A stretch of 64,000 nucleotides of DNA from Lachnospiraceae bacterium (GTDB lineage Bacteria; Bacillota; Clostridia; Lachnospirales; Lachnospiraceae), in contig CAJTBO010000012.1 in assembly GCA_910573755.1 (NCBI GenBank), forward strand, positions 62,001 to 126,000, given 5' to 3'. Numbering within the stretch: position 1 is the first letter of the stretch; each line of letters opens with the position of its first letter. The notes beneath the pieces were generated by a model. It was not told the origin of the DNA. It did not search any database and worked only from the letters and a program-made list of their open reading frames with translations. The position numbers were made by a program, and so were the translations under genes. Of this stretch, positions 1 to 64,000 are shown in pieces.

Positions 1-150
1 GGTCATGCGCCCACCCCCTTTCCGGTGCCGAAAGCTTTTGCCCGTGGCAGCCCGTCTTACCGTATTGTTCCGAAAACACGACAACAGATTTTCCCGTCTG
101 CCGGATAAAAATATCCGCGGACAGTATTCATCCTCTCTGCGGAAAATACC

Positions 151-1482
151 TCAGCAGTTCAGCAGATAGCGCCTGATCTCCCATTCCGAGACATCGGAGA
201 TATATTCCTTCCACTCTTCCCTCTTTGCTCTGACATAGTTGCCTGTCACATGATCCCCCAGCGTCTGCGTCACAAGAGGATCTTTTTCCAGTTCATTTAG
301 CGCATCCAGCAGTGTTGCCGGGATAGACTCTATCCCCTCCCGCTGCACATCCTCCCGGGACATTTCCTGTATATTTTTATCTACGCTCTCCGGCGGCATG
401 ATATGATTCCTGATGCCGCCCAGCCCGGCGCGCAGGCATACCGCCAGCGCCAGATACGGATTTGCACAGGGGTCCGGATTGCGCAGTTCGATCCGCGCAT
501 GTCTGCTGTCCGTTGCGGGCACCCGGATCAACGGGCTCCTGTTGCCGATACTCCAGGCAATATGCACCGGCGCATCATACCCCGGCACCAGCCGTTTATA
601 AGAATTGACGAGCGGATTTGTGATGGCGGTCATCCCCTTTAAATGCTTCATAATGCCGCCGATAAAATAATACGCCTCTTTACTCAATCCGTTTCTGTCG
701 GAAGCATCCCCGAATATATTTTCTCCGTTCCGGTTCAATGACATGTTGATATGCATGCCCGAACCCGTCACGCCGAATTTCGGTTTCGGCATAAACGTCG
801 CATGCAGGCCGTGCCGTTTGGCAATGGTCTTCACCGTCAGTTTGAATGTCATGATATTGTCCGCCACCTGAAGCGCCTCGCCGTACCGGAAATCTATTTC
901 ATGCTGTGCCGGCGCTTTCCCGTGATGGGAGGACTCCACCGTAAAGCCCATCTCTTCCAATGTCAGGATCATATCCCTTCTGGCATTCTCCCCGAAGTCC
1001 ACGGTACCCATGTCAAAATAACCCGCCTGTTCCCTCGTATGGGTGGTCGGCGCACCATTCTCGTCCATATCGAACAGGAAAAACTCGCACTCCGGACCCA
1101 CATCAAAGCTGTAGCCCATATCCGCCGCTTCCTGAATCGCCCTTTTCAAAATATACCGCGGATCTCCCTCAAAAGGCGTTCCGTTCGGTCTGTAAATATC
1201 ACAGATCAGCCTCGCCACCCTGCCCTGCTGGGGACGCCACGGAAAGATCGTCATGGTATTCAGATCCGGATACAGATACATATCCGACTCCACCCTGCCG
1301 GTAAATCCCTCAATGGAAGAACCGTCAAACATACACTCATTATTCAATGCCCTTTCAAGCTGGCTCGACGTCACCGCCACATTTTTCAGATTGCCGAATA
1401 TATCCGTAAACTGCAGCCGGATAAATTCCACATCCTCTTCTGCCACAAGATTCATGATATCCTGTTTTGTCAAATTCTTCAT
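151..1482 (-). CDS. glnA: Type I glutamine synthetase
   Basis: ATP-dependent ligation of ammonia to glutamate, the central nitrogen-assimilation reaction in the cytosol. The 443-residue length is that of the short Firmicutes form. Visible signatures are DGSSIEGF near residues 53-60, the ATP/glutamate-binding stretch GSGMHINMSL near residue 240, and the C-terminal NRSPLIRVP and RIELRNPDPCANPYLA segments. I see no adenylylation-loop motif of the kind found in enteric enzymes. The ATG is preceded by AGGAG with good spacing. It is a single gene with its own promoter and a leader hairpin about 130 bases upstream of the start, which suggests attenuation or antitermination control. Identification is secure; the regulation is inferred. 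Confidence 0.97.
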   Translation of the reverse strand: MKNLTKQDIMNLVAEEDVEFIRLQFTDIFGNLKNVAVTSSQLERALNNECMFDGSSIEGFTGRVESDMYLYPDLNTMTIFPWRPQQGRVARLICDIYRPNGTPFEGDPRYILKRAIQEAADMGYSFDVGPECEFFLFDMDENGAPTTHTREQAGYFDMGTVDFGENARRDMILTLEEMGFTVESSHHGKAPAQHEIDFRYGEALQVADNIMTFKLTVKTIAKRHGLHATFMPKPKFGVTGSGMHINMSLNRNGENIFGDASDRNGLSKEAYYFIGGIMKHLKGMTAITNPLVNSYKRLVPGYDAPVHIAWSIGNRSPLIRVPATDSRHARIELRNPDPCANPYLALAVCLRAGLGGIRNHIMPPESVDKNIQEMSREDVQREGIESIPATLLDALNELEKDPLVTQTLGDHVTGNYVRAKREEWKEYISDVSEWEIRRYLLNC

Positions 1483-1605
1483 CCCCTTCTCCTATTCTCG
1501 ATCTTATTTGAGGCAGGAGGCGCTGTCATCCGCTTTGCAGACCGTACCGCCGCAAACAGTCTCACCTGCCTGCCGGTTCGACTCTTCCTGCCAGCCCAGT
1601 TATAT

Positions 1606-1646
1606 CTAAAAAGGGCGCTCTTACCCCTTAGTATAAGAACGCCTTT
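1606..1646 (-). terminator. Terminator-like hairpin in the glnA leader
   Basis: Read on the minus strand, AAAGGCG and a following CUUAUAC arm pair with GUAAGAGCGCCC, giving a stem of about 13 pairs with single bulges, directly followed by five U residues. It begins only about ten bases after the predicted glnA transcription start and lies upstream of the glnA start codon, so a full stop here would block glnA expression. This is the expected position for a transcription attenuator. Clostridial glnA leaders can be controlled by ANTAR-domain antiterminators, but I cannot confirm the paired hexaloop hairpins those proteins bind. Confidence 0.6.
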
Positions 1647-1656
1647 GTCTTTTCAA

Positions 1657-1685
1657 ATCATACCCGACCTGCCGTTATTTGTCAA
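1657..1685 (-). promoter_or_regulatory. Sigma-A promoter of glnA
   Basis: Minus-strand TTGACA at 1680-1685 and TATGAT at 1657-1662 are separated by exactly 17 bases, a near-perfect vegetative promoter facing glnA. The transcription start would fall close to 1650, leaving a leader of roughly 165 bases that contains the hairpin at 1606-1646. No other promoter-like pair stands out between the leader and the divergently oriented gene at 1824. Confidence 0.8.
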
Positions 1686-1823
1686 TCCCGGATTTGTCCC
1701 GGCTTCCGCAGCGACCCGTTTTTTGTGACGGTTCAGCCTCCGCTGCTGCCGTTTTTCTGTCATAATTTCGTCCCGACCCTAATATGATAATACAAAGCAA
1801 TCATTATAACCCCGGGAGAGCCT

Positions 1824-2300
1824 ATGAGTTCCAAAACAAAAATTGTCGTACTACACCTGAAAGAATTAATTTATACAGGAATCTTCGTTGTGCTGGGTAT
1901 CCTTTTCATCATACTGCTTTTCATCATGTTCCGCTCCGATAAGGAAACCCCGGAAGAGACGCCGAAAGCGCCTGAGACAGAAACAGGAACCGAGGACGGC
2001 ACACAGACTCCCATCTACCAGCCCGGTGCCTACAGAAGCGCCATCTATCTGGAAGATGAGACCGTGGAGATCAACCTCACCGTAGACGAAACGCAGATCG
2101 TCTCTTTAACCATGACGCCCGTCAGCGACAAGATCTCCACCCTGTATCCTTTACTGGAACCTTCTTTCAGCACCATTTCCGAGCAGATCTGTGAAAATCA
2201 GTCTCTGGAAAACATCACCTATGCCGAAGAAGCCACCTATACTTCCGAACTGCTTCTGGAAGTCATCGGGGATACTCTGACAAAAGTGCAGGTACCCTGA
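1824..2300 (+). CDS. Small single-pass membrane protein with FMN-binding-like soluble part
   Basis: A 158-residue protein of unknown function and one of very few plus-strand genes in the window. Residues about 12-36 form one hydrophobic membrane segment; an acidic, Pro/Glu/Thr-rich linker follows (about 42-65), then an extracytoplasmic domain of about 90 residues starting YQPGAYRSAIYLEDE. The PGxY..xI.L.d..vei.v.vd pattern is reminiscent of FMN-binding or small surface domains of Clostridia, but this is weak. The start is supported by GGGAGA a few bases before ATG and a possible TATGAT -10 about 40 bases upstream. It is transcribed divergently from glnA. Confidence 0.7.
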   Translation: MSSKTKIVVLHLKELIYTGIFVVLGILFIILLFIMFRSDKETPEETPKAPETETGTEDGTQTPIYQPGAYRSAIYLEDETVEINLTVDETQIVSLTMTPVSDKISTLYPLLEPSFSTISEQICENQSLENITYAEEATYTSELLLEVIGDTLTKVQVP

Positions 2301-2314
2301 CAGGATACCTGCAC
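2286..2314 (+). terminator. Hairpin at the end of the 1824-2300 gene
   Basis: GTGCAGGTA (2286-2294) pairs perfectly with TACCTGCAC (2306-2314) around an 11-base loop that contains the stop codon. There is no U tract afterwards, so it may be a weak terminator or an mRNA-end stabiliser rather than a classical intrinsic terminator. Confidence 0.35.
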
Positions 2315-2390
2315 ATCAAAGCCCGACTTCTTCCCATAGTTTCCGCGGTGTCACGGCAGAATGATTACCTGCCGCGGCGCCTCAACATCT

Positions 2391-4307
2391 CTATGGTTTC
2401 AGCGCCTCCGCCTCTTTTATCCAGACCGCCGCAGACGCATCCGACGGCATCCGCAGATCCCCTCTGGGCGAAACCGCGACACTGCCGACCTTCGGACCGT
2501 CCGGCAGGCAGGAACGCTTAAACTGCTGGGAAAAGAATCTTTTATAGAAGATTTTCAGCCATTTCAAAATCTCTTCATAGGCATACACGCCGCCAAAGGT
2601 CTCCCGCGCCAGCCTGTAGACCTTTGATGGAGGGAAATGAAGCCTGAGCACATAATATAAAAAGAAATCATGCAGTTCATAAGGCCCCACAAGCTTCTCT
2701 GTCTTCTGGGAGATCACACCGTCCACCGGCGGCAGAAGTTCCGGCGATACCGGCGTATCCAGCACATCCCGCAGCACATCCGCCAGTTCCTGATTGCCGC
2801 AGGTATCCGCGAAATACTGTACCAGATGGCGCACCAGCGTCTTGGGCACACCGGTATTGACGCCGTACATCGACATATGATCGCCGTTATAGGTTGCCCA
2901 GCCGAGCGCCAGTTCCGACATATCCCCCGTGCCGATCACAAGGCCGCCGCTCTGGTTCGCAATGTCCATCAGCACCTGCGTCCGTTCCCTTGCCTGCCCG
3001 TTCTCATAAGTCACATCATGATTATCCATATCCTGTCCGATATCCTCAAAATGCTGCATCACCGAACGTTTGATATCCACCTCTTTCAGCACTGCCCCCA
3101 ACGTCTTTGCAAGCTTGCAGGCATTCTGATAAGTCCTGTCCGTAGTGCCGAAACAGGGCATTGTTACCGCAATCATATCGCTTCTGTCTTTTTGAAGAAG
3201 ATCAAAACACCTCGCCGTCACAAGCAGCGCCAGCGTGGAATCCAGCCCGCCGGAAACCCCGATCACCGCCGTTTTGGCACTGGTATGCTCAAAACGCTTT
3301 TTCAGCCCGTAGCTTTGCAGTTTCAATATATCGTCGCACCGCTTATCCCGGGTCGCCGCTTCCGCGGGCACAAAAGGCGCCCTGGCAAATTTTCTGGTCA
3401 GCTTTGTCTCTTCCTGTTTCAAAGAAAACGGTATGATCGTGTACCCGCCATCGTCCCTTGTCAGAAAAGTATTCAGCCTGCGCCTTTCCTCTGCCAGCCT
3501 GAAAATATCCAGTTCCCCGTATACAGTCTCATTCGAAAAACGCTCCGCTTCCGCCAAAATACTGCCGTTTTCCGCGATCATATTATGCCCTGAGAACACA
3601 AGATCCTGAGTGGACTCTCCCTCCCCCGCACTGGCATACACATAACCGCAGACCAGCCTTGCGCTGCCGGACCCGATCAGCATTTTGCGGTATTCATCCT
3701 TTGTCACCGTCTCATTGGACGCGGATAGATTGACCAGTACGGTCGCTCCCGCCAGCGCATGGGAAGTACCCGGTGTTTCCACCGCCCACATATCCTCACA
3801 GATCTCACATCCTACCAGTAAGGAAGGCATCTCTTCACAGGCAAAGAGCAGCTTTGATCCGAACGGAATCTTCTCTTTGTCTATCAGAATATCCGCCGCC
3901 TCCCCGTTCCCGGGCGTAAAATGCCTTGCCTCATAAAATTCCCCGTAATTCGGAATATAAGTCTTCGGAACCATCCCCAGTATTTTCCCGTCCCTGAGAA
4001 CCGCCGCCGCGTTATATAATTTCTGATGCCGCACCACGGGCAGCCCCACAAATACTAGTGCATCCTGCCCCTTTGTGCACTCCGTGATCCTTTTCAGTGC
4101 AGCCAGCGCCTCCTGTAATAAAAGTTCCTGCAAAAACAGATCCTGACAGGTATAGCCCGTGATACATAGTTCCGGAAAAACAATGATCTTTGCTCTCCGC
4201 TCATAAGCCTCTCTCAGCTTTACGCAGATCTGCCCCGCATTATAAACCGGATCTGCCACCTTTAAATCCGGCGTCACTGCCGCCGCTTTTATAAAACCGT
4301 GCCGCAT
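2391..4307 (-). CDS. nadE: Glutamine-dependent NAD+ synthetase
   Basis: Catalyses the last step of NAD+ synthesis, amidating nicotinic acid adenine dinucleotide with ammonia channelled from glutamine. Two domains are visible in 638 residues. The N-terminal nitrilase-type amidase has the expected Glu (FPELC, residue 46), Lys (VPKTYIPNYGEF) and Cys (LVGCEICEDMW, about residue 170). The C-terminal synthetase has the ATP-pyrophosphatase loop SGGLDST near residue 350. Full length for the two-domain class. AGGGGG precedes the ATG. It stands alone, separated from hslO by about 210 bases that contain a hairpin. Confidence 0.96.
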   Translation of the reverse strand: MRHGFIKAAAVTPDLKVADPVYNAGQICVKLREAYERRAKIIVFPELCITGYTCQDLFLQELLLQEALAALKRITECTKGQDALVFVGLPVVRHQKLYNAAAVLRDGKILGMVPKTYIPNYGEFYEARHFTPGNGEAADILIDKEKIPFGSKLLFACEEMPSLLVGCEICEDMWAVETPGTSHALAGATVLVNLSASNETVTKDEYRKMLIGSGSARLVCGYVYASAGEGESTQDLVFSGHNMIAENGSILAEAERFSNETVYGELDIFRLAEERRRLNTFLTRDDGGYTIIPFSLKQEETKLTRKFARAPFVPAEAATRDKRCDDILKLQSYGLKKRFEHTSAKTAVIGVSGGLDSTLALLVTARCFDLLQKDRSDMIAVTMPCFGTTDRTYQNACKLAKTLGAVLKEVDIKRSVMQHFEDIGQDMDNHDVTYENGQARERTQVLMDIANQSGGLVIGTGDMSELALGWATYNGDHMSMYGVNTGVPKTLVRHLVQYFADTCGNQELADVLRDVLDTPVSPELLPPVDGVISQKTEKLVGPYELHDFFLYYVLRLHFPPSKVYRLARETFGGVYAYEEILKWLKIFYKRFFSQQFKRSCLPDGPKVGSVAVSPRGDLRMPSDASAAVWIKEAEALKP

Positions 4308-4405
4308 AAAATTTCCCCCTGACTTGTCGTTCTATGGAAACTGCCCATATGTTCTGTATTCCGGCTCCACGGATGTCCTTCCGGTACAGCTTACCGCCTT
4401 ACCCG

Positions 4406-4444
4406 AAAACAGTTTCAGGCTGCTTCCCGCCTGCAAACTGTTTT
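4406..4444 (-). terminator. Likely terminator of hslO
   Basis: AAAACAGTTTcAGGC at 4406-4420 is the near-perfect inverse of GCCTgcAAACTGTTTT ending at 4444. On the minus strand the stem is followed by UUUU, and the hairpin lies just downstream of hslO and upstream of nadE. The right arm is part of a short repeated sequence (CGCCTGCAAACTGTTT) that recurs at about 4479, so the hairpin may derive from a repeat element. Confidence 0.5.
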
Positions 4445-4511
4445 GTATCCCCGTCCGGGTATCTTCTTCCGTCTCCCCGCCTGCAAACTGTTTCGTGTCC
4501 CTGACCGGGCA
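4429..4511. repeat. Two imperfect direct repeats, about 50-base period
   Basis: The segment beginning CGCCTGCAAACTGTTT at about 4429 recurs at about 4479 with few changes over roughly 38 bases, ending in CCGGGTATCT and CCGGGCATCT. The CGCCTGCAAACT core is also the core of the five-copy repeat at 14632-14814, pointing to a dispersed intergenic repeat family. Confidence 0.6.
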
Positions 4512-4519
4512 TCTGCCGC

Positions 4520-5572
4520 TTACTCGGCCTGCTTCAACAGTTCCTTCATATCTTCCACTGTAAATTCATACGAATGATCACAGAAATGGCACTTCACCTC
4601 AATGGTTTTCCCCTCCGCGATGATATCCGTCAGTTCCTTTTTCCCGATACTGACAAGCGCCTTTTCCACCCGCTCCTTACTGCAGTTGCAGTAAAACTGC
4701 ACCGGCAGTCTGTCCGTCCATTCAATATCCATGCCTTCCAGCACCGTTTCCAGAATACCTTCCGGTGTCAGCCCCTCTTCCAGCATGGTCGTCACCGGCT
4801 TGATCCGCTGCAGGTTCCGCTCCAGTTTCTCAATCACCGCATCCTCCGCAAAAGGCATAAGCTGGATGATAAAACCGCCCGCCTGTTTCACCGTATTATT
4901 TTTCTCCATCAATACGCCGAGCCCCACAGAAGAAGGCGTCTGCTCCGAAACCGCAAAGTAATAAGTCAGATCCTCCGCGATCTCTCCCGTCTGTAATGCA
5001 GTCTGCCCCACATAAGGCTCTTTCATACCCAGATCTTTGATCACACTGAGCACGCCGCCCACCGGCGCCGCCGGTTCGTTTTCACCCGCCGGCGCCTCTC
5101 TACTCTTCTCTGCCGCTTCCGGCTCTTTGCCTGATGCTCCTGGCGCATCTTCCTCCGCCCGCTGTCCTCCATCCGGAATACCTGCACCTTCTTCCGGCAC
5201 GTTTTCCCCGGCACTCCGGTAGTATTCCCTGCCCATCAGCGCGCCGCCCACATCCAACTTTCCCTTTTCGTTGGCTGGCAGGATCACCTGCGGCACCAGC
5301 GCATACCCTTTGACATTCCCTTTGGCATCCGCCGTTACCGTCAATCCCTTTCCCGGGCCTTCCCCCCGGATCTGCAGGGTCAGAATATCCTCCTCCCCCT
5401 TCATCATGCTTCCCATCATCGCCCCGGCTGTCAGAAGACGCCCCAGAGCCGCCGTCATCACCGGACTGGTATTGTGCGCCAAACGCGCCCTCTCTGCCGT
5501 TTCTTTTGTTGTTGCCGCAAATACTCTGAGCTGGGCGTTCGCCGCAGTTCCTCTTACCATATAATCATTCAT
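4520..5572 (-). CDS. hslO: Redox-regulated chaperone Hsp33
   Basis: Cytosolic holdase chaperone activated by oxidation of zinc-binding cysteines. The C-terminal switch is visible: CNC at about residues 295-297 and CHFC at about 328-331. The N-terminal fold has the family start MNDYMVRGTAANAQLRVFA and the later segment GGFIIQLMPF. At 350 residues it is about 55-60 longer than usual. The excess is a low-complexity, Glu/Ala/Pro/Gly-rich insertion at roughly residues 115-170, between the YYRS and VGGVLSVIKDLG segments. The core motifs on both sides are intact, so the protein is probably functional with a disordered loop. The gene ends the unit that starts with the methyltransferase at 6941. Confidence 0.93.
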   Translation of the reverse strand: MNDYMVRGTAANAQLRVFAATTKETAERARLAHNTSPVMTAALGRLLTAGAMMGSMMKGEEDILTLQIRGEGPGKGLTVTADAKGNVKGYALVPQVILPANEKGKLDVGGALMGREYYRSAGENVPEEGAGIPDGGQRAEEDAPGASGKEPEAAEKSREAPAGENEPAAPVGGVLSVIKDLGMKEPYVGQTALQTGEIAEDLTYYFAVSEQTPSSVGLGVLMEKNNTVKQAGGFIIQLMPFAEDAVIEKLERNLQRIKPVTTMLEEGLTPEGILETVLEGMDIEWTDRLPVQFYCNCSKERVEKALVSIGKKELTDIIAEGKTIEVKCHFCDHSYEFTVEDMKELLKQAE

Positions 5573-5589
5573 ACTGTTCCTCTGCTTCC

Positions 5590-6060
5590 CTAACCTAACT
5601 CCTTAAGCCCGCCTGCTGAAAGAGTCATATCTATATCAAATTGTGTATTTTCCGCCGCAACGATCTTAATTCTGTTGTTGCCCTTTTTCACATCCAAAGT
5701 GCTCTGAACCGTCTCTTCCATTTCGGAATCACATTCCACTATGACCGAAACTTCTTTTTCGGGATCTATCAGTACAAGCTTCATTTTGCCGGAAAAAACA
5801 CTCAACTGATACGTAATATCTACAGTCATATCCTCTTCGGCATCTAAAACCCATATCGTATCCATCCCTTCCATTTTTCCGACACTTGCCGTAAAATGCA
5901 GATCAGACTGCACCTGCTCATAGTTCGAGAGGTTATATGTGTTCGTATCGCCAGCAATCTTTGCATTATCATCATAAACCGCAAGCATCGGATTAAATCC
6001 GCATCCGGCGGCAACGCATACCATCACCAACACCGCACCGAGTAATTTGCCTGCCTTCAT
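5590..6060 (-). CDS. Predicted lipoprotein, function unknown
   Basis: 156 residues with a typical lipoprotein signal: a short basic start, a hydrophobic stretch, and a VAAGC lipobox placing the lipid-modified cysteine at residue 20. The mature part looks like a small beta-rich domain (VTVDITYQLSVFSGKMKLV), as in clostridial surface lipoproteins that stabilise or bind ligands. I do not recognise a specific family. The start codon overlaps the stop of the methyltransferase gene upstream by four bases, so the two are translationally coupled, and hslO follows 17 bases downstream. Confidence 0.8.
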   Translation of the reverse strand: MKAGKLLGAVLVMVCVAAGCGFNPMLAVYDDNAKIAGDTNTYNLSNYEQVQSDLHFTASVGKMEGMDTIWVLDAEEDMTVDITYQLSVFSGKMKLVLIDPEKEVSVIVECDSEMEETVQSTLDVKKGNNRIKIVAAENTQFDIDMTLSAGGLKELG

Positions 6061-6941
6061 AATGCTTCCCTCCTTTTCTTCGCCTCCTGCGCGATCACAT
6101 AGATCCGCTCACTCTCCGCTCCCGCATCTCCCCGGGTATCCGCATCCAGCGCTTTCACAAACACAAGTCCTGCCTCTTCCAGAAAACTTTTCATCTGGTT
6201 CAGCGTATATCCCCTCTGGTAATGCGTCTCCGTAAATCTCCGGAAACTGTTTCCGCCTTTTTCCCTGACAAAAACTGTCAGATCATACTCGTTGACCTGA
6301 CTTTCCGCATCGTAATAATTTTCCCAGATAAAACTGCAATCGTCCCGGTTTTCCGCGATCGTCGCATCCCCGATCACCTGTTCATACTTATACACCGTAT
6401 TAAAATCAAACACAAAAATTCCGCCGGGATAAAGATAATTATTCACCAGCGAAAAAACATCCACCATATCTCCCTCTTCCAGAATATAATTCAGACTGTC
6501 GCAGACACTGCAGACGGCTCCCACCGTTCCGTACAGTTCAAACTCCCGCATATCCTGCCGGAGATACAAAATATCACTGCCGCTTTTCTCCCGTTTTTCC
6601 AACGCGATCTGCAGCATCTCTTCGGAGTTGTCAATGCCGATCATATCAAAACCGGCGCGATATAAAAGTTCCGTCAGTGTCCCTGTACCGCACCCCAGAT
6701 CCAGCACGGTATTACGTTCGATGGCGAGATTTTTTGCCTGTTCCGCTTTCTCTGCATCCTCCATCGCATCCTGCTGCTTACACACTCTACCCTCTTCCGC
6801 AGCAGGCTCATTTCCCACATCGTATTCTCTTAGTGTGGCGATCAAAAATTCCGCCCACTCTCCATAGGGCACATCGTCCATCAGTTCATCATAAACTTCC
6901 GCGAAGCCGGTATAGCTGTCACTCACTGTATTTTCTCCCAT
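6057..6941 (-). CDS. Class I SAM-dependent methyltransferase
   Basis: Cytosolic methyltransferase of unknown substrate, 294 residues from the chosen ATG (MGENTVSDSY). A TTG six codons earlier is possible but has poorer support. The SAM-binding motif VLDLGCGTGTL lies at residues 79-89, followed by the acidic MIGIDNS strand and DSLNYI. Residues about 44-74 are an acidic Glu/Ala-rich insertion between the first helix and the SAM motif. The family resembles the one usually annotated as YqeM-like methyltransferases in Clostridia. It heads a unit with the lipoprotein (4-base overlap) and hslO. Confidence 0.85.
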   Translation of the reverse strand: MGENTVSDSYTGFAEVYDELMDDVPYGEWAEFLIATLREYDVGNEPAAEEGRVCKQQDAMEDAEKAEQAKNLAIERNTVLDLGCGTGTLTELLYRAGFDMIGIDNSEEMLQIALEKREKSGSDILYLRQDMREFELYGTVGAVCSVCDSLNYILEEGDMVDVFSLVNNYLYPGGIFVFDFNTVYKYEQVIGDATIAENRDDCSFIWENYYDAESQVNEYDLTVFVREKGGNSFRRFTETHYQRGYTLNQMKSFLEEAGLVFVKALDADTRGDAGAESERIYVIAQEAKKRREAL

Positions 6942-6965
6942 ATAATCGTTGCCCTGCAATACTTC

Positions 6966-7115
6966 GGCAATCTGTTTTTAATCCCCACAGCTTTACGTAT
7001 TTCATTTACAGGGGCCTTCCGCGTTTTCTTAATAAATCCATTCAAAAAACAAATTCCATGGTATTGTATAAATAATAACCGAAAAATGCGCCCTGAACTG
7101 ACTCCAGAATATTCA
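6966..7115 (-). pseudogene. Remnant of a HigB/Gp49-type toxin gene
   Basis: The minus strand encodes a stretch reading IFRLLFIQYHGICFLNGFI followed by KKTRKAPVNEIRKAV. This is the conserved C-terminal half of phage-derived Gp49-like/HigB toxins, which typically read R.LYF..g..i.LLhGF.KKT.KTP..EI..A. The N-terminal half with its start is missing, and the frame runs on into sequence overlapping the next gene. No antitoxin (HTH) gene is visible beside it. I read it as a decayed toxin-antitoxin locus. Confidence 0.5.
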
Positions 7116-7184
7116 CCATATCCTATTTCCTGCCTGTTATGCACCAGATTGGCCGCAAAGCATTGAAACACACTTTCTATCACA

Positions 7185-7664
7185 TCATGAAAACACTGCT
7201 CCCAACGCACCAAACACCCCCATACTGGCAATACCCATAATAATACCTGCAAGCAGTACCCCCAACATCACCGCCATAACGCTGGACTTAAAATCCATAT
7301 CCAGAATACTTGCCGCCAGTGTACCTGTCCAGGCACCCGTACCCGGCAGAGGAATCCCCACAAATAAAAGCAGTGCGATAAACAACCCTTTTCCTGCTTT
7401 TTCCTGCAGTTTCTGACCGCCCTTTTTACCCTTTTCCAGACACCAACTGAAAAACTTACCGATGAGAGGCTTATCCGCTCCCCATTCCAGCACCTTTCTG
7501 GCAAACAGATAGATAAACGGCACCGGCACCATATTTCCGACAACCGCCACGACATAAGATGGCAAAATCGGCAGCCCCAGCCCCTGAGATACCGGAATAG
7601 CACCTCTTAACTCAATCAGAGGCACCATCGAGATAATAAACACCCATGCATACTTTTTAAACAT
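7185..7664 (-). CDS. COG2426 small multidrug-export-type membrane protein
   Basis: 159-residue integral membrane protein. The family hallmarks are both present: PLIELRGAIP near residue 20 and GIPLPGTGAWTGTLAA around residue 105, with about four hydrophobic segments. The family is named small multidrug export protein, but its transport role is poorly established. Length matches the family. GGAAAGG precedes the ATG. It is a single gene between a toxin remnant downstream and a tandem-repeat spacer upstream. Confidence 0.88.
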   Translation of the reverse strand: MFKKYAWVFIISMVPLIELRGAIPVSQGLGLPILPSYVVAVVGNMVPVPFIYLFARKVLEWGADKPLIGKFFSWCLEKGKKGGQKLQEKAGKGLFIALLLFVGIPLPGTGAWTGTLAASILDMDFKSSVMAVMLGVLLAGIIMGIASMGVFGALGAVFS

Positions 7665-7819
7665 ATAACTTTATCCTTTCCCGAAATCCATTTTTATATA
7701 ACAAAAAAGCAAACCATTCCTGATCCGTTTACTTTTTTATCTTTTTAAATTTATGCCGGACTTTTCACACATATCAATTCTGCCGGAATATAATTCATCT
7801 TTTTTACTTTTCCCTGACA

Positions 7820-7904
7820 GAATCTATCTTATTTTGCTTTACTTATTCCCGGCTGAATCTATCTTATTTTGCTTTACTTATTCCCGGCTGAATCTATCTT
7901 ATTT
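7820..7904. repeat. 35-base tandem repeat, about 2.4 copies
   Basis: Two identical 35-base units (7820-7854 and 7855-7889) that begin GAATCTATCTTATTTTGC, followed by a partial third copy ending at about 7904. They sit in the spacer between the COG2426 gene and hisC, just after the hisC stop codon. I see no promoter or coding content in them; slippage during replication would make the copy number variable. Confidence 0.85.
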
Positions 7905-7912
7905 CACTCCGC

Positions 7913-8977
7913 TCATTTCCTGCCTGCCAGATACTCTCCCAGCACCGAAAGCAGCCTGTCCATCTCCTCATCCGTCCCTATCGTGATCCGCAGGTAGTTA
8001 TCGATTCTGGGCTTTGCAAAATACCGGACATAAATCCCGTTCTCCTTCAGCATCTCAAATATCTCTTTTGCTGATGCCTTTTCATGGGCGGCAAACACAA
8101 AGTTTGTCCTGCTGTCCATAAAAGAAAATCCAAGTTCCCTCAGACGACTCTTTACCCGCTCTCTTGTTTTTATGATCTTACCACAAATCTCCCGAAAATA
8201 AACATCATCTTCAAGCGCCGCCGCACCCGCCGCAAGCGCCGGACGGTTCATCGGATAAGAATTAAACGAAAACCTGCAGTCTGCCAGATAGCCGATCAGC
8301 TTTTCATTTCCGAACGCATAACCGATCCGCATTCCTGCCATCGCCCGGGACTTTGAAAAAGTCTGCACCACCATCAGATTATCATATTTTTCAAGCAGCC
8401 CCATCGCACTCTCCGCGCCAAAGTCCACATAAGCTTCGTCCACAATGACTACCACATCTCTGTTTGCGGCAATGATCTTCTCTATTTCCTTAAGCGGCAA
8501 AAATACCCCTGTCGGTGCATTGGGATTTGCTATCACGATCCCGCCGCACGCTCTCCCGGTATAGTCCTCTGCCCGGATCCGAAAGTCTTCATCCAGCGGA
8601 ACCTTCTCAAACGGAATCCGAAACAGATCCGCCCATACATCATAAAAAGAATAAGTAATATCCGGAAACAGAATCGGTTTCCCGGTATTAAAAAAAGTCA
8701 GAAATGCCATCGCCAGCACATCATCAGACCCAACACCCACAAAAATCTGTTTCTCCGAAAGACCGTAATACTCCGCAAGCGCCTTCACCAGCACACCGGA
8801 TTCCGGGTCCGGATAAAGCCGAAACACTTCATGATCCGTCTGATCAAGCGCCCTTTTCACTCCCGGTGCAGGCGGATAAGGACACTCATTTGTATTCAGC
8901 TTAATAATATCCGTCCTCTTCGGCTGCTCCCCCGGCACATAAGGCACTACTTTCCTCACACCATCTTCCCAGCTCAT
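7913..8977 (-). CDS. hisC: Histidinol-phosphate aminotransferase
   Basis: PLP-dependent class I/II aminotransferase of 354 residues, converting imidazole-acetol phosphate to L-histidinol phosphate. Visible motifs are LNTNECPYPP near residue 27, the substrate/PLP segment IVIANPNAPTG, the VDEAYVDF strand, and TFSKSRAMAGMRIGY with the Schiff-base lysine near residue 208. The family also contains enzymes acting on other phosphorylated or aromatic amino acids, and no other his gene is nearby, so histidine synthesis is likely but not proven. GGAG lies upstream of ATG. Confidence 0.88.
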   Translation of the reverse strand: MSWEDGVRKVVPYVPGEQPKRTDIIKLNTNECPYPPAPGVKRALDQTDHEVFRLYPDPESGVLVKALAEYYGLSEKQIFVGVGSDDVLAMAFLTFFNTGKPILFPDITYSFYDVWADLFRIPFEKVPLDEDFRIRAEDYTGRACGGIVIANPNAPTGVFLPLKEIEKIIAANRDVVVIVDEAYVDFGAESAMGLLEKYDNLMVVQTFSKSRAMAGMRIGYAFGNEKLIGYLADCRFSFNSYPMNRPALAAGAAALEDDVYFREICGKIIKTRERVKSRLRELGFSFMDSRTNFVFAAHEKASAKEIFEMLKENGIYVRYFAKPRIDNYLRITIGTDEEMDRLLSVLGEYLAGRK

Positions 8978-8989
8978 TTTTTTCTCCTA

Positions 8990-9140
8990 TTCCAGTACCG
9001 CGTATTTCTTCACGGTACATCTTCCCTGCACCTTCGCATACAGCTGCCGTTTCACGGCATCTGCATCCGAAGCTATGCACCGTTCAGCAATCCGCTGTTT
9101 TCCAGTACCGCGTATTTCTTCACGGTACATCTGCCCTGCA
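8990..9140. repeat. 41-base direct repeat, copies 110 bases apart
   Basis: Copy one at 8990-9030 and copy two at 9100-9140 share TTCCAGTACCGCGTATTTCT and the following bases through CCCTGCA with one mismatch. Copy one ends just before the hisC start; copy two contains the stop codon of the glycosyltransferase gene. The arrangement suggests that a tandem duplication rewrote the 3' end of that gene. Confidence 0.8.
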
Positions 9141-10088
9141 TCCTTCCAGTCCTTCTTCCGCCAGTTCTCCGCCGCACTTTCCATCCAGAATGCTCTCTGT
9201 CTCATGCCGCGCATTATAAAACCACATTGCCGCCTCCGGCAGATCTCCCTGCTGCCTGTAAAAACACCCAAGTTCATAACAGATCTCCGCCGGAATCTCC
9301 TCATCGGATGCCGCCGCCCGCATCGCATACTTATAAAACTCCGCCACATCCCCGGATAACCTGCAGGCGCGCACTACCACACAGAACGCCTCCATCTGTT
9401 CCTGCGGCGTCCTTCCCTCTTCCTCAATGACCGCCTTAAAATATGCTTTCGCCCTGCAGACCTCTTCTTCCGAGCCGGAAATAAAAAGTTCCCTGGCATA
9501 AAGCCCGCAAAGCTTTTTATCCAGATACTCCCCGTTTTTCACCATCTTTTCAAAAGCAGCGATATCCCGCCCCGTATGGAGCGCCTCCGGCAGATGGGTG
9601 ATCACGACATCACTGTCATAAATTACCGGTTCCAGCCGCACCGCCTCATGGATCGGATACTCCCAGACAAACTCCCGCAGCCTTTTATAAAGCTTCGGCC
9701 TGTATTCCTCATCAAAATTATAGATCGTGGAAAACTGAAGCTGATTGCCATACTTCATCTGCACGATCTCTATCTCCGGCAGGAGTACCTGTTTTAAATC
9801 CAGAAAACGCTGCCTGTTCTCCGCATCGATCACCTCATCCGCGTCCGCGGTATAAATATACTCCTTCGTACATTTTGAGAACGCAAAATTACGGGCAGCC
9901 GAAAAGTCCCCCGTCCATGTAAAATCATATAAATTTTCTGTATACTCCGCAGCAATTTTCTTTGTCCCGTCCGTGGAGCCGGTGTCCACTATCACAATCT
10001 CGTCCACCAGATCCACAACTGTATCAAGACATCTTCTTAAAATCCGCTCCTCGTTCTTTACGATCATGCAGAGGCTGACAGTTATCAT
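9120..10088 (-). CDS. Family 2 glycosyltransferase with helical-repeat tail
   Basis: 322 residues. The N-terminal GT-A domain starts SLCMIVKNEERILRRCLDTV and has the nucleotide-binding VDTGSTDGT and the metal-binding TADADEV triad, so it should transfer a sugar from an NDP-sugar. The C-terminal third is TPR-like (YARELFISG, YELGCFYRQQGDLPEAAMWF), as in the common clostridial SPBc2-type glycosyltransferase family. The last residues diverge from what I expect of the family, and the stop lies inside the 41-base direct repeat, so the C-terminus may be truncated. It begins directly after the stop of the 41-residue membrane protein gene, with no spacer. Confidence 0.88.
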   Translation of the reverse strand: MITVSLCMIVKNEERILRRCLDTVVDLVDEIVIVDTGSTDGTKKIAAEYTENLYDFTWTGDFSAARNFAFSKCTKEYIYTADADEVIDAENRQRFLDLKQVLLPEIEIVQMKYGNQLQFSTIYNFDEEYRPKLYKRLREFVWEYPIHEAVRLEPVIYDSDVVITHLPEALHTGRDIAAFEKMVKNGEYLDKKLCGLYARELFISGSEEEVCRAKAYFKAVIEEEGRTPQEQMEAFCVVVRACRLSGDVAEFYKYAMRAAASDEEIPAEICYELGCFYRQQGDLPEAAMWFYNARHETESILDGKCGGELAEEGLEGCRADVP

Positions 10089-10214
10089 TTAATCATCCTC
10101 GTCATCGTCCACAACCGCTGCTACCGTCCCGGTTACGGAAGCCACCACTGAAATCACAACTGCAATGATCACAACCACCAGTCCGCCTGCCAGTAATAAA
10201 AATCCTTCACTCAT
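10089..10214 (-). CDS. 41-residue membrane protein with acidic tail
   Basis: A short gene: MSEGFLLLAGG, then one hydrophobic segment of about 24 Val/Ile/Ala-rich residues (12-35), ending DDDEDD. AAAGGTGAG sits five to seven bases before the ATG, a strong ribosome site. The stop codon TAA (10089-10091) directly abuts the ATG of the glycosyltransferase gene (10088), so the two genes are almost certainly translated together. I do not recognise the family. A membrane anchor or partner for the glycosyltransferase is possible, but only context supports it. Confidence 0.7.
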   Translation of the reverse strand: MSEGFLLLAGGLVVVIIAVVISVVASVTGTVAAVVDDDEDD

Positions 10215-10371
10215 TTCATCTCACCTTTCCTTCCATATACTATTTATACTATATCTGACCCGCAGCCCCGATCCGTTCATAAACTTTGCTGTCCTTCCCC
10301 TGTTAATTCTTCTCCTGCCGGTATCTGCTGCAGACAGCTATATCATCACTTTCTGGGGACGGCGTTTTTCC

Positions 10372-11571
10372 TTATCCAAACATTTCATCCATCACGCCAA
10401 CCTCGATCAGATCCGATAAAAAATCCGCCCGATGCGCCCATGTATGGGCACTCCTTGCCATTTCATATCCTTTATCGATCATACGCTGCATCTTTTCTTC
10501 ATCAGCCAGAAGCGCCTTTATCCGCTCCGGCATCTGCTCTATATTCTCCAGATTATATAAAATACAGTTTCCTCCGTCCTTCAGGATCTCCCGAAGGTAA
10601 ATACTGTCATCGCTGAGAAGCAGTGCGCCGTTTAACAGCGTATTAAATACCCTGTCATGAGCCCCGTCCTTAAACCAGGGCATCACATTCAAAGAAATCT
10701 TTGCCTCTGAAATCTTTTTAAGACAGGTTTCGGAATTTACACCCTGCCCGTCAATAATATTCTCCGGATGGGCACAGTCCAGCTCATCCCACCCGTCTCC
10801 GTACACTTCCACCTTCAAGCCTGCATCCACCAGCACCTGTACGGCTTTTCCCCGGACATAGGAACGGACATACAGATCCAGAAAGATCAGATTCCCCATC
10901 GTCTCTTTCAGTTCTTTTTTCGTCACCTCCGGAATCTCACTGCGGATATGCCTCTCCGCCACATCCTCCAGCGCCCGCTCGGGATGCGTGATCAGTTCCT
11001 CCAGAATTCCCCGGTAAAAAACCTCGTACTCATCCCCCAGCCTCTTGATATATTTATCAAATTTATGCGGAGAGGAATAATTCCCGGTAAATACAATATC
11101 CGTTTTCCGTTGCGATACCGGAAGATACCCTTCCGGATGATATTCCGTCCCCGCCAGCGGCAAAAACGGAATCCGCAGTTTTTCCGGAAAATATTTCTGC
11201 ATATAGGCATCATGTTTTCTGTCAATACTGATATGCACATACCGCTTTGGAGCCGCATCCAGAAAACGATGATAATAAAACGGATGATCCACTACAATAT
11301 TATAGCAGGTGCAGTCGATCGCATCCCAGAACCAGGAACCGTCCTGCTCATCCTGAAAAACATCCCCCGGCGTGATCCCGTGAAAATTAAAACAGACAAG
11401 CGCCGTATTACCTTTCTCCACAAAACGCATCAGTCCTGTCAGGCTCTCACCGGTCTTCGACAGATTAAAGGTATATACTTCATGCCCCAGCCTCTCGAAT
11501 TCATCCCGCATCCGATAGGTAAAATACTGCTGGGTCTCAATCTCCCCGTCAAACATGACGATCTTTTTCAT
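10372..11571 (-). CDS. CgeB/DUF3880-type glycosyltransferase
   Basis: 399 residues, predicted cytosolic GT-B fold. The N-terminal half (KIVMFDGEIETQQYFTYRM) is unlike GT1. The C-terminal half has the family segments VEVYGDGWDELDC, ISLNVMPWFKDGAHDRVFN and TLLNGALLLSDDS, typical of spore-maturation CgeB-like and related glycosyltransferases often found near flagellin or surface-glycan genes. Acceptor and donor are unknown. It starts at an ATG after GCATTTTTATG with only a weak ribosome site. It is probably cotranscribed with the downstream 41-residue protein and family 2 glycosyltransferase genes. Confidence 0.8.
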   Translation of the reverse strand: MKKIVMFDGEIETQQYFTYRMRDEFERLGHEVYTFNLSKTGESLTGLMRFVEKGNTALVCFNFHGITPGDVFQDEQDGSWFWDAIDCTCYNIVVDHPFYYHRFLDAAPKRYVHISIDRKHDAYMQKYFPEKLRIPFLPLAGTEYHPEGYLPVSQRKTDIVFTGNYSSPHKFDKYIKRLGDEYEVFYRGILEELITHPERALEDVAERHIRSEIPEVTKKELKETMGNLIFLDLYVRSYVRGKAVQVLVDAGLKVEVYGDGWDELDCAHPENIIDGQGVNSETCLKKISEAKISLNVMPWFKDGAHDRVFNTLLNGALLLSDDSIYLREILKDGGNCILYNLENIEQMPERIKALLADEEKMQRMIDKGYEMARSAHTWAHRADFLSDLIEVGVMDEMFG

Positions 11572-11708
11572 AAAAATGCCTCATGCTCTTTATTTTCTGT
11601 AAACTTCTTCCTGTTTACTTCTCCTATTATACCAAACAGCATCCCCCGAAACAAGAGCAAAATCTTCTTGAGTTTATCCTCTGTATATACCATAGTAAAA
11701 ATGCAAAT

Positions 11709-11757
11709 AGGGAAAACAACCGCCCCGCAAAGCGGGCCGGCCGCACGGTTGTTCCCT
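11709..11757. repeat. Inverted repeat with nested inner hairpin
   Basis: GGGAAaACAACCG and CGGTTGTTCCC form an outer stem around an inner CCCGC-AAA-GCGGG hairpin. It lies in the roughly 315-base gap between the histidine kinase gene and the glycosyltransferase gene at 10372-11571. There is no clear U tract on either strand, so it may be a cruciform or protein-binding site rather than a terminator. Apart from this and the hairpin at 11794 I see nothing in the gap. Confidence 0.5.
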
Positions 11758-11793
11758 GTTCATTATCTTTGCATATCAGATAAACAAGTTCAA

Positions 11794-11835
11794 AAAGGTG
11801 TAAAATCTTTACTGTCCAATAGATTTTACACCTTT
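11794..11835 (-). terminator. Intrinsic terminator after the histidine kinase gene
   Basis: AAAGGTGTAAAATCT and AGATTTTACACCTTT pair perfectly (15 pairs) around a short loop, and on the minus strand the stem ends in UUUUU. It lies 53 bases after the kinase stop codon, the expected position for the end of the response regulator-kinase transcript. Confidence 0.85.
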
Positions 11836-11887
11836 CTCATATTTTTCTTATTCTTATATTTTATAAAACTCTGTCAGTAAAGTCCGT

Positions 11888-14557
11888 TCACTTCGGAAAA
11901 TGCAGCACCACCTTAAACAGATCGCCGTCCACCACGATCTCCAGTTTCCCGCGCATCAGTTCCATCAGGCTTCCCGCGATGGAAAGGCCCAGGCCGCTGC
12001 CCTCGGTATGACGGGAAGCGTCGCCTCTCACAAATCGCTCCATCAACTCATCCCCGGAAATATTCAGCTCATACCGGGAGATATTTTTAAAGGAAATCAC
12101 CGCCTCTTTTTCTCTGTCGTCCAGATCGATATACACCCTTGTATCCGGCTGCGCGTACTTGCAGATATTCTGAACCAGGTTCTCCACCACCCGCCACAGG
12201 TGTCTTCCGTCGGCATTCACAAATACTTCCGCCTCCGGCTTATGCATCACCACATGAAGCCCAGCCGCTGTGATCTTTTCCTCAAACTCCCCCACGGTCT
12301 GTGTCAGAAATACCCCCAGTTCCAGCTTTTCAAGCTGTACCGGTATGCTGCCCGTGGAAGCCTTGGACGCCTCAATCAGATCCTCCGTCAGCTTTTTCAG
12401 TCTCGCGCTCTGGCGCGACAGCACCTCCAGATATTCTTTTGCCCTCTCATTGTCGATCTCTTCCTTCTGCAGCAGATCCACATAGCTGATAATAGATGTC
12501 AGCGGTGTTTTGATATCATGGGACACATTTGTGATCAGCTCCGTCCGGAAATGTTCGCTCTGCATACGTTTCTCCACTGCCAGGGAGATGCCGTCATGGA
12601 TAGAATTAAGCGCGTCCCCATGCTTTTTAAACTCCCAGAACATTTTTTCCGTATTCATCTTTTCCTGCAGATCTCCGTCCGCCAGTTTCCTCGCGCCCTC
12701 TTTCAGCTCATTTGCCTGCACGATGCCAAGCATGATCAGCACCAGCGTTGCAGCCCTGTACAAAAGCCATATCACCACTTCCGCCCCCGGCGCATAAGCC
12801 GTCACCAAAATCCCAAACCATTCCAGAAAACTGATGCCTCCCAGAATAACGATCGCTTTCCACAAAAGAGACAGATTCTCCTGGAAAAACCGCACCGCCT
12901 TTTTCACAAACCTGCCGACCTTTCGACAGATCCATGCAAGACACTTATAGGTCAGCATACTGCGCCACCATTTGCCCAGCTTAAAGCGTATTACAAAATC
13001 AACCAGCCAGATATAGCTTATCAGGTAGCATCCGGCGCTGCAGGCAATCATCAGTGCAAGATTCCAGGGACTCAGACCATAATAGCTGCCTCCCAAAGCT
13101 ATCGCTGCCAGGACACAGCCAATCAGGCATATCAGGGCCGTCTCCACATCCAACGGTATCCTCTGCCAGAATCCCGGTTTTACCGCATCCACCCAGCATG
13201 GCTCGTTTTCCGCAGACTCCTCTTCGTCCTCTGTTTCATTCCATGCAAAGTCCTCTCCGCCTATTGCCGCATCGTCCGTCCTGTTTTCTTCAGCCGCATC
13301 GTCCTGCGCCCGCAATACCGCATTTTTCCTCGCCGCTCTGCCTCTTTGAATGCCTGCGCCGGCCATAGCATAGCTTCCCTTATGTCCTGCCATGATCAAC
13401 ACAAAAACGGTAGATACCACCCATAAAATCAACGAGACAGCCAGCGCCGCGATGGCGCCATAGCGCCATGCAAAGGCATAATTCATCACAAACGTAATCT
13501 GCTCAAATAAATCACCTTCCAGGAAATTATTCCTGATGCCCGTTCTCAAAAGCGGCTCACGCACCCGGGATACCACCCAGTAGCGTTCTGTCCCCTTTTC
13601 CTTCGCTTCTGCAATCTCTTCCGTATTCTCAGTGGCTCTGACTCTCAAAACCTCACTTCCGTCATTGTAGGAATAGAAACGCTCCGCAATGGGTTTTCCG
13701 CGAAACTCTCCTGTCTCCGTATTTCCATCCTCCACAAAACGGATATCCGTATGGTCAAGTTCCACTCCGTCCAGTGTAATTGTGTTCCAGGTTTCCCAGG
13801 ATTTTCCCGCAAAATCGTCAAACGCGTTAAATGTAAGATAATAATCCTTCACCACACAGTCTTCCCGGTTCAGATTATAATAAGTGCCCTGTCCTGAGTC
13901 AAATTTAAACCGCATCTTCTCATCGCTGTTTCCGACAAACAGTTCCACTTCATCCACCCGGTAATATTCCTCTTCCGTCTCGTAATAGAATATACCATCG
14001 GACACGTTATAGTAATAACCGATGATCGGTATTTCCTCCTCTGTCGCGTAGCTCTCATATTCCTCCGCATACACCTCATTATATATGTCGGCATACCCGA
14101 ACAGGCGACAATCCCAGCTATAGTGAGTCCCGCTGCCGATTTCAAACTCCGTGACTCTGACTTCCCCTTTCTCTATCGCATCCACCTCAGGCATTGTCTC
14201 AAAATTATAGTATTCATAACTCGCAGGATCAGATAACTTTTTTATCTCGCGGATATCCGTGATCCCATCCGCTCCCGGATCCTCATCTTTTATGATACCA
14301 TAACGGAAATTTGTCTTATTCAGTTCCTCCTGCATCAGGGGCGACTCCCTGTTCGCCATCGCCATCACCGCATATATTTCGCTGTATCTATCGTAATGCC
14401 TCTCCAGACATTCCTCTTTTGTATCATTGTATGCCCCAAGTTTTCCGATCAGGATGACTGCCACCCCGCTGAAAAACACTGCCGCCGCCGTCAGAAAAGA
14501 CAGGACCGTCAAAGCGGCCTTCAATCCTCTATTGCTCTTCCATTTATTTTTATTCAT
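11888..14557 (-). CDS. Large membrane sensor histidine kinase
   Basis: 889 residues from MNKNKWKSNRG, where AAGGAG lies six bases before the ATG. One N-terminal membrane helix (about 12-35) leads to an extracellular sensor of about 300 residues, then a second helix, an acidic cytosolic stretch and about four more helices (about 490-630). The kinase core follows: H-box NVSHDIKTPLTS with the phosphorylated His near 676, N-box VENLVQNICKYA, G-box GSGLGLSIAGSLM near 854. The signal is unknown. It lies downstream of and faces the same way as the OmpR-type regulator at 15572, its likely partner. The extracellular domain is rich in Tyr and Glu and does not match a family I know. Confidence 0.92.
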   Translation of the reverse strand: MNKNKWKSNRGLKAALTVLSFLTAAAVFFSGVAVILIGKLGAYNDTKEECLERHYDRYSEIYAVMAMANRESPLMQEELNKTNFRYGIIKDEDPGADGITDIREIKKLSDPASYEYYNFETMPEVDAIEKGEVRVTEFEIGSGTHYSWDCRLFGYADIYNEVYAEEYESYATEEEIPIIGYYYNVSDGIFYYETEEEYYRVDEVELFVGNSDEKMRFKFDSGQGTYYNLNREDCVVKDYYLTFNAFDDFAGKSWETWNTITLDGVELDHTDIRFVEDGNTETGEFRGKPIAERFYSYNDGSEVLRVRATENTEEIAEAKEKGTERYWVVSRVREPLLRTGIRNNFLEGDLFEQITFVMNYAFAWRYGAIAALAVSLILWVVSTVFVLIMAGHKGSYAMAGAGIQRGRAARKNAVLRAQDDAAEENRTDDAAIGGEDFAWNETEDEEESAENEPCWVDAVKPGFWQRIPLDVETALICLIGCVLAAIALGGSYYGLSPWNLALMIACSAGCYLISYIWLVDFVIRFKLGKWWRSMLTYKCLAWICRKVGRFVKKAVRFFQENLSLLWKAIVILGGISFLEWFGILVTAYAPGAEVVIWLLYRAATLVLIMLGIVQANELKEGARKLADGDLQEKMNTEKMFWEFKKHGDALNSIHDGISLAVEKRMQSEHFRTELITNVSHDIKTPLTSIISYVDLLQKEEIDNERAKEYLEVLSRQSARLKKLTEDLIEASKASTGSIPVQLEKLELGVFLTQTVGEFEEKITAAGLHVVMHKPEAEVFVNADGRHLWRVVENLVQNICKYAQPDTRVYIDLDDREKEAVISFKNISRYELNISGDELMERFVRGDASRHTEGSGLGLSIAGSLMELMRGKLEIVVDGDLFKVVLHFPK

Positions 14558-14631
14558 GTCATACTCCTTATCGCCTGCCGCGCAATTTATTTTTCCCATG
14601 TCGCCGTATCTTCATTACCCGCACAGCCGGA

Positions 14632-14814
14632 CATCTGCACCTGCAAAACTTCACTGCACGCACTGCCGGCATCCGCGCCTGCAAACTTTACTGCGTACCG
14701 TCAGCGTCTGCGCCTGCAAACTTCACTGCGTACTGTCAGCATCTGCACCTGCAAACTCTACTGCACACACTGCCGGACATCTGCGCCTGCAAAACTCCAC
14801 TACATGCTGTCTGT
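14632..14814. repeat. Five degenerate tandem repeats of about 36 bases
   Basis: Units begin near 14632, 14670, 14705, 14740 and 14778, each built on CATCTGCGCCTGCAAACTT plus a CACTGCGYACTGTC-like end. They fill most of the 313-base gap between the response regulator and kinase genes. The CGCCTGCAAACT core also occurs twice at 4429-4500. No gene, terminator or promoter is evident in the array; transcription of the pair presumably reads through it. Confidence 0.8.
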
Positions 14815-14870
14815 CAGGCAGAAAATACTTTCCTCTTCCAAATACAATCCTCCCTGCCCGCCGCTGCGTT

Positions 14871-15572
14871 CTAGCGCCGCTCTCCGGGCGCCTCCAGCTT
14901 ATAGCCGTGCCCCCAGACCACCTTCAGATAGCGCGGTTCCGCCGGATTGATTTCCAGTTTCTCCCTGAGGTGCCTGATATGTACCGCCACCGTATTTTCC
15001 GTGCCGTAGGGATTATCCTTCCATACTTCGCTGTATATTTTCGCCGGTGAAAAAACCTCTCCCGGATGCTGCATAAATAACTTTAAAATATCAAATTCAG
15101 TTGGTGTCAGAGGCACTTTCTCTCCATCCAGCATAACCTCTTTTGCCTTATCGTCCAGTTCAATCCCGCCAATCGAAAGATTTTCCGGCTTCGGCAGGCT
15201 GCCGCCCAACATCATATACCTGCGGAGCTGGGATTTCACTCTGGCGAGCAGTTCCACCGGCTGAAAAGGCTTTGTCACATAATCGTCCGCACCCACGGTA
15301 AGCCCCAGCACTTTATCCGCATCCTCGCCCTTTGCCGTCAGCATAATGATCGGCACATTGGATATTTCACGGATCTTCGCCATCGCCGTGATCCCGTCCA
15401 TCTCCGGCATCATAATATCCAGAAGGACAAGGTGCACCTCCTCCTTCTCCACAGCCGCCACCGCCTTTTTGCCGTTTTCCGCCGTCAAAACCGTGTATCC
15501 CTCACCGCCCAGATAAATCTGCAGCGCCGAAACGATATCCTTCTCATCATCACATACCAGTATGTTTGCCAT
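14871..15572 (-). CDS. OmpR/PhoB-family response regulator
   Basis: 233 residues from the ATG at MANILVCDDE; a TTG two codons upstream is less likely, and AAGGGG lies eight bases before the ATG. The receiver domain shows the DDE acidic pocket, the phospho-acceptor aspartate in LVLLDIMMPEMDG near residue 52, and K in DYVTKPF. The winged-helix DNA-binding domain contains LTPTEFDILKLF and HIRHLREKLE. It should control transcription when phosphorylated by the kinase encoded downstream. The closest general type is the VanR/PhoP-like clostridial subgroup. Confidence 0.95.
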   Translation of the reverse strand: MANILVCDDEKDIVSALQIYLGGEGYTVLTAENGKKAVAAVEKEEVHLVLLDIMMPEMDGITAMAKIREISNVPIIMLTAKGEDADKVLGLTVGADDYVTKPFQPVELLARVKSQLRRYMMLGGSLPKPENLSIGGIELDDKAKEVMLDGEKVPLTPTEFDILKLFMQHPGEVFSPAKIYSEVWKDNPYGTENTVAVHIRHLREKLEINPAEPRYLKVVWGHGYKLEAPGERR

Positions 15573-15631
15573 GCTCAAATCCCCTTATCTTTCCTGTCAT
15601 TTCCCCTGCCCGCAGCGCCCTTTTCGCACAA

Positions 15632-15705
15632 AAAAGGTTCCGCTGCAATGTGTATATCAATGCTTGGTACCATTCATTGTATATACACATTGTAGCGGAA
15701 CTTTT
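15632..15705 (-). terminator. Long near-perfect hairpin, likely terminator
   Basis: Arms AAAAGGTTCCGCTGCAATGT and its continuation to 15662, and the complementary arm to 15705, form a stem of about 27 pairs with two small interruptions and a 9-base loop. On the minus strand it ends in a run of six U residues, downstream of the AAA ATPase gene. The stem is much longer than a usual terminator, so it could also be a small palindromic mobile element. Nothing else is visible between 15573 and 15803. Confidence 0.7.
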
Positions 15706-15803
15706 ATGAATAATAAACGGGGGAAATTATTAAAAATTGTTTAAGATGATATTTCCCTGATTTTCGTGCGTTTTATTTTTCGCTTTATTTTTACAGTTTC
15801 CGG

Positions 15804-17399
15804 CTATACAACTGCCTCCACTATTATCTTATCCCCCATCCTGACTTCTTTTACTCCTGTTTCTTTCTTCTTATTAAAATTAAAGCTGAGCATATATCCT
15901 TCCCCGATACGATAATAGTCAAGATAATCCAATAGCTGCTCTTCTCCACGTTCATTGTACTCATTGCCATGCCATATTTTAAGTTCTACAATAAACTGTT
16001 CCCCCCTGTAGTCCACGATCACATCCGTCCGCCTCGCATCTCTTGTCTGTGCTTCCAGATAATAGTTTCCCACACCATTTATAATAGGTTTCAGATAAAG
16101 CAGAAAGAACTTTCTTCCGTATGCCTCAATAAATTTCTCATCATTTTTGCCGTAAATATCCGTAAAATGCACTACAAATTTCTCAAGGACCAGCCTCATA
16201 TCTAAATGTCCGTTTCGGATAAATTGATTTTTATCACGCTGTCCGTATTGAAACGCTTCACTTCTGATAGATTCCTCTGAAATAAATAAATTCAACAGAT
16301 ACATCTCAAAAATACGGTTTGCTATTGCCACACGTCCATTTTCCTCTTTTAAAAATCCAAACATCATACCCATATTTATAGATTTTTCAGCAGGGCTGAA
16401 AGATATCTGCTGACCCTGATACAAAATCCGCTCCAGCATTTCCCTCAGATCGCTGAAATGATCAAGCTGTTTTACCATGCTGTCAAACAATGGAACCGAT
16501 ATCTCCGACAAAATACGTTTAACCGCTTCCGCAACGCCCTCTTTTGTCCAGGGTTCTATATTCTGATACCTGTTATCTTCCTCCATTTCCTCATCCAGAA
16601 ACTTACAGATTGCCGATACCAGATACGGATACCCGGAAGTATACCCATATATATTTTCTGCGATTTCCTGCACATTCATCCCGGTACGGTTATCTTCCTC
16701 ATATTCCTGAAGCATGGAAGAAATCTCTGCCGCGGAAAAACTCATCGTAAGATTGTATTTCGCCGCAATATTCCACGGACTGTTATATTTATGCTCACTG
16801 TCCGGCCGGAGTTTCAATTTCAGATTCTTAATATCATACACTCCTGCAAGAATAACCGAATGAAAGATCGGCTTATTCTCCCGGTCAAGATAATACCCTC
16901 TAAGCAGTGCAAGAAAATCCAGAAACACCTGATAATTACTCGCACTGTCCACTTCATCGATCATCAGCACGATCGGTCCCGGCGCACGCTCGCAGATCAG
17001 ACTCAGCCTGTCAAACATCTCCCGCATCGTAAGATTCCCAGCCTCCTTCAAAAAACAGGTAAGCGGTTTCAGTACCTCTTCCTCATCTTCCGTCTTTCCA
17101 TTATATCTGTAGGCTTTCATCAGCACTTCTGCAAACGCTCTGGAAAAAACAGCCTCGTCCTGAAATTCTGCTGTCCCGATCTCCTGAAAATCCATCGATA
17201 ATACGATATAGTCCGGCCGCAAATACCCCGCCAGCGCCTTCAGTGTTGTCGTTTTTCCGTACTGTCTGCCCCGGTTTATCACAAAATAACTGCCTCTTTC
17301 TATATAACGGCTGCGGATCTTTTTCAGTCTTTCATCCAGCCGCACCATATAATGTATCTGAGGCCTGCACACGCCCTCCGTATTAAAATACCGTCTCAT
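15804..17399 (-). CDS. AAA-like ATPase with C-terminal PD-(D/E)XK-type domain
   Basis: 531 residues from MRRYFNTEGVC; GGAGGG precedes this ATG and lies inside the reading of the earlier one. Walker A is GRQYGKTTTLKAL (about 43-55) and Walker B VLMIDEVDS (about 150). The C-terminus reads RRTDVIVDYRGEQFIVELKI (about 465-485), a nuclease-like D...ExK pattern. Proteins of this layout (AAA-ATPase-like plus DUF1703-like nuclease) are abundant, multi-copy and unexplained in gut Firmicutes and Bacteroidetes. It stands alone between the two-component system and the glycan island, with its own terminator. Defence or regulatory roles are speculation. Confidence 0.85.
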   Translation of the reverse strand: MRRYFNTEGVCRPQIHYMVRLDERLKKIRSRYIERGSYFVINRGRQYGKTTTLKALAGYLRPDYIVLSMDFQEIGTAEFQDEAVFSRAFAEVLMKAYRYNGKTEDEEEVLKPLTCFLKEAGNLTMREMFDRLSLICERAPGPIVLMIDEVDSASNYQVFLDFLALLRGYYLDRENKPIFHSVILAGVYDIKNLKLKLRPDSEHKYNSPWNIAAKYNLTMSFSAAEISSMLQEYEEDNRTGMNVQEIAENIYGYTSGYPYLVSAICKFLDEEMEEDNRYQNIEPWTKEGVAEAVKRILSEISVPLFDSMVKQLDHFSDLREMLERILYQGQQISFSPAEKSINMGMMFGFLKEENGRVAIANRIFEMYLLNLFISEESIRSEAFQYGQRDKNQFIRNGHLDMRLVLEKFVVHFTDIYGKNDEKFIEAYGRKFFLLYLKPIINGVGNYYLEAQTRDARRTDVIVDYRGEQFIVELKIWHGNEYNERGEEQLLDYLDYYRIGEGYMLSFNFNKKKETGVKEVRMGDKIIVEAVV

Positions 17400-17503
17400 T
17401 TTCCCTCCATGCCGCATATATACATTAAATCAAAATTCCTGTTTCAGATAGCCTCATTCTAACATTGTATTTGAAGCATGTAAAGAAATTACCCCGATAT
17501 ATT

Positions 17504-17617
17504 TTATCCCCCTATCTCCCCCTCAAAATATTTCCCGATTCTCACAATAAACGCCTCCATATCCAGCCCTGTTGCATCTGCTGTATCCGGATGCTCACTT
17601 TTACCCCAAATATCTTT
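17504..17617 (-). pseudogene. Possible C-terminal remnant of a lost gene
   Basis: A 37-codon minus-strand stretch bounded by stops reads KDIWGKSEHPDTADATGLDM and then EAFIVRIGKYFEGEIGG. Its composition looks protein-like, but it has no start codon with a ribosome site. It lies in the 260-base gap between the end of the epimerase gene and the AAA ATPase gene. Too short to name; it may be chance. Confidence 0.25.
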
Positions 17618-17659
17618 TCACTGCATCCTCGAATCCAAATAACGGATTTCATTGGATTC

Positions 17660-18778
17660 TCATATAGCACTTTCTATCCCGCACCATGCACGCAGCGCCT
17701 CTTCAATTCTCTCCGATGCATGTCCATCTCCATAAGGATTCACCGCCCGGCTCATCCGGTCATATTCTTCCCTATCTGTCAATAATTTCTTAGTCTCCTC
17801 ATATATTCTGTCCGCCGAAGTTCCAACCAGTTTTAAAGTTCCCGCTTCCACTCCCTCCGGTCTCTCGGTTGTATCACGCATTACCAGCACCGGTTTTCCC
17901 AGCGCGGGAGCTTCTTCCTGTATCCCGCCGCTGTCTGTTAAAATAAGAAAACTTCTTTTCATATAATTATGAAAATCCAACACATCAAGCGGTTCAACCA
18001 ACCGAACCCTCTCAATATCCCACAAAATTTCCTGTGCCATCTCTCTTACTTTCGGATTCCTGTGCACCGGATAAATCACTTTAACATCCCTGAAGTCTTC
18101 CAAAATACGCTTTACTCCCAAAAACATCTCCCGCATCGGTTCCCCGAGATTCTCCCGTCTGTGAGCCGTCAGAAGAATAAGCCTTGCATCCGACGCCCAT
18201 TCTAAATCCGCACTGTCATAACCTTCCTTCACCGTAGTTTGCAGTGCGTCGATCACCGTATTTCCTGTAATAATTATCTGCTCTTTTCTTTTTCCTTCTC
18301 TCAGAAGATTTTCCGCCGCAAGCCTGGTCGGCGCAAAATACACACTGGCAACCAGGTCCACTGCCTGACGATTAAACTCCTCCGGGAAGGGTGAATACAT
18401 ATTATTCGTGCGGAGCCCTGCCTCCACATGCCCTACCGGTATCCCCCTGTAAAAACAGGTGAGGGCTGCCGCGAAAGACGTACTGGTATCTCCATGTACC
18501 AATACCATATCCGGTTTTTCTTTTTCCAGTATCGGATCGAGTTTCTGCAATACGCCCGTTGTAATCTCCGCCAGAGTCTGCCCCTGCTTCATAATGGAAA
18601 GGTTATGGTCTGCCTTTATGTCAAACGCATCCATCACCTGATCCAGCATCTCCCCATGCTGTCCTGTGAGGACCACCAAAGGACTCAACTCAGAATGCTT
18701 CCTGAGCTGTAAAATCAAAGGACACATTTTAATAGCTTCCGGTCTTGTCCCAAAAATTGTCATAATTTTTTTACACAT
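17660..18778 (-). CDS. wecB: UDP-N-acetylglucosamine 2-epimerase (non-hydrolysing)
   Basis: 372 residues from MCKKIMTIFGTRPEA, where GGAG lies seven bases before the ATG. Converts UDP-GlcNAc to UDP-ManNAc in the cytosol, supplying ManNAc-type sugars for surface glycans. Signatures are GTRPEAIKM near residue 9, the HVEAGLRTNNMYSPFPEE active-site region near 95, HRRENLG, and the UDP-binding TDSGGIQEEAP near 290. Full length for the family. It follows a family 2 glycosyltransferase by 15 bases and is the last gene of the glycan island, so ManNAc or a derivative is a likely island sugar. Confidence 0.95.
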   Translation of the reverse strand: MCKKIMTIFGTRPEAIKMCPLILQLRKHSELSPLVVLTGQHGEMLDQVMDAFDIKADHNLSIMKQGQTLAEITTGVLQKLDPILEKEKPDMVLVHGDTSTSFAAALTCFYRGIPVGHVEAGLRTNNMYSPFPEEFNRQAVDLVASVYFAPTRLAAENLLREGKRKEQIIITGNTVIDALQTTVKEGYDSADLEWASDARLILLTAHRRENLGEPMREMFLGVKRILEDFRDVKVIYPVHRNPKVREMAQEILWDIERVRLVEPLDVLDFHNYMKRSFLILTDSGGIQEEAPALGKPVLVMRDTTERPEGVEAGTLKLVGTSADRIYEETKKLLTDREEYDRMSRAVNPYGDGHASERIEEALRAWCGIESAI

Positions 18779-18793
18779 TGTTCCGCTCCGCAT

Positions 18794-19906
18794 TTAGTCA
18801 TCCATGTCTGCCATATAACTCTGTAAAGTTGTATATTCTTTTATGCCTGCCTTATTTAACTGACAAATCAATTCATAAATATAACAATGATGGACCGCTA
18901 TCAGAAAATCATATCGATCTGATAACTCCTTTGCCTTCTCAAAAGACAAAATCTCCCTTCCACACTTTATCTTTCCTTCTTTCTGGGGATCATTATCCGT
19001 AAAAAATACCGCTTTATCCCCCAATATCTCTATGGCGCGCCCTCCGTAAATTCCTGCGCCAAAAACAATAAAAGGTTTTCTGTCCGTAAATCCCTGATCC
19101 TTTTCCAACTCATGGCATATTTTCCTGAAATCATTTCTGATATCACTGCCAAACGCCTCAACCTGAATCATTTCATAATATATCCTGCAGAGTTCCGCTT
19201 TATCGTTTTTCAGCTCACCAAGCATTTTATCTTCATATCTCCGCCGAAGTTCTGCCAGCTGATTTAATACCATCTGGCGCTTTGATTCTGATAAACTTTC
19301 TCCATGTCTCCGGTACTCATACAATCTCTCATCAATTGAAAAAATTCTCCCGAACCTGTCCAGTATTCTCAGCCAATACTCATAGTCTTCCACCCCAAAA
19401 GCATCCGTATTATATTCTCCCACAACATCCCGGACTTCTTTTCTATAAAGAAAGCACGCCCCAAAGCAATTAAATGCATACATATTATGATCTGAGTACT
19501 CTATTGAATTTCCGATCACTTCTCCCTGTGCATCTATAAAAAAATAATCGCTCCGAACGATCATGGCGTTCTCATTTTCTTCCAGAAATCCAACCATTTT
19601 TTCAAGTGCTTCCGGCATATACCGGTTATCATCCGATGTCCAGGTCAAATACCGTCCACGAGCCCTGGAAAACCCCGTATTCAATGATCGCGGAAGTTTC
19701 TGATTCACCATATTATGTATAACAGAAATCCTTTTATCTCCGGTTGCATATTCCTCCAGAATTTCTGCAGTCCCATCCGTTGAGCAATCATCTACCAGAA
19801 TCAACTCCCAATCCGTATAGCTTTGCGCCAATATACTGTCAACAGACTCCCGAATATATTTTTTACCATTATAAGTTGGCAATACAATTGAAACACCCGG
19901 ATTCAT
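18794..19906 (-). CDS. Family 2 glycosyltransferase with C-terminal nucleotide-binding-like domain
   Basis: 370 residues from MNPGVSIVLPTYNGKKYIRE, with AAAGGA eight bases before the ATG. The reading frame stays open 330 bases further upstream, but that part is a fragment of a different gene (see 19907-20236). The GT-A domain has VDDCSTDGT and TWTSDDNRY. The C-terminal 95 residues read KPFIVFGAGIYGGRAIEIL, then FFTDNDPQKEG: a Rossmann-like GxGxxG...DN domain that recurs in the island. Transfers an unknown sugar; coupled to wecB. Confidence 0.88.
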   Translation of the reverse strand: MNPGVSIVLPTYNGKKYIRESVDSILAQSYTDWELILVDDCSTDGTAEILEEYATGDKRISVIHNMVNQKLPRSLNTGFSRARGRYLTWTSDDNRYMPEALEKMVGFLEENENAMIVRSDYFFIDAQGEVIGNSIEYSDHNMYAFNCFGACFLYRKEVRDVVGEYNTDAFGVEDYEYWLRILDRFGRIFSIDERLYEYRRHGESLSESKRQMVLNQLAELRRRYEDKMLGELKNDKAELCRIYYEMIQVEAFGSDIRNDFRKICHELEKDQGFTDRKPFIVFGAGIYGGRAIEILGDKAVFFTDNDPQKEGKIKCGREILSFEKAKELSDRYDFLIAVHHCYIYELICQLNKAGIKEYTTLQSYMADMDD

Positions 19907-20236
19907 TTTTCCATTCCTTTCTGTCAAAATAAAACAATCCTCCTTTTCCAAGAGTTCTTCATTGCTGTAATCATGCAACCGTACCAGCTGATATCTGAAA
20001 TGCGGCAGATATTCACCCAACAGTTCTTTACAAAGTATCTTATCTGCTATATCAAGAGACGCCGTCCATCTTTGTTTTCCTTCATAATACACAATAGGCA
20101 GAATCGGAGGATACTTAAAATCCTTTCTTTTACTGATCCCCGGAAATTTTTCATTCATCTCTTTCTCATAATCCTCCCATTCTTCACTGTTTTGAATATG
20201 CAGATATCTGGAAATCAAACTTACCTTTTCCGGCAA
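19907..20236 (-). pseudogene. Rpn-family nuclease/transposase fragment fused in frame to the glycosyltransferase
   Basis: The upstream part of the open frame encodes about 110 residues with ILPIVYYEGKQRWTASLDIA, then LGEYLPHFRYQLVRLHDYSN. This is the middle of Rpn (YhgA-like, PD-(D/E)XK) recombination-promoting nucleases, typically P(I/V)VYY.g...W.aPl....l......yiPdf...lv.l. The N-terminal catalytic part and the C-terminus are missing. It is a decayed mobile-type gene whose frame happens to run into the glycosyltransferase. Read as one protein, the island's glycosyltransferase would be wrongly lengthened. Confidence 0.65.
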
Positions 20237-20338
20237 TCATTATAAAATAACTGGTAATTTCAGGCGAACCGCCTACTACAATCAACTGAGTTGAATATAG
20301 AATCTCATCTGCATGATGCAAGATTGAAATGCAGTTAT

Positions 20339-20367
20339 ATTATAATATTTCCTGTAGAAAAAGGCAA
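20339..20367 (-). promoter_or_regulatory. Sigma-A-type promoter ahead of the glycosyltransferase-wecB pair
   Basis: Minus-strand TTGCCT (20362-20367) and TATAAT (20339-20344) are separated by 17 bases. It lies in the 190-base gap upstream of the Rpn fragment, so the last two island genes may have their own transcript. Confidence 0.55.
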
Positions 20368-20425
20368 GGATCTTCCAATGTAAAATATATAATTATCAAA
20401 GTACATTAAAGCTATTAAAGCAATA

Positions 20426-22261
20426 CTAATCTGAATCAATTTCCGTGCTTTTCTGTTTTACTGTTCCTATCCATGCCGCAAAAAGATTATCTTCCGTATT
20501 TCCGTCATATGAAATATCCCTCACCGTATCAACCTCCACGCAAAACTCTTCCATTATATCCTTAAGTTCTTTTATGTCAAACCAGACTTCCCATTCCGTA
20601 ATCTCAAGCCGCCCCAATGCCTCCTTGTTCTTATCAATCACTATGATCCTTCCGCCCGGCTTTACCACTCTTGCCATCTCCCTGACGGCACTGCGGATAT
20701 CCACCGCATGCTCCAGTGCTTCACATGTATACACCATATCAAACGTATTATTCCGATATGGAATTTCTGTAAGGCTTCCCTGCTTCTTCTCAATGCGTTC
20801 GTCAGTAATATATTTTAATACCCCTTCCGACAGATCAACGCCGCAATATTTGTTTTCAGGCAAATCCTCCAGCAAATTGTTCAGGTACCTGCCTTTGCCG
20901 CAGCCAACATCACAGATGATTAAACCATTGTTCTGTTCTCTCATTTCCGAAATTTCTTTCAGTACAAGCTGATATCTTCCGTCTTTCCTGTCAATAACAG
21001 GAAGAAAGCTATCCGCCCAAAGGTTAAATTCAGCAAGATTTTTATAATATAAGGCATCCAGAAAATATTTTACCGCCCAACTGATTTCTGCTGTCGGGAA
21101 ATAATCATTATCCTCATCTTTACTATCTTCCGAGAGATAACTCCCAAACCATCCACCCGATTCATTCTGCAGCTTACAGGCATAATCAAAAGCCCGGTTT
21201 CCTCTGTCCATATCTCCTATCCTGAACCACACCAGCGCAAACTGAAATAAACCTGTGGAACATACCCAGTCCACGTTCTGATACGCAGGAACAGCTCCAT
21301 TATCCTTCTGCAGACATGCCACCTTTTCCATTGCCTCACGCGCCATTTCTGTCTCTCCCATATCTAACAGCGCTTCCATCACATAGGCATAAAAATGAGA
21401 CAGAAAACCAAAATTCATGATTTCTTCATAATGGTTTTCCTTGTAATAATTGAGCACTCTAAATGCTGCTTCTTTATATTCGGTCTTTCCCAACTGTTCA
21501 GCCGCTTCCACCAATGGAGAAAGGCAATACAAGTGAATCAATTCCGAACACATTCCAGGATTTCCCCACGCGGCCTTAGACGGCGTTGTGAGTCTGCCAT
21601 CTTTTTGTATATTTGTCAAAATCCAGTTGCATCCTTTTATAATATGTACGTCCGCCTCCGGGTATATCTCTCTGATTGCGATCAGTCCCTTTAAAATCTG
21701 CGCACTGTCAAAAACATACGGTTCTCTGTCATCGGTATCGTACCATGAACCATCCGGCTTCTGTATTTCACACAGCCATTTTGCAAAAGAAACTGCCAAG
21801 CCGCGGTATCCCCATTTTAACAGAGTGGGAATATAATATCCCGTAACCTCAGGATACCCTTTTCTCTTATCTGAATTGCAAATAATCGCTTCACTGTTGA
21901 CACTGTTATCTTTAATCCAGTTAATAGCTTTCCGAAAAATTTCTATGTAATTTGTGCGGCTTTCCAGTTTTTCCCTTGTAAGTTCTGTCTGTATATCCTG
22001 AATCGTCCTGTAATTGGATATCCCGAGTTTTTCCAACTGAGAAATAATCTCATCCTGATATTTTCGGGAAACAGAGATAATAATCTGCCTGTCTGCCAGA
22101 TCTCCAACCTCTTTTGGCAAAGCTTTTACTGATATCGCCTCTATTTTAGTTCCCCATTTATCAGGATTATTATCATAGATGCATTCTATCTTTTCTCTTC
22201 CTAATAAACTGATTGCGCTTTCCGCGTATGCTCCGGCACCAAATAATGTTAATTTACTCAT
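20426..22261 (-). CDS. Three-part methyltransferase: Rossmann-like, alpha-toroid and SAM domains
   Basis: 611 residues. Residues 1-95 (LTLFGAGAYAESAISLL, YDNNPDKWG) are the island's recurring nucleotide-binding-like domain. Residues about 105-400 are helical with QKPDGSWYD, QKDNGAVP and NESGGWFG repeats, like the alpha/alpha toroids of terpene cyclases and some glycoside hydrolases. Residues about 440-600 are a class I methyltransferase with DVGCGKGRYL, EALEHAVD and VVKPGGRIIV. The substrate is unknown; being at the end of the phosphoramidate module, O-methylation of the phosphoramidate or of a sugar is a fair guess. About 250 bases of apparently empty sequence separate it from the upstream gene. 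Confidence 0.82.
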   Translation of the reverse strand: MSKLTLFGAGAYAESAISLLGREKIECIYDNNPDKWGTKIEAISVKALPKEVGDLADRQIIISVSRKYQDEIISQLEKLGISNYRTIQDIQTELTREKLESRTNYIEIFRKAINWIKDNSVNSEAIICNSDKRKGYPEVTGYYIPTLLKWGYRGLAVSFAKWLCEIQKPDGSWYDTDDREPYVFDSAQILKGLIAIREIYPEADVHIIKGCNWILTNIQKDGRLTTPSKAAWGNPGMCSELIHLYCLSPLVEAAEQLGKTEYKEAAFRVLNYYKENHYEEIMNFGFLSHFYAYVMEALLDMGETEMAREAMEKVACLQKDNGAVPAYQNVDWVCSTGLFQFALVWFRIGDMDRGNRAFDYACKLQNESGGWFGSYLSEDSKDEDNDYFPTAEISWAVKYFLDALYYKNLAEFNLWADSFLPVIDRKDGRYQLVLKEISEMREQNNGLIICDVGCGKGRYLNNLLEDLPENKYCGVDLSEGVLKYITDERIEKKQGSLTEIPYRNNTFDMVYTCEALEHAVDIRSAVREMARVVKPGGRIIVIDKNKEALGRLEITEWEVWFDIKELKDIMEEFCVEVDTVRDISYDGNTEDNLFAAWIGTVKQKSTEIDSD

Positions 22262-22510
22262 TGCTAACTTTTTTCCTTGTTATAAAGTAGTATTTATGAA
22301 GCCCTCTCCAGGACTAAGTTCTATATTGTTTAAGACAGATACTGTAAATTGTTTTTTGCCAACACCATACTGATTTTAAAATGCTACAGCCATACCCTTT
22401 GCATATCTGATAATCCATCCAATATAACATGGCGATTATTTAAAATAGGGATATAATCGCAACAAACACTCTATCAGTTAAATTCACTTTAAAGATTTCA
22501 ACTGCATATA

Positions 22511-23536
22511 CTACAATCTTTTTGCTCCAACAAATAAATTGACATCACCAGAATAATTTAAATATGGCATTTTGATAATATTTACAAGCTTATAGCCCGT
22601 CTCTGTCAATAGTGTATACAATTTATTTTCATCAAACTGCCGTACATGAGTAACACTTTCACAATTTTTACCGTATGGTACTGATATAAATAAACTTCCA
22701 CCTAATTTTAACATTACTTTTATTTTCTCCAATATCTTAATTGGATTCATTACATGTTCCAAGCATTCCTGACATACTACCACATCAAACTGTTTGTCAC
22801 AGACAAAATCATCTTCTATACTTGAATGTATACATTCCATTCCCATTTTTTGTAAATATTGTACACGTTTTATACTCTGATCTACCCCACAGGTTTCGAA
22901 CCCCTCTTTCTTTAATTCTATCATCAGTTCCCCATGTCCACATCCGAGATCCAAAACAGTTCTCTTTAGCCCCTTTTCATTTGAAAGAAGAATATTTTTC
23001 ACTAATCTCATACCAGGTCGATTTTTATAATATTCATCCTCATATATTTCATCCGAGGAATAAATCCCTTCTAAAAATAATTTAGTCCTCTCCGTTTCTC
23101 CTCTTCTCATCATCTCGACAAGTTCTTCATTTTCTTTTGAACAAAACTCTTTTCGAAACCAGTTCCCGTTCTCAGTTATATACGCCCTGTTTTTCAATTC
23201 CGTATCATACTGATATCTCCATAATAAATTATTATCTATTTCTATCAGAACATCTTCTCTGTCAAAGTAACAATTTACATTATGTTCATTATTCCAATAT
23301 GGAATACCATAATGATTAAATTGCTCCTCCACTTCAGCAGAATGAAACGATAAAATCACATCATAACTATTATATATTTTTATCAATTCTTTAAAAGAAA
23401 TGATTTTTACTCCCTCAATTACCCCCCCATGTTTGTCCCTATCATTATCTACAAAAAAATCTACCTTATTTCTATTTAATTTATCTAATAACTTCAATCC
23501 TTTTTTTCCCGCTCCAAAAATAATAACCGGCTTCAT
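22511..23536 (-). CDS. Methyltransferase with N-terminal nucleotide-binding-like domain
   Basis: 341 residues from MKPVIIFGAGKKG; GGAGGAAG lies eight bases before this ATG. Residues 1-85 hold FGAGKKGLKLLDKL and FVDNDRDKHGG, the recurring island domain. Residues about 180-330 are a SAM methyltransferase with VLDLGCGHGEL, CGVDQS and CQECLEHVMNP. It follows the phosphoglutamine cytidylyltransferase-like gene by 24 bases. In C. jejuni, two methyltransferase genes (Cj1419, Cj1420) also lie beside the phosphoramidate genes, so this is one candidate for the O-methyl step. Base composition is clearly more AT-rich than in the housekeeping genes. Confidence 0.82.
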   Translation of the reverse strand: MKPVIIFGAGKKGLKLLDKLNRNKVDFFVDNDRDKHGGVIEGVKIISFKELIKIYNSYDVILSFHSAEVEEQFNHYGIPYWNNEHNVNCYFDREDVLIEIDNNLLWRYQYDTELKNRAYITENGNWFRKEFCSKENEELVEMMRRGETERTKLFLEGIYSSDEIYEDEYYKNRPGMRLVKNILLSNEKGLKRTVLDLGCGHGELMIELKKEGFETCGVDQSIKRVQYLQKMGMECIHSSIEDDFVCDKQFDVVVCQECLEHVMNPIKILEKIKVMLKLGGSLFISVPYGKNCESVTHVRQFDENKLYTLLTETGYKLVNIIKMPYLNYSGDVNLFVGAKRL

Positions 23537-23560
23537 AAATAAATCTTCCTCCACTTTATT

Positions 23561-24343
23561 CTATATCCTCAAAATGCTATAAATACTGCCATCCCCTACC
23601 CAATCACAAGCCTTTTCATAATCATCATTTGTGTCAAATTCTATCCAACCGTTTTGAAACCGTTCAGCTTTAACCTCCTCTCCGGACTGTATCACCGCAT
23701 TGAGCAAATCTGTCATATATGCTTTTTGCACTGTTTTCCCTGACTGCTGCCATGGCATATCCTTAAAGTTCCTGCAGGCATCATCATATATTTCAGTTAT
23801 GTAAGCCAGTCCCCTCTGCGAAAATTTTAGCAATCCTACATATCTCGCATCAATATCATTTAACTCAGGATTCTCAAGTCCTAATTCTATAATATTATTT
23901 TCATCATCCAGAGAAAGGCTTTCCGTATCAAAATCTGCTCTGCCATATCGCTTTTCCCAATATACCTTCCAGTTATCATCTACAGCGACAGCAAAGTCTC
24001 CTTCTGCCGCCATCATCTTTCTCAGCATCCGCTCTTCAAATAAAATATCTGAATAACTTACAATGACATCATCATTAAATTCCGGCTTAGCTTCCATTAG
24101 AGATACAACCATATTCGTGTTCTCGAAATCTTTATTGGTATAATAAACAATCCCCTCATAACAGATTTTTTCTGCCGCAAATCCTTTTATAACAATGATG
24201 TTATCTATCCCACACTTTCGATATATTTCTATTTGTCTTTCTATTATAGTTTTTCCCATAAAGGATAACATACCCTTAGGTAAATTCTCCGTATATTTCT
24301 TTAATCTGGTTCCCTGCCCAGCTGCCAAAATAATTGCTTTCAT
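23561..24343 (-). CDS. Nucleotidyltransferase, candidate CTP:phosphoglutamine cytidylyltransferase
   Basis: 260 residues from MKAIILAAGQGTRLKKYTEN; TTCAGGAGGG precedes the ATG, and the reading further upstream belongs to the neighbour. The LAAGQGTRL nucleotide loop, NLPKGML lysine and SYSDILF acidic metal motif mark a LicC/RmlA-like sugar-phosphate nucleotidyltransferase. Cj1416 of C. jejuni, from this family, joins CTP to glutamine phosphate to make CDP-L-glutamine. The start overlaps the stop of the hydrolase gene by four bases, and the kinase partners lie upstream. Specificity rests on context. Confidence 0.85.
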   Translation of the reverse strand: MKAIILAAGQGTRLKKYTENLPKGMLSFMGKTIIERQIEIYRKCGIDNIIVIKGFAAEKICYEGIVYYTNKDFENTNMVVSLMEAKPEFNDDVIVSYSDILFEERMLRKMMAAEGDFAVAVDDNWKVYWEKRYGRADFDTESLSLDDENNIIELGLENPELNDIDARYVGLLKFSQRGLAYITEIYDDACRNFKDMPWQQSGKTVQKAYMTDLLNAVIQSGEEVKAERFQNGWIEFDTNDDYEKACDWVGDGSIYSILRI

Positions 24344-24954
24344 AAGATTTCCCTCCTGAATAATGACTTCACGCACATAATATCCGTCTCCTGAAAATTT
24401 TTTTCTCTTTCTGGATGCCACATAGTTCCTCGAATATGATATTTCTGATGGCAAATTTCCTCTATAACATTATCCTCCGTTCTGGAAATCACATTGAGTT
24501 CAGACTGATCCGCCAATTCCAGACATGCCTGTCCATGATAGCTGTTTACTTCCCTTACCCCATCCCTTCCATAAACATTATGTCGTACTGCTACATGGCC
24601 TTTCACATCTGTCAGTTCATTCCCAAAATAATCCAATATAGACTGCATTCCTCTGCAAAATCCATATAATGGTATATATTTCTTAATAGCTATTTCAATA
24701 AGCTTTTGATCTGCCTTATCTCTTTCCGGTGCATTTCCCCCATATTTTTCCAGGCTGTTTCCACCTGTCAATATAATTCCAGCCGGTTGTAATTGTAAAA
24801 CAAATTCTTCCAATATTTCAACTTTATTTGGTATCGGAATCGGCAAAAAATCACATGCAACTATAAAATCAGCAATCCTCTGATCTGCACAGTCTCTGCG
24901 TTCCTGATAACTTTCAACTATTTCTACCCGTTGTGTATAAAGAACTTTTTGCAT
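24340..24954 (-). CDS. Class I glutamine-amidotransferase-like hydrolase, candidate gamma-glutamyl-CDP-amidate hydrolase
   Basis: 204 residues from MQKVLYTQRVEIVESYQERR; GGGAG precedes this ATG, which lies just after the previous gene's stop. Peptidase C26-type fold: ILTGGNSLEKYGG, the nucleophile elbow GFCRGMQ with Cys near residue 98, and the HPE of RGTMWHPEREKNF. Cj1417 of C. jejuni, of the same family, hydrolyses CDP-L-glutamine to glutamate plus cytidine diphosphoramidate. Gene order hydrolase then cytidylyltransferase, with overlap, supports the same pathway. A general gamma-glutamyl hydrolase role is the main alternative. Confidence 0.84.
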   Translation of the reverse strand: MQKVLYTQRVEIVESYQERRDCADQRIADFIVACDFLPIPIPNKVEILEEFVLQLQPAGIILTGGNSLEKYGGNAPERDKADQKLIEIAIKKYIPLYGFCRGMQSILDYFGNELTDVKGHVAVRHNVYGRDGVREVNSYHGQACLELADQSELNVISRTEDNVIEEICHQKYHIRGTMWHPEREKNFQETDIMCVKSLFRREIL

Positions 24955-24955
24955 T

Positions 24956-25687
24956 TTATTCTCCCGATATTTCATGAAAACCCATATCCAATAAAGCCAC
25001 ATGCTTCAACACTGGGTGAATAATAAAATAGTCTTCCGCTCTTTCATTTTCCTGACTACTTGCTACCAGTTCACCCTCTTTAACATATTTATTCAGCACA
25101 TCCATCAATACCTGTGATCGTATATATGGTTCATAAATATAATCCGTATCAACCATTTCCTGCGGCAATTCATATGTATTCTGAGTAATTATCTCTCCAC
25201 AATCAATCTTCTCATTTAAAAATATAGCTGTCGCCCCTACCTGCTTTTCCTGAAGATAACTAAAATAAAAAGTGGTGCTCCCCCTGTATTCGGGAAGTAT
25301 TCCCGCATGAATATGTATAAATTTTTTATCCAACTGAAATAAAGGTTTTTTTAATATCTCTCCTCCGTATCCCGAATATATCAAATACTTTTCTCTACAT
25401 TTCCCAATTATTCCTGCCATCTGCTCTGAATTAATATTTTTATTTTCCACCAAAATATATGGTATATTTGCCTTTCTCAGCGAAAAAATAATAGGACAAT
25501 CTACATCAAAATATTTTTTCGAGTAGTGTTCTTCTTCATATATTTCCGCTCTCTCTTCCATCCTCTTACAATTTTCCGAATATATAATACACATTGCAGG
25601 AAGTTTCTCTCCCTGTATCATCGCTTGTATGTATGCTTTTGACCTTGCTGTATCGGCCGCAATCATTGCAAAATCACTCAGTACCAT
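24956..25687 (-). CDS. Formyltransferase-family protein
   Basis: 243 residues. The central part reads FIHIHAGILPEYRGSTTFYF, matching the HxxxLPxxRG folate/catalytic motif of methionyl-tRNA and sugar N-formyltransferases; the later NEKIDCGEII supplies the conserved aspartate region. The first 100 residues are divergent. It most likely transfers a formyl group from N10-formyltetrahydrofolate to an amino group of a sugar or other small molecule. No such enzyme belongs to the C. jejuni phosphoramidate set, so this is an addition inside the module. The start overlaps the preceding gene by 14 bases, indicating coupling. Confidence 0.78.
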   Translation of the reverse strand: MVLSDFAMIAADTARSKAYIQAMIQGEKLPAMCIIYSENCKRMEERAEIYEEEHYSKKYFDVDCPIIFSLRKANIPYILVENKNINSEQMAGIIGKCREKYLIYSGYGGEILKKPLFQLDKKFIHIHAGILPEYRGSTTFYFSYLQEKQVGATAIFLNEKIDCGEIITQNTYELPQEMVDTDYIYEPYIRSQVLMDVLNKYVKEGELVASSQENERAEDYFIIHPVLKHVALLDMGFHEISGE

Positions 25688-26237
25688 TTTTATCCCCCAA
25701 TACTATTCCATGCTTTTCTAATAATGTACAAAAGATTTTCAGTTCCTCGGAAATAACTGCTGATAAATGCTCTCTTTCCCAAAGAGTTAATAAGGGATAA
25801 ATCGAAAGCAACATATCATCTACTTTTAATAGACAACTATAATATTTCAAGCAATTTGTCTCTTTATAAGCTTCCAGGAGACAATCTGAAAATATTAAAT
25901 ATATCTCATAAACTTCAAATAAAGCTTTCTCTGTTGGTTTCCAATCCAGATACTCTGTATAAAGTCTTTTTCTTACCTCAAAAGTTTTTACATATGGCTT
26001 AATCCTGTTTACAGCATCTCTGTCACCTTTTCTAATATCTGAAAAAATACACTTCAGGTCCTGATACACCATACTATCACTCTCTATCCTATTTTCCGGT
26101 TTCGAAAACTCGGTCATTCCTCTGGCAATTTTTCTGGACTTTAAATACTCTTCCAAGAATCTTTTTCCTTCATATTCTGCATATATATAAGTCTGTTTAT
26201 TATATAAATTGTTCTCTGTAATATACTTATAGGACAT
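25674..26237 (-). CDS. Unknown helical protein within the phosphoramidate module
   Basis: 187 residues from the second ATG (MSYKYITENN), which has GGAGG nine bases upstream; the first ATG is too close to it. Helical, charged, Tyr/Leu/Glu-rich, no signal peptide or membrane segment and no motif I recognise. It overlaps both neighbours (kinase-like upstream, formyltransferase-like downstream), so it is a tightly coupled member of this operon and may be a scaffold or small-molecule enzyme of the same pathway. Confidence 0.75.
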   Translation of the reverse strand: MSYKYITENNLYNKQTYIYAEYEGKRFLEEYLKSRKIARGMTEFSKPENRIESDSMVYQDLKCIFSDIRKGDRDAVNRIKPYVKTFEVRKRLYTEYLDWKPTEKALFEVYEIYLIFSDCLLEAYKETNCLKYYSCLLKVDDMLLSIYPLLTLWEREHLSAVISEELKIFCTLLEKHGIVLGDKNGTE

Positions 26238-26760
26238 ATCCATTTTCCTCCAGATAACTCACTATTTTTTGTACGCTTTCTTCCACTGTTTCTTTCTCTG
26301 TATCTATCAAAATGTCATAATCCTCAGGTACTTCATACACATCATTTGCTCCATTCAGATTACTGATTTCACCTTGATAGAATTTTTTATAATACCCTTT
26401 CACATCCCTTCTGGCGCATTCCGACAGAGAACATTTCACATACACCTCAATATAGCATTCTGCAAACTGTTCGCGAACCAGTCGTCGCATTTCTTTATAT
26501 GCCGCAACCTGCGCCAAAATCACAGATATCTGATTATCAATCAAATAATTTACTACCACCCGCACAGCACGATTACATTTCATCCTCTCTTCATATGTAT
26601 TTCCAAAGATATCACCAAACTGTTTTCTTATAATGTCCCCATCAATTACCTGTATCCTTTCCCTGCCACAAGATTCTAATTTTTCCTGCAGTGCATTTGC
26701 AATAGTTGTCTTGCCACTTCCGCTCATTCCTATAAGGTATATCATAAAAACCTTTTCCAT
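26227..26760 (-). CDS. APS-kinase-like kinase, candidate cytidine diphosphoramidate kinase
   Basis: 177 residues. The P-loop is IYLIGMSGSGKTTIANAL; VIDGDIIRKQFG follows, the substrate/Mg region of adenylylsulfate kinases, and later NRAVRVVVNYL and YVKCSLSECARRD. In C. jejuni, Cj1415, an APS-kinase homologue, phosphorylates cytidine diphosphoramidate at the 3'-hydroxyl. No sulfate-assimilation gene is nearby, and the glutamine kinase-like gene ends two bases upstream, which favours the phosphoramidate role. AAAGGA, seven bases before the ATG, overlaps that gene's stop. Confidence 0.85.
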   Translation of the reverse strand: MEKVFMIYLIGMSGSGKTTIANALQEKLESCGRERIQVIDGDIIRKQFGDIFGNTYEERMKCNRAVRVVVNYLIDNQISVILAQVAAYKEMRRLVREQFAECYIEVYVKCSLSECARRDVKGYYKKFYQGEISNLNGANDVYEVPEDYDILIDTEKETVEESVQKIVSYLEENGYVL

Positions 26761-26762
26761 AT

Positions 26763-29102
26763 TTATATCCTTTTCACTATTTTATTTAAACAGTCAATCA
26801 ACATCTTATTCCACTTTTTCCACTCCGAATAATTTTTCTCACCAGCTCCGATAACCGCAGGAATTCCAAGTTCAGCACATCTGATAGCCATATGTGAATT
26901 CGCTCCTCCAAACTGCGTAATCAGGCCTGCAATATTCTTAGAAAACAGAAAATCATATCCTGGATCAGCTGCCTGAATAAAAACAATTTTCCCTTCCGGA
27001 GATTCCTCACTTATCGCATCCATGACCAATACTTCTGCCATGATACTTCCCTGCGTAATAAAGTTTGGTTCTTCATTTAACAAATAAAATGAATACACAT
27101 TCTCTGGCTTTACCAATATGCTAGGCAGCTTAACCTGAACTGCAGTTTGATATTGCTTTTTATTATCAGAAATATTTTGTTCAAAAATAGCCCGAATATC
27201 TCCTGTATACAAATCCGAATACAAATGTTTTACTACGGAAATATCCAAATATGCCATATCCTCTTTTAAAATATCAGCTCTTTTGCCCAGTTCCTCGATT
27301 AATTGCAATATTTTACTGACCGCCTTTGTAAAAACAAATTTTAAATGCTCTCTCCCCTCTACAGCCGCCTTAATAAATTGCATCAACTCGTCTGCTGTTA
27401 CTAAAAGACCGTTCTGTTCAAGCTCAAGCTGAATTTTATTCATCTGTTCTTTGTTAAAAGAATATTCACCTCCGTCGTTTTCTATCGTTAAATATGAATT
27501 TTTATCAAAATATTCTTCAAATGCCTCATCATAACGTTTTGATGTAATATCATACGTTCCAGGACGTATATGCCCATATTCGCCAATAAATTTCTCAAAT
27601 GTAATTTCTCCGGTAAAATATTTTCTTAAATCCGAATTCATTCTCTTATTTATAGTATCCAGTGAATTCATATATAAATCATAATCACTTTTTGTCAGAA
27701 TTCCTGTTTCCACAAAAGACCTTAAAAACTGAACGGCAATAAAGGCGGCTCTTGCCACTCCCGCAAAGGGCAAAGTCCCATACATTTTACACTCTTCCAT
27801 GAGCCAGTATATTTTATCTACCAAAGAAATATCCGAATGAAGTATAGTCTCATAGTTTAACTCAAGCATCTTTATTTTATCTATATCTTTCTTATATAAT
27901 CCTTTCTCAGGACAGATAATACGATTGGTCAAATCTAACAATGAGTATTCTATTCTGGAAATTTCATTTTCATTAAACCCATACCGGAGCAGTTCTTTTA
28001 ATTTTTGAGGCAACCCCAAATAATAACAGGAATATACTATTTCAAATTCTACTTTATCATGATATTTGGGATACTTCGCCAGTTTATCTTGATAATAGTC
28101 TACTAATTTTTCTGCAATTTTTTCATTTAAGCTTTGAGGTATAAAAGAATTAAACGTAATTCGAGTATCGATATATGGTACTCCGCAAAATGATACCATT
28201 AATGGATGCATAGTCAGATTGCGATATCCATAATCGTATCTCTGATGTGCCCAGATACTGTCAGTTATCAGTTCTTTATATAAGGAAATAGCCAGCTTTT
28301 TAGGACGAATTCCAAGTATCTCCGCCGGATTCCAGTCAGTCATAACTCCAAAACAGGTGGTATGTCCTAACAAAAACGGATGCTCCTGGGATAATTTTTT
28401 TGCTTTCTTATAGATACGTTTCAGTGTAGATACAAGGTCAATGTTTTCCGTTACTGCCTTTTCATTTTTTCTGGCTATCGGCCTTACCTGCAATATGTAA
28501 ACTTCTCCCTCATCTGTAATTGCAAACTCTATATCAAGTGCATCATTCCTTAAAAATATTTCAATCTCTTTACAGGTATCCAACAAATTTTTCATATCAT
28601 GATCTTCTATAGGAAACTCACTGTTTTTATATCTGATATAAGTATTAAGGTTATTCGAACTCCCTCCGGTCACAGCGGCCGAATCACATCCGACATTATA
28701 ATTTACTGTATAATATCCCGCAAGTGTCTCAATATCCGATGTAAAAACAACACCTGAACTTTTTATGTTTTTCAACATAGGTTGTATCAGAATCTGTTCA
28801 TCATTATTTGTTTCATATGATGCATAAACATCGGCAACTGCCTTCTCAATATGTACAGGATCAGGTGAAACATTAATAACAGATTTGAACTTTCCTGCAT
28901 TTGAATACCCCTTTGTATCTTCCAAAACAGAAGAAGAACGAACAATCAGCAGTTCACCTTGGGAAAATTCTATAATATGCATTATTTCAGCCGCACGGTG
29001 TTTAAAAAAATTATTACTTCTGACAATATAAACAGGTAAAATATTCAATGACGAAATATTTCTTTTTAAATACTGCAACATTTCTGCCTTTGTATAATTC
29101 AT
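26763..29102 (-). CDS. PEP-synthase-like phosphotransferase, candidate L-glutamine kinase
   Basis: 779 residues. The N-terminal ATP-grasp part contains IVRSSSVLEDTKGYSNAGKF and ends VYILQVRPIA; a long central region is unlike PEP synthase (no PEP-binding barrel is evident); the C-terminal swivelling domain has FGGANSHMAIRCAELGIPAV with the phospho-carrier His at residue 737. Cj1418 of C. jejuni has this layout and size and phosphorylates the side-chain amide of glutamine through a phosphohistidine; I recall its histidine carries the same number, to be verified. First of the phosphoramidate enzymes in transcription order. Rifampin phosphotransferase-like function is the alternative, but the context argues against it. 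Confidence 0.88.
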   Translation of the reverse strand: MNYTKAEMLQYLKRNISSLNILPVYIVRSNNFFKHRAAEIMHIIEFSQGELLIVRSSSVLEDTKGYSNAGKFKSVINVSPDPVHIEKAVADVYASYETNNDEQILIQPMLKNIKSSGVVFTSDIETLAGYYTVNYNVGCDSAAVTGGSSNNLNTYIRYKNSEFPIEDHDMKNLLDTCKEIEIFLRNDALDIEFAITDEGEVYILQVRPIARKNEKAVTENIDLVSTLKRIYKKAKKLSQEHPFLLGHTTCFGVMTDWNPAEILGIRPKKLAISLYKELITDSIWAHQRYDYGYRNLTMHPLMVSFCGVPYIDTRITFNSFIPQSLNEKIAEKLVDYYQDKLAKYPKYHDKVEFEIVYSCYYLGLPQKLKELLRYGFNENEISRIEYSLLDLTNRIICPEKGLYKKDIDKIKMLELNYETILHSDISLVDKIYWLMEECKMYGTLPFAGVARAAFIAVQFLRSFVETGILTKSDYDLYMNSLDTINKRMNSDLRKYFTGEITFEKFIGEYGHIRPGTYDITSKRYDEAFEEYFDKNSYLTIENDGGEYSFNKEQMNKIQLELEQNGLLVTADELMQFIKAAVEGREHLKFVFTKAVSKILQLIEELGKRADILKEDMAYLDISVVKHLYSDLYTGDIRAIFEQNISDNKKQYQTAVQVKLPSILVKPENVYSFYLLNEEPNFITQGSIMAEVLVMDAISEESPEGKIVFIQAADPGYDFLFSKNIAGLITQFGGANSHMAIRCAELGIPAVIGAGEKNYSEWKKWNKMLIDCLNKIVKRI

Positions 29103-29111
29103 ATTATAACC

Positions 29112-30866
29112 TCAATTTCCAAATACAATTTTTTTACTCTCGACACATCTAGAGCGCAGATACTTCACCCGTTCTCTGCATTCCTCATCATCTATAAAAT
29201 TCTGAGATTCTCCAACTGATTTTTTATAATAGTACTCAGTGCCATTTTCCAAACAAACATATTTTTCATTTGCAAAATTTAAACCACAATATCCTTCGCA
29301 TATTTCTTCATATTCCTCTGCCCTCTCTCGTATTACAGTTTTAAATCCTTCTGAGTAAATCGGAATATCATTAAAAAACATTTCTTCTGGCTTTGCTGCT
29401 TCCATAACCCATTGTACTAATTTATCAAAATCATGATAGCAAAACAGCCTTTCCATTTTTCCACAAATACCTGCATTCGTTACCCCTAATAACGTATGCA
29501 TCGCCTCATCTTTAAACCTGCGTCTGTCAATATCCTCCCACTTTCCATGATCGCTCATACAGATATTGATCATTCCGTCTCCAAAAAGACTATCGTAAAA
29601 ATCCATAACATCATCTATATACCTTGCTGATAATACGATCTTCTCCTGTGCTGATTTATAAGAATCATAAAATTCAAACGCTCTATTTTCCCAGTCCACT
29701 TCAGGAGACATATACGGTTCATGTGCCTCGTTTAAAACATGTACTATTCCAAACACTGGCTTTTCCGAATTTAAAATATAATTGAGCATTCTGAAATAAT
29801 GCATCCCCGATACCACATTCTCTCTATTATAATCCTGACTATAATCCTTAAATAAAATTTGATTAAGATACCCGCATATTTCAAAATGATACCCTTCCGA
29901 TATTATTTTCTTATATAATTCGCTTTCCTCCATTTCTTTTTCTTCATAACTTCTGGAAACGCTTCTGCCCTTTCGAAATTCTTTCCAGAAAATCATTCTC
30001 GCTGTAGGCTGTGTATATGGTGTATGCGTATATGCATTCACAAAATCCAATCCATTTTGCATCCTATTTCTCATTTTGGGAAGCAAATCTCTCTCGTCGA
30101 AACTAATTTGATCTACCCAGTGAACTATAATATCTTTGTTTCTATTCTTCCTTTTTCTTCTGCCGAGTTCTTCTTTTATTTCCCGCAAAAAATCTTCCAC
30201 TTCTCTTTTCAATATTTGCAGCTCTGTCTTACATTTTATCAGTTCCGCTTCTTCCTCCACATATTTAAAAAAGGATACAAAGTCTCTCAATATAAGACAA
30301 ATGCCTAAAACCTTCTTCAAGTTTCCCAAAGACTTATTCAAAAGAAACTCTTTTCTCACCTTTCCCAATAAATTATGTGTATAATCATATTCATTTTGAT
30401 AATCATCATATGGCCTGTCTACAATAATACTGTATTTTATTCGTATACTCCTGTATAAATCAATAACATAAATTCCTTTTGGCTCTAATTTTTTCTTTAC
30501 TTCATAGTATATATTTTTCCCCTTCGTAACCGCATTAATCAAATATATATCACATTCCTCTTTGGACGGATTCCACAAATCCCCAAAAAAGTCCACCGTC
30601 TTTTCTGAAGAAATAACTAATTTATCAGAAAAAGGATTCTGATCTACGACCGCTGTAATATTTCCGACATTCTCGACTAATTTACATAAGGAATAATCCC
30701 CATTCTCATGATATTTCACTCCCCTGACTACAATTTTATTGCCATACTTCTTAATCGCCTCTTTCAATTCGGTACATATTATGTCTGAAAGACTGTCTCG
30801 AAAATATGTTCTCTCAATCAAATGGTATTTTTCCACTATTGTATCCAACTTCTTTTCAATATCCAC
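29112..30866 (-). CDS. Alkaline-phosphatase-superfamily protein, candidate transferase
   Basis: 584 residues from a GTG with AAGGAGG six bases upstream; a TTG seven codons earlier lacks support. The N-terminus (about 30-120) has a weak version of the island's nucleotide-binding-like domain (VVRGVKYHENGDYSL, VVDQNPFSDK). The C-terminal half has FGIVHVLNEAHEPYMSPEVD and the metal-binding NICMSDHGKWED, the C-terminal signature of sulfatases and phosphoethanolamine or LTA-type transferases. The nucleophile region is not obvious. About 600 residues, soluble. Its position just before the glutamine kinase gene suggests transfer of the finished phosphoramidate; unproven. Confidence 0.75.
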   Translation of the reverse strand: MDIEKKLDTIVEKYHLIERTYFRDSLSDIICTELKEAIKKYGNKIVVRGVKYHENGDYSLCKLVENVGNITAVVDQNPFSDKLVISSEKTVDFFGDLWNPSKEECDIYLINAVTKGKNIYYEVKKKLEPKGIYVIDLYRSIRIKYSIIVDRPYDDYQNEYDYTHNLLGKVRKEFLLNKSLGNLKKVLGICLILRDFVSFFKYVEEEAELIKCKTELQILKREVEDFLREIKEELGRRKRKNRNKDIIVHWVDQISFDERDLLPKMRNRMQNGLDFVNAYTHTPYTQPTARMIFWKEFRKGRSVSRSYEEKEMEESELYKKIISEGYHFEICGYLNQILFKDYSQDYNRENVVSGMHYFRMLNYILNSEKPVFGIVHVLNEAHEPYMSPEVDWENRAFEFYDSYKSAQEKIVLSARYIDDVMDFYDSLFGDGMINICMSDHGKWEDIDRRRFKDEAMHTLLGVTNAGICGKMERLFCYHDFDKLVQWVMEAAKPEEMFFNDIPIYSEGFKTVIRERAEEYEEICEGYCGLNFANEKYVCLENGTEYYYKKSVGESQNFIDDEECRERVKYLRSRCVESKKIVFGN

Positions 30867-30905
30867 AATACCCCTCCTTATTTGCAAAGTATTGCATTTT
30901 TATTT

Positions 30906-32777
30906 TTAGCTATTCATATCAAACATCACATAATCTAAAATTCCGTTTTCCTCCAACTGCTTTTTTATTTCATACGCCGAACTGGTATTCACACTTGTTG
31001 AAATAACAACAGTATAATCTTCACATACTTTCTTTAACTCATCAAAATCAATAATTCTTTTCCCATATTTTTGCTTTCCTGTCATTATTGAATTATTATC
31101 AGCAAAACAATAAACATTTGTATCTCCCAAATAATCCAAAGCTTTTTTTCCTATTTCGCCACATCCAAACAAAATATATTTCTTCCCGATATTAGCTTTA
31201 CACACATATCTTATAGATCTAACCTCATTTTTCACAGCCAACTCCCTGTATTCAGTATCGTTTAATTCTTTTCTTTTAACTGCCATATAATTTTTATTAA
31301 AAATCCTTATATTTTCATCTCCATAATATTGAATTAAGCGATATAGATCTGAAAGGAAATATTCTGACCAGCCACCATTCTCCCTTATAAATACAATCCA
31401 CTCACCGCAGCAAATCTCGTTGATATTCTTCTGATCCTTTTTTTCTACTATTCTTACTTTATAATTCTTTTTATATTCAAAAAACTCATCTTCTTCACCA
31501 TAAAGTATCACTTCATAATATGGCCCACCTAAATCCAATAACGATTCTATCGTTTCCTTGTATACCTGTTTCATTTCAAGAACAAGAGAAAACTTTTTCT
31601 CAATTGTATTTTTATCAAATCCTAAATCTGATACATACTTAAGTTTTTTATCTTCTCTGAACTTTTCTTCCAATATTTTTCGATATTTTCTTACCAAATC
31701 AGGAAATTCATTTTTTCGATTGATTTGATAATCACCATCTCTCTCAAGGTCAATCAGCCATTCGCATCTTGGATCATTTTCTCCATATACATATTTCCAC
31801 TTGCCATCCCGAATGTAAAAAATATCAGATTTCAAAGGACTTTGTTTTTCCGCCTCAGCACAAAATGTATTTTTTTCTCTGAAAAATATGCTTTCTTTAT
31901 AAATTCCATTTTGCATATAATCAAATCTATCTATTCCTTGCCCTGACATCGATTGGTTTAATGCTACATGCAAAAGAGTTGGTGCCTCATCTAATGCCGA
32001 CACAGGTTTAGATAGAACTTGTTCTTTTATTCCCTTTCCTATCATTGCGAAAAAACTTATTACAGTCTCCTCATACTGTCTGTCACCATTGACTAATCCA
32101 TCATGCATATAGTCTTTATCTAACATCACACCATGATCCGCCGAAATAATCACAAGATCCCTTTCTGATATTTGACATGCTTCATATATTCTTTTAAATT
32201 CTTCTGCCAAAATGTTAATATTCTTAGAATAATCTTTACTATCCCACACTTCCCCCAGACCGCAATTCAAATCATGCAGCAAATCTGTATGATAATATAC
32301 AAATTTATTTTTTTTGTTTTTATTTAATTCTTCTATAAATTTTCTATATCTATCAGTCCTTCCCATATCTGTAGTTTTAAGAATATTTCTATAACCACAA
32401 GATTCCCATATTTTAAATCCAGACATAGGTACAGGTCTTCCTTCATCTGTATCTGCATATGCATATGTTTCGTATCCTGCCAGTTGAAAATAATCTGCAA
32501 TTGTAAATATATTCTGATTAAATTTTCTTAATGCAGTTCTTGTCCACCCAGTCTCTCCATTATAGGAAGGCAGTAACGATGTAAAAATAGAATGCATGGA
32601 TGTATAGGTCCCAGCGCCACTTGTAACAACATTATTAAATACTGTGCCCTTTTCCAATAATTCATCAAAATAATTTTTTTCAGCACAATAATCCTCTTTT
32701 ATATGCAAAAAATCAGGACGTAAGCCATCTATTAAAAACCAATATACATTATCATATTTTCTTTTACTCTGTATCAT
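30906..32777 (-). CDS. Sulfatase-like protein with C-terminal nucleotide-binding-like domain
   Basis: 623 residues. The N-terminal half is a clear alkaline-phosphatase/sulfatase domain: YWFLIDGLRPDFLHI with the first metal aspartate, TSGAGTYTSMHSIFTSLLPS carrying the nucleophile candidates, and VIISADHGVMLDKD near residue 207. The C-terminal 85 residues (YILFGCGEIGKKALDYLG, CFADNNSIMTGKQ) are the recurring island domain. No signal peptide or membrane helix, so it acts in the cytosol, unlike secreted sulfatases. Members of this superfamily can move phospho-groups to sugars, so a phosphoramidate- or phospho-transferase is plausible. It abuts the 830-residue gene upstream by one base. Confidence 0.82.
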   Translation of the reverse strand: MIQSKRKYDNVYWFLIDGLRPDFLHIKEDYCAEKNYFDELLEKGTVFNNVVTSGAGTYTSMHSIFTSLLPSYNGETGWTRTALRKFNQNIFTIADYFQLAGYETYAYADTDEGRPVPMSGFKIWESCGYRNILKTTDMGRTDRYRKFIEELNKNKKNKFVYYHTDLLHDLNCGLGEVWDSKDYSKNINILAEEFKRIYEACQISERDLVIISADHGVMLDKDYMHDGLVNGDRQYEETVISFFAMIGKGIKEQVLSKPVSALDEAPTLLHVALNQSMSGQGIDRFDYMQNGIYKESIFFREKNTFCAEAEKQSPLKSDIFYIRDGKWKYVYGENDPRCEWLIDLERDGDYQINRKNEFPDLVRKYRKILEEKFREDKKLKYVSDLGFDKNTIEKKFSLVLEMKQVYKETIESLLDLGGPYYEVILYGEEDEFFEYKKNYKVRIVEKKDQKNINEICCGEWIVFIRENGGWSEYFLSDLYRLIQYYGDENIRIFNKNYMAVKRKELNDTEYRELAVKNEVRSIRYVCKANIGKKYILFGCGEIGKKALDYLGDTNVYCFADNNSIMTGKQKYGKRIIDFDELKKVCEDYTVVISTSVNTSSAYEIKKQLEENGILDYVMFDMNS

Positions 32778-32778
32778 T

Positions 32779-35271
32779 TCAAATCCCTGTTTCCTTTACT
32801 TTCATTAATATTTTTTCTCCGCAATCAACTCTCTTCTCTGAATGAGAATCCTGTTTTTTATTTAATTTATTCATCCAATCCTCCAATTTAAATAGACTAT
32901 TTTCTTCCATTTTTAATTGTATTATCTCTGAAAAAATATTTTTTAATTTATTTATCTCATCTGCCGATAATCTCATAAAAAACTCGCGTTCCAGTTTTCC
33001 TTTATTAAATTGATACATAACATATTTATCTCTTGAGAAGTAAAAAGAAACATTTTCATCTATACTGTTTAAACCATCAATCCCGCTATAATATATAGCA
33101 TACAAACTTCCCTTATTATTTTCTATCATCTCCCTTGTTTCAAAAATAACTTCTCCCCTATTATTTATAATTTTTATTTCATGATCATATGTTGGATCAA
33201 TCATAATGAACTCCGAAGAAATAGTTGTTATTTTAATTGCCTCATAGGGAATCTTATTAAATTCTCTTTCCCTCATATTTTTTATGTTTAATTCAATAAG
33301 AGCTTGTGAACTTTTATTAAATAAAAACAAAGAATCTCCCATACTGGCAATCGCTACTATCTTTTTCCTATCTTCATCCAATTTTTTAATTTCCAATACA
33401 GAAGTATCCATATTATAAAAGAGCAATTGATTATTATGAACATTAATAGCTGCTATATTATTTTCAATCTTTGCAACATCCGTAATATAAATATCCCCCA
33501 TCTTACCAATTACTGTATATTCTATTTCTTCGCTTTCCATATTTATCTTTATGATTGCTTCATATAAAAAAGGAATACAATATAAATATTTCCCCTTCGC
33601 ATATGCTCTTTCAAATAAACCTTTTTCGCTGTATTTTTCAATATTTTGAATAAGAATTTCCGTAAATTTGTTTTCTTTGATGTTGTAAACCATCAGTTTC
33701 CTCGCAAAACATGGAATCAGATAAATCTTTTCGTTCCATTTATAGACCGCAGAATATAACATCTCCCGAAACATTTTTTCTTCTGGTACCGTTCCTACAA
33801 TGTAAGTATGATTCTCTATCATATTATAATGCATTAATGCATTTATCTTCCCATGAACAAACCATATATCATCCCCGTCCACGCAAAAAGCACAAGGCCA
33901 GATTGGAATCGCAACTTCCTCTTCCACAGAATTTTTCACTCTGGTATTCTGATATAAAACAGGTTTCTTAGCTTCTTCATACAACTGCACAACAGAACTT
34001 CCATCCCCATAATACGCGTCTGTTTCTGCAATCGCCCAGTTAAGATCTTCTCCTGCATCAAATATCCCCCATCCTTCCTCCATATAATTCTCGACTATCT
34101 TCCTATAAACCGGCAACATTTCCGGACGCATAGATGCTAACGTTGACTCATACAATGGATGAGGCCTCCACCATAATACACAATCTTCCCGCTCTTTAAA
34201 AAATGCCAATGTATCTGTAATCTTCTCCATCATATTATCCTGATTCAGCAAATCATGCAGACTGGTATTATAGAAAATAACTTTCTTACGGATTCTATTA
34301 CTATTATAAATTAAAGAGTGCCACCCATTAGAAAGAAGATCATCATTTCGTTTCGTACTATGAACACGGTCTAATTTAGGGGAACCCAAACCAAATATTT
34401 TAGCTTCCCAATATTTCCTGTTTACATTTGGAATCTCTTTTTCCAGAATGTTCACATACAATCGTTTCATATCTTCCGATTGCACAAAAACCAAGTCTGA
34501 ATCAGTCACTCCTGGTTTTACCACGAAACCATTCTTCTGTTTTTGCGTTTCTATACAATCTGGATTCGGTTCTGGTGACACAAAATATGGAATATATGCC
34601 ACTCTTTCCACATATTTTTTTAATTCCGGAACATAATATGCCGGATGAATGCTGGTTACATAATTATATTGATCATATGGATTATGTATAAAAGCCACAT
34701 TTGGTCTTCTTTCTGCCAAATTATAATCCATATAATGTATTATAGGCACATCTTTCGGAAACTGATTTCCTTCATAATGCATAATAGCAAGTTCTCCTTG
34801 CTCATTTTTCTCATAATAAGGAATCGGCACCACGTACGCATCGCACTCCGGATCTTCATTTGCTGCTTTCCATACGCTTTCCAACGAATCCCACATAGAT
34901 GCTTTATAAGGCAGAAAAACTATTTCGATTTTATCTTCTTGCATGCCATAAATTATATTGTTCTTTAAATCTGTTAATTGCCCTGTTATCTTTTTTATTA
35001 TTTTTCTACATATATATACATCTGATAGATTTTGACTGATCTGATATATATTTTCACAATAGTCTTCTAATAAAGGAACAGATTTTTCCCCAATATCTCC
35101 CAATGTTTCCAGACAATTTCCTAACAGTATCGCCATCTCCTGACATTGGGTAAGAATATCAACTATACTTTCTATTTCATTACCTTTCTTATAATTTAAA
35201 GTTATAAAATTGTTCCCCTCAATCAACAAATCAACTGTTTCAAGTATATCTTTCTTTTTATACTTTTTCAT
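32779..35271 (-). CDS. GT-B-like transferase fused to a beta-propeller
   Basis: 830 residues. After a helical N-terminus (1-110), residues about 115-470 resemble the CDP-glycerol glycerophosphotransferase group: IEIVFLPYKASMWDSLESVW, VAFIHNPYDQYNYVTSIHP, LWWRPHPLYES and YYGDGSSVVQLYEEAKKPVL, the last being the donor-binding signature. Residues about 475-760 are blades of a beta-propeller with repeated strands such as LYCIPFLYEAIIKINMES. A cytosolic polymerase or transferase that adds phospho-linked units is likely. AAGAGG lies five bases before ATG. Strongly AT-rich coding sequence. Confidence 0.78.
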   Translation of the reverse strand: MKKYKKKDILETVDLLIEGNNFITLNYKKGNEIESIVDILTQCQEMAILLGNCLETLGDIGEKSVPLLEDYCENIYQISQNLSDVYICRKIIKKITGQLTDLKNNIIYGMQEDKIEIVFLPYKASMWDSLESVWKAANEDPECDAYVVPIPYYEKNEQGELAIMHYEGNQFPKDVPIIHYMDYNLAERRPNVAFIHNPYDQYNYVTSIHPAYYVPELKKYVERVAYIPYFVSPEPNPDCIETQKQKNGFVVKPGVTDSDLVFVQSEDMKRLYVNILEKEIPNVNRKYWEAKIFGLGSPKLDRVHSTKRNDDLLSNGWHSLIYNSNRIRKKVIFYNTSLHDLLNQDNMMEKITDTLAFFKEREDCVLWWRPHPLYESTLASMRPEMLPVYRKIVENYMEEGWGIFDAGEDLNWAIAETDAYYGDGSSVVQLYEEAKKPVLYQNTRVKNSVEEEVAIPIWPCAFCVDGDDIWFVHGKINALMHYNMIENHTYIVGTVPEEKMFREMLYSAVYKWNEKIYLIPCFARKLMVYNIKENKFTEILIQNIEKYSEKGLFERAYAKGKYLYCIPFLYEAIIKINMESEEIEYTVIGKMGDIYITDVAKIENNIAAINVHNNQLLFYNMDTSVLEIKKLDEDRKKIVAIASMGDSLFLFNKSSQALIELNIKNMREREFNKIPYEAIKITTISSEFIMIDPTYDHEIKIINNRGEVIFETREMIENNKGSLYAIYYSGIDGLNSIDENVSFYFSRDKYVMYQFNKGKLEREFFMRLSADEINKLKNIFSEIIQLKMEENSLFKLEDWMNKLNKKQDSHSEKRVDCGEKILMKVKETGI

Positions 35272-35312
35272 TTCAACCTCTTATTTCTCATGTGCAGTCA
35301 AAAATAAAATTC

Positions 35313-36371
35313 TCAAATACATGCACATATACTTTTAGTAGTCTTCTTCTTTTTTTCAATAAAGATCATACTGTCACAATATGTTATGAATTTAATCGTT
35401 TCCGAATATTTGTTCTCTTTCAATCTATCCGTTTCTGAATATTGGGCATGCAGATAGTCTACCAAATTTTTAGAATATTCAATAAAAGTTTCACATTTAT
35501 ATCCCCCACCGTAGTTTTCCATGTACGATGTATGTAAATCTTCACACAGATAAACTCCATCATCAGCTACCAAATCAAATAATTCTTCAAAAGTTACAAT
35601 CTGTTGTTTCATAGTATGACCACCATCGTCTATCAGAATGTCTACCTTCCCTATTTCCTCCCGCACCATCTTTAAAAATCCCCTATCTTCCTGAGATCCA
35701 ATAAAAATTTTAATTCCCTCTTCCTCCAGCGTCTTACAATCAGGATCTACATCTATACCATATATACGAACATTATTAATCGAAGTCTTAAAATAATCTT
35801 TCCACATCTGCAGCGATCCGCCCTTAAAAACACCAATCTCCAGCACTGTAATATCTTTTCCTCTGTATTTAGAGAAAAATCTGTCATACGCTTCAAAATA
35901 ATGCATCCATTTGTTTAAAATTTTATGTTCTTTATTAAAATAAAATCTTTCCAGGTCATTTAATGATCCTTTTTTTATTCTGGCGCCAAACCCTTTTCCG
36001 GTAATTATCATTCCACCATTGATTTCTTCGCTAAGCTCCATATTTCCCAGATTATATGATTCTTTTTCTGAGAGCACCATTGTCTCTCGCCAATCCGCAA
36101 TTTTCTCCCGTGGCACCTTATATGTATCTATTAGCTTATTTAAAATTTCTTCACTATATTTACTTCCTATATCTCCGACAGAAATCACAACCAACTCATA
36201 CTCCTGCCACATCACCGTATCTGGATTACATATTTTCAGCCCCCTATATTCAGTTCCCCATAAAATATTATTAGAATCCACTAACTTCAAATCAGCAACC
36301 CCAGAAAGAATACACTGATCAATATACTTTTTGCCAATTCTTCCAATACCATATATTATTGTCTTTCCCAT
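35313..36371 (-). CDS. Methyltransferase (cephalosporin-hydroxylase/MycE-like) with N-terminal nucleotide-binding-like domain
   Basis: 352 residues from ATG at MGKTIIYGIGRIG; AAGGAG lies eight bases upstream, while the alternative GTG is one codon earlier. Residues 1-100 are the recurring domain (YGIGRIGKKYIDQCI, LVDSNNILWG). Residues about 150-340 are a SAM methyltransferase of the sugar O-methyltransferase type: TVLEIGVFKGGSLQMWKDYF, YGIDVDPDC, DILIDDGGHTMKQQ and YLCEDLHTSYM. The DDGGH stretch is the metal/substrate motif of this group. Probably methylates a sugar hydroxyl, or the phosphoramidate. It sits between glycosyltransferase genes and the GT-B/propeller gene. Confidence 0.85.
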   Translation of the reverse strand: MGKTIIYGIGRIGKKYIDQCILSGVADLKLVDSNNILWGTEYRGLKICNPDTVMWQEYELVVISVGDIGSKYSEEILNKLIDTYKVPREKIADWRETMVLSEKESYNLGNMELSEEINGGMIITGKGFGARIKKGSLNDLERFYFNKEHKILNKWMHYFEAYDRFFSKYRGKDITVLEIGVFKGGSLQMWKDYFKTSINNVRIYGIDVDPDCKTLEEEGIKIFIGSQEDRGFLKMVREEIGKVDILIDDGGHTMKQQIVTFEELFDLVADDGVYLCEDLHTSYMENYGGGYKCETFIEYSKNLVDYLHAQYSETDRLKENKYSETIKFITYCDSMIFIEKKKKTTKSICACI

Positions 36372-36384
36372 CACAAAATCTCCT

Positions 36385-37560
36385 TTAAATAGTTATCTCC
36401 CTCTCCCACCAATTGATTCGAGGTTTTCTCCACAAAATTTTCCCTTCTGGAATTTGAACTGATAATTGTTGTTTAATTTCTTCTGCAATATTTTGCTCTT
36501 TTACTGCAATTATTATATTGTCATAAACCATATCTCTAATCACTTCCGGTGATTCTATAGTACAATCATATACTTTCTTCCCTTTTAACCCCCTGTCTAC
36601 CCAAGCCACAATTTCTACATTATCTTCTCTCTTCAATTGCCTGTAAAACGACTTTCCAACGCTCCCTGCTCCATACAGTACAATTCTTTTATGCAACTCC
36701 AGTATTTCAAATGGCGTACGGTATAAATTTAATAACTTAATTCCATAAACATCCTCTAGCCCCTTCCGAATGAAAGACATTAAATAATATTTTAGCTGAT
36801 CCTCTAATCTGTATTCTTCTTCATATTCTAAAAATAAATTTCTCATATATTTTTGGAAACAACATATCTCATCAAAAACATCACTACTTTTTGAATGATA
36901 CATAGAATCCTGACGTACTCTATAAAAATAAAGACACTTATTTGTAATTGCTATTTTTTTTGATAAAAGCATTGCTTTATATACAACTGCAGCGTCCTCT
37001 CCTAATGTTATATTCTCATTTACACTTTCTATACTTGACCATAATATATTTTTTTTAATTAATTTACTGCACAACGATTGAATAATACCAGGACATCCAC
37101 ATTCAAAGTCAAATATCATTTTTGAATAAATATCCTCCATTTTTTCTTCATATATTCCCTCAGGAATGGTATAACTCCAATCAACAGATTTCACACCATC
37201 AATATTCTGCAAACTATAGTTCACAATATCAGTGCTTCCTTCCCCTGTCAGCGGTAAAATCTCTTTAATCAAATCTCTTGATATCCAGTCGTCACTATCT
37301 ACAAATATACAATACTCGCCTTTTGCACATTTTACTCCCGACTTTCTTGTTGCCACCAAGCCCTGATGCTTATTCTCAATCACTACAATTCTCGTATCTC
37401 TTTTTGAGTACTCTCTACATATATTAAGGCTTTCATCTTCCGAGCCATCATCAACAAGTAATATTTCTATATTTTTATATGTCTGGTTTAAAATACTCTC
37501 TATACAATCTGGCAAATATTGTTCTGTATTATATACAGGCACGATTACTGATATTAACAT
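36385..37560 (-). CDS. Family 2 glycosyltransferase with C-terminal nucleotide-binding-like domain
   Basis: 391 residues from MLISVIVPVYNTEQYLPDCI. Reading from the earlier ATG would overlap the neighbouring gene by about 40 bases, so the family start was chosen. GT-A motifs: LLVDDGSEDES, EYCIFVDSDDW and LGEDAAVVYKAM. The C-terminal 100 residues (RIVLYGAGSVGKSFYRQL, WVDRGLKGKK) are the recurring island domain. The stop of the preceding glycosyltransferase gene directly precedes its start. Confidence 0.88.
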   Translation of the reverse strand: MLISVIVPVYNTEQYLPDCIESILNQTYKNIEILLVDDGSEDESLNICREYSKRDTRIVVIENKHQGLVATRKSGVKCAKGEYCIFVDSDDWISRDLIKEILPLTGEGSTDIVNYSLQNIDGVKSVDWSYTIPEGIYEEKMEDIYSKMIFDFECGCPGIIQSLCSKLIKKNILWSSIESVNENITLGEDAAVVYKAMLLSKKIAITNKCLYFYRVRQDSMYHSKSSDVFDEICCFQKYMRNLFLEYEEEYRLEDQLKYYLMSFIRKGLEDVYGIKLLNLYRTPFEILELHKRIVLYGAGSVGKSFYRQLKREDNVEIVAWVDRGLKGKKVYDCTIESPEVIRDMVYDNIIIAVKEQNIAEEIKQQLSVQIPEGKILWRKPRINWWEREITI

Positions 37561-37561
37561 A

Positions 37562-38530
37562 TCAATTATCCCTCTTTCTCTTTTCGACATCCCAATCAAA
37601 AATATTTGTCCTTGGCAAAATCCTTTCCCCTAAAATCTTTTTACAGGCATATTCCAATTCCGCTAAATAATCAATCTCCATCTCTCTTGCCTGTCTGATC
37701 ATCTCTTTAAATACTTTATATAAACGTTCTACATCTTCCCTTGAATAATTTTTTAATGTATATTCCGGCAAAAGTTCACAAATCGCTTTCATATCTTCCT
37801 CATTCAATCGAAAACCGCTTTTTTTTATGGATTCCCGTTGAAACTGTGAAAACAATTCAGCCCGTTCCTTTTCATGATTCTTTAATTGCCTTGTAGTCTC
37901 TTCCTCTTTATGAATTCTTTTTAAATGCACAAGCTTGTCTATAGAAGTCAATGTACCGACTTTTGAACTGTCAATAAAAAATTTAAAATCTTGCATTCCT
38001 AAACAATTATTCTGATATTGCAGATTGTTCTTTATCATAAATTCTTTGCGGATCATTGTTGTCCCATTTGCAAACTTTCTATTATGAAAAAGTAAATTTG
38101 CTTTAATATATTTGGGATTATAAATTGGTTCTAAATCATATTTTATAAAATCTCCATTGCCATCAATCAAAGCACTTCGCCCACCTAGTACATCTATCCC
38201 GTCGTATTCTTCCATGTACGCAGTTTGCCACTCTAAGCGCCTATGCAACGCCAGATCATCATCATCCAGTAGCGCAATATACTTCCCCTTACTATGACCA
38301 ATTCCAAAATTTGTGGAGTAGGATATTCCCCGATTCCGCTCATTAATATATAAATGTATCCTCTCATCAGTATAGGTTTGTATCACCTGTAATGTGTGAT
38401 CTGTGGATTGGTCTTCCACAATAATAAGTTCCAAATTATCGTATGTTTGATTTAAAATTGACTCTATTGATTCACCTATATACTTTTCTCCATTATAAGC
38501 AGGCATTATGACACTCACTAAAGGATTCAT
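37562..38530 (-). CDS. Family 2 glycosyltransferase
   Basis: 322 residues; GT-A domain with SVIMPAYNGEKYIGESIESI, VEDQSTDHT and YIALLDDDDLALHRRLEWQ, and a helical C-terminus (YTLKNYSREDVERLYKVFKE). The start has no nucleotide-binding-like extension, unlike its neighbour. Donor and acceptor unknown. The first gene of the AT-richest part of the island in transcription order after the phosphonate section; about 50 bases separate it from the oxidoreductase gene upstream. Confidence 0.9.
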   Translation of the reverse strand: MNPLVSVIMPAYNGEKYIGESIESILNQTYDNLELIIVEDQSTDHTLQVIQTYTDERIHLYINERNRGISYSTNFGIGHSKGKYIALLDDDDLALHRRLEWQTAYMEEYDGIDVLGGRSALIDGNGDFIKYDLEPIYNPKYIKANLLFHNRKFANGTTMIRKEFMIKNNLQYQNNCLGMQDFKFFIDSSKVGTLTSIDKLVHLKRIHKEEETTRQLKNHEKERAELFSQFQRESIKKSGFRLNEEDMKAICELLPEYTLKNYSREDVERLYKVFKEMIRQAREMEIDYLAELEYACKKILGERILPRTNIFDWDVEKRKRDN

Positions 38531-38580
38531 AATAACTTATCCCTTCTTCTACTTGTTTTCTATTCATTTTTATCAAATCA

Positions 38581-39771
38581 TTAGTTTTTCTCGCCCCCAA
38601 CCTTCGGCATAATAATCTCCCCAATAATAAACTCCGCCACCTTCTCTATATCTTCAAATTCCACAAACTTCGGCAATTCTGCCCCAAAAGCTTTCTTTAC
38701 CTTTTCAATCAGCCCATCCGTATAATACAACCTGCCATCTCTGACATCTTCTATCCCGTCAAGTGCCATCGACTCTCTGTTTACCCTGTTCATTTCCTCA
38801 AAGCCAAATACCGACTCATCTATCCATGCATCTATTCTGCCGCCCCTATAACCGACCAAAACCGGATAACCTCCTATATTCCCAAACACTCCCGGCGTAA
38901 ATACTCTCTGATTTTCTTTTTTCCTGACAGCATCTATCACTGCCATAATAATCTGATAATTGCTGGATGCGTTCATCATATTCCTCTGTGCATCTACAGG
39001 CATGGCAATCTTACATGCTGCAAAGATCTTTTCCTTCTGCAGATCCTTTTCCTCTCCCCTGTAATACACTTTAAGCGGCAGATCCACGCCTTCCGTCTGC
39101 CCTTCCTTACTGATACAGACATCATGGAAATGACCTGCTGCAAACATCACGTCCACATTCCAGAAATCTTCCGCATTTAACATCTTTGCCGCTGCAAATT
39201 TCATTCTGGGCACAAGGTGATTCAAATTTCCGGATCCGAAATCCGGATAGGCCTTCCCTGCACTCTTAAGCCATGGGATAACCGCATCAGAGTATGAGGT
39301 GTTGATCACTACCGCATCCGTGTCCGCCGCATCACATGCCTCCATGATATTCTTTGTAAACCGGATCGCAAGCGGGCTCCATATCCCATAAGCCCGGACA
39401 TTCGCCCAACTGATACTGCCATACTTTAACCCCGGATAAGCCCGGCTGGAATTTACAATAAAATCCGGCTTATACTTTTCAACTGCTTTCTGTATTGATC
39501 CAGTGTCCGTCAGGTCAACCCCCGCCTCTATATCAATGCCGGACTTATTCAATCCACGAATCAATCCGGCAACCCTCACGATATTGACATTCTTTTCCAT
39601 CTTTTCATAGTTTCGTCCCACTGCTACGATACGAAGCGCAGGATCATTGCTGCTCACCAGATAGTCCAGCAGATATGTCCCCACACTGCCGAGCCCTATG
39701 ATCATAACCGTAACTTTATTCTCCTTTACATGCTGCTCTACTGTCTGCAGTCTTTCCTGCAACGTTTTCAT
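38581..39771 (-). CDS. Rossmann-fold oxidoreductase of the phosphonate section
   Basis: 396 residues. After a short coiled N-terminus comes MIIGLGSVGTYLLDYLVSS, a GxGxxG dinucleotide-binding loop, followed by VAVGRNYEKM. Later segments (FIVNSSRAYPG, VFTPGVFGNIGGYPVLVGYR) resemble saccharopine dehydrogenase-like reductases, but no family is certain. It overlaps the nucleotidyltransferase gene by four bases (ATGA). In this context it could reduce phosphonoacetaldehyde, or act on an intermediate made from it, since no aminotransferase or iron-type alcohol dehydrogenase is present. That assignment is inference only. Confidence 0.7.
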   Translation of the reverse strand: MKTLQERLQTVEQHVKENKVTVMIIGLGSVGTYLLDYLVSSNDPALRIVAVGRNYEKMEKNVNIVRVAGLIRGLNKSGIDIEAGVDLTDTGSIQKAVEKYKPDFIVNSSRAYPGLKYGSISWANVRAYGIWSPLAIRFTKNIMEACDAADTDAVVINTSYSDAVIPWLKSAGKAYPDFGSGNLNHLVPRMKFAAAKMLNAEDFWNVDVMFAAGHFHDVCISKEGQTEGVDLPLKVYYRGEEKDLQKEKIFAACKIAMPVDAQRNMMNASSNYQIIMAVIDAVRKKENQRVFTPGVFGNIGGYPVLVGYRGGRIDAWIDESVFGFEEMNRVNRESMALDGIEDVRDGRLYYTDGLIEKVKKAFGAELPKFVEFEDIEKVAEFIIGEIIMPKVGGEKN

Positions 39772-40538
39772 CTCTCTGCCTCCCAGTATTTCTGAATCTG
39801 TCTAAAATCTCCGCGCGTATTACAGTTCGTCCACCTCTCCAGACAAACAATTTCTATTTCTCCCTGTGAAATACGGTCAATATATTCCTGTATGATCAAC
39901 AGATTTGTTTCCTTTTTATCTTTCTCATAAAAGACCCTGTTTGCAGTTTTCAGCTTTTCCATATCTTTGAACTTCCAGAGCTGCCCCGAATTGTAGATAC
40001 TCGAAAAAGGTTCTTTTATATGCAGCAATCCATGTTCACTGCTAAAAAGATATTTATATGCACCTTTCCCGTTCTGATATAAGAGCACATCTCTGCTCGC
40101 CTGAATCGGACTGCGATGATAGGTAAGCACATTACTGTCTGTATTTACTACCGCCTCAAAGGATTTATTATCTATATCCAGATCTCCCTCCACAAAAAGT
40201 ATCTCTTCCAAATCCGGCAGATAAAACGCCTCTTCCAGTCCGAGATACAGACTATAACCGGATGTCAGATCCGCATAATGTTCATTATAAAGCAGTGTGA
40301 TCTTTTCCTTTTCTTCCTCCGGAATCTGCTCGGTGATATACCGTTCCAGATCCTCAAACTTATAACCGCCGACCACAATAATCCTGTCAGCATAACTGCA
40401 TTTTTTCACCAGATGAAAAAGCAATGTATCTGATAAATTCCCTTCTGTATATATAGCCTTCAGGCATCTTCCGGCTTCCTCTATTCCTTCGTTAAACCGG
40501 CTGGATATCCCGGCTACAGTAATAACTGCTACCTTCAT
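39768..40538 (-). CDS. Divergent nucleotidyltransferase of the phosphonate section
   Basis: 256 residues from MKVAVITVAGISSRFNEGIE; AAGGAG lies eight bases upstream, while the frame upstream of it has no ribosome site. The loop AGISSRF is a changed version of the usual AAGxGxRL, followed by CLKAIY, IIVVGGYKFEDLERYI and VEGDLDIDNKS, as in LicC-like and PntC-like (phosphonate cytidylyltransferase) enzymes. It may activate a phosphonate with CTP. Translationally coupled to the oxidoreductase gene. Confidence 0.75.
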   Translation of the reverse strand: MKVAVITVAGISSRFNEGIEEAGRCLKAIYTEGNLSDTLLFHLVKKCSYADRIIVVGGYKFEDLERYITEQIPEEEKEKITLLYNEHYADLTSGYSLYLGLEEAFYLPDLEEILFVEGDLDIDNKSFEAVVNTDSNVLTYHRSPIQASRDVLLYQNGKGAYKYLFSSEHGLLHIKEPFSSIYNSGQLWKFKDMEKLKTANRVFYEKDKKETNLLIIQEYIDRISQGEIEIVCLERWTNCNTRGDFRQIQKYWEAER

Positions 40539-40640
40539 CTTTTCGACTCCTTTTTTGCCCTCTGGCCTCGCAAAATCACCTGCCATTTGCCATTTCATCT
40601 CACTTTATAAAAAACTCAGCCAAACAGCTTTCCATTTTCA

Positions 40641-41657
40641 CTACACATTTTTTATCTCAGTAAGATAATTAGCAATACATTCCGTCAAACCTTTATTCAA
40701 ATCAATGACCGGCTTCCATTTCGTCCTTGTCCTGATTTTTTCTGTGGATAAAAGTCTTCTTTCCGGATCAGACTCCCGATACCCATTAAACTCAATAACA
40801 GGTTCTCTGATACCCATTTTCTCCGCACACAGTTTCGCAAGATCTATAATAGATATTTCTTCATCAGTCGCCACATTATAAACGCTGCCATCCAGAGCAC
40901 TATCCGTCCCTGCCAGTGCCAGCACTGCACTGCAGCTGTCATAGTTATGGAGAAATGTCCGCTTATTTTTCCTGCTGTTCTCCAGCAGAACTACTTTGCC
41001 ATCCTTTTCAAAACTGTTAATAATAAAAGGAATAATATGCTTAGGATAGCGTTCATTTTTACTGTACACATTTGCAAACCGTATGGAACACCCAAGTATC
41101 TTTCCGGTTTCCACCGCATCCCTCATGAAAAATTCCGTGAGAAGCTTGCCTGTAGCATAGCTGGTACGCTGGCTATGTTCCGCATCTGCCATTGTAATAT
41201 AATCACTTTCTTTCACTCCGCCGTTTTCATTCCAGGAATTCATAGAATAGACTTCCGATGTAGAACAGTTAATATATTTTTCCGCACCAACTCTGACTGC
41301 CTGCTCAAGAAAATTCTTCATTCCCAGTACATTAGTTTCAAAAGTCTCATGCACATGGTAAAAGTGTTCTGTATGTACTACTGCAGCGCAGTTGATATAA
41401 ATCACCTCATCAAAGTTCTCTTTTATCTCCTTTACTCTGTTCTCAATCAAATTCATCTGAGACTCGTCATCGATATCATATTCAAAAAACTCAAACCTTT
41501 TGTCTGAAATACAATCTTTTATTGTCTCTAACGAAGATGCATAAAAATTGTCAAACCCTATTATATGATTCTCACCTGATTTATTTTCCAAAAGTTGATG
41601 TACCAGTTCATTTCCCGTCATTCCGGTCACACCACTGATAACGTATAATTTTTTCAC
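40641..41657 (-). CDS. NAD-dependent epimerase/dehydratase (extended SDR)
   Basis: 338 residues from a GTG that overlaps the stop of the preceding gene as GTGA, with GGAGGA upstream; a TTG six codons earlier lacks a ribosome site. The NAD loop is VISGVTGMTGNELV, and the catalytic Tyr-x3-Lys is in RTSYATGKLLTEFF, with INCSTSEVYSM upstream. Likely an NDP-sugar epimerase, dehydratase or reductase preparing a sugar for the island. It is one of the few sugar-modifying enzymes in the island besides wecB. Confidence 0.88.
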   Translation of the reverse strand: MKKLYVISGVTGMTGNELVHQLLENKSGENHIIGFDNFYASSLETIKDCISDKRFEFFEYDIDDESQMNLIENRVKEIKENFDEVIYINCAAVVHTEHFYHVHETFETNVLGMKNFLEQAVRVGAEKYINCSTSEVYSMNSWNENGGVKESDYITMADAEHSQRTSYATGKLLTEFFMRDAVETGKILGCSIRFANVYSKNERYPKHIIPFIINSFEKDGKVVLLENSRKNKRTFLHNYDSCSAVLALAGTDSALDGSVYNVATDEEISIIDLAKLCAEKMGIREPVIEFNGYRESDPERRLLSTEKIRTRTKWKPVIDLNKGLTECIANYLTEIKNV

Positions 41658-42325
41658 CCTTTTCCTATCCTCCAAGATTTGATAAAATATTTTTTAATTT
41701 CTTCTTTCTCATATTGTTTAATCACAAGTTCAGGGCTTTTTCCATAGACCACTGAACAATTTGGAATGTCCTCATTTTTAATAAATGACTCTGCTGATAT
41801 AATTACCCAGTCACCGATATTGCAATCCCCTATAACTGAAGAATTTGCAAACATAATTACATGATTCCCTAACTTAGGCCAACTTACAATATCTCCTTTT
41901 AATCTTTCCCCTACAGTCACTCCTTGATATATACTAAAATAATCTCCATACTCTGCTTTTCCCAACACTGAGCCAATGGGATGTTCTACTATAAAATGTT
42001 CCGGAAGTTCTATATTCCAATACCACTCTACAGAATTCATTATTTTATTTAAATAATATATTTTATCTGCAAGTTCCTTGTCTCCCCGCCGTCCAACAAT
42101 ATGCGCCAGATAATAAAGAAATACTGAATAAACAGATGTATTAAGTACCGAAAAACCATCAGATAAATAGTATAAACGAGTTGAATCATCATAACTCCTC
42201 TTTGTTCTCTGAATTGCCATTTGAACATCATTTTTAAATCTGTTGTCTACTTCTGTTGGCCAATACAAATTTAACTGTTTCAATATAATACTATATGTAT
42301 ATTCCAAAGAAGCTTTATCTATCAT
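41654..42325 (-). CDS. Serine acetyltransferase-like left-handed beta-helix acyltransferase
   Basis: 223 residues. An N-terminal helical region precedes hexapeptide repeats from about residue 120: HFIVEHPIGSVLGKAEYGDY, FSIYQGVTVGERL, NHVIMFANSSVIGDCNIGDW. The His-Pro and GVTVG patterns are close to CysE. No cysteine-synthesis gene is near, so it more likely O- or N-acetylates a sugar or serine-like group of the glycan. Coupled to the epimerase gene by a GTGA overlap. Confidence 0.8.
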   Translation of the reverse strand: MIDKASLEYTYSIILKQLNLYWPTEVDNRFKNDVQMAIQRTKRSYDDSTRLYYLSDGFSVLNTSVYSVFLYYLAHIVGRRGDKELADKIYYLNKIMNSVEWYWNIELPEHFIVEHPIGSVLGKAEYGDYFSIYQGVTVGERLKGDIVSWPKLGNHVIMFANSSVIGDCNIGDWVIISAESFIKNEDIPNCSVVYGKSPELVIKQYEKEEIKKYFIKSWRIGKG

Positions 42326-42335
42326 ATCCGCGCTA

Positions 42336-43070
42336 TCATACTCCTTTCAATAATCTGTCCCTATAAAACAAATCTACCGATGCCCCATCAAATAATCTCA
42401 TAGCAGCTTCTACATCGTATGCTGCACAACGTACAAATGCATTTTTCTCCGCAGTATCAAAGATCATATATTGTGCATAAGGATTATGATTCCTCGGTTG
42501 TCCTATAGAACCCGGATTGATAAACATTACCGCATGCTTATTTCTCATCTCCATATCATCTATATCATAAAATTTTGTAAAAATATGCGGATAATGAGAA
42601 TGTCCGGAAAATACCAGATCATAATTTCCATAGTCTCCATGCACATCATCCGGAAATACAGGTTTCCAATAAACATCCTCCGCCGAACCATGCACCGCCA
42701 GACATTTCAGTCCATCCAGTAAAAACTCATAACAGCCTTCATGACACATTTCCCTGTCCAGATAACGTTTTGCCTCCTCTGTCAGAGACTCCGCTGTATT
42801 TTTTGCAGATTCTACACCTCGCTGCGAAGAAAATCTCTGAAAATCCGAAAGCATAATCGCTCTCTCATGATTCCCCCAAATATTACATAATATCTTATAT
42901 CCAAATCTGTCATGCAAATACTGCACTACCTCATTTGACTGCATTCCATAATCTATCAGATCCCCCAGTAATATAGCTCCTTCAATATCAAAGTCCGCCA
43001 TATCCTTTATCACTGCTTCCAATGCATACAGATTTCCATGAATATCTGAAAGTATTGCATACCCTGCCAT
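42336..43070 (-). CDS. Calcineurin-like metallophosphoesterase
   Basis: 244 residues, complete set of metal-binding blocks: LSDIHGNLYALEAV, GDLIDYGMQSNE, WGNHERAIM, AVHGSAEDV, FSGHSHYPHIF and NPGSIGQPRNHN. It cleaves phosphomonoesters or diesters in the cytosol. Placed between the PEP mutase gene (13 bases upstream) and the acetyltransferase gene, so it may remove a phosphate in the phosphonate or glycan pathway. GAGG lies a few bases before ATG. Confidence 0.9.
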   Translation of the reverse strand: MAGYAILSDIHGNLYALEAVIKDMADFDIEGAILLGDLIDYGMQSNEVVQYLHDRFGYKILCNIWGNHERAIMLSDFQRFSSQRGVESAKNTAESLTEEAKRYLDREMCHEGCYEFLLDGLKCLAVHGSAEDVYWKPVFPDDVHGDYGNYDLVFSGHSHYPHIFTKFYDIDDMEMRNKHAVMFINPGSIGQPRNHNPYAQYMIFDTAEKNAFVRCAAYDVEAAMRLFDGASVDLFYRDRLLKGV

Positions 43071-43082
43071 ATCAATTTCACC

Positions 43083-44378
43083 TCAAACCGGATCAATCAG
43101 CGTAATAATCTTTTTGAACGGAATAAGCTGTTCCTCCACTTCCTTAGCCCTGTGATTTGCGAGTATCGTTTTCGCCGTGTTTTCCATTGCCGGAAAAGCA
43201 CTTCTGGTAAGCTGATTCGCATAGATAACAATGTTGATCCCATGAGCCTTTAATTCTGATTCATATGTATCACTGTAAGTCGTAGGCACCACCACGATCG
43301 GTGTTTTCCGATCCTCCGCCCTGAAAGCATCACAAAAGGCAAATATCTCATCCGCTGTCTTTTTTCTTGAATGAATCATAATGCCATCCGCCCCTGCCTC
43401 CACATAGGCCCTTGCCCTGTTCAGCGCATCTTCCATTCCCTTTTCCAGTATCAAACTCTCAATCCGGGCGATGATCATAAACTCTTTTGTTCGCAGTGCC
43501 CCTTTCCCCGCCCTGATTTTTTCACAAAAATTTTCTATTGTATCCTGCGTCTGCTCCACTTCCGTCCCAAAAAGGGAATTTTTCTTAAGCCCGACCTTAT
43601 CCTCAATAATAATAGCTGACACTCCCATACGTTCCAGCGTCCTGACATTATACACAAAATGTTCTACAAGCCCGCCGGTATCCCCGTCCAGAATGATCGG
43701 CTTTGTCGTTACATCCATCACATCGTCTATTGTCCGTATCCGCGATGTCATATCCACCAGTTCTATATCCGGTTTCCCCTTTGCCGTAGAATCACAAAGT
43801 GAAGAAATCCACATCGCATCAAACTGATCCAGCCCACTTCTGTCTCCCACTACTGTCTTTTCAGCAATCAGACCGGTCAGGCCGCTGTGTACCTCTATTG
43901 TTTTGACAATATCGCAGATATCCAAAAGCTTACGAAGCCGCCCTCTGCGAAATTCCGGCATCGCCAGTCTCTCTCTCGCCGTCTCATCAATCTTCTTTAC
44001 TTTATCATTCCAAGTATAAGGTACTTCAATCAATTTCCCCCCATACTTCTCCAGATTCTTTATGGCATTTTCGCGAAGGATGCTCTCCGGGCCACTACGC
44101 CAGTTGTCTCCATGGATCATATAATCCGGTTTCAACTTTTCCAGTATCTCATCATACATGATCTGCTCCTGTACAATAACTCTGGAAACCCCCTCTATTC
44201 CCTCAATCCTTTTTATTCTTTCCTCAATAGGAACTGCCGGAAAACGGTTATACCTTATCATTTGATAATCGCAGAGTACCCCTACGATAACTTCTCCGTA
44301 AGGCCTTGCCTGATTGATGATATTGATATGTCCTTCATGAATTTCATCTGTACAAAAACATGTGTAAACTGTCTTCAT
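43083..44378 (-). CDS. pepM: Cytidylyltransferase fused to phosphoenolpyruvate mutase
   Basis: 431 residues from MKTVYTCFCTDEIHEGHINI; GGGAG lies five bases before ATG. Residues 1-140 are a cytidylyltransferase with the HEGH nucleotide motif and RFPAVPIEERIKRIE. Residues about 150-431 are PEP mutase, forming the C-P bond of phosphonopyruvate from PEP: IEDKVGLKKNSLFGTEVEQ is the diagnostic signature, with LDGDTGG upstream. Fom1 of fosfomycin synthesis has this layout, and its first domain activates 2-hydroxyethylphosphonate with CTP. So this gene may both start phosphonate synthesis and activate a later product. Decarboxylase gene 43 bases upstream. Confidence 0.93.
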   Translation of the reverse strand: MKTVYTCFCTDEIHEGHINIINQARPYGEVIVGVLCDYQMIRYNRFPAVPIEERIKRIEGIEGVSRVIVQEQIMYDEILEKLKPDYMIHGDNWRSGPESILRENAIKNLEKYGGKLIEVPYTWNDKVKKIDETARERLAMPEFRRGRLRKLLDICDIVKTIEVHSGLTGLIAEKTVVGDRSGLDQFDAMWISSLCDSTAKGKPDIELVDMTSRIRTIDDVMDVTTKPIILDGDTGGLVEHFVYNVRTLERMGVSAIIIEDKVGLKKNSLFGTEVEQTQDTIENFCEKIRAGKGALRTKEFMIIARIESLILEKGMEDALNRARAYVEAGADGIMIHSRKKTADEIFAFCDAFRAEDRKTPIVVVPTTYSDTYESELKAHGINIVIYANQLTRSAFPAMENTAKTILANHRAKEVEEQLIPFKKIITLIDPV

Positions 44379-44421
44379 TTTCACTCCCATTCGCCGCTTC
44401 ATCCGGCATTCCCGATATTTT

Positions 44422-45555
44422 CTAACAACTCATTACTGTATTCATAAAATTATTCTTATTTTCTTCTGCCGTCTCTTTCGGCCTTCCCAGATCTTCCCTT
44501 GCTCCCAATGACACCGCTATCTCTAAAAATGTAAGCTTCCGCTCCCTGCGTATTGCCAAAAGACTATCCTGCAGTTCTTCCCTCCCATGCACACAGACTG
44601 CTCTATGGTATCCCATCTGTCCTGTTATTTCAGACAGTCTCAACTCCGGGGCACCTGTCGGCATCCCACCGACTGATTCATGCGCCCTGTTATTCAGACA
44701 GATATGTACCAGATTTTCCGGCTGCTGCTCTCCGATAACCGCTGCATTCCCCAGATGCATTAATAGCGCCCCGTCACCATCCAGACAGATAATCCGTCTT
44801 TCAGGCAATCTTTTTGCCAACTGGCAGGCTATCATATTGGCATGCCCCATCCCGCCGACCGTGAGAAATGTCTGCCTGTGATTTCCAATCTTCTGATCGC
44901 TCTGTTCATACATCTCCCGGGATATTTTTCCGGTTGTGGAAACCACAAGATCCCTTTCCTCCAGCCAGTCGGCTATCATACTGATGGCTTCCTCGCGCCC
45001 TAATGTACAATCATTTTTGTATAATGCTGTATCCGTTTTCTGAAAAGCTCCCTTTTTAATAATCAACGCATACTGCCTGTTTTTCGAAAAATCCTCTTTT
45101 GCCCTCCTTAAAGCCTGAACAAGCTCCTCTTCCGCAGTGTCTTTTGTAATAACTGAATATCTGATATCCAACACTTCCAACAATGCGGGCGTAATTTCCC
45201 CCATATATTTATGCTGCGGTTCATCTTTCATGCCCGGTTCTCCCCGCCATCCAACCATCAACAACATCGGGATTCCATATACATCTGTATGGGCAAGGGA
45301 TGTAAGGGGATTGACTGTATTACCAAGTCCGCTGTTCTGCATATAAACGCAGGCTGGTTTTCCTGTTGCCAGATATTCACCGATGGCGATCCCTATCGCG
45401 GCTCCCTCATTGGCTGCCGTGATATGATAAGGAAAAGCACCCTCTCCTTCATTTCCTATGTAATTACAGAACACCTGCAGAGTGGAATCAGGAACACCTG
45501 TTATGGTTTCTATTCCCAGTTCCTGCAGTCTTTTTACATATATTTTAATATCCAT
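44422..45555 (-). CDS. ppd: Phosphonopyruvate decarboxylase
   Basis: 377 residues, thiamine-diphosphate enzyme that decarboxylates phosphonopyruvate to phosphonoacetaldehyde and so pulls the unfavourable PEP mutase reaction forward. The TPP/Mg motif is CLDGDGALLMHLGNAAVIGE with NN about 30 residues on (CLNNRAHESVGG), and the N-terminal catalytic Glu segment is HITAANEGAAIGIAIGEYLA. AAGGGG lies six bases before ATG. Gene order ppd then pepM matches known phosphonate clusters. No aminoethylphosphonate transaminase is seen nearby. Confidence 0.94.
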   Translation of the reverse strand: MDIKIYVKRLQELGIETITGVPDSTLQVFCNYIGNEGEGAFPYHITAANEGAAIGIAIGEYLATGKPACVYMQNSGLGNTVNPLTSLAHTDVYGIPMLLMVGWRGEPGMKDEPQHKYMGEITPALLEVLDIRYSVITKDTAEEELVQALRRAKEDFSKNRQYALIIKKGAFQKTDTALYKNDCTLGREEAISMIADWLEERDLVVSTTGKISREMYEQSDQKIGNHRQTFLTVGGMGHANMIACQLAKRLPERRIICLDGDGALLMHLGNAAVIGEQQPENLVHICLNNRAHESVGGMPTGAPELRLSEITGQMGYHRAVCVHGREELQDSLLAIRRERKLTFLEIAVSLGAREDLGRPKETAEENKNNFMNTVMSC

Positions 45556-45565
45556 ATCGCGCCCC

Positions 45566-47407
45566 TTATACTGATTCCATATTACATACGGTTATTTCCT
45601 CTTTGACTTCTTTCAACAGCTTCTCCCGCTTCTCATCATCCTGAACAAGAACGTCCCTGCCTCCCCGCAATAGATATAACTCTGTACAACCATTTGCAAA
45701 AATAACCAGTTTATACCCGTCTTCAAATACAAAACATTCAAATGCCAGCAGATATTGTTCCTTTCCGATCATTCCATATAAAAAACGAAAATCAGGATTG
45801 TATAATTCCGATCTGGCAATTTTAATATGGTTTCTTTTCCGAAACGATGTTGCCATATAATCCTCACCTTTTAAAAGGCTGATGATAATGGGATTAAGCT
45901 CCATCAGACTGATCAGTTCCTCATTTGTTCCGACTCCCGTTTCCGGCGAACGGATGATCACCGGAATCCTTGTCCAGCCTTCTGAACAGGTATACTCCAT
46001 ATCTCCTATATCTGATATTTCCGTATTTTTGTCTAAAATAAGCGTTCCATGATCCGCATAAAGCACCATCCTACAGGTTAACCTCTCCAAAAACGGTGCC
46101 AGCACATCATCCAGATAATGAATGGCGTCCTGGTGCTGTCTCATATAATCAGCCCGCAGATGCCCTCCTTTCACCGGCAGAAAATCAAATAACATTGCTG
46201 TCCCTTCTGACTTCAGCGGTTCCGATGTATACGGATTGGAAAAGGTAAAGTGGCTTTCATACTGTTCATGTAAATAGAACAGCCCGTTTTCACTGTCACT
46301 GCTGTCCATCAGAAAATCCCAGAACTTTTCCGTAACAGTCTGTGCACTGTCACTATAATAAATATCTTTTCCCTCTATGTAATGTTCCACATCACCATAA
46401 ATATAAATTTTCCGCCCTTGCCGCTCTGCCAATTGAGTAAATCTGCACTCCATAACATCCACAACATTTTTCTCGTAATATTTTGTTCGCAGATCCTCAT
46501 TTTCACTGTAAACGGGCACTAAACTTTCAAACGTTGATGTCGAAAACGAATATGCTCTTTTAAAGCTGTATGCCGTTTCATCCAGTATACTTTTCAGTTT
46601 CGGCATTTCCTGTTCCGATAAATCCTGATGCCTCAGCGCATCAAGACAAAGCAGCAAAACCGTATTCTCTGAAACCGAAGCCGCCGTCTGCTTTTCCAGT
46701 TCGTAAAGTTCTTCTAAATCATCCTGCAGTTCTGTTATATCAAAACACAATGATTCCCGAATATTCTGCTTCCTGCTCGCCTCAGTATATAAAACGCTGT
46801 TTTTCATTTCCCGCACTTTCAAAAGTGCTGTCCTGAAATCCTTAATCTGAACATATTTCGCGATCAGCTTCTGATACAGTTCCCTTTGTTTTTCACAATC
46901 TGTCGTTCCGCATATTTCTCTCTGCAGATAATTAATGCTGTGATAATTATGATAAGGATGGCTCGCATAGTAATAATCCGCCTGCATCTTTATTCCGTTT
47001 TTTTCAAACTCGTCATAAATATCCAGCACCGGGATCATCGGATGTTTTATCCGAAGACTTTTCTTTACCTCTTCTCTGAATTTAAAAGTAGATAAAACCA
47101 CCGCATCAATCCCTTTTTCCTCCAGTTCCTGATCACTGATCACTGAAAATCCTGTATCTTCCCCGGAAGATGCATAATTATCCACAATATATTTTACTTT
47201 TTTCAGATCATACATAAAATCTGCCATGAGCATCTGTGTATGACCGCCATTACAATAAATAGCAGGTGTTATGGAATCTTTCAGAAATCTCTGCAGCGAT
47301 GTTCTGATGATTCCGTTGATTTTTCTCGCTTCCAACGGATATTCCAGATCATATTTTTGAAATAATGCGTTATATTTTCGTTCCAGTTCCTGCTTTATCC
47401 CGCTCAT
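45566..47407 (-). CDS. Alkaline-phosphatase-superfamily protein, candidate phosphonate transferase
   Basis: 613 residues (start overlaps the upstream stop as ATGA; an ATG four codons earlier is possible). Residues 1-170 form a separate domain (IYCNGGHTQMLMADFMYDLK, VIDEYDEFEK-like HPMIPVLDIYDEFEKNG). Residues about 225-550 are sulfatase-like: LLLCLDALRHQDLSEQE, FKRAYSFSTSTFESLVPVYS and MVLYADHGTLILDK. Cytosolic, no signal peptide. Adjacent to the phosphonate genes, it could transfer a phosphonate from its CMP ester to a sugar, as related proteins may do for the phosphoramidate. Confidence 0.78.
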   Translation of the reverse strand: MSGIKQELERKYNALFQKYDLEYPLEARKINGIIRTSLQRFLKDSITPAIYCNGGHTQMLMADFMYDLKKVKYIVDNYASSGEDTGFSVISDQELEEKGIDAVVLSTFKFREEVKKSLRIKHPMIPVLDIYDEFEKNGIKMQADYYYASHPYHNYHSINYLQREICGTTDCEKQRELYQKLIAKYVQIKDFRTALLKVREMKNSVLYTEASRKQNIRESLCFDITELQDDLEELYELEKQTAASVSENTVLLLCLDALRHQDLSEQEMPKLKSILDETAYSFKRAYSFSTSTFESLVPVYSENEDLRTKYYEKNVVDVMECRFTQLAERQGRKIYIYGDVEHYIEGKDIYYSDSAQTVTEKFWDFLMDSSDSENGLFYLHEQYESHFTFSNPYTSEPLKSEGTAMLFDFLPVKGGHLRADYMRQHQDAIHYLDDVLAPFLERLTCRMVLYADHGTLILDKNTEISDIGDMEYTCSEGWTRIPVIIRSPETGVGTNEELISLMELNPIIISLLKGEDYMATSFRKRNHIKIARSELYNPDFRFLYGMIGKEQYLLAFECFVFEDGYKLVIFANGCTELYLLRGGRDVLVQDDEKREKLLKEVKEEITVCNMESV

Positions 47408-49017
47408 ATTCCGATACATTCCTCTATCATTCCCGCTATCTCCCTGTTTGCCAGCTCATTCAGATGGGAAGGGACAGCTCCATATTCATATTCTCTATCT
47501 GTAAAATAGTATTGGCATTCGGCTGCTTCCACTATCTTTACTTTTTTACAATACTGTTGAAAGACTTTATAATATTGTTCTAATATCCCGTTAATCTTTC
47601 GTATTTCATCCAGATCAGCAAAGTACTCCTGCCCATAGATATCTCCCTTTTTCTCCGCCAGATAGTTCTTCACCAGCACAATTTCAGCATCCGGATAATC
47701 CTTTTCCATTCTCTCAATAAAACCAAGCGCGCTTTTCTTCCATAATTCCATACACTCCCTGCTGTCCCGCCAAATAATTCTTTCCGGCTCCGGCTTCATC
47801 TCACAGCCGTCAAATGCATCGCTCTTTGTCAGATAGCCGCCTTGATATGCCATTATGTCAAACCGTTCTTCAATAAAATCCAATACTATAAAATCCGGTT
47901 TTTTCTCTTCTATAAGACTCCAGAACCTGTTATCTGCTTCCCGTTCCAGCATAATCCGGCGATATCTGTTTTTATGCCGAATGACCGGCGTCTTCTCTAC
48001 CGGATTCATCAGGCTGATCAGACTTGAAAAATTGATCCTTCTGCCGGGATCATGTAAAAGACGCATATTCCCTAAAACTTTATTCAGGTTGTAACCGCTG
48101 ATATTCATATAAGTTCTACTCTCATATTCCGGAAAGGCTGTATGGATAAATTCACAATATTCCTTTGTCAATCTTTCAAATTCTTCCGCTGTTCTCTGTG
48201 TGAAAAATGCCGCCAGCAAATCGGACAATTTGTGAATGACCAGCTTTTTTAGTATTTCTCTGTTTTTCTCATAAAGTCCCCTGTCCAGAAAATTTTGTAT
48301 CAGAATTTCATAAGCCCCAATACCTTCCGCTCTGCTTCCCGCTGCTTTCCGTGGTTTTTCTGAAAGTGACCCCTTTCTGAACAGCCGATAATAATAGAGT
48401 GCCTCCGGTACATAGCTCCGCTTTTTGCTCAGACATAGGAGCAGCGGATAAAGTGCTCTCGCTTCACTGTGGCAATCAGGAAAATCCACCTTATTTTCTG
48501 TAAACAACTCTCTGCGAAACATACATTTCCAGATAGCCGTATAACCATACTCCATCTGTTCCTCTGTGGAATATCTCCTTCCCATAACACCGGATATTCT
48601 GCGCAATGTTTTCTTCCCGGTAATGCTGTCCACCCTCCAGACATCACATTCCGCCATATCCGCCTGTTCGAAGGAAATTGTCCGGTACATCTTTTGCAGA
48701 AAAGACAGTTCTATCCAATCATCTGAATCCAGAAAACAAAAATATCTGCCTTTCGCCTCAAGAATTCCTGTATTCCTGGCTGCGGAAGGTCCCGCATTCT
48801 CCTTGTGGATCACCCTGATCCTGAAGTCTTTTTTTGCCCATTCATCACATAATTCAGAAGAGCCGTCTGTGGAACCGTCATCAACCAGTATCGCTTCAAA
48901 ATCTGTAAACGTCTGTCCCACTACAGATCTCAGACATTCATCCAGCCATGCCGCCACATTATAAACAGGAATGATCACACTGACCGCGGTCTCTTTAGGA
49001 ATTCCCTTATTTTCCAT
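47404..49017 (-). CDS. Family 2 glycosyltransferase with C-terminal SGNH-like domain
   Basis: 537 residues from MENKGIPKETAVSVIIPVYN. A start four codons earlier has a ribosome site too close to it; the call is uncertain. GT-A motifs: AILVDDGSTDGS and YFCFLDSDDW. The C-terminal 170 residues (PDFIVLDFIEERFDIM, GAVPSHLNELANREIAGMIE) resemble the DUF6270 SGNH-like modules seen in capsule clusters, here fused, with the His in PSHLN as a likely catalytic residue. A dual transferase and esterase/acyltransferase is plausible. Confidence 0.82.
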   Translation of the reverse strand: MENKGIPKETAVSVIIPVYNVAAWLDECLRSVVGQTFTDFEAILVDDGSTDGSSELCDEWAKKDFRIRVIHKENAGPSAARNTGILEAKGRYFCFLDSDDWIELSFLQKMYRTISFEQADMAECDVWRVDSITGKKTLRRISGVMGRRYSTEEQMEYGYTAIWKCMFRRELFTENKVDFPDCHSEARALYPLLLCLSKKRSYVPEALYYYRLFRKGSLSEKPRKAAGSRAEGIGAYEILIQNFLDRGLYEKNREILKKLVIHKLSDLLAAFFTQRTAEEFERLTKEYCEFIHTAFPEYESRTYMNISGYNLNKVLGNMRLLHDPGRRINFSSLISLMNPVEKTPVIRHKNRYRRIMLEREADNRFWSLIEEKKPDFIVLDFIEERFDIMAYQGGYLTKSDAFDGCEMKPEPERIIWRDSRECMELWKKSALGFIERMEKDYPDAEIVLVKNYLAEKKGDIYGQEYFADLDEIRKINGILEQYYKVFQQYCKKVKIVEAAECQYYFTDREYEYGAVPSHLNELANREIAGMIEECIGI

Positions 49018-49810
49018 AAACGTCAACATACCTTTCCTGCAGTTTACTCAGTCTCAGTATCTCTTTTTCCGTAAAGCCATGCTTCTTAAGTACATCCTTT
49101 GGCATAATTGGTTCCTTTCCGTGAATTTCTGTCAACGGAATCTCCGTCGGATATATTTTACACGATATTGATGTCTGACGATTATAAACCGCCAATGCCA
49201 GACGGTGATTCCCATCAATCACCTCATATAATCTGTTTAAAGACAGCGGATATTCTTTTCGATATCCATTCTCCTTCCAATCTGCCATAAGTTCTTTAAA
49301 CTGCTGCAGCCTTTGTCCGGCTGTATGCTCAGTACAATGCATCATTTGAGCCCTTTTATAATATTCATATCCAAACGTATTTTTTCCCTCATATTGTTCA
49401 ATGGCTGCCAGCCTGATTGCCAGTCTGGAATCTTCATGACACGTCTTCAATATTTCAGAAATTTTTATCTCAATATCTGTCCGTTCCGGTTCTCCGAACA
49501 TCAAACTGTATAGATAAGGATATATCCAGACATACCTGTCTGTTATCCCTTTTACAATATCCTCCAGTTCTCTCCGCAGCGTCTCATGCACCGCCAGACA
49601 GATAAGCGTATTATCCTGTACAGAAATATCATAAATGCATTTGAGTGGAATGCCATCCAATACGCTCTCTTCCTCTGTCTGTTTTGTCACTGCAAAGCAT
49701 CTGACCTGACTGCCTAACCCCTGCACCTTTAAAGTCCGAAAAAATTTGCGGCCCACATGACCGGCTCCGTATATTACAATCTCTTTTCCGCCGAAATCTT
49801 TCAGGTTCAT
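49007..49810 (-). CDS. Rossmann-like domain fused to a ParB-like nuclease-type domain
   Basis: 267 residues. Residues 1-95 are the recurring island domain (EIVIYGAGHVGRKFFRTL). Residues about 175-250 hold YEVIDGNHRLALAVYNRQTS, the ParB/Srx-like signature, whose folds include nucleotide-dependent kinases such as SerK. A CTP- or ATP-binding catalytic role in the glycan pathway is therefore imaginable, but no function can be stated. Upstream of the glycosyltransferase gene with an 11-base overlap. Confidence 0.7.
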   Translation of the reverse strand: MNLKDFGGKEIVIYGAGHVGRKFFRTLKVQGLGSQVRCFAVTKQTEEESVLDGIPLKCIYDISVQDNTLICLAVHETLRRELEDIVKGITDRYVWIYPYLYSLMFGEPERTDIEIKISEILKTCHEDSRLAIRLAAIEQYEGKNTFGYEYYKRAQMMHCTEHTAGQRLQQFKELMADWKENGYRKEYPLSLNRLYEVIDGNHRLALAVYNRQTSISCKIYPTEIPLTEIHGKEPIMPKDVLKKHGFTEKEILRLSKLQERYVDVYGK

Positions 49811-49843
49811 CCCTTACCCTCTATATAACTTTAAATAATATTT

Positions 49844-50656
49844 TCAGACTTCTTCTCCAAAATCAATATAATCCGCCGTATGCCCGGGATTTCGTTTTTC
49901 TGCCGGCGGGAGTGTCATATAATCCCTGCCGAAAATATGGGAAAGATACCCTGATGCATCTGCCGGCCCCGGAACTTTCATTCCCTCAAACATATATTCA
50001 GCCGTTTCCGTATGCCACTTCTTCAAAAAACCTTTCGCCTCAAATTTTGCTCCCCAACTGAGGCATCTTATATATGGTGTACTGCTGTTTCGATACTTTT
50101 TTGTTAAATACTCAAAGCCTTTATGCCCCCATTCTTTAGGAAATACATTGAGAAATTTAAAACCTATCCGGCTGATAAACCTGCTCTTATTCAACGCACC
50201 GACTTCCGAATACAAAAGTTTCCTGCTAAGCCACGAGATACAGGTACACGTTATTTTCCCCAAAAAGTTTTCAGGAAGATTGTCATCAGGAAAAATATCA
50301 ATAAATATACCATTTTTCGCTGTCATCCTATGCTGCCCTTTTCGTTTGAATGCTGTACCGTTTTTTAAAATCCTTGCATATCCCCATCGATATCCGGGAT
50401 CTGTCTGATAGGTCTGCAGAAAATATTTTTTATCCAGTTGCGTTTTGCAGATTTCACAAAACCTGTCATAATTTTTCCGCAGCATGCGCACATCAACATC
50501 ATCATCCCAGGGAATAAAGCCGCCATGCCGCACCGCACCCAGCATTGTCCCGCCGTCCAAAATATAAGAAATGTTATTTTCTCTGCAGATGCGGTCCAGT
50601 TCCGCCAACATCTCCAGCTCAACCATCTGAAGTTTTCGCAAGATTTTGTGATCCAT
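49844..50656 (-). CDS. LicD-family phosphotransferase
   Basis: 270 residues from MDHKILRKLQMVELEML. The family block GTMLGAVRHGGFIPWDDDVD (about 37-56) is complete, with metal-binding aspartates. LicD proteins move a phosphocholine-like group from a CDP or CMP donor to a glycan; in phosphonate clusters they are proposed to add the activated phosphonate. It is next to the cytidylyltransferase-oxidoreductase fusion and the phosphonate genes. The start is supported by family alignment more than by a strong ribosome site. Confidence 0.88.
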   Translation of the reverse strand: MDHKILRKLQMVELEMLAELDRICRENNISYILDGGTMLGAVRHGGFIPWDDDVDVRMLRKNYDRFCEICKTQLDKKYFLQTYQTDPGYRWGYARILKNGTAFKRKGQHRMTAKNGIFIDIFPDDNLPENFLGKITCTCISWLSRKLLYSEVGALNKSRFISRIGFKFLNVFPKEWGHKGFEYLTKKYRNSSTPYIRCLSWGAKFEAKGFLKKWHTETAEYMFEGMKVPGPADASGYLSHIFGRDYMTLPPAEKRNPGHTADYIDFGEEV

Positions 50657-50677
50657 TGTAAACACTTTATATGTTCC

Positions 50678-52021
50678 CTACCGCTTTTCTCTCATAAATG
50701 TTTCCATTATTTCCGCCAAAGCAATAGACTCTCCTCTGGTAAATTTAAAGGCATTCTTTTCATGACGGTTTAATAACGCAAGAAAATCACTGATTTCATA
50801 CCGCAGTCCATCTCCTAAAAAGATTTCCGAGTACTTGTCTACCCTTCCGGCATCTTCATAATGCACTTCAAAATAAGAAGTTTTCCACCAGGGGGCCTCT
50901 ACTATGATATATCCCAATGTGCCTGAAATGAGAAGCCTTCCTTCAGATTTCACGCCCAGTCCGCAGGTTGCCGTTGCAACGCCCGCCGGATAACGCAGTG
51001 AAACCTTCGTAAACATATCTAATCCGTTTTCACCATCTATTGTGTCAAATTCTATTTTTTCGTATCCTGTCCCAAATAATTTCAGGATAGGAAGCATTAC
51101 ATAGCTTCCCAGTTCAAGAAAACTGCCGCCATACAGCCTGTCTGTCATCTCTCTGTTTGCAGGCGACTCCAATTTTGTAAAACAAGCTTCCACATTTCGG
51201 ATATTCCCGATCATACCGCTGCATGCTATTCCCAGTAGTTTCTGAAATCCCGGACAATAGGCGGTTTTAATTCCCTCAAAAAGTATCAATCCCTTTTTTT
51301 TGGCTTCGGCAAAGACTTCTTCCGCCTGTCTCTTTTGTAATACAAGCGGTTTCTCACAAATCACATGCTTCCCATGTTCTAACGCTTCTTTAATATATTC
51401 ATAATGAGTATTGTGAGGTGTTGCAATATAGGCAACATCTATATCCTGATAAAATTCTTCTTTTTCTGTATAAGCATTGATATCCCATTTCCCGGCAAAT
51501 TCCAGAGCACTTTCTTTATGCGGATTATAAACCCCCTGTGTGCTGACACCGCTTACCAGCTTTGCTTCAGGAATAAAACGGCTGGCAATCCTGCCGCTTC
51601 CAACAATCCCTATCCTTTGAATCTGCTGTTTCTGCTCCCTGAGCATTGTACTGGAAATATCTTTTGTCCTCTCCAGATAAACAACTTTGCAGTAATCTTT
51701 TAAATAATCAAACTGCCCTGTCCAGTCCGAACCCACCGTAAAAATATCAATATTATATTTTTTAACATCACTGAATTTCTGTCCGGGTGAATCTTCTATG
51801 ATAATTTCATCTGCAAATCCGGTTTTCTTTACATTTTCAATACGTGTCATAATGGAATCCACTACGCCAAGCTTACCTCTTGTCTTATCGTAACTTTCCG
51901 TAGTAATTCCAACGATCAGGTAATCTCCCAGTTGTTTTGCTCTCTGCAGTAATCGATAATGCCCCTGATGAAATAAATCAAATGTTCCATAAGTAATTAC
52001 CTTTGTTATTTTCTTATCCAT
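50678..52021 (-). CDS. Glycerol-3-phosphate cytidylyltransferase-like domain fused to Gfo/Idh/MocA oxidoreductase
   Basis: 447 residues. Residues 1-130 are TagD-like: TYGTFDLFHQGHYRLLQRAK, with the GTFDxxHxGH nucleotide motif, and ISSTMLREQ at the end. Residues about 135-447 are a GFO/IDH/MocA oxidoreductase: GIVGSGRIASRF (NAD binding) and HGKHVICEKPLVL, the family's CEKP motif. The fusion suggests that one protein both oxidises or reduces a substrate and activates it with CTP. Close to licD, so it probably supplies its donor. Known TagD-oxidoreductase fusions occur in some surface-glycan clusters. Confidence 0.9.
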   Translation of the reverse strand: MDKKITKVITYGTFDLFHQGHYRLLQRAKQLGDYLIVGITTESYDKTRGKLGVVDSIMTRIENVKKTGFADEIIIEDSPGQKFSDVKKYNIDIFTVGSDWTGQFDYLKDYCKVVYLERTKDISSTMLREQKQQIQRIGIVGSGRIASRFIPEAKLVSGVSTQGVYNPHKESALEFAGKWDINAYTEKEEFYQDIDVAYIATPHNTHYEYIKEALEHGKHVICEKPLVLQKRQAEEVFAEAKKKGLILFEGIKTAYCPGFQKLLGIACSGMIGNIRNVEACFTKLESPANREMTDRLYGGSFLELGSYVMLPILKLFGTGYEKIEFDTIDGENGLDMFTKVSLRYPAGVATATCGLGVKSEGRLLISGTLGYIIVEAPWWKTSYFEVHYEDAGRVDKYSEIFLGDGLRYEISDFLALLNRHEKNAFKFTRGESIALAEIMETFMREKR

Positions 52022-52129
52022 CTTTCCATCCGTATTTTCTTTGTCTTACCTGAAATTATATAATAAGATACATATACTAACAAGTGCATAAACCAAATTC
52101 CTGCGGGTAATAACAGGAAAAACAGTTTT

Positions 52130-52158
52130 TACGGAAGGAAATAAAACTTCCTTCCGTA
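52130..52158 (-). terminator. Hairpin between the flagellin-linked glycosyltransferase gene and the island
   Basis: TACGGAAGGAA and TTCCTTCCGTA pair perfectly around a 7-base loop in the 170-base gap. The minus-strand run after the stem is A- and then U-rich (AAAAACUGUUUUU), so termination may be weak and allow read-through. Confidence 0.4.
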
Positions 52159-52192
52159 TATTAATATCATATATGATTCCAATATATCCGTT

Positions 52193-54385
52193 TTACATCC
52201 TGGCCACAATCCTCTTCTCCAGTTCCGGCAGTTCCTCATCATCCGGCACCAGCGCCTTTAACTGCTGCAGAATCTGGTAAGCCTCCGCCGCCATCCCCTG
52301 TGCCAGAAGTCCCGGGATCTTCGCCTTTACCTGAATCGCCATCGTCCGCATCTGCGACTTTGCTTCATTCGCTTTATTCTTCTCTTCCTCCAGCTTTATT
52401 TCCTCAGAAGCAGCGTAACATCTCGCATAAAGCTGGATCATATCATCAAAATCCGGAAACAGGCCGATGGCTTCCTTCATATTCTTTCCAACCTTCTTCC
52501 GGTCGCCTTCTATCTGTCCCTGTATCACCTGTTCCCATTTCACTGCTACGCGGCAGGCCTTCGGTAAAAGTTCCATCTCACCGGTAAAAGCATTTTCATT
52601 GAAATACTTTCTGTAAAATACAAGGCACTTTGTTGTGAAATCCCGGAATCTCTCCTGTATGGAAAAGAAATCGTCATTCGCATATCTCTGAACGACTTTC
52701 GCCTCCGCCACTTTTAACGCCAGATACTCATATCTTACCTTCGCCTTCTCTGACATCCGGTCATTTCTGTTCCGTTCAGCAAACTCCTCTATCTGATTCC
52801 TGCGTTCCGGCATGCTGTTTTCAAAGAATGCGTCCACACCGATTCTCCAGTTATCAAATTTAACAATCTCCAAAACCTTCCATGCATCAATTTGATATTT
52901 TTCAAGAATCTCAAATATCTTATAATCCAGCTGGAAAACATCTGCGACACAGCCGAACAATCTTTCATAATAATAAGAAATCTGCTCTGTCCGTCCGCTA
53001 TGATCTGCATACAATACTTTCAGATACCATACATAATAATATGGTGCCTCAACCTCCATAAAATACTCGGCGATTCTGTAAAACTTATCCCGTTGTTCTT
53101 CAGACTCTTTTTCCTCTGCCTCCAGCTTCTTAATAGCATTCCACAGCAGATCATACCCCGGACGCTTCGCCATAGTCTCCAAAAGAGGTATCACTTCTTT
53201 ATCAAAAGGAAGTTCTGCCAGCGTATCGATCAGATCGTCCGTAAAACGCTCATACAGCATAATAGGTCCCATCCAATCAAAGATGTTGAAAAATTTCTTG
53301 AGAGCAGAAGTATCTCCCAGCTTCAAAGCTGCCAGAATGTAGATACCAAATCCTGTACTGATACCTGAATCTTCCAACGCAAACTGCACAAAAAATGCAG
53401 TCTCTTCCTGCTTCTTCGCTTCATTGTCTTTCAGCAGATCATAATATTCTACATACTTTTTACTGCACTTGAGTGCTTCTGCATAATTACCGGTCTTATA
53501 GTAGATCTCCTGTCCCAGATTATAAAGCCTCAACTGGCAGAAATCTGTATTTCTCTTATCCCCCAGAAATTTTTTGTAATTCTGTTCCGCTTCCTCATAG
53601 TAGCAATTCTGAATCTCTGCCTCTAATGCCGCACAGTAAAAGGCTCCCCTCTCCCTGTTGGTATTCGGTATATTCTCATTTCTGAATTCCTTAATACCAT
53701 CCAGGCTCCACTCTTCCAGCTTCGCATACTCATTCAGCGCGCGGTACTCCTGCAAAAGATGGGTCCACCAGCGCACTTCCTTCCTTTTCTTCTTGATCAT
53801 GTCAAGAAGCAGGGTCGTATTTCTCTTTGCATGAGCCCGCTCTTCCGCCTTACTCTCAAAATAATAACCAAAATGCTCTACCGCAGAATGCAAAAGGATA
53901 TGCGGATCATACAGCGGATAAAAATATTCATGGATACTGCTTACAAATCTGGGCCTGTTCTTCAGGCTCACCATACGGGATACCCATGCGTCCGTAACCA
54001 GCTCCTTATTCAGGCTCATATAATTTCTCTGAATATACAGGGCATAGTAATAATTTTTATAATTTCCGGATAAGAAAAATTCCTCTATATCATCCGTATC
54101 AATAAACCATTCATCATCATCCAGATATAAAAACCATTCACCCTGCGCCGCATCCATCCCCACATTTCTGGCTTTTGAAAAATCATTACACCATGCAAAA
54201 GGAATGATAATATCCGTATAACTCTGAAGAAGTTTTTTCATCTCCTCGTCACATCCGGTATCCACTATGATCAGTTCACTGGGAACTTTTTCTCTAAGGC
54301 TCTTTAATGAATCCAGACATTTCTTTGTTGTTTTTGCCCTTCCGGAACATAATAATGAAATAGATAATACTGGCTGCTTGCTCAT
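52193..54385 (-). CDS. Family 2 glycosyltransferase with long TPR-like tail, flagellin-linked
   Basis: 730 residues from MSKQPVLSISLLCSGR. An ATG four codons upstream has the ribosome site only two bases away, so the start is uncertain. The GT-A domain has ELIIVDTGCDEEM and WFLYLDDDEWFIDTD; residues about 230-730 are helical, TPR-like (YNLGQEIYYKTGNYAEALKC). It is the first gene downstream of flagellin, separated by a strong terminator. In Clostridia such SPBc2-like glycosyltransferases commonly add the first sugar to flagellin serine or threonine residues. Confidence 0.87.
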   Translation of the reverse strand: MSKQPVLSISLLCSGRAKTTKKCLDSLKSLREKVPSELIIVDTGCDEEMKKLLQSYTDIIIPFAWCNDFSKARNVGMDAAQGEWFLYLDDDEWFIDTDDIEEFFLSGNYKNYYYALYIQRNYMSLNKELVTDAWVSRMVSLKNRPRFVSSIHEYFYPLYDPHILLHSAVEHFGYYFESKAEERAHAKRNTTLLLDMIKKKRKEVRWWTHLLQEYRALNEYAKLEEWSLDGIKEFRNENIPNTNRERGAFYCAALEAEIQNCYYEEAEQNYKKFLGDKRNTDFCQLRLYNLGQEIYYKTGNYAEALKCSKKYVEYYDLLKDNEAKKQEETAFFVQFALEDSGISTGFGIYILAALKLGDTSALKKFFNIFDWMGPIMLYERFTDDLIDTLAELPFDKEVIPLLETMAKRPGYDLLWNAIKKLEAEEKESEEQRDKFYRIAEYFMEVEAPYYYVWYLKVLYADHSGRTEQISYYYERLFGCVADVFQLDYKIFEILEKYQIDAWKVLEIVKFDNWRIGVDAFFENSMPERRNQIEEFAERNRNDRMSEKAKVRYEYLALKVAEAKVVQRYANDDFFSIQERFRDFTTKCLVFYRKYFNENAFTGEMELLPKACRVAVKWEQVIQGQIEGDRKKVGKNMKEAIGLFPDFDDMIQLYARCYAASEEIKLEEEKNKANEAKSQMRTMAIQVKAKIPGLLAQGMAAEAYQILQQLKALVPDDEELPELEKRIVARM

Positions 54386-54462
54386 ACCGATAACCATGTC
54401 CTTTCCAAATTCAGCAGATATCAATGCATATAACCTGCATACTATGCAGGCATAAATTCTCC

Positions 54463-54495
54463 GAAAAATAAGGGCGGTTTTGACGCCGCCCTTAT
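54463..54495 (-). terminator. Intrinsic terminator of flagellin
   Basis: ATAAGGGCGG and CCGCCCTTAT form a 10-pair, GC-rich stem with an 8-base loop, followed on the minus strand by UUUUU. It is the classical end of a flagellin transcript, about 120 bases after the stop codon. Confidence 0.9.
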
Positions 54496-54618
54496 CTGAT
54501 TCGCTGCTACTGCAGCTTCCTTACAGCTTTTATATGTTATCTTTCAGTATAGCTTCCTGCATATTACATCCCAGGGTTCAGGTTGCTATAGCCGACAGAC
54601 TCCTAAGCTATTAGTCTA

Positions 54619-56088
54619 TTACTGTAACAGGGACAGAACACTCTGGTTGCTCTGGTTAGCCTGTGCCAGCATGGATGTACCAGCCTGAGCCAGGATGTTG
54701 TTGTTAGAGTACTGAACCATCGTGGAAGCCATATCTGTATCACGGATAGCGGACTCTGCGGATGTGGTGTTCTCTACAACGTTATCCAGGTTGTTGATCG
54801 TGTGCTCTAATCTGTTCTGAACCGCACCGAGGTCAGATCTCTGAGCGGATACTTTCGTAAGTGCTGCAGCGATCGTCTCGATTGCTCTGAGCGCATCCTC
54901 TGCCGTATCAACTCTTACACCGGAAATACCAAGGCCCTTCGCGCTCATGGTCTCGATGTTCATGGTGATCTGGTTATTGGTTGTAGCATCAGCACCTACA
55001 TGCAGACCTACCTGCAGTTTACCCATGATATCCTGAGTACCCTGTACTCTCGGAGCCATCTCGGTCAGTTTCACCCTGTTACCAACCGCATCGTATACTA
55101 CCGGTGCATCGGATCTTGCCGCACTGGTTACCGTTGTGCCGCTGATGCTGGATGTGAAGTACTTGTTCAGCGCATTCTCAGCCAGTCTGTTACCGTCTTT
55201 ATCGTAGAAGCCATAGCTCTCACCTGCACGGTATGCAGCGGTTACCTTGTTTGCAACAACGTTGGTAGAATATGTACCTGCCGCTGTGATAACAGAATTC
55301 AGAGCGCTTGCAGTAATTGTTGCGATGGTCTTACCAGTAATATCCTTGATTGCGAAGGTTCTTCCGTTTGTACCTGTTGTGGTGATGGTATACTTATCAG
55401 CCACTGCACCAACCAGCGCTACGGAATACTGGGTTGTTGTTGTTACTTTAGAGGTATCGCCTGCATCTGTAACTCTGGAGATGGTTACTCTGATGTTGAT
55501 ACCGGAATTCTTCAGCGCGTTGATGATCTCGTTCTGAGCCGCACCGCTTGCGTTAGCCTTGAAGGAAATCTTCGCTGTCAGACCGTTTGCGCCTGTTGTC
55601 ATAACTACGCCGCCGGCCGTATTGCTTGTAATTGTCTTATAACCGTAGGAATAGCCTTTTACAGAAGTCTTATCACCCTTCAACAGATAAGTTTCATTGA
55701 ACTTTGTTGTCTCGGATACACGATCGATTTCTGTGATGAGCTGTTTGATCTCAGCGTTGATGGATTCACGGTCAGATTCGGACTGTGTGCCGTTAGCTGC
55801 TTTAACTGACAGTTCGTTCATTCTCTGCAGCATATCGTGTACTTCTGCGAGAGCACCCTCTGCTGTCTGTACTACGCTGATACCATCCTGTGCGTTTGCG
55901 GAAGCCTGTGTAAGACCTCTGATCTGCTTTCTCATTTTTTCGGAAATAGCAAGACCTGCCGCATCATCAGCCGCACGGTTGATCTTATAACCGGAAGATA
56001 ACTTCTCAGTTGTCTTAGCCTGCTGGCTTGTTGTAACGCCCAACATTCTGTTGGAGTTCATTGCTGTAAGATTGTGTTGTACTACCAT
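54619..56088 (-). CDS. fliC: Flagellin
   Basis: Filament subunit, exported through the flagellar type III system. 489 residues. The conserved N-terminal helices start MVVQHNLTAMNSNRMLG and contain KLSSGYKINRAADDAAGLAI; the C-terminal helices contain QNRLEHTINNLDNVVENTTS and end MLAQANQSNQSVLSLLQ. The central region (about 145-380) is Thr/Ser/Ala-rich and variable, the usual place for O-linked glycans. GGAGGT lies five bases before ATG. Its sigma-28-like promoter and long structured leader are described separately. The island downstream probably modifies it. Confidence 0.97.
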   Translation of the reverse strand: MVVQHNLTAMNSNRMLGVTTSQQAKTTEKLSSGYKINRAADDAAGLAISEKMRKQIRGLTQASANAQDGISVVQTAEGALAEVHDMLQRMNELSVKAANGTQSESDRESINAEIKQLITEIDRVSETTKFNETYLLKGDKTSVKGYSYGYKTITSNTAGGVVMTTGANGLTAKISFKANASGAAQNEIINALKNSGINIRVTISRVTDAGDTSKVTTTTQYSVALVGAVADKYTITTTGTNGRTFAIKDITGKTIATITASALNSVITAAGTYSTNVVANKVTAAYRAGESYGFYDKDGNRLAENALNKYFTSSISGTTVTSAARSDAPVVYDAVGNRVKLTEMAPRVQGTQDIMGKLQVGLHVGADATTNNQITMNIETMSAKGLGISGVRVDTAEDALRAIETIAAALTKVSAQRSDLGAVQNRLEHTINNLDNVVENTTSAESAIRDTDMASTMVQYSNNNILAQAGTSMLAQANQSNQSVLSLLQ

Positions 56089-56316
56089 AGTGTACCTCCA
56101 TATACTTTTTTACTCGGTCACAACTCCCTTTGTGCCGGTGAAGGACTTTCGCCCTGTGAATTTTTGTAAGTTACACGGAAACCCTTTTTCCTGTAACCAC
56201 ATGCCGCTTTCCGCGGTAATTCTCTTTAATAGATTTTCGCCGCTGAGCATTGACTTGGCCCCTAGGCTAACCTCCTCCGTGCTTTTCGGCTTTCAACGGA
56301 GTCTCTTTCCGCTGCT
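56089..56316 (-). ncRNA. Structured 5' leader of the flagellin mRNA
   Basis: About 228 bases between the predicted start site and the flagellin ATG. Several stems are visible: CUCCGU with ACGGAG; CCGC-GGAAA-GCGG; GUUACaGGAAA with UUUCCguGUAAC; and CACAA with UUGUG just before the ribosome site. It does not match the c-di-GMP-I or -II riboswitch consensus as I know them. It may stabilise the mRNA or bind a regulator such as CsrA; its identity is unknown. Confidence 0.5.
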
Positions 56317-56323
56317 ATTACTT

Positions 56324-56350
56324 ATTTCGGAATGTTTAGAAAAAACTTTA
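56324..56350 (-). promoter_or_regulatory. Sigma-28 (SigD/FliA)-type promoter of flagellin
   Basis: Minus-strand CTAAAGTTT with TAAA at 56347-56350, then 15 bases, then TCCGAAAT at 56324-56331, resembling the TAAA-N15-GCCGATAA consensus with five of eight matches in the -10. It is upstream of the only flagellin gene in the window, which fits late-class motility control. Confidence 0.7.
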
Positions 56351-56391
56351 GGGCAAATTATAAAATTTTTTAAACTTTTTTCATTCCGAAC

Positions 56392-56472
56392 TGCGGTTAG
56401 TGGGACTCGAACCCACACACGTAAAGTACAGGAACCTAAATCCTGCGCGTCTGCCAATTCCGCCATAACCGC
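56392..56472 (-). tRNA. tRNA-Leu (UAG anticodon)
   Basis: Seven-pair acceptor stem GCGGTTA/TAACCGC, TTCGAGTC T-loop region, variable arm as in type II tRNAs, and anticodon loop TTTAGGT giving UAG. No CCA is encoded. It lies between the flagellin promoter and the MATE gene. Confidence 0.95.
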
Positions 56473-56487
56473 CTGTATGCTTCCGCC

Positions 56488-56534
56488 AAAAAGGTATAAA
56501 GCCTCATTCCCCGGCAGGCTCTATACCTTTTTTT
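56488..56534. terminator. Bidirectional terminator-like hairpin upstream of tRNA-Leu
   Basis: AAAAGGTATAAAGCC and GGCTCTATACCTTTT pair with one mismatch, with U runs on both strands. On the minus strand it would stop transcripts from the MATE locus before the tRNA gene. Confidence 0.6.
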
Positions 56535-56557
56535 GCCCTGATCCTTTTATTTCTCAC

Positions 56558-56731
56558 TCATCCATCTGATAACGGTGGTTTCTGATAAAGTTTACGGTTG
56601 ATTTTTTTCAGCGTTTCCATCTCTTCTTTTACCCGCTCAATATCTCCTGCCAATGCCTGTTTTTCTATCCGCTCCACTTAAGTCAGCTGATCAAATAATA
56701 CATTATTAATTTCTTGATCGTTTGTCGGCAT
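56558..56731 (-). pseudogene. Small gene split by an in-frame stop
   Basis: MPTNDQEINNVLFDQLT is followed by TAA, and the same frame continues VERIEKQALAGDIERVKEE to a second stop after 39 more codons. AAAGAGG lies before the ATG. Total 58 codons, coiled and charged. It reads like a small protein broken by one nonsense change, possibly a mobile-element accessory; the family is not recognised. The rest of the 350-base gap holds only the hairpin at 56488. Confidence 0.5.
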
Positions 56732-56820
56732 ATACTATCATCCTCTTTCCAAATGCCTGTGATACTGTGTCTACTGATAAGATTATTATATCCAATTTCC
56801 AGAAAAGTGTAAAGCGGGAA

Positions 56821-57429
56821 TTACTCCCCGATCCGGGAAATCACCCTCTTCCATATCCTCGCCAGAAAAAACACCGTCACCGATGCCGACATTACCTCCG
56901 CGATCGGGAACGACCACCACACATTCTGCAGCTTCCCTGTAAGAGCCAGCAGATACGCCGCCGGAAGCAGCACCACAAGCTGCCTGCAGATCGAGTTGAT
57001 CATACTGTACCAGGCATAGCCCAGCGCCTGAAATACAGAACCCGTCACGATGCAGAACGCCGCCACGACAAAACATGTGCTGATGATCCGCAACGCCGGC
57101 ACGCCGATATCGAGCATTGTCTCCGAGGCTTCAAAAAGCAGCAGGAGCCTGTCCGGAATGCATTGCATGATAACCACGCCCGCAGCCATGATAGCCACCG
57201 CATAACAGACCGATAATTTAAAAGTCTTCACCACCCGCTCTTTGTTTCCGGCCCCATAATTATAGGCGATGATCGGCACCATCCCGTTATTCAGCCCGAA
57301 CACAGGCATAAACACAAAACTCTGCAGCTTAAAGTACACGCCGAACACCGCCGTTGCCGTATCCGTAAACGTGATCAGAATCCGGTTCATGCCATAAGTC
57401 ATCACAGAGCCGATCGCCTGCATTATAAT
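56821..57429 (-). pseudogene. MATE transporter gene, C-terminal half cut off by an IS200 element
   Basis: About 200 residues starting FIIMQAIGSVMTYGMNRI and running through several membrane segments (VFGLNNGMVPIIAYNYGAGN, CYAVAIMAAGVVIM) to the stop at 56821. These are the later helices of a MATE-family multidrug/toxin efflux pump. The upstream part is on the other side of the IS200-like element at 57430-58106; joining the two (…GIPS + IIMQAIG…) restores a normal MATE reading frame. No ribosome site precedes this half, so it is probably not translated alone. Confidence 0.85.
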
Positions 57430-58106
57430 GAAATAGACATATATCCCCCATTTGAAATGGGGGCCGAGGCAAAGCCGTAGCGTTGCATAAAGTACTAAAA
57501 CCTCCTATGCTATAATGATATTGGTTTCGCAGGCCATATCAAAAGCATAGGAGGTATCCAAAATGGATAATCAAAGTATAGCACACACCAGATGGAATTG
57601 CACATATCATATTATCTTCATACCGAAATATCGAAGAAAAATCATGTATGGAGAGACGAAGAGAGACTTGGTAGAAATTATAAAGAAATTATGTGAGATG
57701 AAACAGGTGCAGCTAATGGACGGGAAGGTATGTATAGATCATGTGCATATGTATGTGGCGATACCGCCAAAGATGTGTGTATCGGAATTCATGTCATATC
57801 TGAAAGGGAAGAGTACATTAATGCTGTTTGACAGACATCCGGAGTACCGAACGAAATGGGGAGACAGACATTTCTGGGCCAGAGGATATTTTGTATCAAC
57901 AGTAGGGAATGTAAATGAAGAAACAATTAGAAAATATATACAAGAACAAGAAGAGAATGACAAGTTAGAAGATGGAAGAAAGTAAAAGGCCCCCTGTAGG
58001 GGGCAACTGGTAAAGATGGTATTGCGGAACCCCGCCTTAGGCGGAACCAGTACTATACCCCGGAGGGGTTAAAACTAAACCCCCATTTGAAATGGGGGTT
58101 GCTAAC
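57430..58106 (+). mobile_element. IS200-like insertion element
   Basis: About 677 bases, with the palindrome CCCCCATTTGAAATGGGGG near both ends (57445-57463 and 58080-58098) and further hairpins at the right end (CCGCCTTAGGCGG). It carries a single tnpA and no tnpB. It sits inside the MATE gene without an obvious target duplication, as expected for single-strand HUH transposition. The ends are set by restoring the MATE frame and are accurate to a few bases. Confidence 0.88.
57563..57985 (+). CDS. tnpA: IS200/IS605-family TnpA (Y1 HUH transposase)
   Basis: 140 residues, typical length. Moves the element through single-stranded DNA. The metal-binding HUH motif is HVHMYVAIPP near residue 58, followed by SEFMSYLKGKST and RHFWARGYFVST; the catalytic Tyr is in the C-terminal helix IRKYIQEQEEN. 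AGGAGG lies about ten bases before the ATG. The gene is intact, so the element may still be active. It has no TnpB companion. Confidence 0.95.
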   Translation: MDNQSIAHTRWNCTYHIIFIPKYRRKIMYGETKRDLVEIIKKLCEMKQVQLMDGKVCIDHVHMYVAIPPKMCVSEFMSYLKGKSTLMLFDRHPEYRTKWGDRHFWARGYFVSTVGNVNEETIRKYIQEQEENDKLEDGRK

Positions 58107-58863
58107 TAGAAGGAATGCCTATCATGTAAATCTGCTTCACAACCTTCCCGTTCGGCTTAAACCCCTTCATTCCCACATGGATCTCCTGATTCACCTTCAC
58201 ATTCATGATGATCGCCAGCATCCCTGCCACACACTGCCCGACCACGGTTGCCACGGCAGCTCCCGCCACCCCCATCTTCGGCATACCGAAATAACCGAAG
58301 ATCAGGATCGGATCAAGAATGATATTGATAACGGCGCCGGTTCCCTGTGTGATCATCGTATAAAATGTTTTCCCCGTGGACTGCAGCAGCTTTTCAAAAG
58401 TCGCCTGTATAAATATCCCGAAGGAAGCCACACAGACGATCGTCAGATATTCCACGCCATAATTTATGATTACCGTATCCGTTGTCTGGCTTGTATAAAA
58501 GATCCTGACTCCAAAAATGCCGATGCATAAAAACAGGATGTAGCTGACCAGCGCCAGAAAAATACCGTTTTTCGCCACGGTATCAGCCTTTTCAAATTCC
58601 TTTTCTCCCAGAAACCTTGAAAGCAGGGCATTGATACCGACTGCCGTCCCTACGCCCACCGCGATCATCAGCGTCTGGATCGGGAACGCAAGGGATACCG
58701 CCGTCAGCGCCTTTTCCTCGATCCTTGCCACAAAAATACTGTCCACAATATTATATAAAGCCTGTACCAGCATGGAGATCATCATCGGCAGTGACATCGT
58801 GACCAGAAGCCTGTTGACAGGCAATACACCCATTTTATTTTCTTTCATCAATATTTCTTCCAT
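58102..58863 (-). pseudogene. MATE transporter gene, N-terminal half cut off by an IS200 element
   Basis: 253 residues from MEEILMKENKMGVLPVNR; AGAGGA lies six bases before this ATG, a longer start being unsupported. Shows the N-terminal MATE helices (MSLPMMISMLVQALYNIVDS, AFPIQTLMIAVGVGTAVGIN) and ends GIPSS at a stop created within the element. Half a transporter, so almost surely non-functional. About 240 bases of sequence with no gene separate it from the tRNA cluster. Confidence 0.87.
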
Positions 58864-59100
58864 CCAGTGTCCTCTTCTTTCTTTATCATTCGGAAGCAAT
58901 CGATACCAAATTTATCTGAAAAAGCGTGCGTCAGGACGCACACTCGCACCGGAGCGCGGCTGCGACAGCAGCCATTTTCCTTATGCGCGCAGTGCGCATC
59001 CCCCGGAGGCTTTGTCGTATAAGACGAACTTTCCTATATGACAAGCAAAAGAAAAACGCCCGAAACTCCGTATACGCGGTTTTCAAACGTTTTCCTGTCC

Positions 59101-59173
59101 TGAGCCACCGGGGACTCGAACCCCGGACAACTTGATTAAAAGTCAAGTGCTCTACCACCTGAGCTAGTGGCCC
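59101..59173 (-). tRNA. tRNA-Lys (UUU anticodon)
   Basis: Acceptor GGGCCAC/GTGGCTC, anticodon stem CTTGA with loop CTTTTAA giving UUU, T-loop GTTCGAGTC. Last gene of a six-tRNA array on the minus strand; no encoded CCA. Confidence 0.96.
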
Positions 59174-59212
59174 ATACTGTTTTTTTATCGTCCGTACATG
59201 TGACCGGACAAA

Positions 59213-59284
59213 CTGGGCTAGCTGGATTCGAACCAGCGAATGCAGGAGTCAAAGTCCTGTGCCTTACCGCTTGGCGATAGCCCA
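59213..59284 (-). tRNA. tRNA-Gln (UUG anticodon)
   Basis: Acceptor TGGGCTA/TAGCCCA, anticodon stem CAGGA with loop CTTTGAC giving UUG, T-loop GGTTCGAATCC. Fifth gene of the array. Confidence 0.96.
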
Positions 59285-59336
59285 TCATCGGCATCCTGCT
59301 CTTTACGAATCTCTTCTGCCCGCTGAAAACTTTCAG

Positions 59337-59411
59337 GGTGGGTAAAGGGACTCGAACCCTCGGCCTCCAGAGCCACAATCTGGCGCGCTAGCCAACTGCG
59401 CCATACCCACC
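59337..59411 (-). tRNA. tRNA-His (GUG anticodon)
   Basis: Acceptor GTGGGTA/TACCCAC with the extra G(-1) opposite C73, as is specific to tRNA-His; loop TTGTGGC gives GUG. Fourth gene of the array. Confidence 0.96.
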
Positions 59412-59434
59412 ATATTGACACCTGCATGTCCAAA

Positions 59435-59508
<74 letters not shown>

Positions 59509-59588
59509 ATGCTGCTAACCTTGATGCGCTTTACGATGCATAACGCTCGACCCGGCGCCGGTATGGCCTCATCGGAAACCATACGATA

Positions 59589-59659
59589 AGCGGGTGATGG
59601 GAATCGAACCCACGTGTCCAGCTTGGAAGGCTGGTGTTCTACCATTGAACTACACCCGC
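59589..59659 (-). tRNA. tRNA-Gly (UCC anticodon)
   Basis: Acceptor GCGGGTG/CACCCGC, anticodon stem CCAGC with loop CTTCCAA giving UCC. Second gene of the array. Confidence 0.96.
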
Positions 59660-59684
59660 ATACTGACTGCTTTTCTGTTTTAAG

Positions 59685-59759
59685 TCGGGGTGACAGGATT
59701 CGAACCTGCGACCTCCTGGTCCCAAACCAGGCGCTCTAGCCAAGCTGAGCCACACCCCG
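59685..59759 (-). tRNA. tRNA-Pro (UGG anticodon)
   Basis: Acceptor CGGGGTG/CACCCCG, anticodon stem CCTGG with loop TTTGGGA giving UGG. First gene after the promoter at 59822-59850. Confidence 0.96.
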
Positions 59760-59821
59760 GCATTTCTTCAGATTCAGAAAATCCCCTGACTTACAGCGTC
59801 CCTAACCGTGACGCAAGGATT

Positions 59822-59850
59822 ATTATATAATACCTCTCCCCTTATGTCAA
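59822..59850 (-). promoter_or_regulatory. Consensus sigma-A promoter of the tRNA array
   Basis: Minus-strand TTGACA (59845-59850) and TATAAT (59822-59827) are separated by exactly 17 bases, a perfect vegetative promoter, 60 bases upstream of tRNA-Pro. It fits high, constitutive expression of the six tRNA genes as one precursor. Confidence 0.85.
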
Positions 59851-59878
59851 TAAAAAAAATTATTTTTTTTCATTTTTT

Positions 59879-61537
59879 TCAACTTTTCTCTCCCCACTGT
59901 CCGTTCAGCCAGATTTTTCTTTCTTCAAGGAACTTTCTCATATCCTCCGTCCCTTCCTCCCAGCTATCAATACCTCTGTAACAGTTATCCATTCCGGCGG
60001 CGGCTCTGATCCGCTCCCTGTACTCCTCATATCCCGTCTCCAGAAATTTCTCCAGCCAGGGGCCGTACTGCCTTTGATAGCATTTTTCCACCGCCGTGTA
60101 AAACTCCGGCTTTTCATATAACGTTTTGCTCCAGCCTGCCAGATTAACATAAAACCCTTCCGGTTTATGCAGTTCATCCGCCTCGCCCCAGCCCCCGCCG
60201 TTTCCCAGCGCGAGATCATAATCCCATACCGGCCCGGCGTACAGCCTGTCCGCATACCTCGGTTTATAAAAAAACACGCTTGAAGAATTGGCGTCAATAT
60301 TTTTACTGATTTCATCAAGGACGTAACGTCCCGCAAAGGAATCCATATCCATCATCTCTGTGTAAAAAATGCCCGCTCTGCCCTGATCCAGCTCCTCTCC
60401 TTCCGGCAGATATCCGTCCCCGGCAAAAAGCGCGCTTTCAAAATCCTGCACAAAGGCATAGATATACTGTATCTCCTCCACGGATGCATACGCAGGACTT
60501 TTCACCACCACATGCTGTCCGTTTCTTGTCAGAAATTTACTCGGCTCCGCCGCATACCTGACGGGATATTCCATCTCCAGCAGATATCCCCCCTCGATAT
60601 TCTTCGGATTTTCAGGCAGAAACCATCCCTGCAGCAGCGTTTCCTCTTCTCCTGCCAGAGTATAATTCTGATAAGCCGTTACATCGCCGTTTAATTCCCC
60701 GTTCTCCGCCTCCAGATCGCCGATTTCCAGCCTTCCCGGCGCAATATCCGCTTTTTCCGCCAAAAGATAGAGCCCCTGATACTCCCCGTTCACATACAGA
60801 TCCGCCCATTCGCAGCTTAAAGCCCCCGGCAGTGAACATTCCTTTGACATATCCAGAAACAGTTTGTTCCGCATCATGGACGGATCTTTTACATTGGAGA
60901 TCAAAAGCCATTTTTTAGCCGGGTCCATCCCCAAAAGGGATGCCTTTGCAGACAGTTTGATCTGCCATGATTTTTTATTTTCATACCATGTGGAATTTCC
61001 ATGTCCGTGCATGGCTTCGATCTCACCCTGAAAAGCTTTCCGGCCCCCGGGCAGATACAAAATAAGTTTTCCGGCGCTCTCCTTCTCCTTGTCCGCCTCC
61101 AGTTCCTCAAACGGCTCCTCGGTCTCCACCCAGAGGCAGGGCATATTCCGGGACTGCAGCACTTCAGCCTCAAACTCCTGCCCTCCCGCCCGCACCAGCA
61201 CTCTGCCCCGGGTCAGAGCGCTGCGCTCCTTTTGCTTCTCCCTTTGTGCCGGGGCAGCGCCGGTTTCCTCATAAGAAACAATTATTCCCTCTTCCTGCCC
61301 CTTCGGCATCAGTACCGTAACATCAGGCAGCCTCGCAAAGGAGGGCAGAAAAAGATAACATCCGTCACCGTTTTTATCACTCTGCAAAGAGATCCGCAGC
61401 TTTTCCGCGGACACCGGTATTTCCCGTCCGCCCGCCAAAATATATACGAAAAAGGATGCCGCCGCCAGCAAGAGCACCCTTAACATCATCTTCGTTATTT
61501 TTACAACATCCTGATATCCCAAAAGCTTTCCCCGCAT
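59879..61537 (-). CDS. CotH-family kinase-like protein
   Basis: 552 residues from ATG overlapping the stop of the phosphoesterase gene (TGATG); GGAG lies eight bases upstream. An N-terminal membrane helix (about 15-35) anchors an outside domain. CotH motifs: LISNVKDPSMMRNKLFLDMS, WADLYVNGEYQGLYLLAEKA and WDYDLALGNGGG, the last being the metal-binding block. CotH proteins phosphorylate spore-coat proteins in Bacillus; many clostridial homologues are secreted kinases of unknown target. It ends a coupled operon, so a sporulation role is inferred from family alone. Confidence 0.9.
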   Translation of the reverse strand: MRGKLLGYQDVVKITKMMLRVLLLAAASFFVYILAGGREIPVSAEKLRISLQSDKNGDGCYLFLPSFARLPDVTVLMPKGQEEGIIVSYEETGAAPAQREKQKERSALTRGRVLVRAGGQEFEAEVLQSRNMPCLWVETEEPFEELEADKEKESAGKLILYLPGGRKAFQGEIEAMHGHGNSTWYENKKSWQIKLSAKASLLGMDPAKKWLLISNVKDPSMMRNKLFLDMSKECSLPGALSCEWADLYVNGEYQGLYLLAEKADIAPGRLEIGDLEAENGELNGDVTAYQNYTLAGEEETLLQGWFLPENPKNIEGGYLLEMEYPVRYAAEPSKFLTRNGQHVVVKSPAYASVEEIQYIYAFVQDFESALFAGDGYLPEGEELDQGRAGIFYTEMMDMDSFAGRYVLDEISKNIDANSSSVFFYKPRYADRLYAGPVWDYDLALGNGGGWGEADELHKPEGFYVNLAGWSKTLYEKPEFYTAVEKCYQRQYGPWLEKFLETGYEEYRERIRAAAGMDNCYRGIDSWEEGTEDMRKFLEERKIWLNGQWGEKS

Positions 61538-62037
61538 CAATACCGCTCCAGATAATGTATCGTAACTTCCGTCTTTCCTTCCCCGTCAATCTCCATCACC
61601 GCATAGGAAGGTTTCCTGCCCTCCTGTCTCGGATAGGAGAGGCTCCCCGGATTGACCGCCCAGATACCGCCTTTATCGTCTACTGCCGGACGGTGGGTAT
61701 GTCCGTAAAACACCATCTGGTATCCTCTCGCTTTGGCTTCCTGCCTTAAAAACTCGTTGCTCACGGAAATATAATAATTATGCCCGTGGGTTACCAGCGC
61801 TTTATACGGGCCGATCTGGACCTCCACATCATTTTTCAGATTGGAGAAGAAATCATTATTGCCTGCCGCCACAACAAAAGGGCAGTTATTCATTTCCCTC
61901 ACCGCTTCCTCAAATTCATACTCCTGTCCTTCCACATCGCCGCAGTGTATTACAAGAGACACCGGCTTTGTCTCTTCCAGCGCCCTGTAAAAATTCTCCC
62001 CCTGTCTGTGTGTATCGCTTACGATCAGTACCTTCAT
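61537..62037 (-). CDS. YfcE/MJ0936-type metallophosphoesterase
   Basis: 166 residues. Metal-binding blocks SDTHRQGENFYRAL, IHCGDVEG, AAGNNDF, THGHNY and YGHTHRPAVDDKGG, followed by NPGSLSYPR, the order of this phosphodiesterase family. Probably cleaves small phosphodiesters. Starts in a 4-base overlap with rdgB, as is common for this pair in Firmicutes. Confidence 0.94.
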   Translation of the reverse strand: MKVLIVSDTHRQGENFYRALEETKPVSLVIHCGDVEGQEYEFEEAVREMNNCPFVVAAGNNDFFSNLKNDVEVQIGPYKALVTHGHNYYISVSNEFLRQEAKARGYQMVFYGHTHRPAVDDKGGIWAVNPGSLSYPRQEGRKPSYAVMEIDGEGKTEVTIHYLERY

Positions 62038-62657
62038 CTGTTTTCCTCCAAACTCACGCCCAGTTTCTCCCTCATTGCCCGCAGGGCCTTCCCCCGGTGG
62101 CTGATACTGTTCTTATCCTCCGGAGACAACTGCGCCGATGTGCAGTCAAATTCCGGCAGGTAGAAGATCGGGTCATAGCCGAAACCATTCTCTCCTTGCT
62201 CCTCATACCCGATCTGCCCCTCCATCGCGCCTTCCGCCGTCAGCACCCTTCCGTCCGGACAGACCGCCGCAACCGCACAGATAAACCTGGCGCTTCTCTC
62301 CCTGCCTGAAACCCCTTCAAGGCGCCGGATCAGATCCGCATTTTTCACCCGATAGGAAGTGTCATGCCCCAGATAGCGCGCCGAATAAATGCCCGGCTCT
62401 CCGTTCAGGGCATCGATAACAAGCCCCGAATCATCCGCGATCACTATGGCGTCTTTCCAGATCTCATCCCGCGCCGCTTCCTCTGCCACCGCCTTTGCTT
62501 TTATGATGGCATTCTCCAGAAAAGTGCTGCCGTTCTCCTCCGGCTGCGCAAAAAATCCCGCCTCCTTCATTGTTGTCACACCGGCATCCATATCCCGCAG
62601 GATTTCTCTGATTTCTTTTGCTTTATCCTTATTTCCTGTTGCAACTATTACTTTCAT
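62034..62657 (-). CDS. rdgB: XTP/dITP pyrophosphatase (RdgB/HAM1)
   Basis: 207 residues. Removes non-canonical purine nucleotides (ITP, dITP, XTP) from the pool. Signatures are ATGNKDKAKEIREIL at the start, IADDSGLVIDALNGEPGIYS (about 75-95), and the C-terminal GYDPIFYLPE and SHRGKALRA. Length normal. Coupled by 4-base overlaps to genes on both sides. Confidence 0.96.
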   Translation of the reverse strand: MKVIVATGNKDKAKEIREILRDMDAGVTTMKEAGFFAQPEENGSTFLENAIIKAKAVAEEAARDEIWKDAIVIADDSGLVIDALNGEPGIYSARYLGHDTSYRVKNADLIRRLEGVSGRERSARFICAVAAVCPDGRVLTAEGAMEGQIGYEEQGENGFGYDPIFYLPEFDCTSAQLSPEDKNSISHRGKALRAMREKLGVSLEENR

Positions 62658-63403
62658 CTTAATTCCAGTTCCTCAAATGTATCCGTTATCCCCTTACAGA
62701 TCCCTTCCGCGATCCTCTCCTGATACGCCTGCGTAAGAAGCAGCTCTTTTTCCGTTTCATTACTCATATAACCCGGACAGACGACGGCAGCCGGTATGGA
62801 AAGTTCCGTCAAAATACCCTCTTCCACCTCCACAAGCCCCAGCGCCTTTCCCTCTATCGCCGTGACTACCTCCCGCTCCATCCGGTCCGCAAAGCTGCCG
62901 TTTGTCAGCCAGGGACGGAAATACAGGCTGTTGTAACAGACATAGCTGCCGAAAACTTCCGTGTCCGTATCTCCTCCGAGCGTCAGTCCCAGATACAGGC
63001 CTGCCTTGGTCTGTTCCGCCAGCAGCATCTTATTCTCAGGGTCTGCCTCTTTTCCTTCTTCCGAAATACTGTATACCCGTATTCCTTCCGCCTCCAGCAG
63101 CGCCCGGCACCTTTCTTCTATCCGGGCAAGTATTTCTTTTTCCTGACTGTCTGCCCCTTCCGAAGCCTCTGTATTCAGAATGACAGCCCTTTCGTACAGT
63201 TCCGAAGGTTTATAACGATTCCCCTGCAAAATCAATTCATGTCCCGGCCCCGCTTCCGGATCCGCCGTCTCCGGCACGCCGGAAGCACTTCCTGTCTCCG
63301 CGGCAGCCGTCATTCGATTCATGCCCAGACCCGCGACAAGCATAAACGCCGCCGCAAGAAAACTTCCGCCCAGAATGGCGCTCCATCTCATCAGTTTCTT
63401 CAT
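62654..63403 (-). CDS. Degenerate N-acetylmuramoyl-L-alanine amidase-like protein
   Basis: 249 residues. An N-terminal signal/membrane segment (about 8-34) leads to an exported domain. The C-terminal PAAVVCPGYMSNETEKELLL is clearly the Amidase_3 block, normally PAVLVE.GF.SN..E...L, but the catalytic Glu is replaced by Cys, and no zinc-ligand DPGHGG start is visible (VILNTEASEG stands there). It is therefore probably not an active amidase; a structural or regulatory cell-wall role is possible. Part of the coupled operon. Confidence 0.75.
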   Translation of the reverse strand: MKKLMRWSAILGGSFLAAAFMLVAGLGMNRMTAAAETGSASGVPETADPEAGPGHELILQGNRYKPSELYERAVILNTEASEGADSQEKEILARIEERCRALLEAEGIRVYSISEEGKEADPENKMLLAEQTKAGLYLGLTLGGDTDTEVFGSYVCYNSLYFRPWLTNGSFADRMEREVVTAIEGKALGLVEVEEGILTELSIPAAVVCPGYMSNETEKELLLTQAYQERIAEGICKGITDTFEELELR

Positions 63404-64000
63404 CCCGTCATCTCACCGGCTTTCTTTTTTCCGGGCGGTTTCGGCCCCGTATACTGATAAAAATAGGTCTTCATCATCCCGTTATATATCTTCCTGTTTT
63501 TATCCGCCTTTTTCCCGATGCTTTCTTCCGCCTTATCATAGGCCGAGATCAGATACATCGACCAGCTGTCAAGACTGCCGTATCTTACGCCAAGCATCCG
63601 GTAAAGTTCCGGCAGTTCTTCTTTCTCCTTCAGCCGCTCCCCGTAGGGCGGATTTGTGATCAGAAAACCATATTTTTTCGGATGGCTCAACTCCGACACC
63701 GGACGCCTCTGAAAGTGTATCAGCCTGTCCACTCCAGCCCGTTTTGCATTTTCTCTGGAAATGGCGACCATGGCGTCATCGATATCATATCCCTGAATAT
63801 CCGTCTCCACAGACAGATCCACCAGATCATTCGCTTCATCCAGCACATCATACCACTGTTTTTTGGGAATCAGATGGTCCCACTCTTCCGATATAAACTC
63901 CCGGCTGAGCCCCGGTGCCATATTCGCTGCCATCATGGCCGCCTCAATCGGAAAAGTCCCGCTGCCGCAGAAAGGATCCACCAAAATCCGGTCCTTTTTC
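63400..64000 (-). CDS. RlmL/YpsC-like 23S rRNA methyltransferase (partial)
   Basis: The gene continues beyond the window's right edge; only its last 200 codons are here, so the N-terminal THUMP domain is not seen. The catalytic half has DPFCGSGTFPIEAAMMAANM, the class I motif I of N2-guanine/base methyltransferases, and ITNPPYGERL, the catalytic NPPY motif. Firmicutes YpsC-type enzymes methylate 23S rRNA. The reading frame is open through position 64000. Confidence 0.9.
   Translation of the reverse strand, partial: KKDRILVDPFCGSGTFPIEAAMMAANMAPGLSREFISEEWDHLIPKKQWYDVLDEANDLVDLSVETDIQGYDIDDAMVAISRENAKRAGVDRLIHFQRRPVSELSHPKKYGFLITNPPYGERLKEKEELPELYRMLGVRYGSLDSWSMYLISAYDKAEESIGKKADKNRKIYNGMMKTYFYQYTGPKPPGKKKAGEMTG

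Follow-up and report, generated by a model that had tools for sequence, protein, structure and literature searches.

A predicted phosphoramidate (P-N) operon with a formyltransferase-fold protein in a flagellin-linked gene island of a Lachnospiraceae bacterium

The window, the 64,000-nucleotide stretch of Lachnospiraceae DNA analysed here, carries a tight six-gene operon on the minus strand (29102 to 23561) that probably produces a phosphoramidate in nucleotide-activated form; the surface glycan it serves is most likely that of flagellin. Production of the core phosphoramidate donor is the firmest part of this reading and is very likely, and the flagellin glycan as its acceptor is as likely as not. 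Every reaction, cap, transferase and acceptor proposed below is inferred from gene content, homology, residues, synteny and proximity to flagellin. A phosphoramidate pathway in a flagellin-linked island had been suggested by an earlier, sequence-only reading. Its core homology and synteny and the flagellin proximity stand, while its kinase turns out to lie nearer to true APS kinases, and it overlooked the most novel part of the operon, the proteins U1 and FT, found where Campylobacter has methyltransferases and a DUF2972 protein.

Core enzymes and their spread

The operon holds all four genes of the earlier reading and two more, U1 (25674–26243) and FT (24956–25687), and adjoining genes touch or share a few bases. 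Minus-strand open reading frames are present at all four reported positions, although the starts of the nucleotidyltransferase and the C26 hydrolase are internal ATGs within slightly longer mechanical ORFs. The families also agree: PPDK_N and PEP-utilizers (26763–29102), APS_kinase (26227–26760), Peptidase_C26/GATase (24340–24954) and NTP_transf_3 (23561–24343). The region is low in G+C, at 0.300–0.348 per 2-kb block between 22 and 38 kb against 0.385–0.529 elsewhere in the window.

The first gene encodes a putative L-glutamine kinase (GK; 26763–29102, minus strand; 779 aa) of the kind expected in a C. jejuni-type pathway, with PPDK_N, PEP-utilizers and the catalytic histidine. It shares 45.5% identity with the C. 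jejuni protein (locus L067) over 778 aligned columns, and the proposed catalytic residue is placed correctly, as GGANSHMAIR begins at residue 732, which makes the histidine His737, the same number as in C. jejuni. GK scores 951.7 bits against NCBIfam NF004508 (cut-off 501) and 30.2 bits against the rifamycin phosphotransferase model, which speaks against the rifampin phosphotransferase alternative. Membership of NF004508 alone is no proof of a glutamine kinase, because six same-family proteins above its cut-off have no APS-kinase, C26 or nucleotidyltransferase gene in their fetched surroundings. Among the 10 same-family genomes with GK matches, the cassette is present in G000, G273 and G104, and the GK of G251 runs off its contig.

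The nucleotidyltransferase (NTase; 23561–24343, minus strand) is a putative CTP:phosphoglutamine cytidylyltransferase, as suggested by full-length homology to the C. jejuni protein (32.6% identity, 258 columns, 127 bits), its GK-linked family and the C26 hydrolase as its neighbour, as in C. jejuni. It scores 290.8 bits against the profile of GK-linked nucleotidyltransferases, and the next-best window protein (39768–40598) reaches 22.8 bits. The C26 hydrolase (24340–24954, minus strand; Cys100, His180, Glu182) is a putative gamma-glutamyl-CDP-amidate hydrolase with NF045546 as its best NCBIfam model, at 112.8 bits under the equivalog cut-off of 250; the next model scores 37.1 bits. The GABA hydrolase model PRK11366 gives 34.8 bits, which speaks against that alternative as well. 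All 75 aligned rows, with C. jejuni counted twice, keep the Cys, His and Glu.

The reactions of Cj1415–Cj1418, which we take partly from passages of other papers and partly as presumed background, suggest the following order of events. GK would act first as a glutamine kinase, and the NTase would join its product to CMP, giving CDP-L-glutamine. The C26 hydrolase would remove glutamate to leave cytidine diphosphoramidate, on which the APS-kinase relative would place a 3'-phosphate. U1 and FT would then tailor the phosphoramidate, standing in for the methyl group of Campylobacter, and a transferase, either the TagF-like U3 or the alkaline-phosphatase-superfamily protein U2, would move it to the glycan.

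The gene set is more than a chance meeting, in line with the earlier reading: the best 80 GK loci of one scan were fetched by GK alone, and all three partners lie within 5 kb of GK in 55 of them; counted singly, C26 does so in 73 loci, NTase in 75 and the kinase related to APS kinases in 60. These loci span 13 named phyla; among the Bacillota, C26 and NTase are present in 26 of 26 loci and all three partners in 21 of 26. A P-N core of glutamine kinase, phosphoglutamine cytidylyltransferase and hydrolase is supported by this synteny across phyla together with the full-length homology. With 13 phyla represented and no Bacillota locus lacking C26 or NTase, many bacteria, Gram-positives among them, may bear P-N decoration on their surfaces. 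By comparison, passages of a 2022 review term the glutamine kinase C. jejuni-specific (PMC9561416), and those of a 2019 review give the modified sugars as so far known from Campylobacter only (PMC6429109).

U1 and FT in place of Campylobacter-type methyltransferases

The cluster shares with C. jejuni the combination of a GK with His737, a C26 hydrolase, a nucleotidyltransferase and an APS-kinase-family kinase. It differs in its Gram-positive host, its flagellin island, a kinase of another branch, and the presence of U1 and FT instead of a Cj-type methyltransferase and a DUF2972 protein. U1 (minus strand), the partner of FT, is a helical protein of unknown family that matches nothing in Pfam or NCBIfam at E 0.1. 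Its AlphaFold model has six helices (mean pLDDT 83) and no clear match in the PDB. The clean U1 profile matches FT-type loci only. Locus L063 has U1 and the APS-kinase relative as a single fused protein, and L032 has a broken U1 gene.

FT (minus strand) has a formyltransferase fold (Formyl_trans_N 1.5e-9) with an altered active-site motif. Folate-dependent formyltransferases such as PurN carry the catalytic motif Asn-x-His ... Asp. All nine cassette FTs have HxH ... D, whereas E. coli PurN, Fmt and ArnA have NxH, as do 9 of 11 further members of the family, the other two (L058, L104) being fragments without the motif. Judged by this motif, FT is probably not a folate-dependent formyltransferase.

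U1 and FT occur apart from the Campylobacter-type methyltransferase. The two co-occur in nine loci, which fall at five separate points in the GK tree, and a Cj-type methyltransferase is never near GK there. Among the best 80 GK loci, 6 have FT, 57 have a Cj-type methyltransferase no more than 5 kb away, and none has both; the FT-bearing window, L013 and L015 lie outside those 80. The Cj-type methyltransferase profile has no match at the 1e-20 criterion in the window or in L013–L016, and the best window scores (19.7 bits for 20426–22261 and 12.6 bits for 22511–23554) are far from it. None of the 30 window proteins matches the DUF2972 family at E 1e-3, which we assume, partly from its position, to be the MeOPN transferase (Cj1421/Cj1422). 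The window thus appears to hold neither mark of MeOPN decoration, namely a Cj1419/Cj1420-type methyltransferase beside GK or a DUF2972 transferase. Methylation by an enzyme of another type is possible, because a different methyltransferase (22511–23554) directly follows the NTase, an arrangement also seen in L029.

We read U1-FT as the mark of a putative new variant of this pathway, one that differs in its tailoring step, and whether the pair acts on the phosphoramidate itself is finely balanced. A broader proposal, somewhat less probable and best held tentatively, is that this is a second, undescribed flavour of P-N decoration. A mobile U1-FT module, with His-x-His as a possible metal site, would replace O-methylation at the five places of the GK tree and give a different cap, and the P-N branch and a phosphonate (P-C) branch, each with one of two paralogous alkaline-phosphatase-superfamily proteins at its side, would decorate the same flagellin glycan. 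A literature search, with most subscription papers outside it, returned no phosphoramidate on a Gram-positive flagellum and no formyltransferase in a phosphoramidate pathway. A tailoring module that replaces methylation would, if true, be new chemistry, and the idea is testable since cultured species carry each flavour: Jannaschia donghaensis CECT 7802 (L099) has the FT type and Anaerotruncus colihominis DSM 17241 (L097) the methyltransferase type, while in Natronincola peptidivorans DSM 18979 (L043) neither was seen.

Flagellin neighbourhood, acceptor and candidate transferases

In Firmicutes, proximity of GK to flagellin is commoner than uniform placement predicts. The window flagellin (54619–56088, minus strand; Flagellin_N 1e-42, Flagellin_C 4.4e-26) is one of three PF00669 matches in the genome, a family that also matches flagellin-like filament proteins, so some matches are perhaps not flagellin. 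Of 24 Gram-positive GK genes, 10 have a flagellin upstream on their own strand at a distance of up to 30 kb, against 0.46 expected. The 24 are made up of G000, G273, G104 and 21 loci from the 28 that are Bacillota or unplaced (L029, L053), with L048, L051, L057, L059, L068, L081 and L103 left out. In the compact locus L098, flagellin, a glycosyltransferase, U3, GK, C26 and NTase follow in a row. These arrangements argue against the main rival, in which the same activated phosphoramidate would be placed on a capsule or wall polymer and flagellin merely adjoins. That rival is unlikely but has substance: the C. jejuni decoration sits on the capsule according to passages of PMC9561416, LicD and several glycosyltransferases of the island could serve another polymer, and for 11 of the 24 GK genes the surrounding 30 kb hold no flagellin, some of these genes sitting close to the end of a contig or on a short one.

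The final transferase of the preferred phosphoramidate pathway is a guess, because no window protein of the 30 matches the DUF2972 family. One candidate is U3 (32779–35271, minus strand), whose residues 115–460 are GT-B/TagF-like and which may be a CDP-dependent phosphoramidate transferase. The other, U2 (29112–30887, minus strand), is assigned through its homologues to the alkaline-phosphatase superfamily and may be a phosphoramidate transferase or hydrolase. U2 itself has no Pfam match; its homologues match Sulfatase at 8e-4 in L029 (under the cut-off) and 3e-8 in L043 (over it). U2 is homologous to a paralogue at 45566–47419 (minus strand; Sulfatase 9.8e-11; hhalign 99.7%, 532 columns), which sits beside the phosphonate branch. 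That branch contains a CTP_transf_like–PEP mutase fusion (43083–44402, minus strand; PEP_mutase 1.4e-56; EDKVGLKKNS) and a TPP enzyme (44422–45555, minus strand; TPP_enzyme_N and TPP_enzyme_C), a putative phosphonopyruvate decarboxylase because PEP mutase adjoins it. Fusions of PEP mutase and nucleotidyltransferase in phosphonate tailoring are counted in passages of PMC6697681 and share the EDKXXXXXNS motif; the fusion here differs in forming the P-C branch of an island, apart from its P-N cassette. Next to flagellin is a large glycosyltransferase of family 2 (52193–54424, minus strand), which also matches TPR weakly.

The pairing of NTase and U3 recalls the type A flagellin glycan of C. difficile (CD0240–CD0244), also on a Gram-positive flagellin, for which passages of PMC10714395 propose cytidylyl activation and a TagF-like transferase. 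The type A product differs in being phosphothreonine joined through a phosphodiester, and those passages name no glutamine kinase or C26 hydrolase. By analogy, the set could end at CDP-L-glutamine or phosphorylate another amide, yielding a phosphate-linked amino acid. We consider this improbable, as the C26 hydrolase is present with its Cys, His and Glu and finds its best match in the CDP-amidate hydrolase model.

The APS-kinase relative

The APS-kinase-family protein (26227–26760, minus strand; APS_kinase 8.4e-37), a putative cytidine diphosphoramidate 3'-kinase, is the sole PF01583 match in the genome and on sequence grounds appears to be the weakest member of the four-gene set. The match to Cj1415–Cj1418 asserted for all four proteins finds support for GK, for NTase and, at a score under its model's cut-off, for C26. 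The fourth is nearer to true APS kinases than to the C. jejuni enzyme: its identity is 34.9% to CysC of E. coli (104 bits) and 30.4% to the kinase of C. jejuni L067 (76 bits), and it passes NCBIfam apsK TIGR00455 (149.2 bits, cut-off 138.7). The sequence-only reading had named a better alignment with true APS kinases as evidence against itself, and for this one gene of the four that evidence exists.

In the tree, the protein takes a place between the C. jejuni type and the 30 sequences presumed to be true APS kinases, outside the group of these 30 (97/95). No ATP sulfurylase (PF01747) was matched in the genome, listed as 95% complete, and CysD is under the cut-off; the kinase thus has neither the clade membership nor the genomic partner of a true APS kinase, and it is kept in the P-N pathway because ATP sulfurylase was not found. 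That the island makes a sulfated glycan with a true APS kinase, GK, NTase and C26 forming a separate set, is very improbable despite the CysC identity and the TIGR00455 score, given the missing ATP sulfurylase, the lack of sulfotransferase families among the 30 window proteins scanned, the position in the tree and the placement of the kinase gene between GK and C26.

A putative phosphoramidate gene set of the flagellin island

By homology, from which the chemistry is inferred throughout, the 64-kb window carries a phosphoramidate (P-N) core of the C. jejuni type within the flagellin island of a Gram-positive. In its genome (4.88 Mb, 95% complete), flagellin (54619-56088) is followed by a long run of glycan genes on the minus strand, and six genes abut or overlap between 29102 and 23561: the L-glutamine kinase-like GK (26763-29102), an APS-kinase relative (26227-26760), the helical protein U1 (25674-26243), the formyltransferase-fold protein FT (24956-25687), the putative hydrolase C26 (24340-24954) and a nucleotidyltransferase (23561-24343). 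All four genes named by the sequence-only reading lie at the coordinates that it gave. GK, which that reading called glutamine kinase-like, scores 951.7 bits against NF004508 (cut-off 501) and only 30.2 bits against the rifamycin phosphotransferase model; it is 45.5% identical to the C. jejuni protein of locus L067 over 778 aligned columns and shares His737 with it, and its closest named kin are Lachnospiraceae. The top model of C26 is gamma-glutamyl-CDP-amidate hydrolase (112.8 bits, below the cut-off of 250; next model, 37.1); C26 is ~31% identical to its C. jejuni homolog, and its Cys, His and Glu are kept in all 75 aligned rows. The nucleotidyltransferase, ~33% identical to its C. jejuni homolog over the full length, scores 290.8 bits against the GK-linked profile, which among the other 29 window proteins matches solely 39768-40598 (22.8 bits).

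A GTDB genome scan with an alignment of four GKs matched at least 592 stretches; among the matches listed, 555 encoded relatives. The best 80 of these at least 555 relatives, which cover 13 named phyla and include four unplaced records, have C26 (73/80), the nucleotidyltransferase (75/80), the APS-kinase relative (60/80) or all three (55/80) within 5 kb of GK, several misses falling at contig ends. The 26 Bacillota loci among them all have C26 and the nucleotidyltransferase, and 21 have all three partners. These counts bear out the earlier view that the set is unlikely to have met by accident. A search of 299 genomes from the window's family, run at a set E-value, gave matches above the NF004508 cut-off in 10: three, including the window's own, carry the six-gene cassette (G000, G273 and G104), in G251 GK runs off the contig, and the other six encode divergent proteins whose fetched surroundings have no match to the APS-kinase relative, C26 or the nucleotidyltransferase. 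Thus, the NF004508 name alone is insufficient, and the gene set is the evidence.

The APS-kinase relative

With less confidence, the APS-kinase relative may be a diphosphoramidate kinase. Its score exceeds the NCBIfam apsK cut-off, and its identity is higher with E. coli CysC (34.9%) than with the Campylobacter kinases (L067, L073 and L075; 30-32%), which weakens its earlier assignment to the pathway. In favor of that assignment, no ATP sulfurylase (PF01747) was found in the 95% complete genome; nor does it have a second PF01583 match or a CysD above cut-off (a single 26.5-bit match). In an unrooted tree of 95 kinases, a single branch (support 97/95) separates the 30 presumed true APS kinases from the rest, with the window kinase's clade of six placed between that group and most of the remaining GK-linked kinases. 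Several GK loci, such as L098, have no APS-kinase relative within 5 kb.

U1 and FT in place of the methyltransferase

The C. jejuni cluster has a Cj1419/Cj1420-like methyltransferase near GK, one of 57 such clusters among the best 80 of at least 555 loci (within 5 kb), whereas the window has none near GK and U1 and FT occupy its place, a replacement that the four-enzyme match of the sequence-only reading missed. FT is present in six of these 80 loci (L029, the nearest relative, and L032, L062, L063, L099 and L106), none with that methyltransferase within 5 kb, and also in the window, L013 and L015, where no protein reaches the 1e-20 criterion for the methyltransferase profile. A U1 profile seeded from the window, L029, L013 and L015 and searched against all ORFs of L013-L141 found exclusively FT-type loci, adding L032 (broken gene), L106, L063, L099 and L062; a single ORF of L063 joins the APS-kinase relative to a C-terminal U1. 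The FT label falls at five places of the GK tree (FastTree, local support only): L062, L063, a Lachnospiraceae clade, L106 and L099. Pfam assigns FT the formyltransferase fold, and all nine FTs have HxH in place of the NxH of E. coli PurN, Fmt and ArnA; NxH is kept in 9 of 11 other family members of the fetched loci, the remaining two being fragments. We guess at a metal site at HxH.

The simplest reading is that U1 and FT would make another cap in place of methyl; such a tailoring module beside a P-N core appears undescribed. However, an unrelated methyltransferase (22511-23554) directly follows the cassette in the window and L029, and 17 of the best 80 of at least 555 loci have neither FT nor the Cj-type methyltransferase nearby, so a cap may be dispensable. 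L030 has a 359-aa ORF (12858-13937), perhaps a third tailoring flavor, at the position between the APS-kinase relative and C26 that U1 and FT occupy in FT-type relatives.

Flagellin and phosphonate neighbors

Flagellin (PF00669) and GK genes were mapped in 23 genomes (24 GK genes), with distances taken by eye from tables. Flagellin lies upstream on the same strand within 30 kb of 10 of the 24 (G464, G463, G450, G458, G446, G000, G459, G104, G460 and G461, the window's own genome being G000), against 0.46 predicted by uniform placement, which ignores flagellin gene clustering. Any flagellin within 30 kb raises this to 13 (adding G455, G456 and G462), against 1.9 predicted on the same basis. The spacing in the closest relative, G446 (L029), is ~27 kb, the same as in the window.

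The island also has a phosphonate (P-C) branch (43083-45555), comprising a fusion of a CTP_transf_like domain and a PEP mutase (EDKVGLKKNS) and, beside it, a TPP enzyme resembling phosphonopyruvate decarboxylase. No aminotransferase family was found among 30 scanned window proteins, which leaves room for a phosphonate other than aminoethylphosphonate. PEP mutase-like and PPD-like genes lie near the GK cassette in L071 (Campylobacter) and L055 (Helicobacter); the two kinds of gene, P-C and P-N, therefore also occur together outside this island. Adjoining LicD in the window, 50678-52021 encodes a cytidylyltransferase-like domain fused to a GFO_IDH_MocA oxidoreductase. In L048 and L057, a single ORF near a methyltransferase-type GK cassette joins a LicD domain to a domain of the type of U3, the TagF-like window protein (32779-35271).
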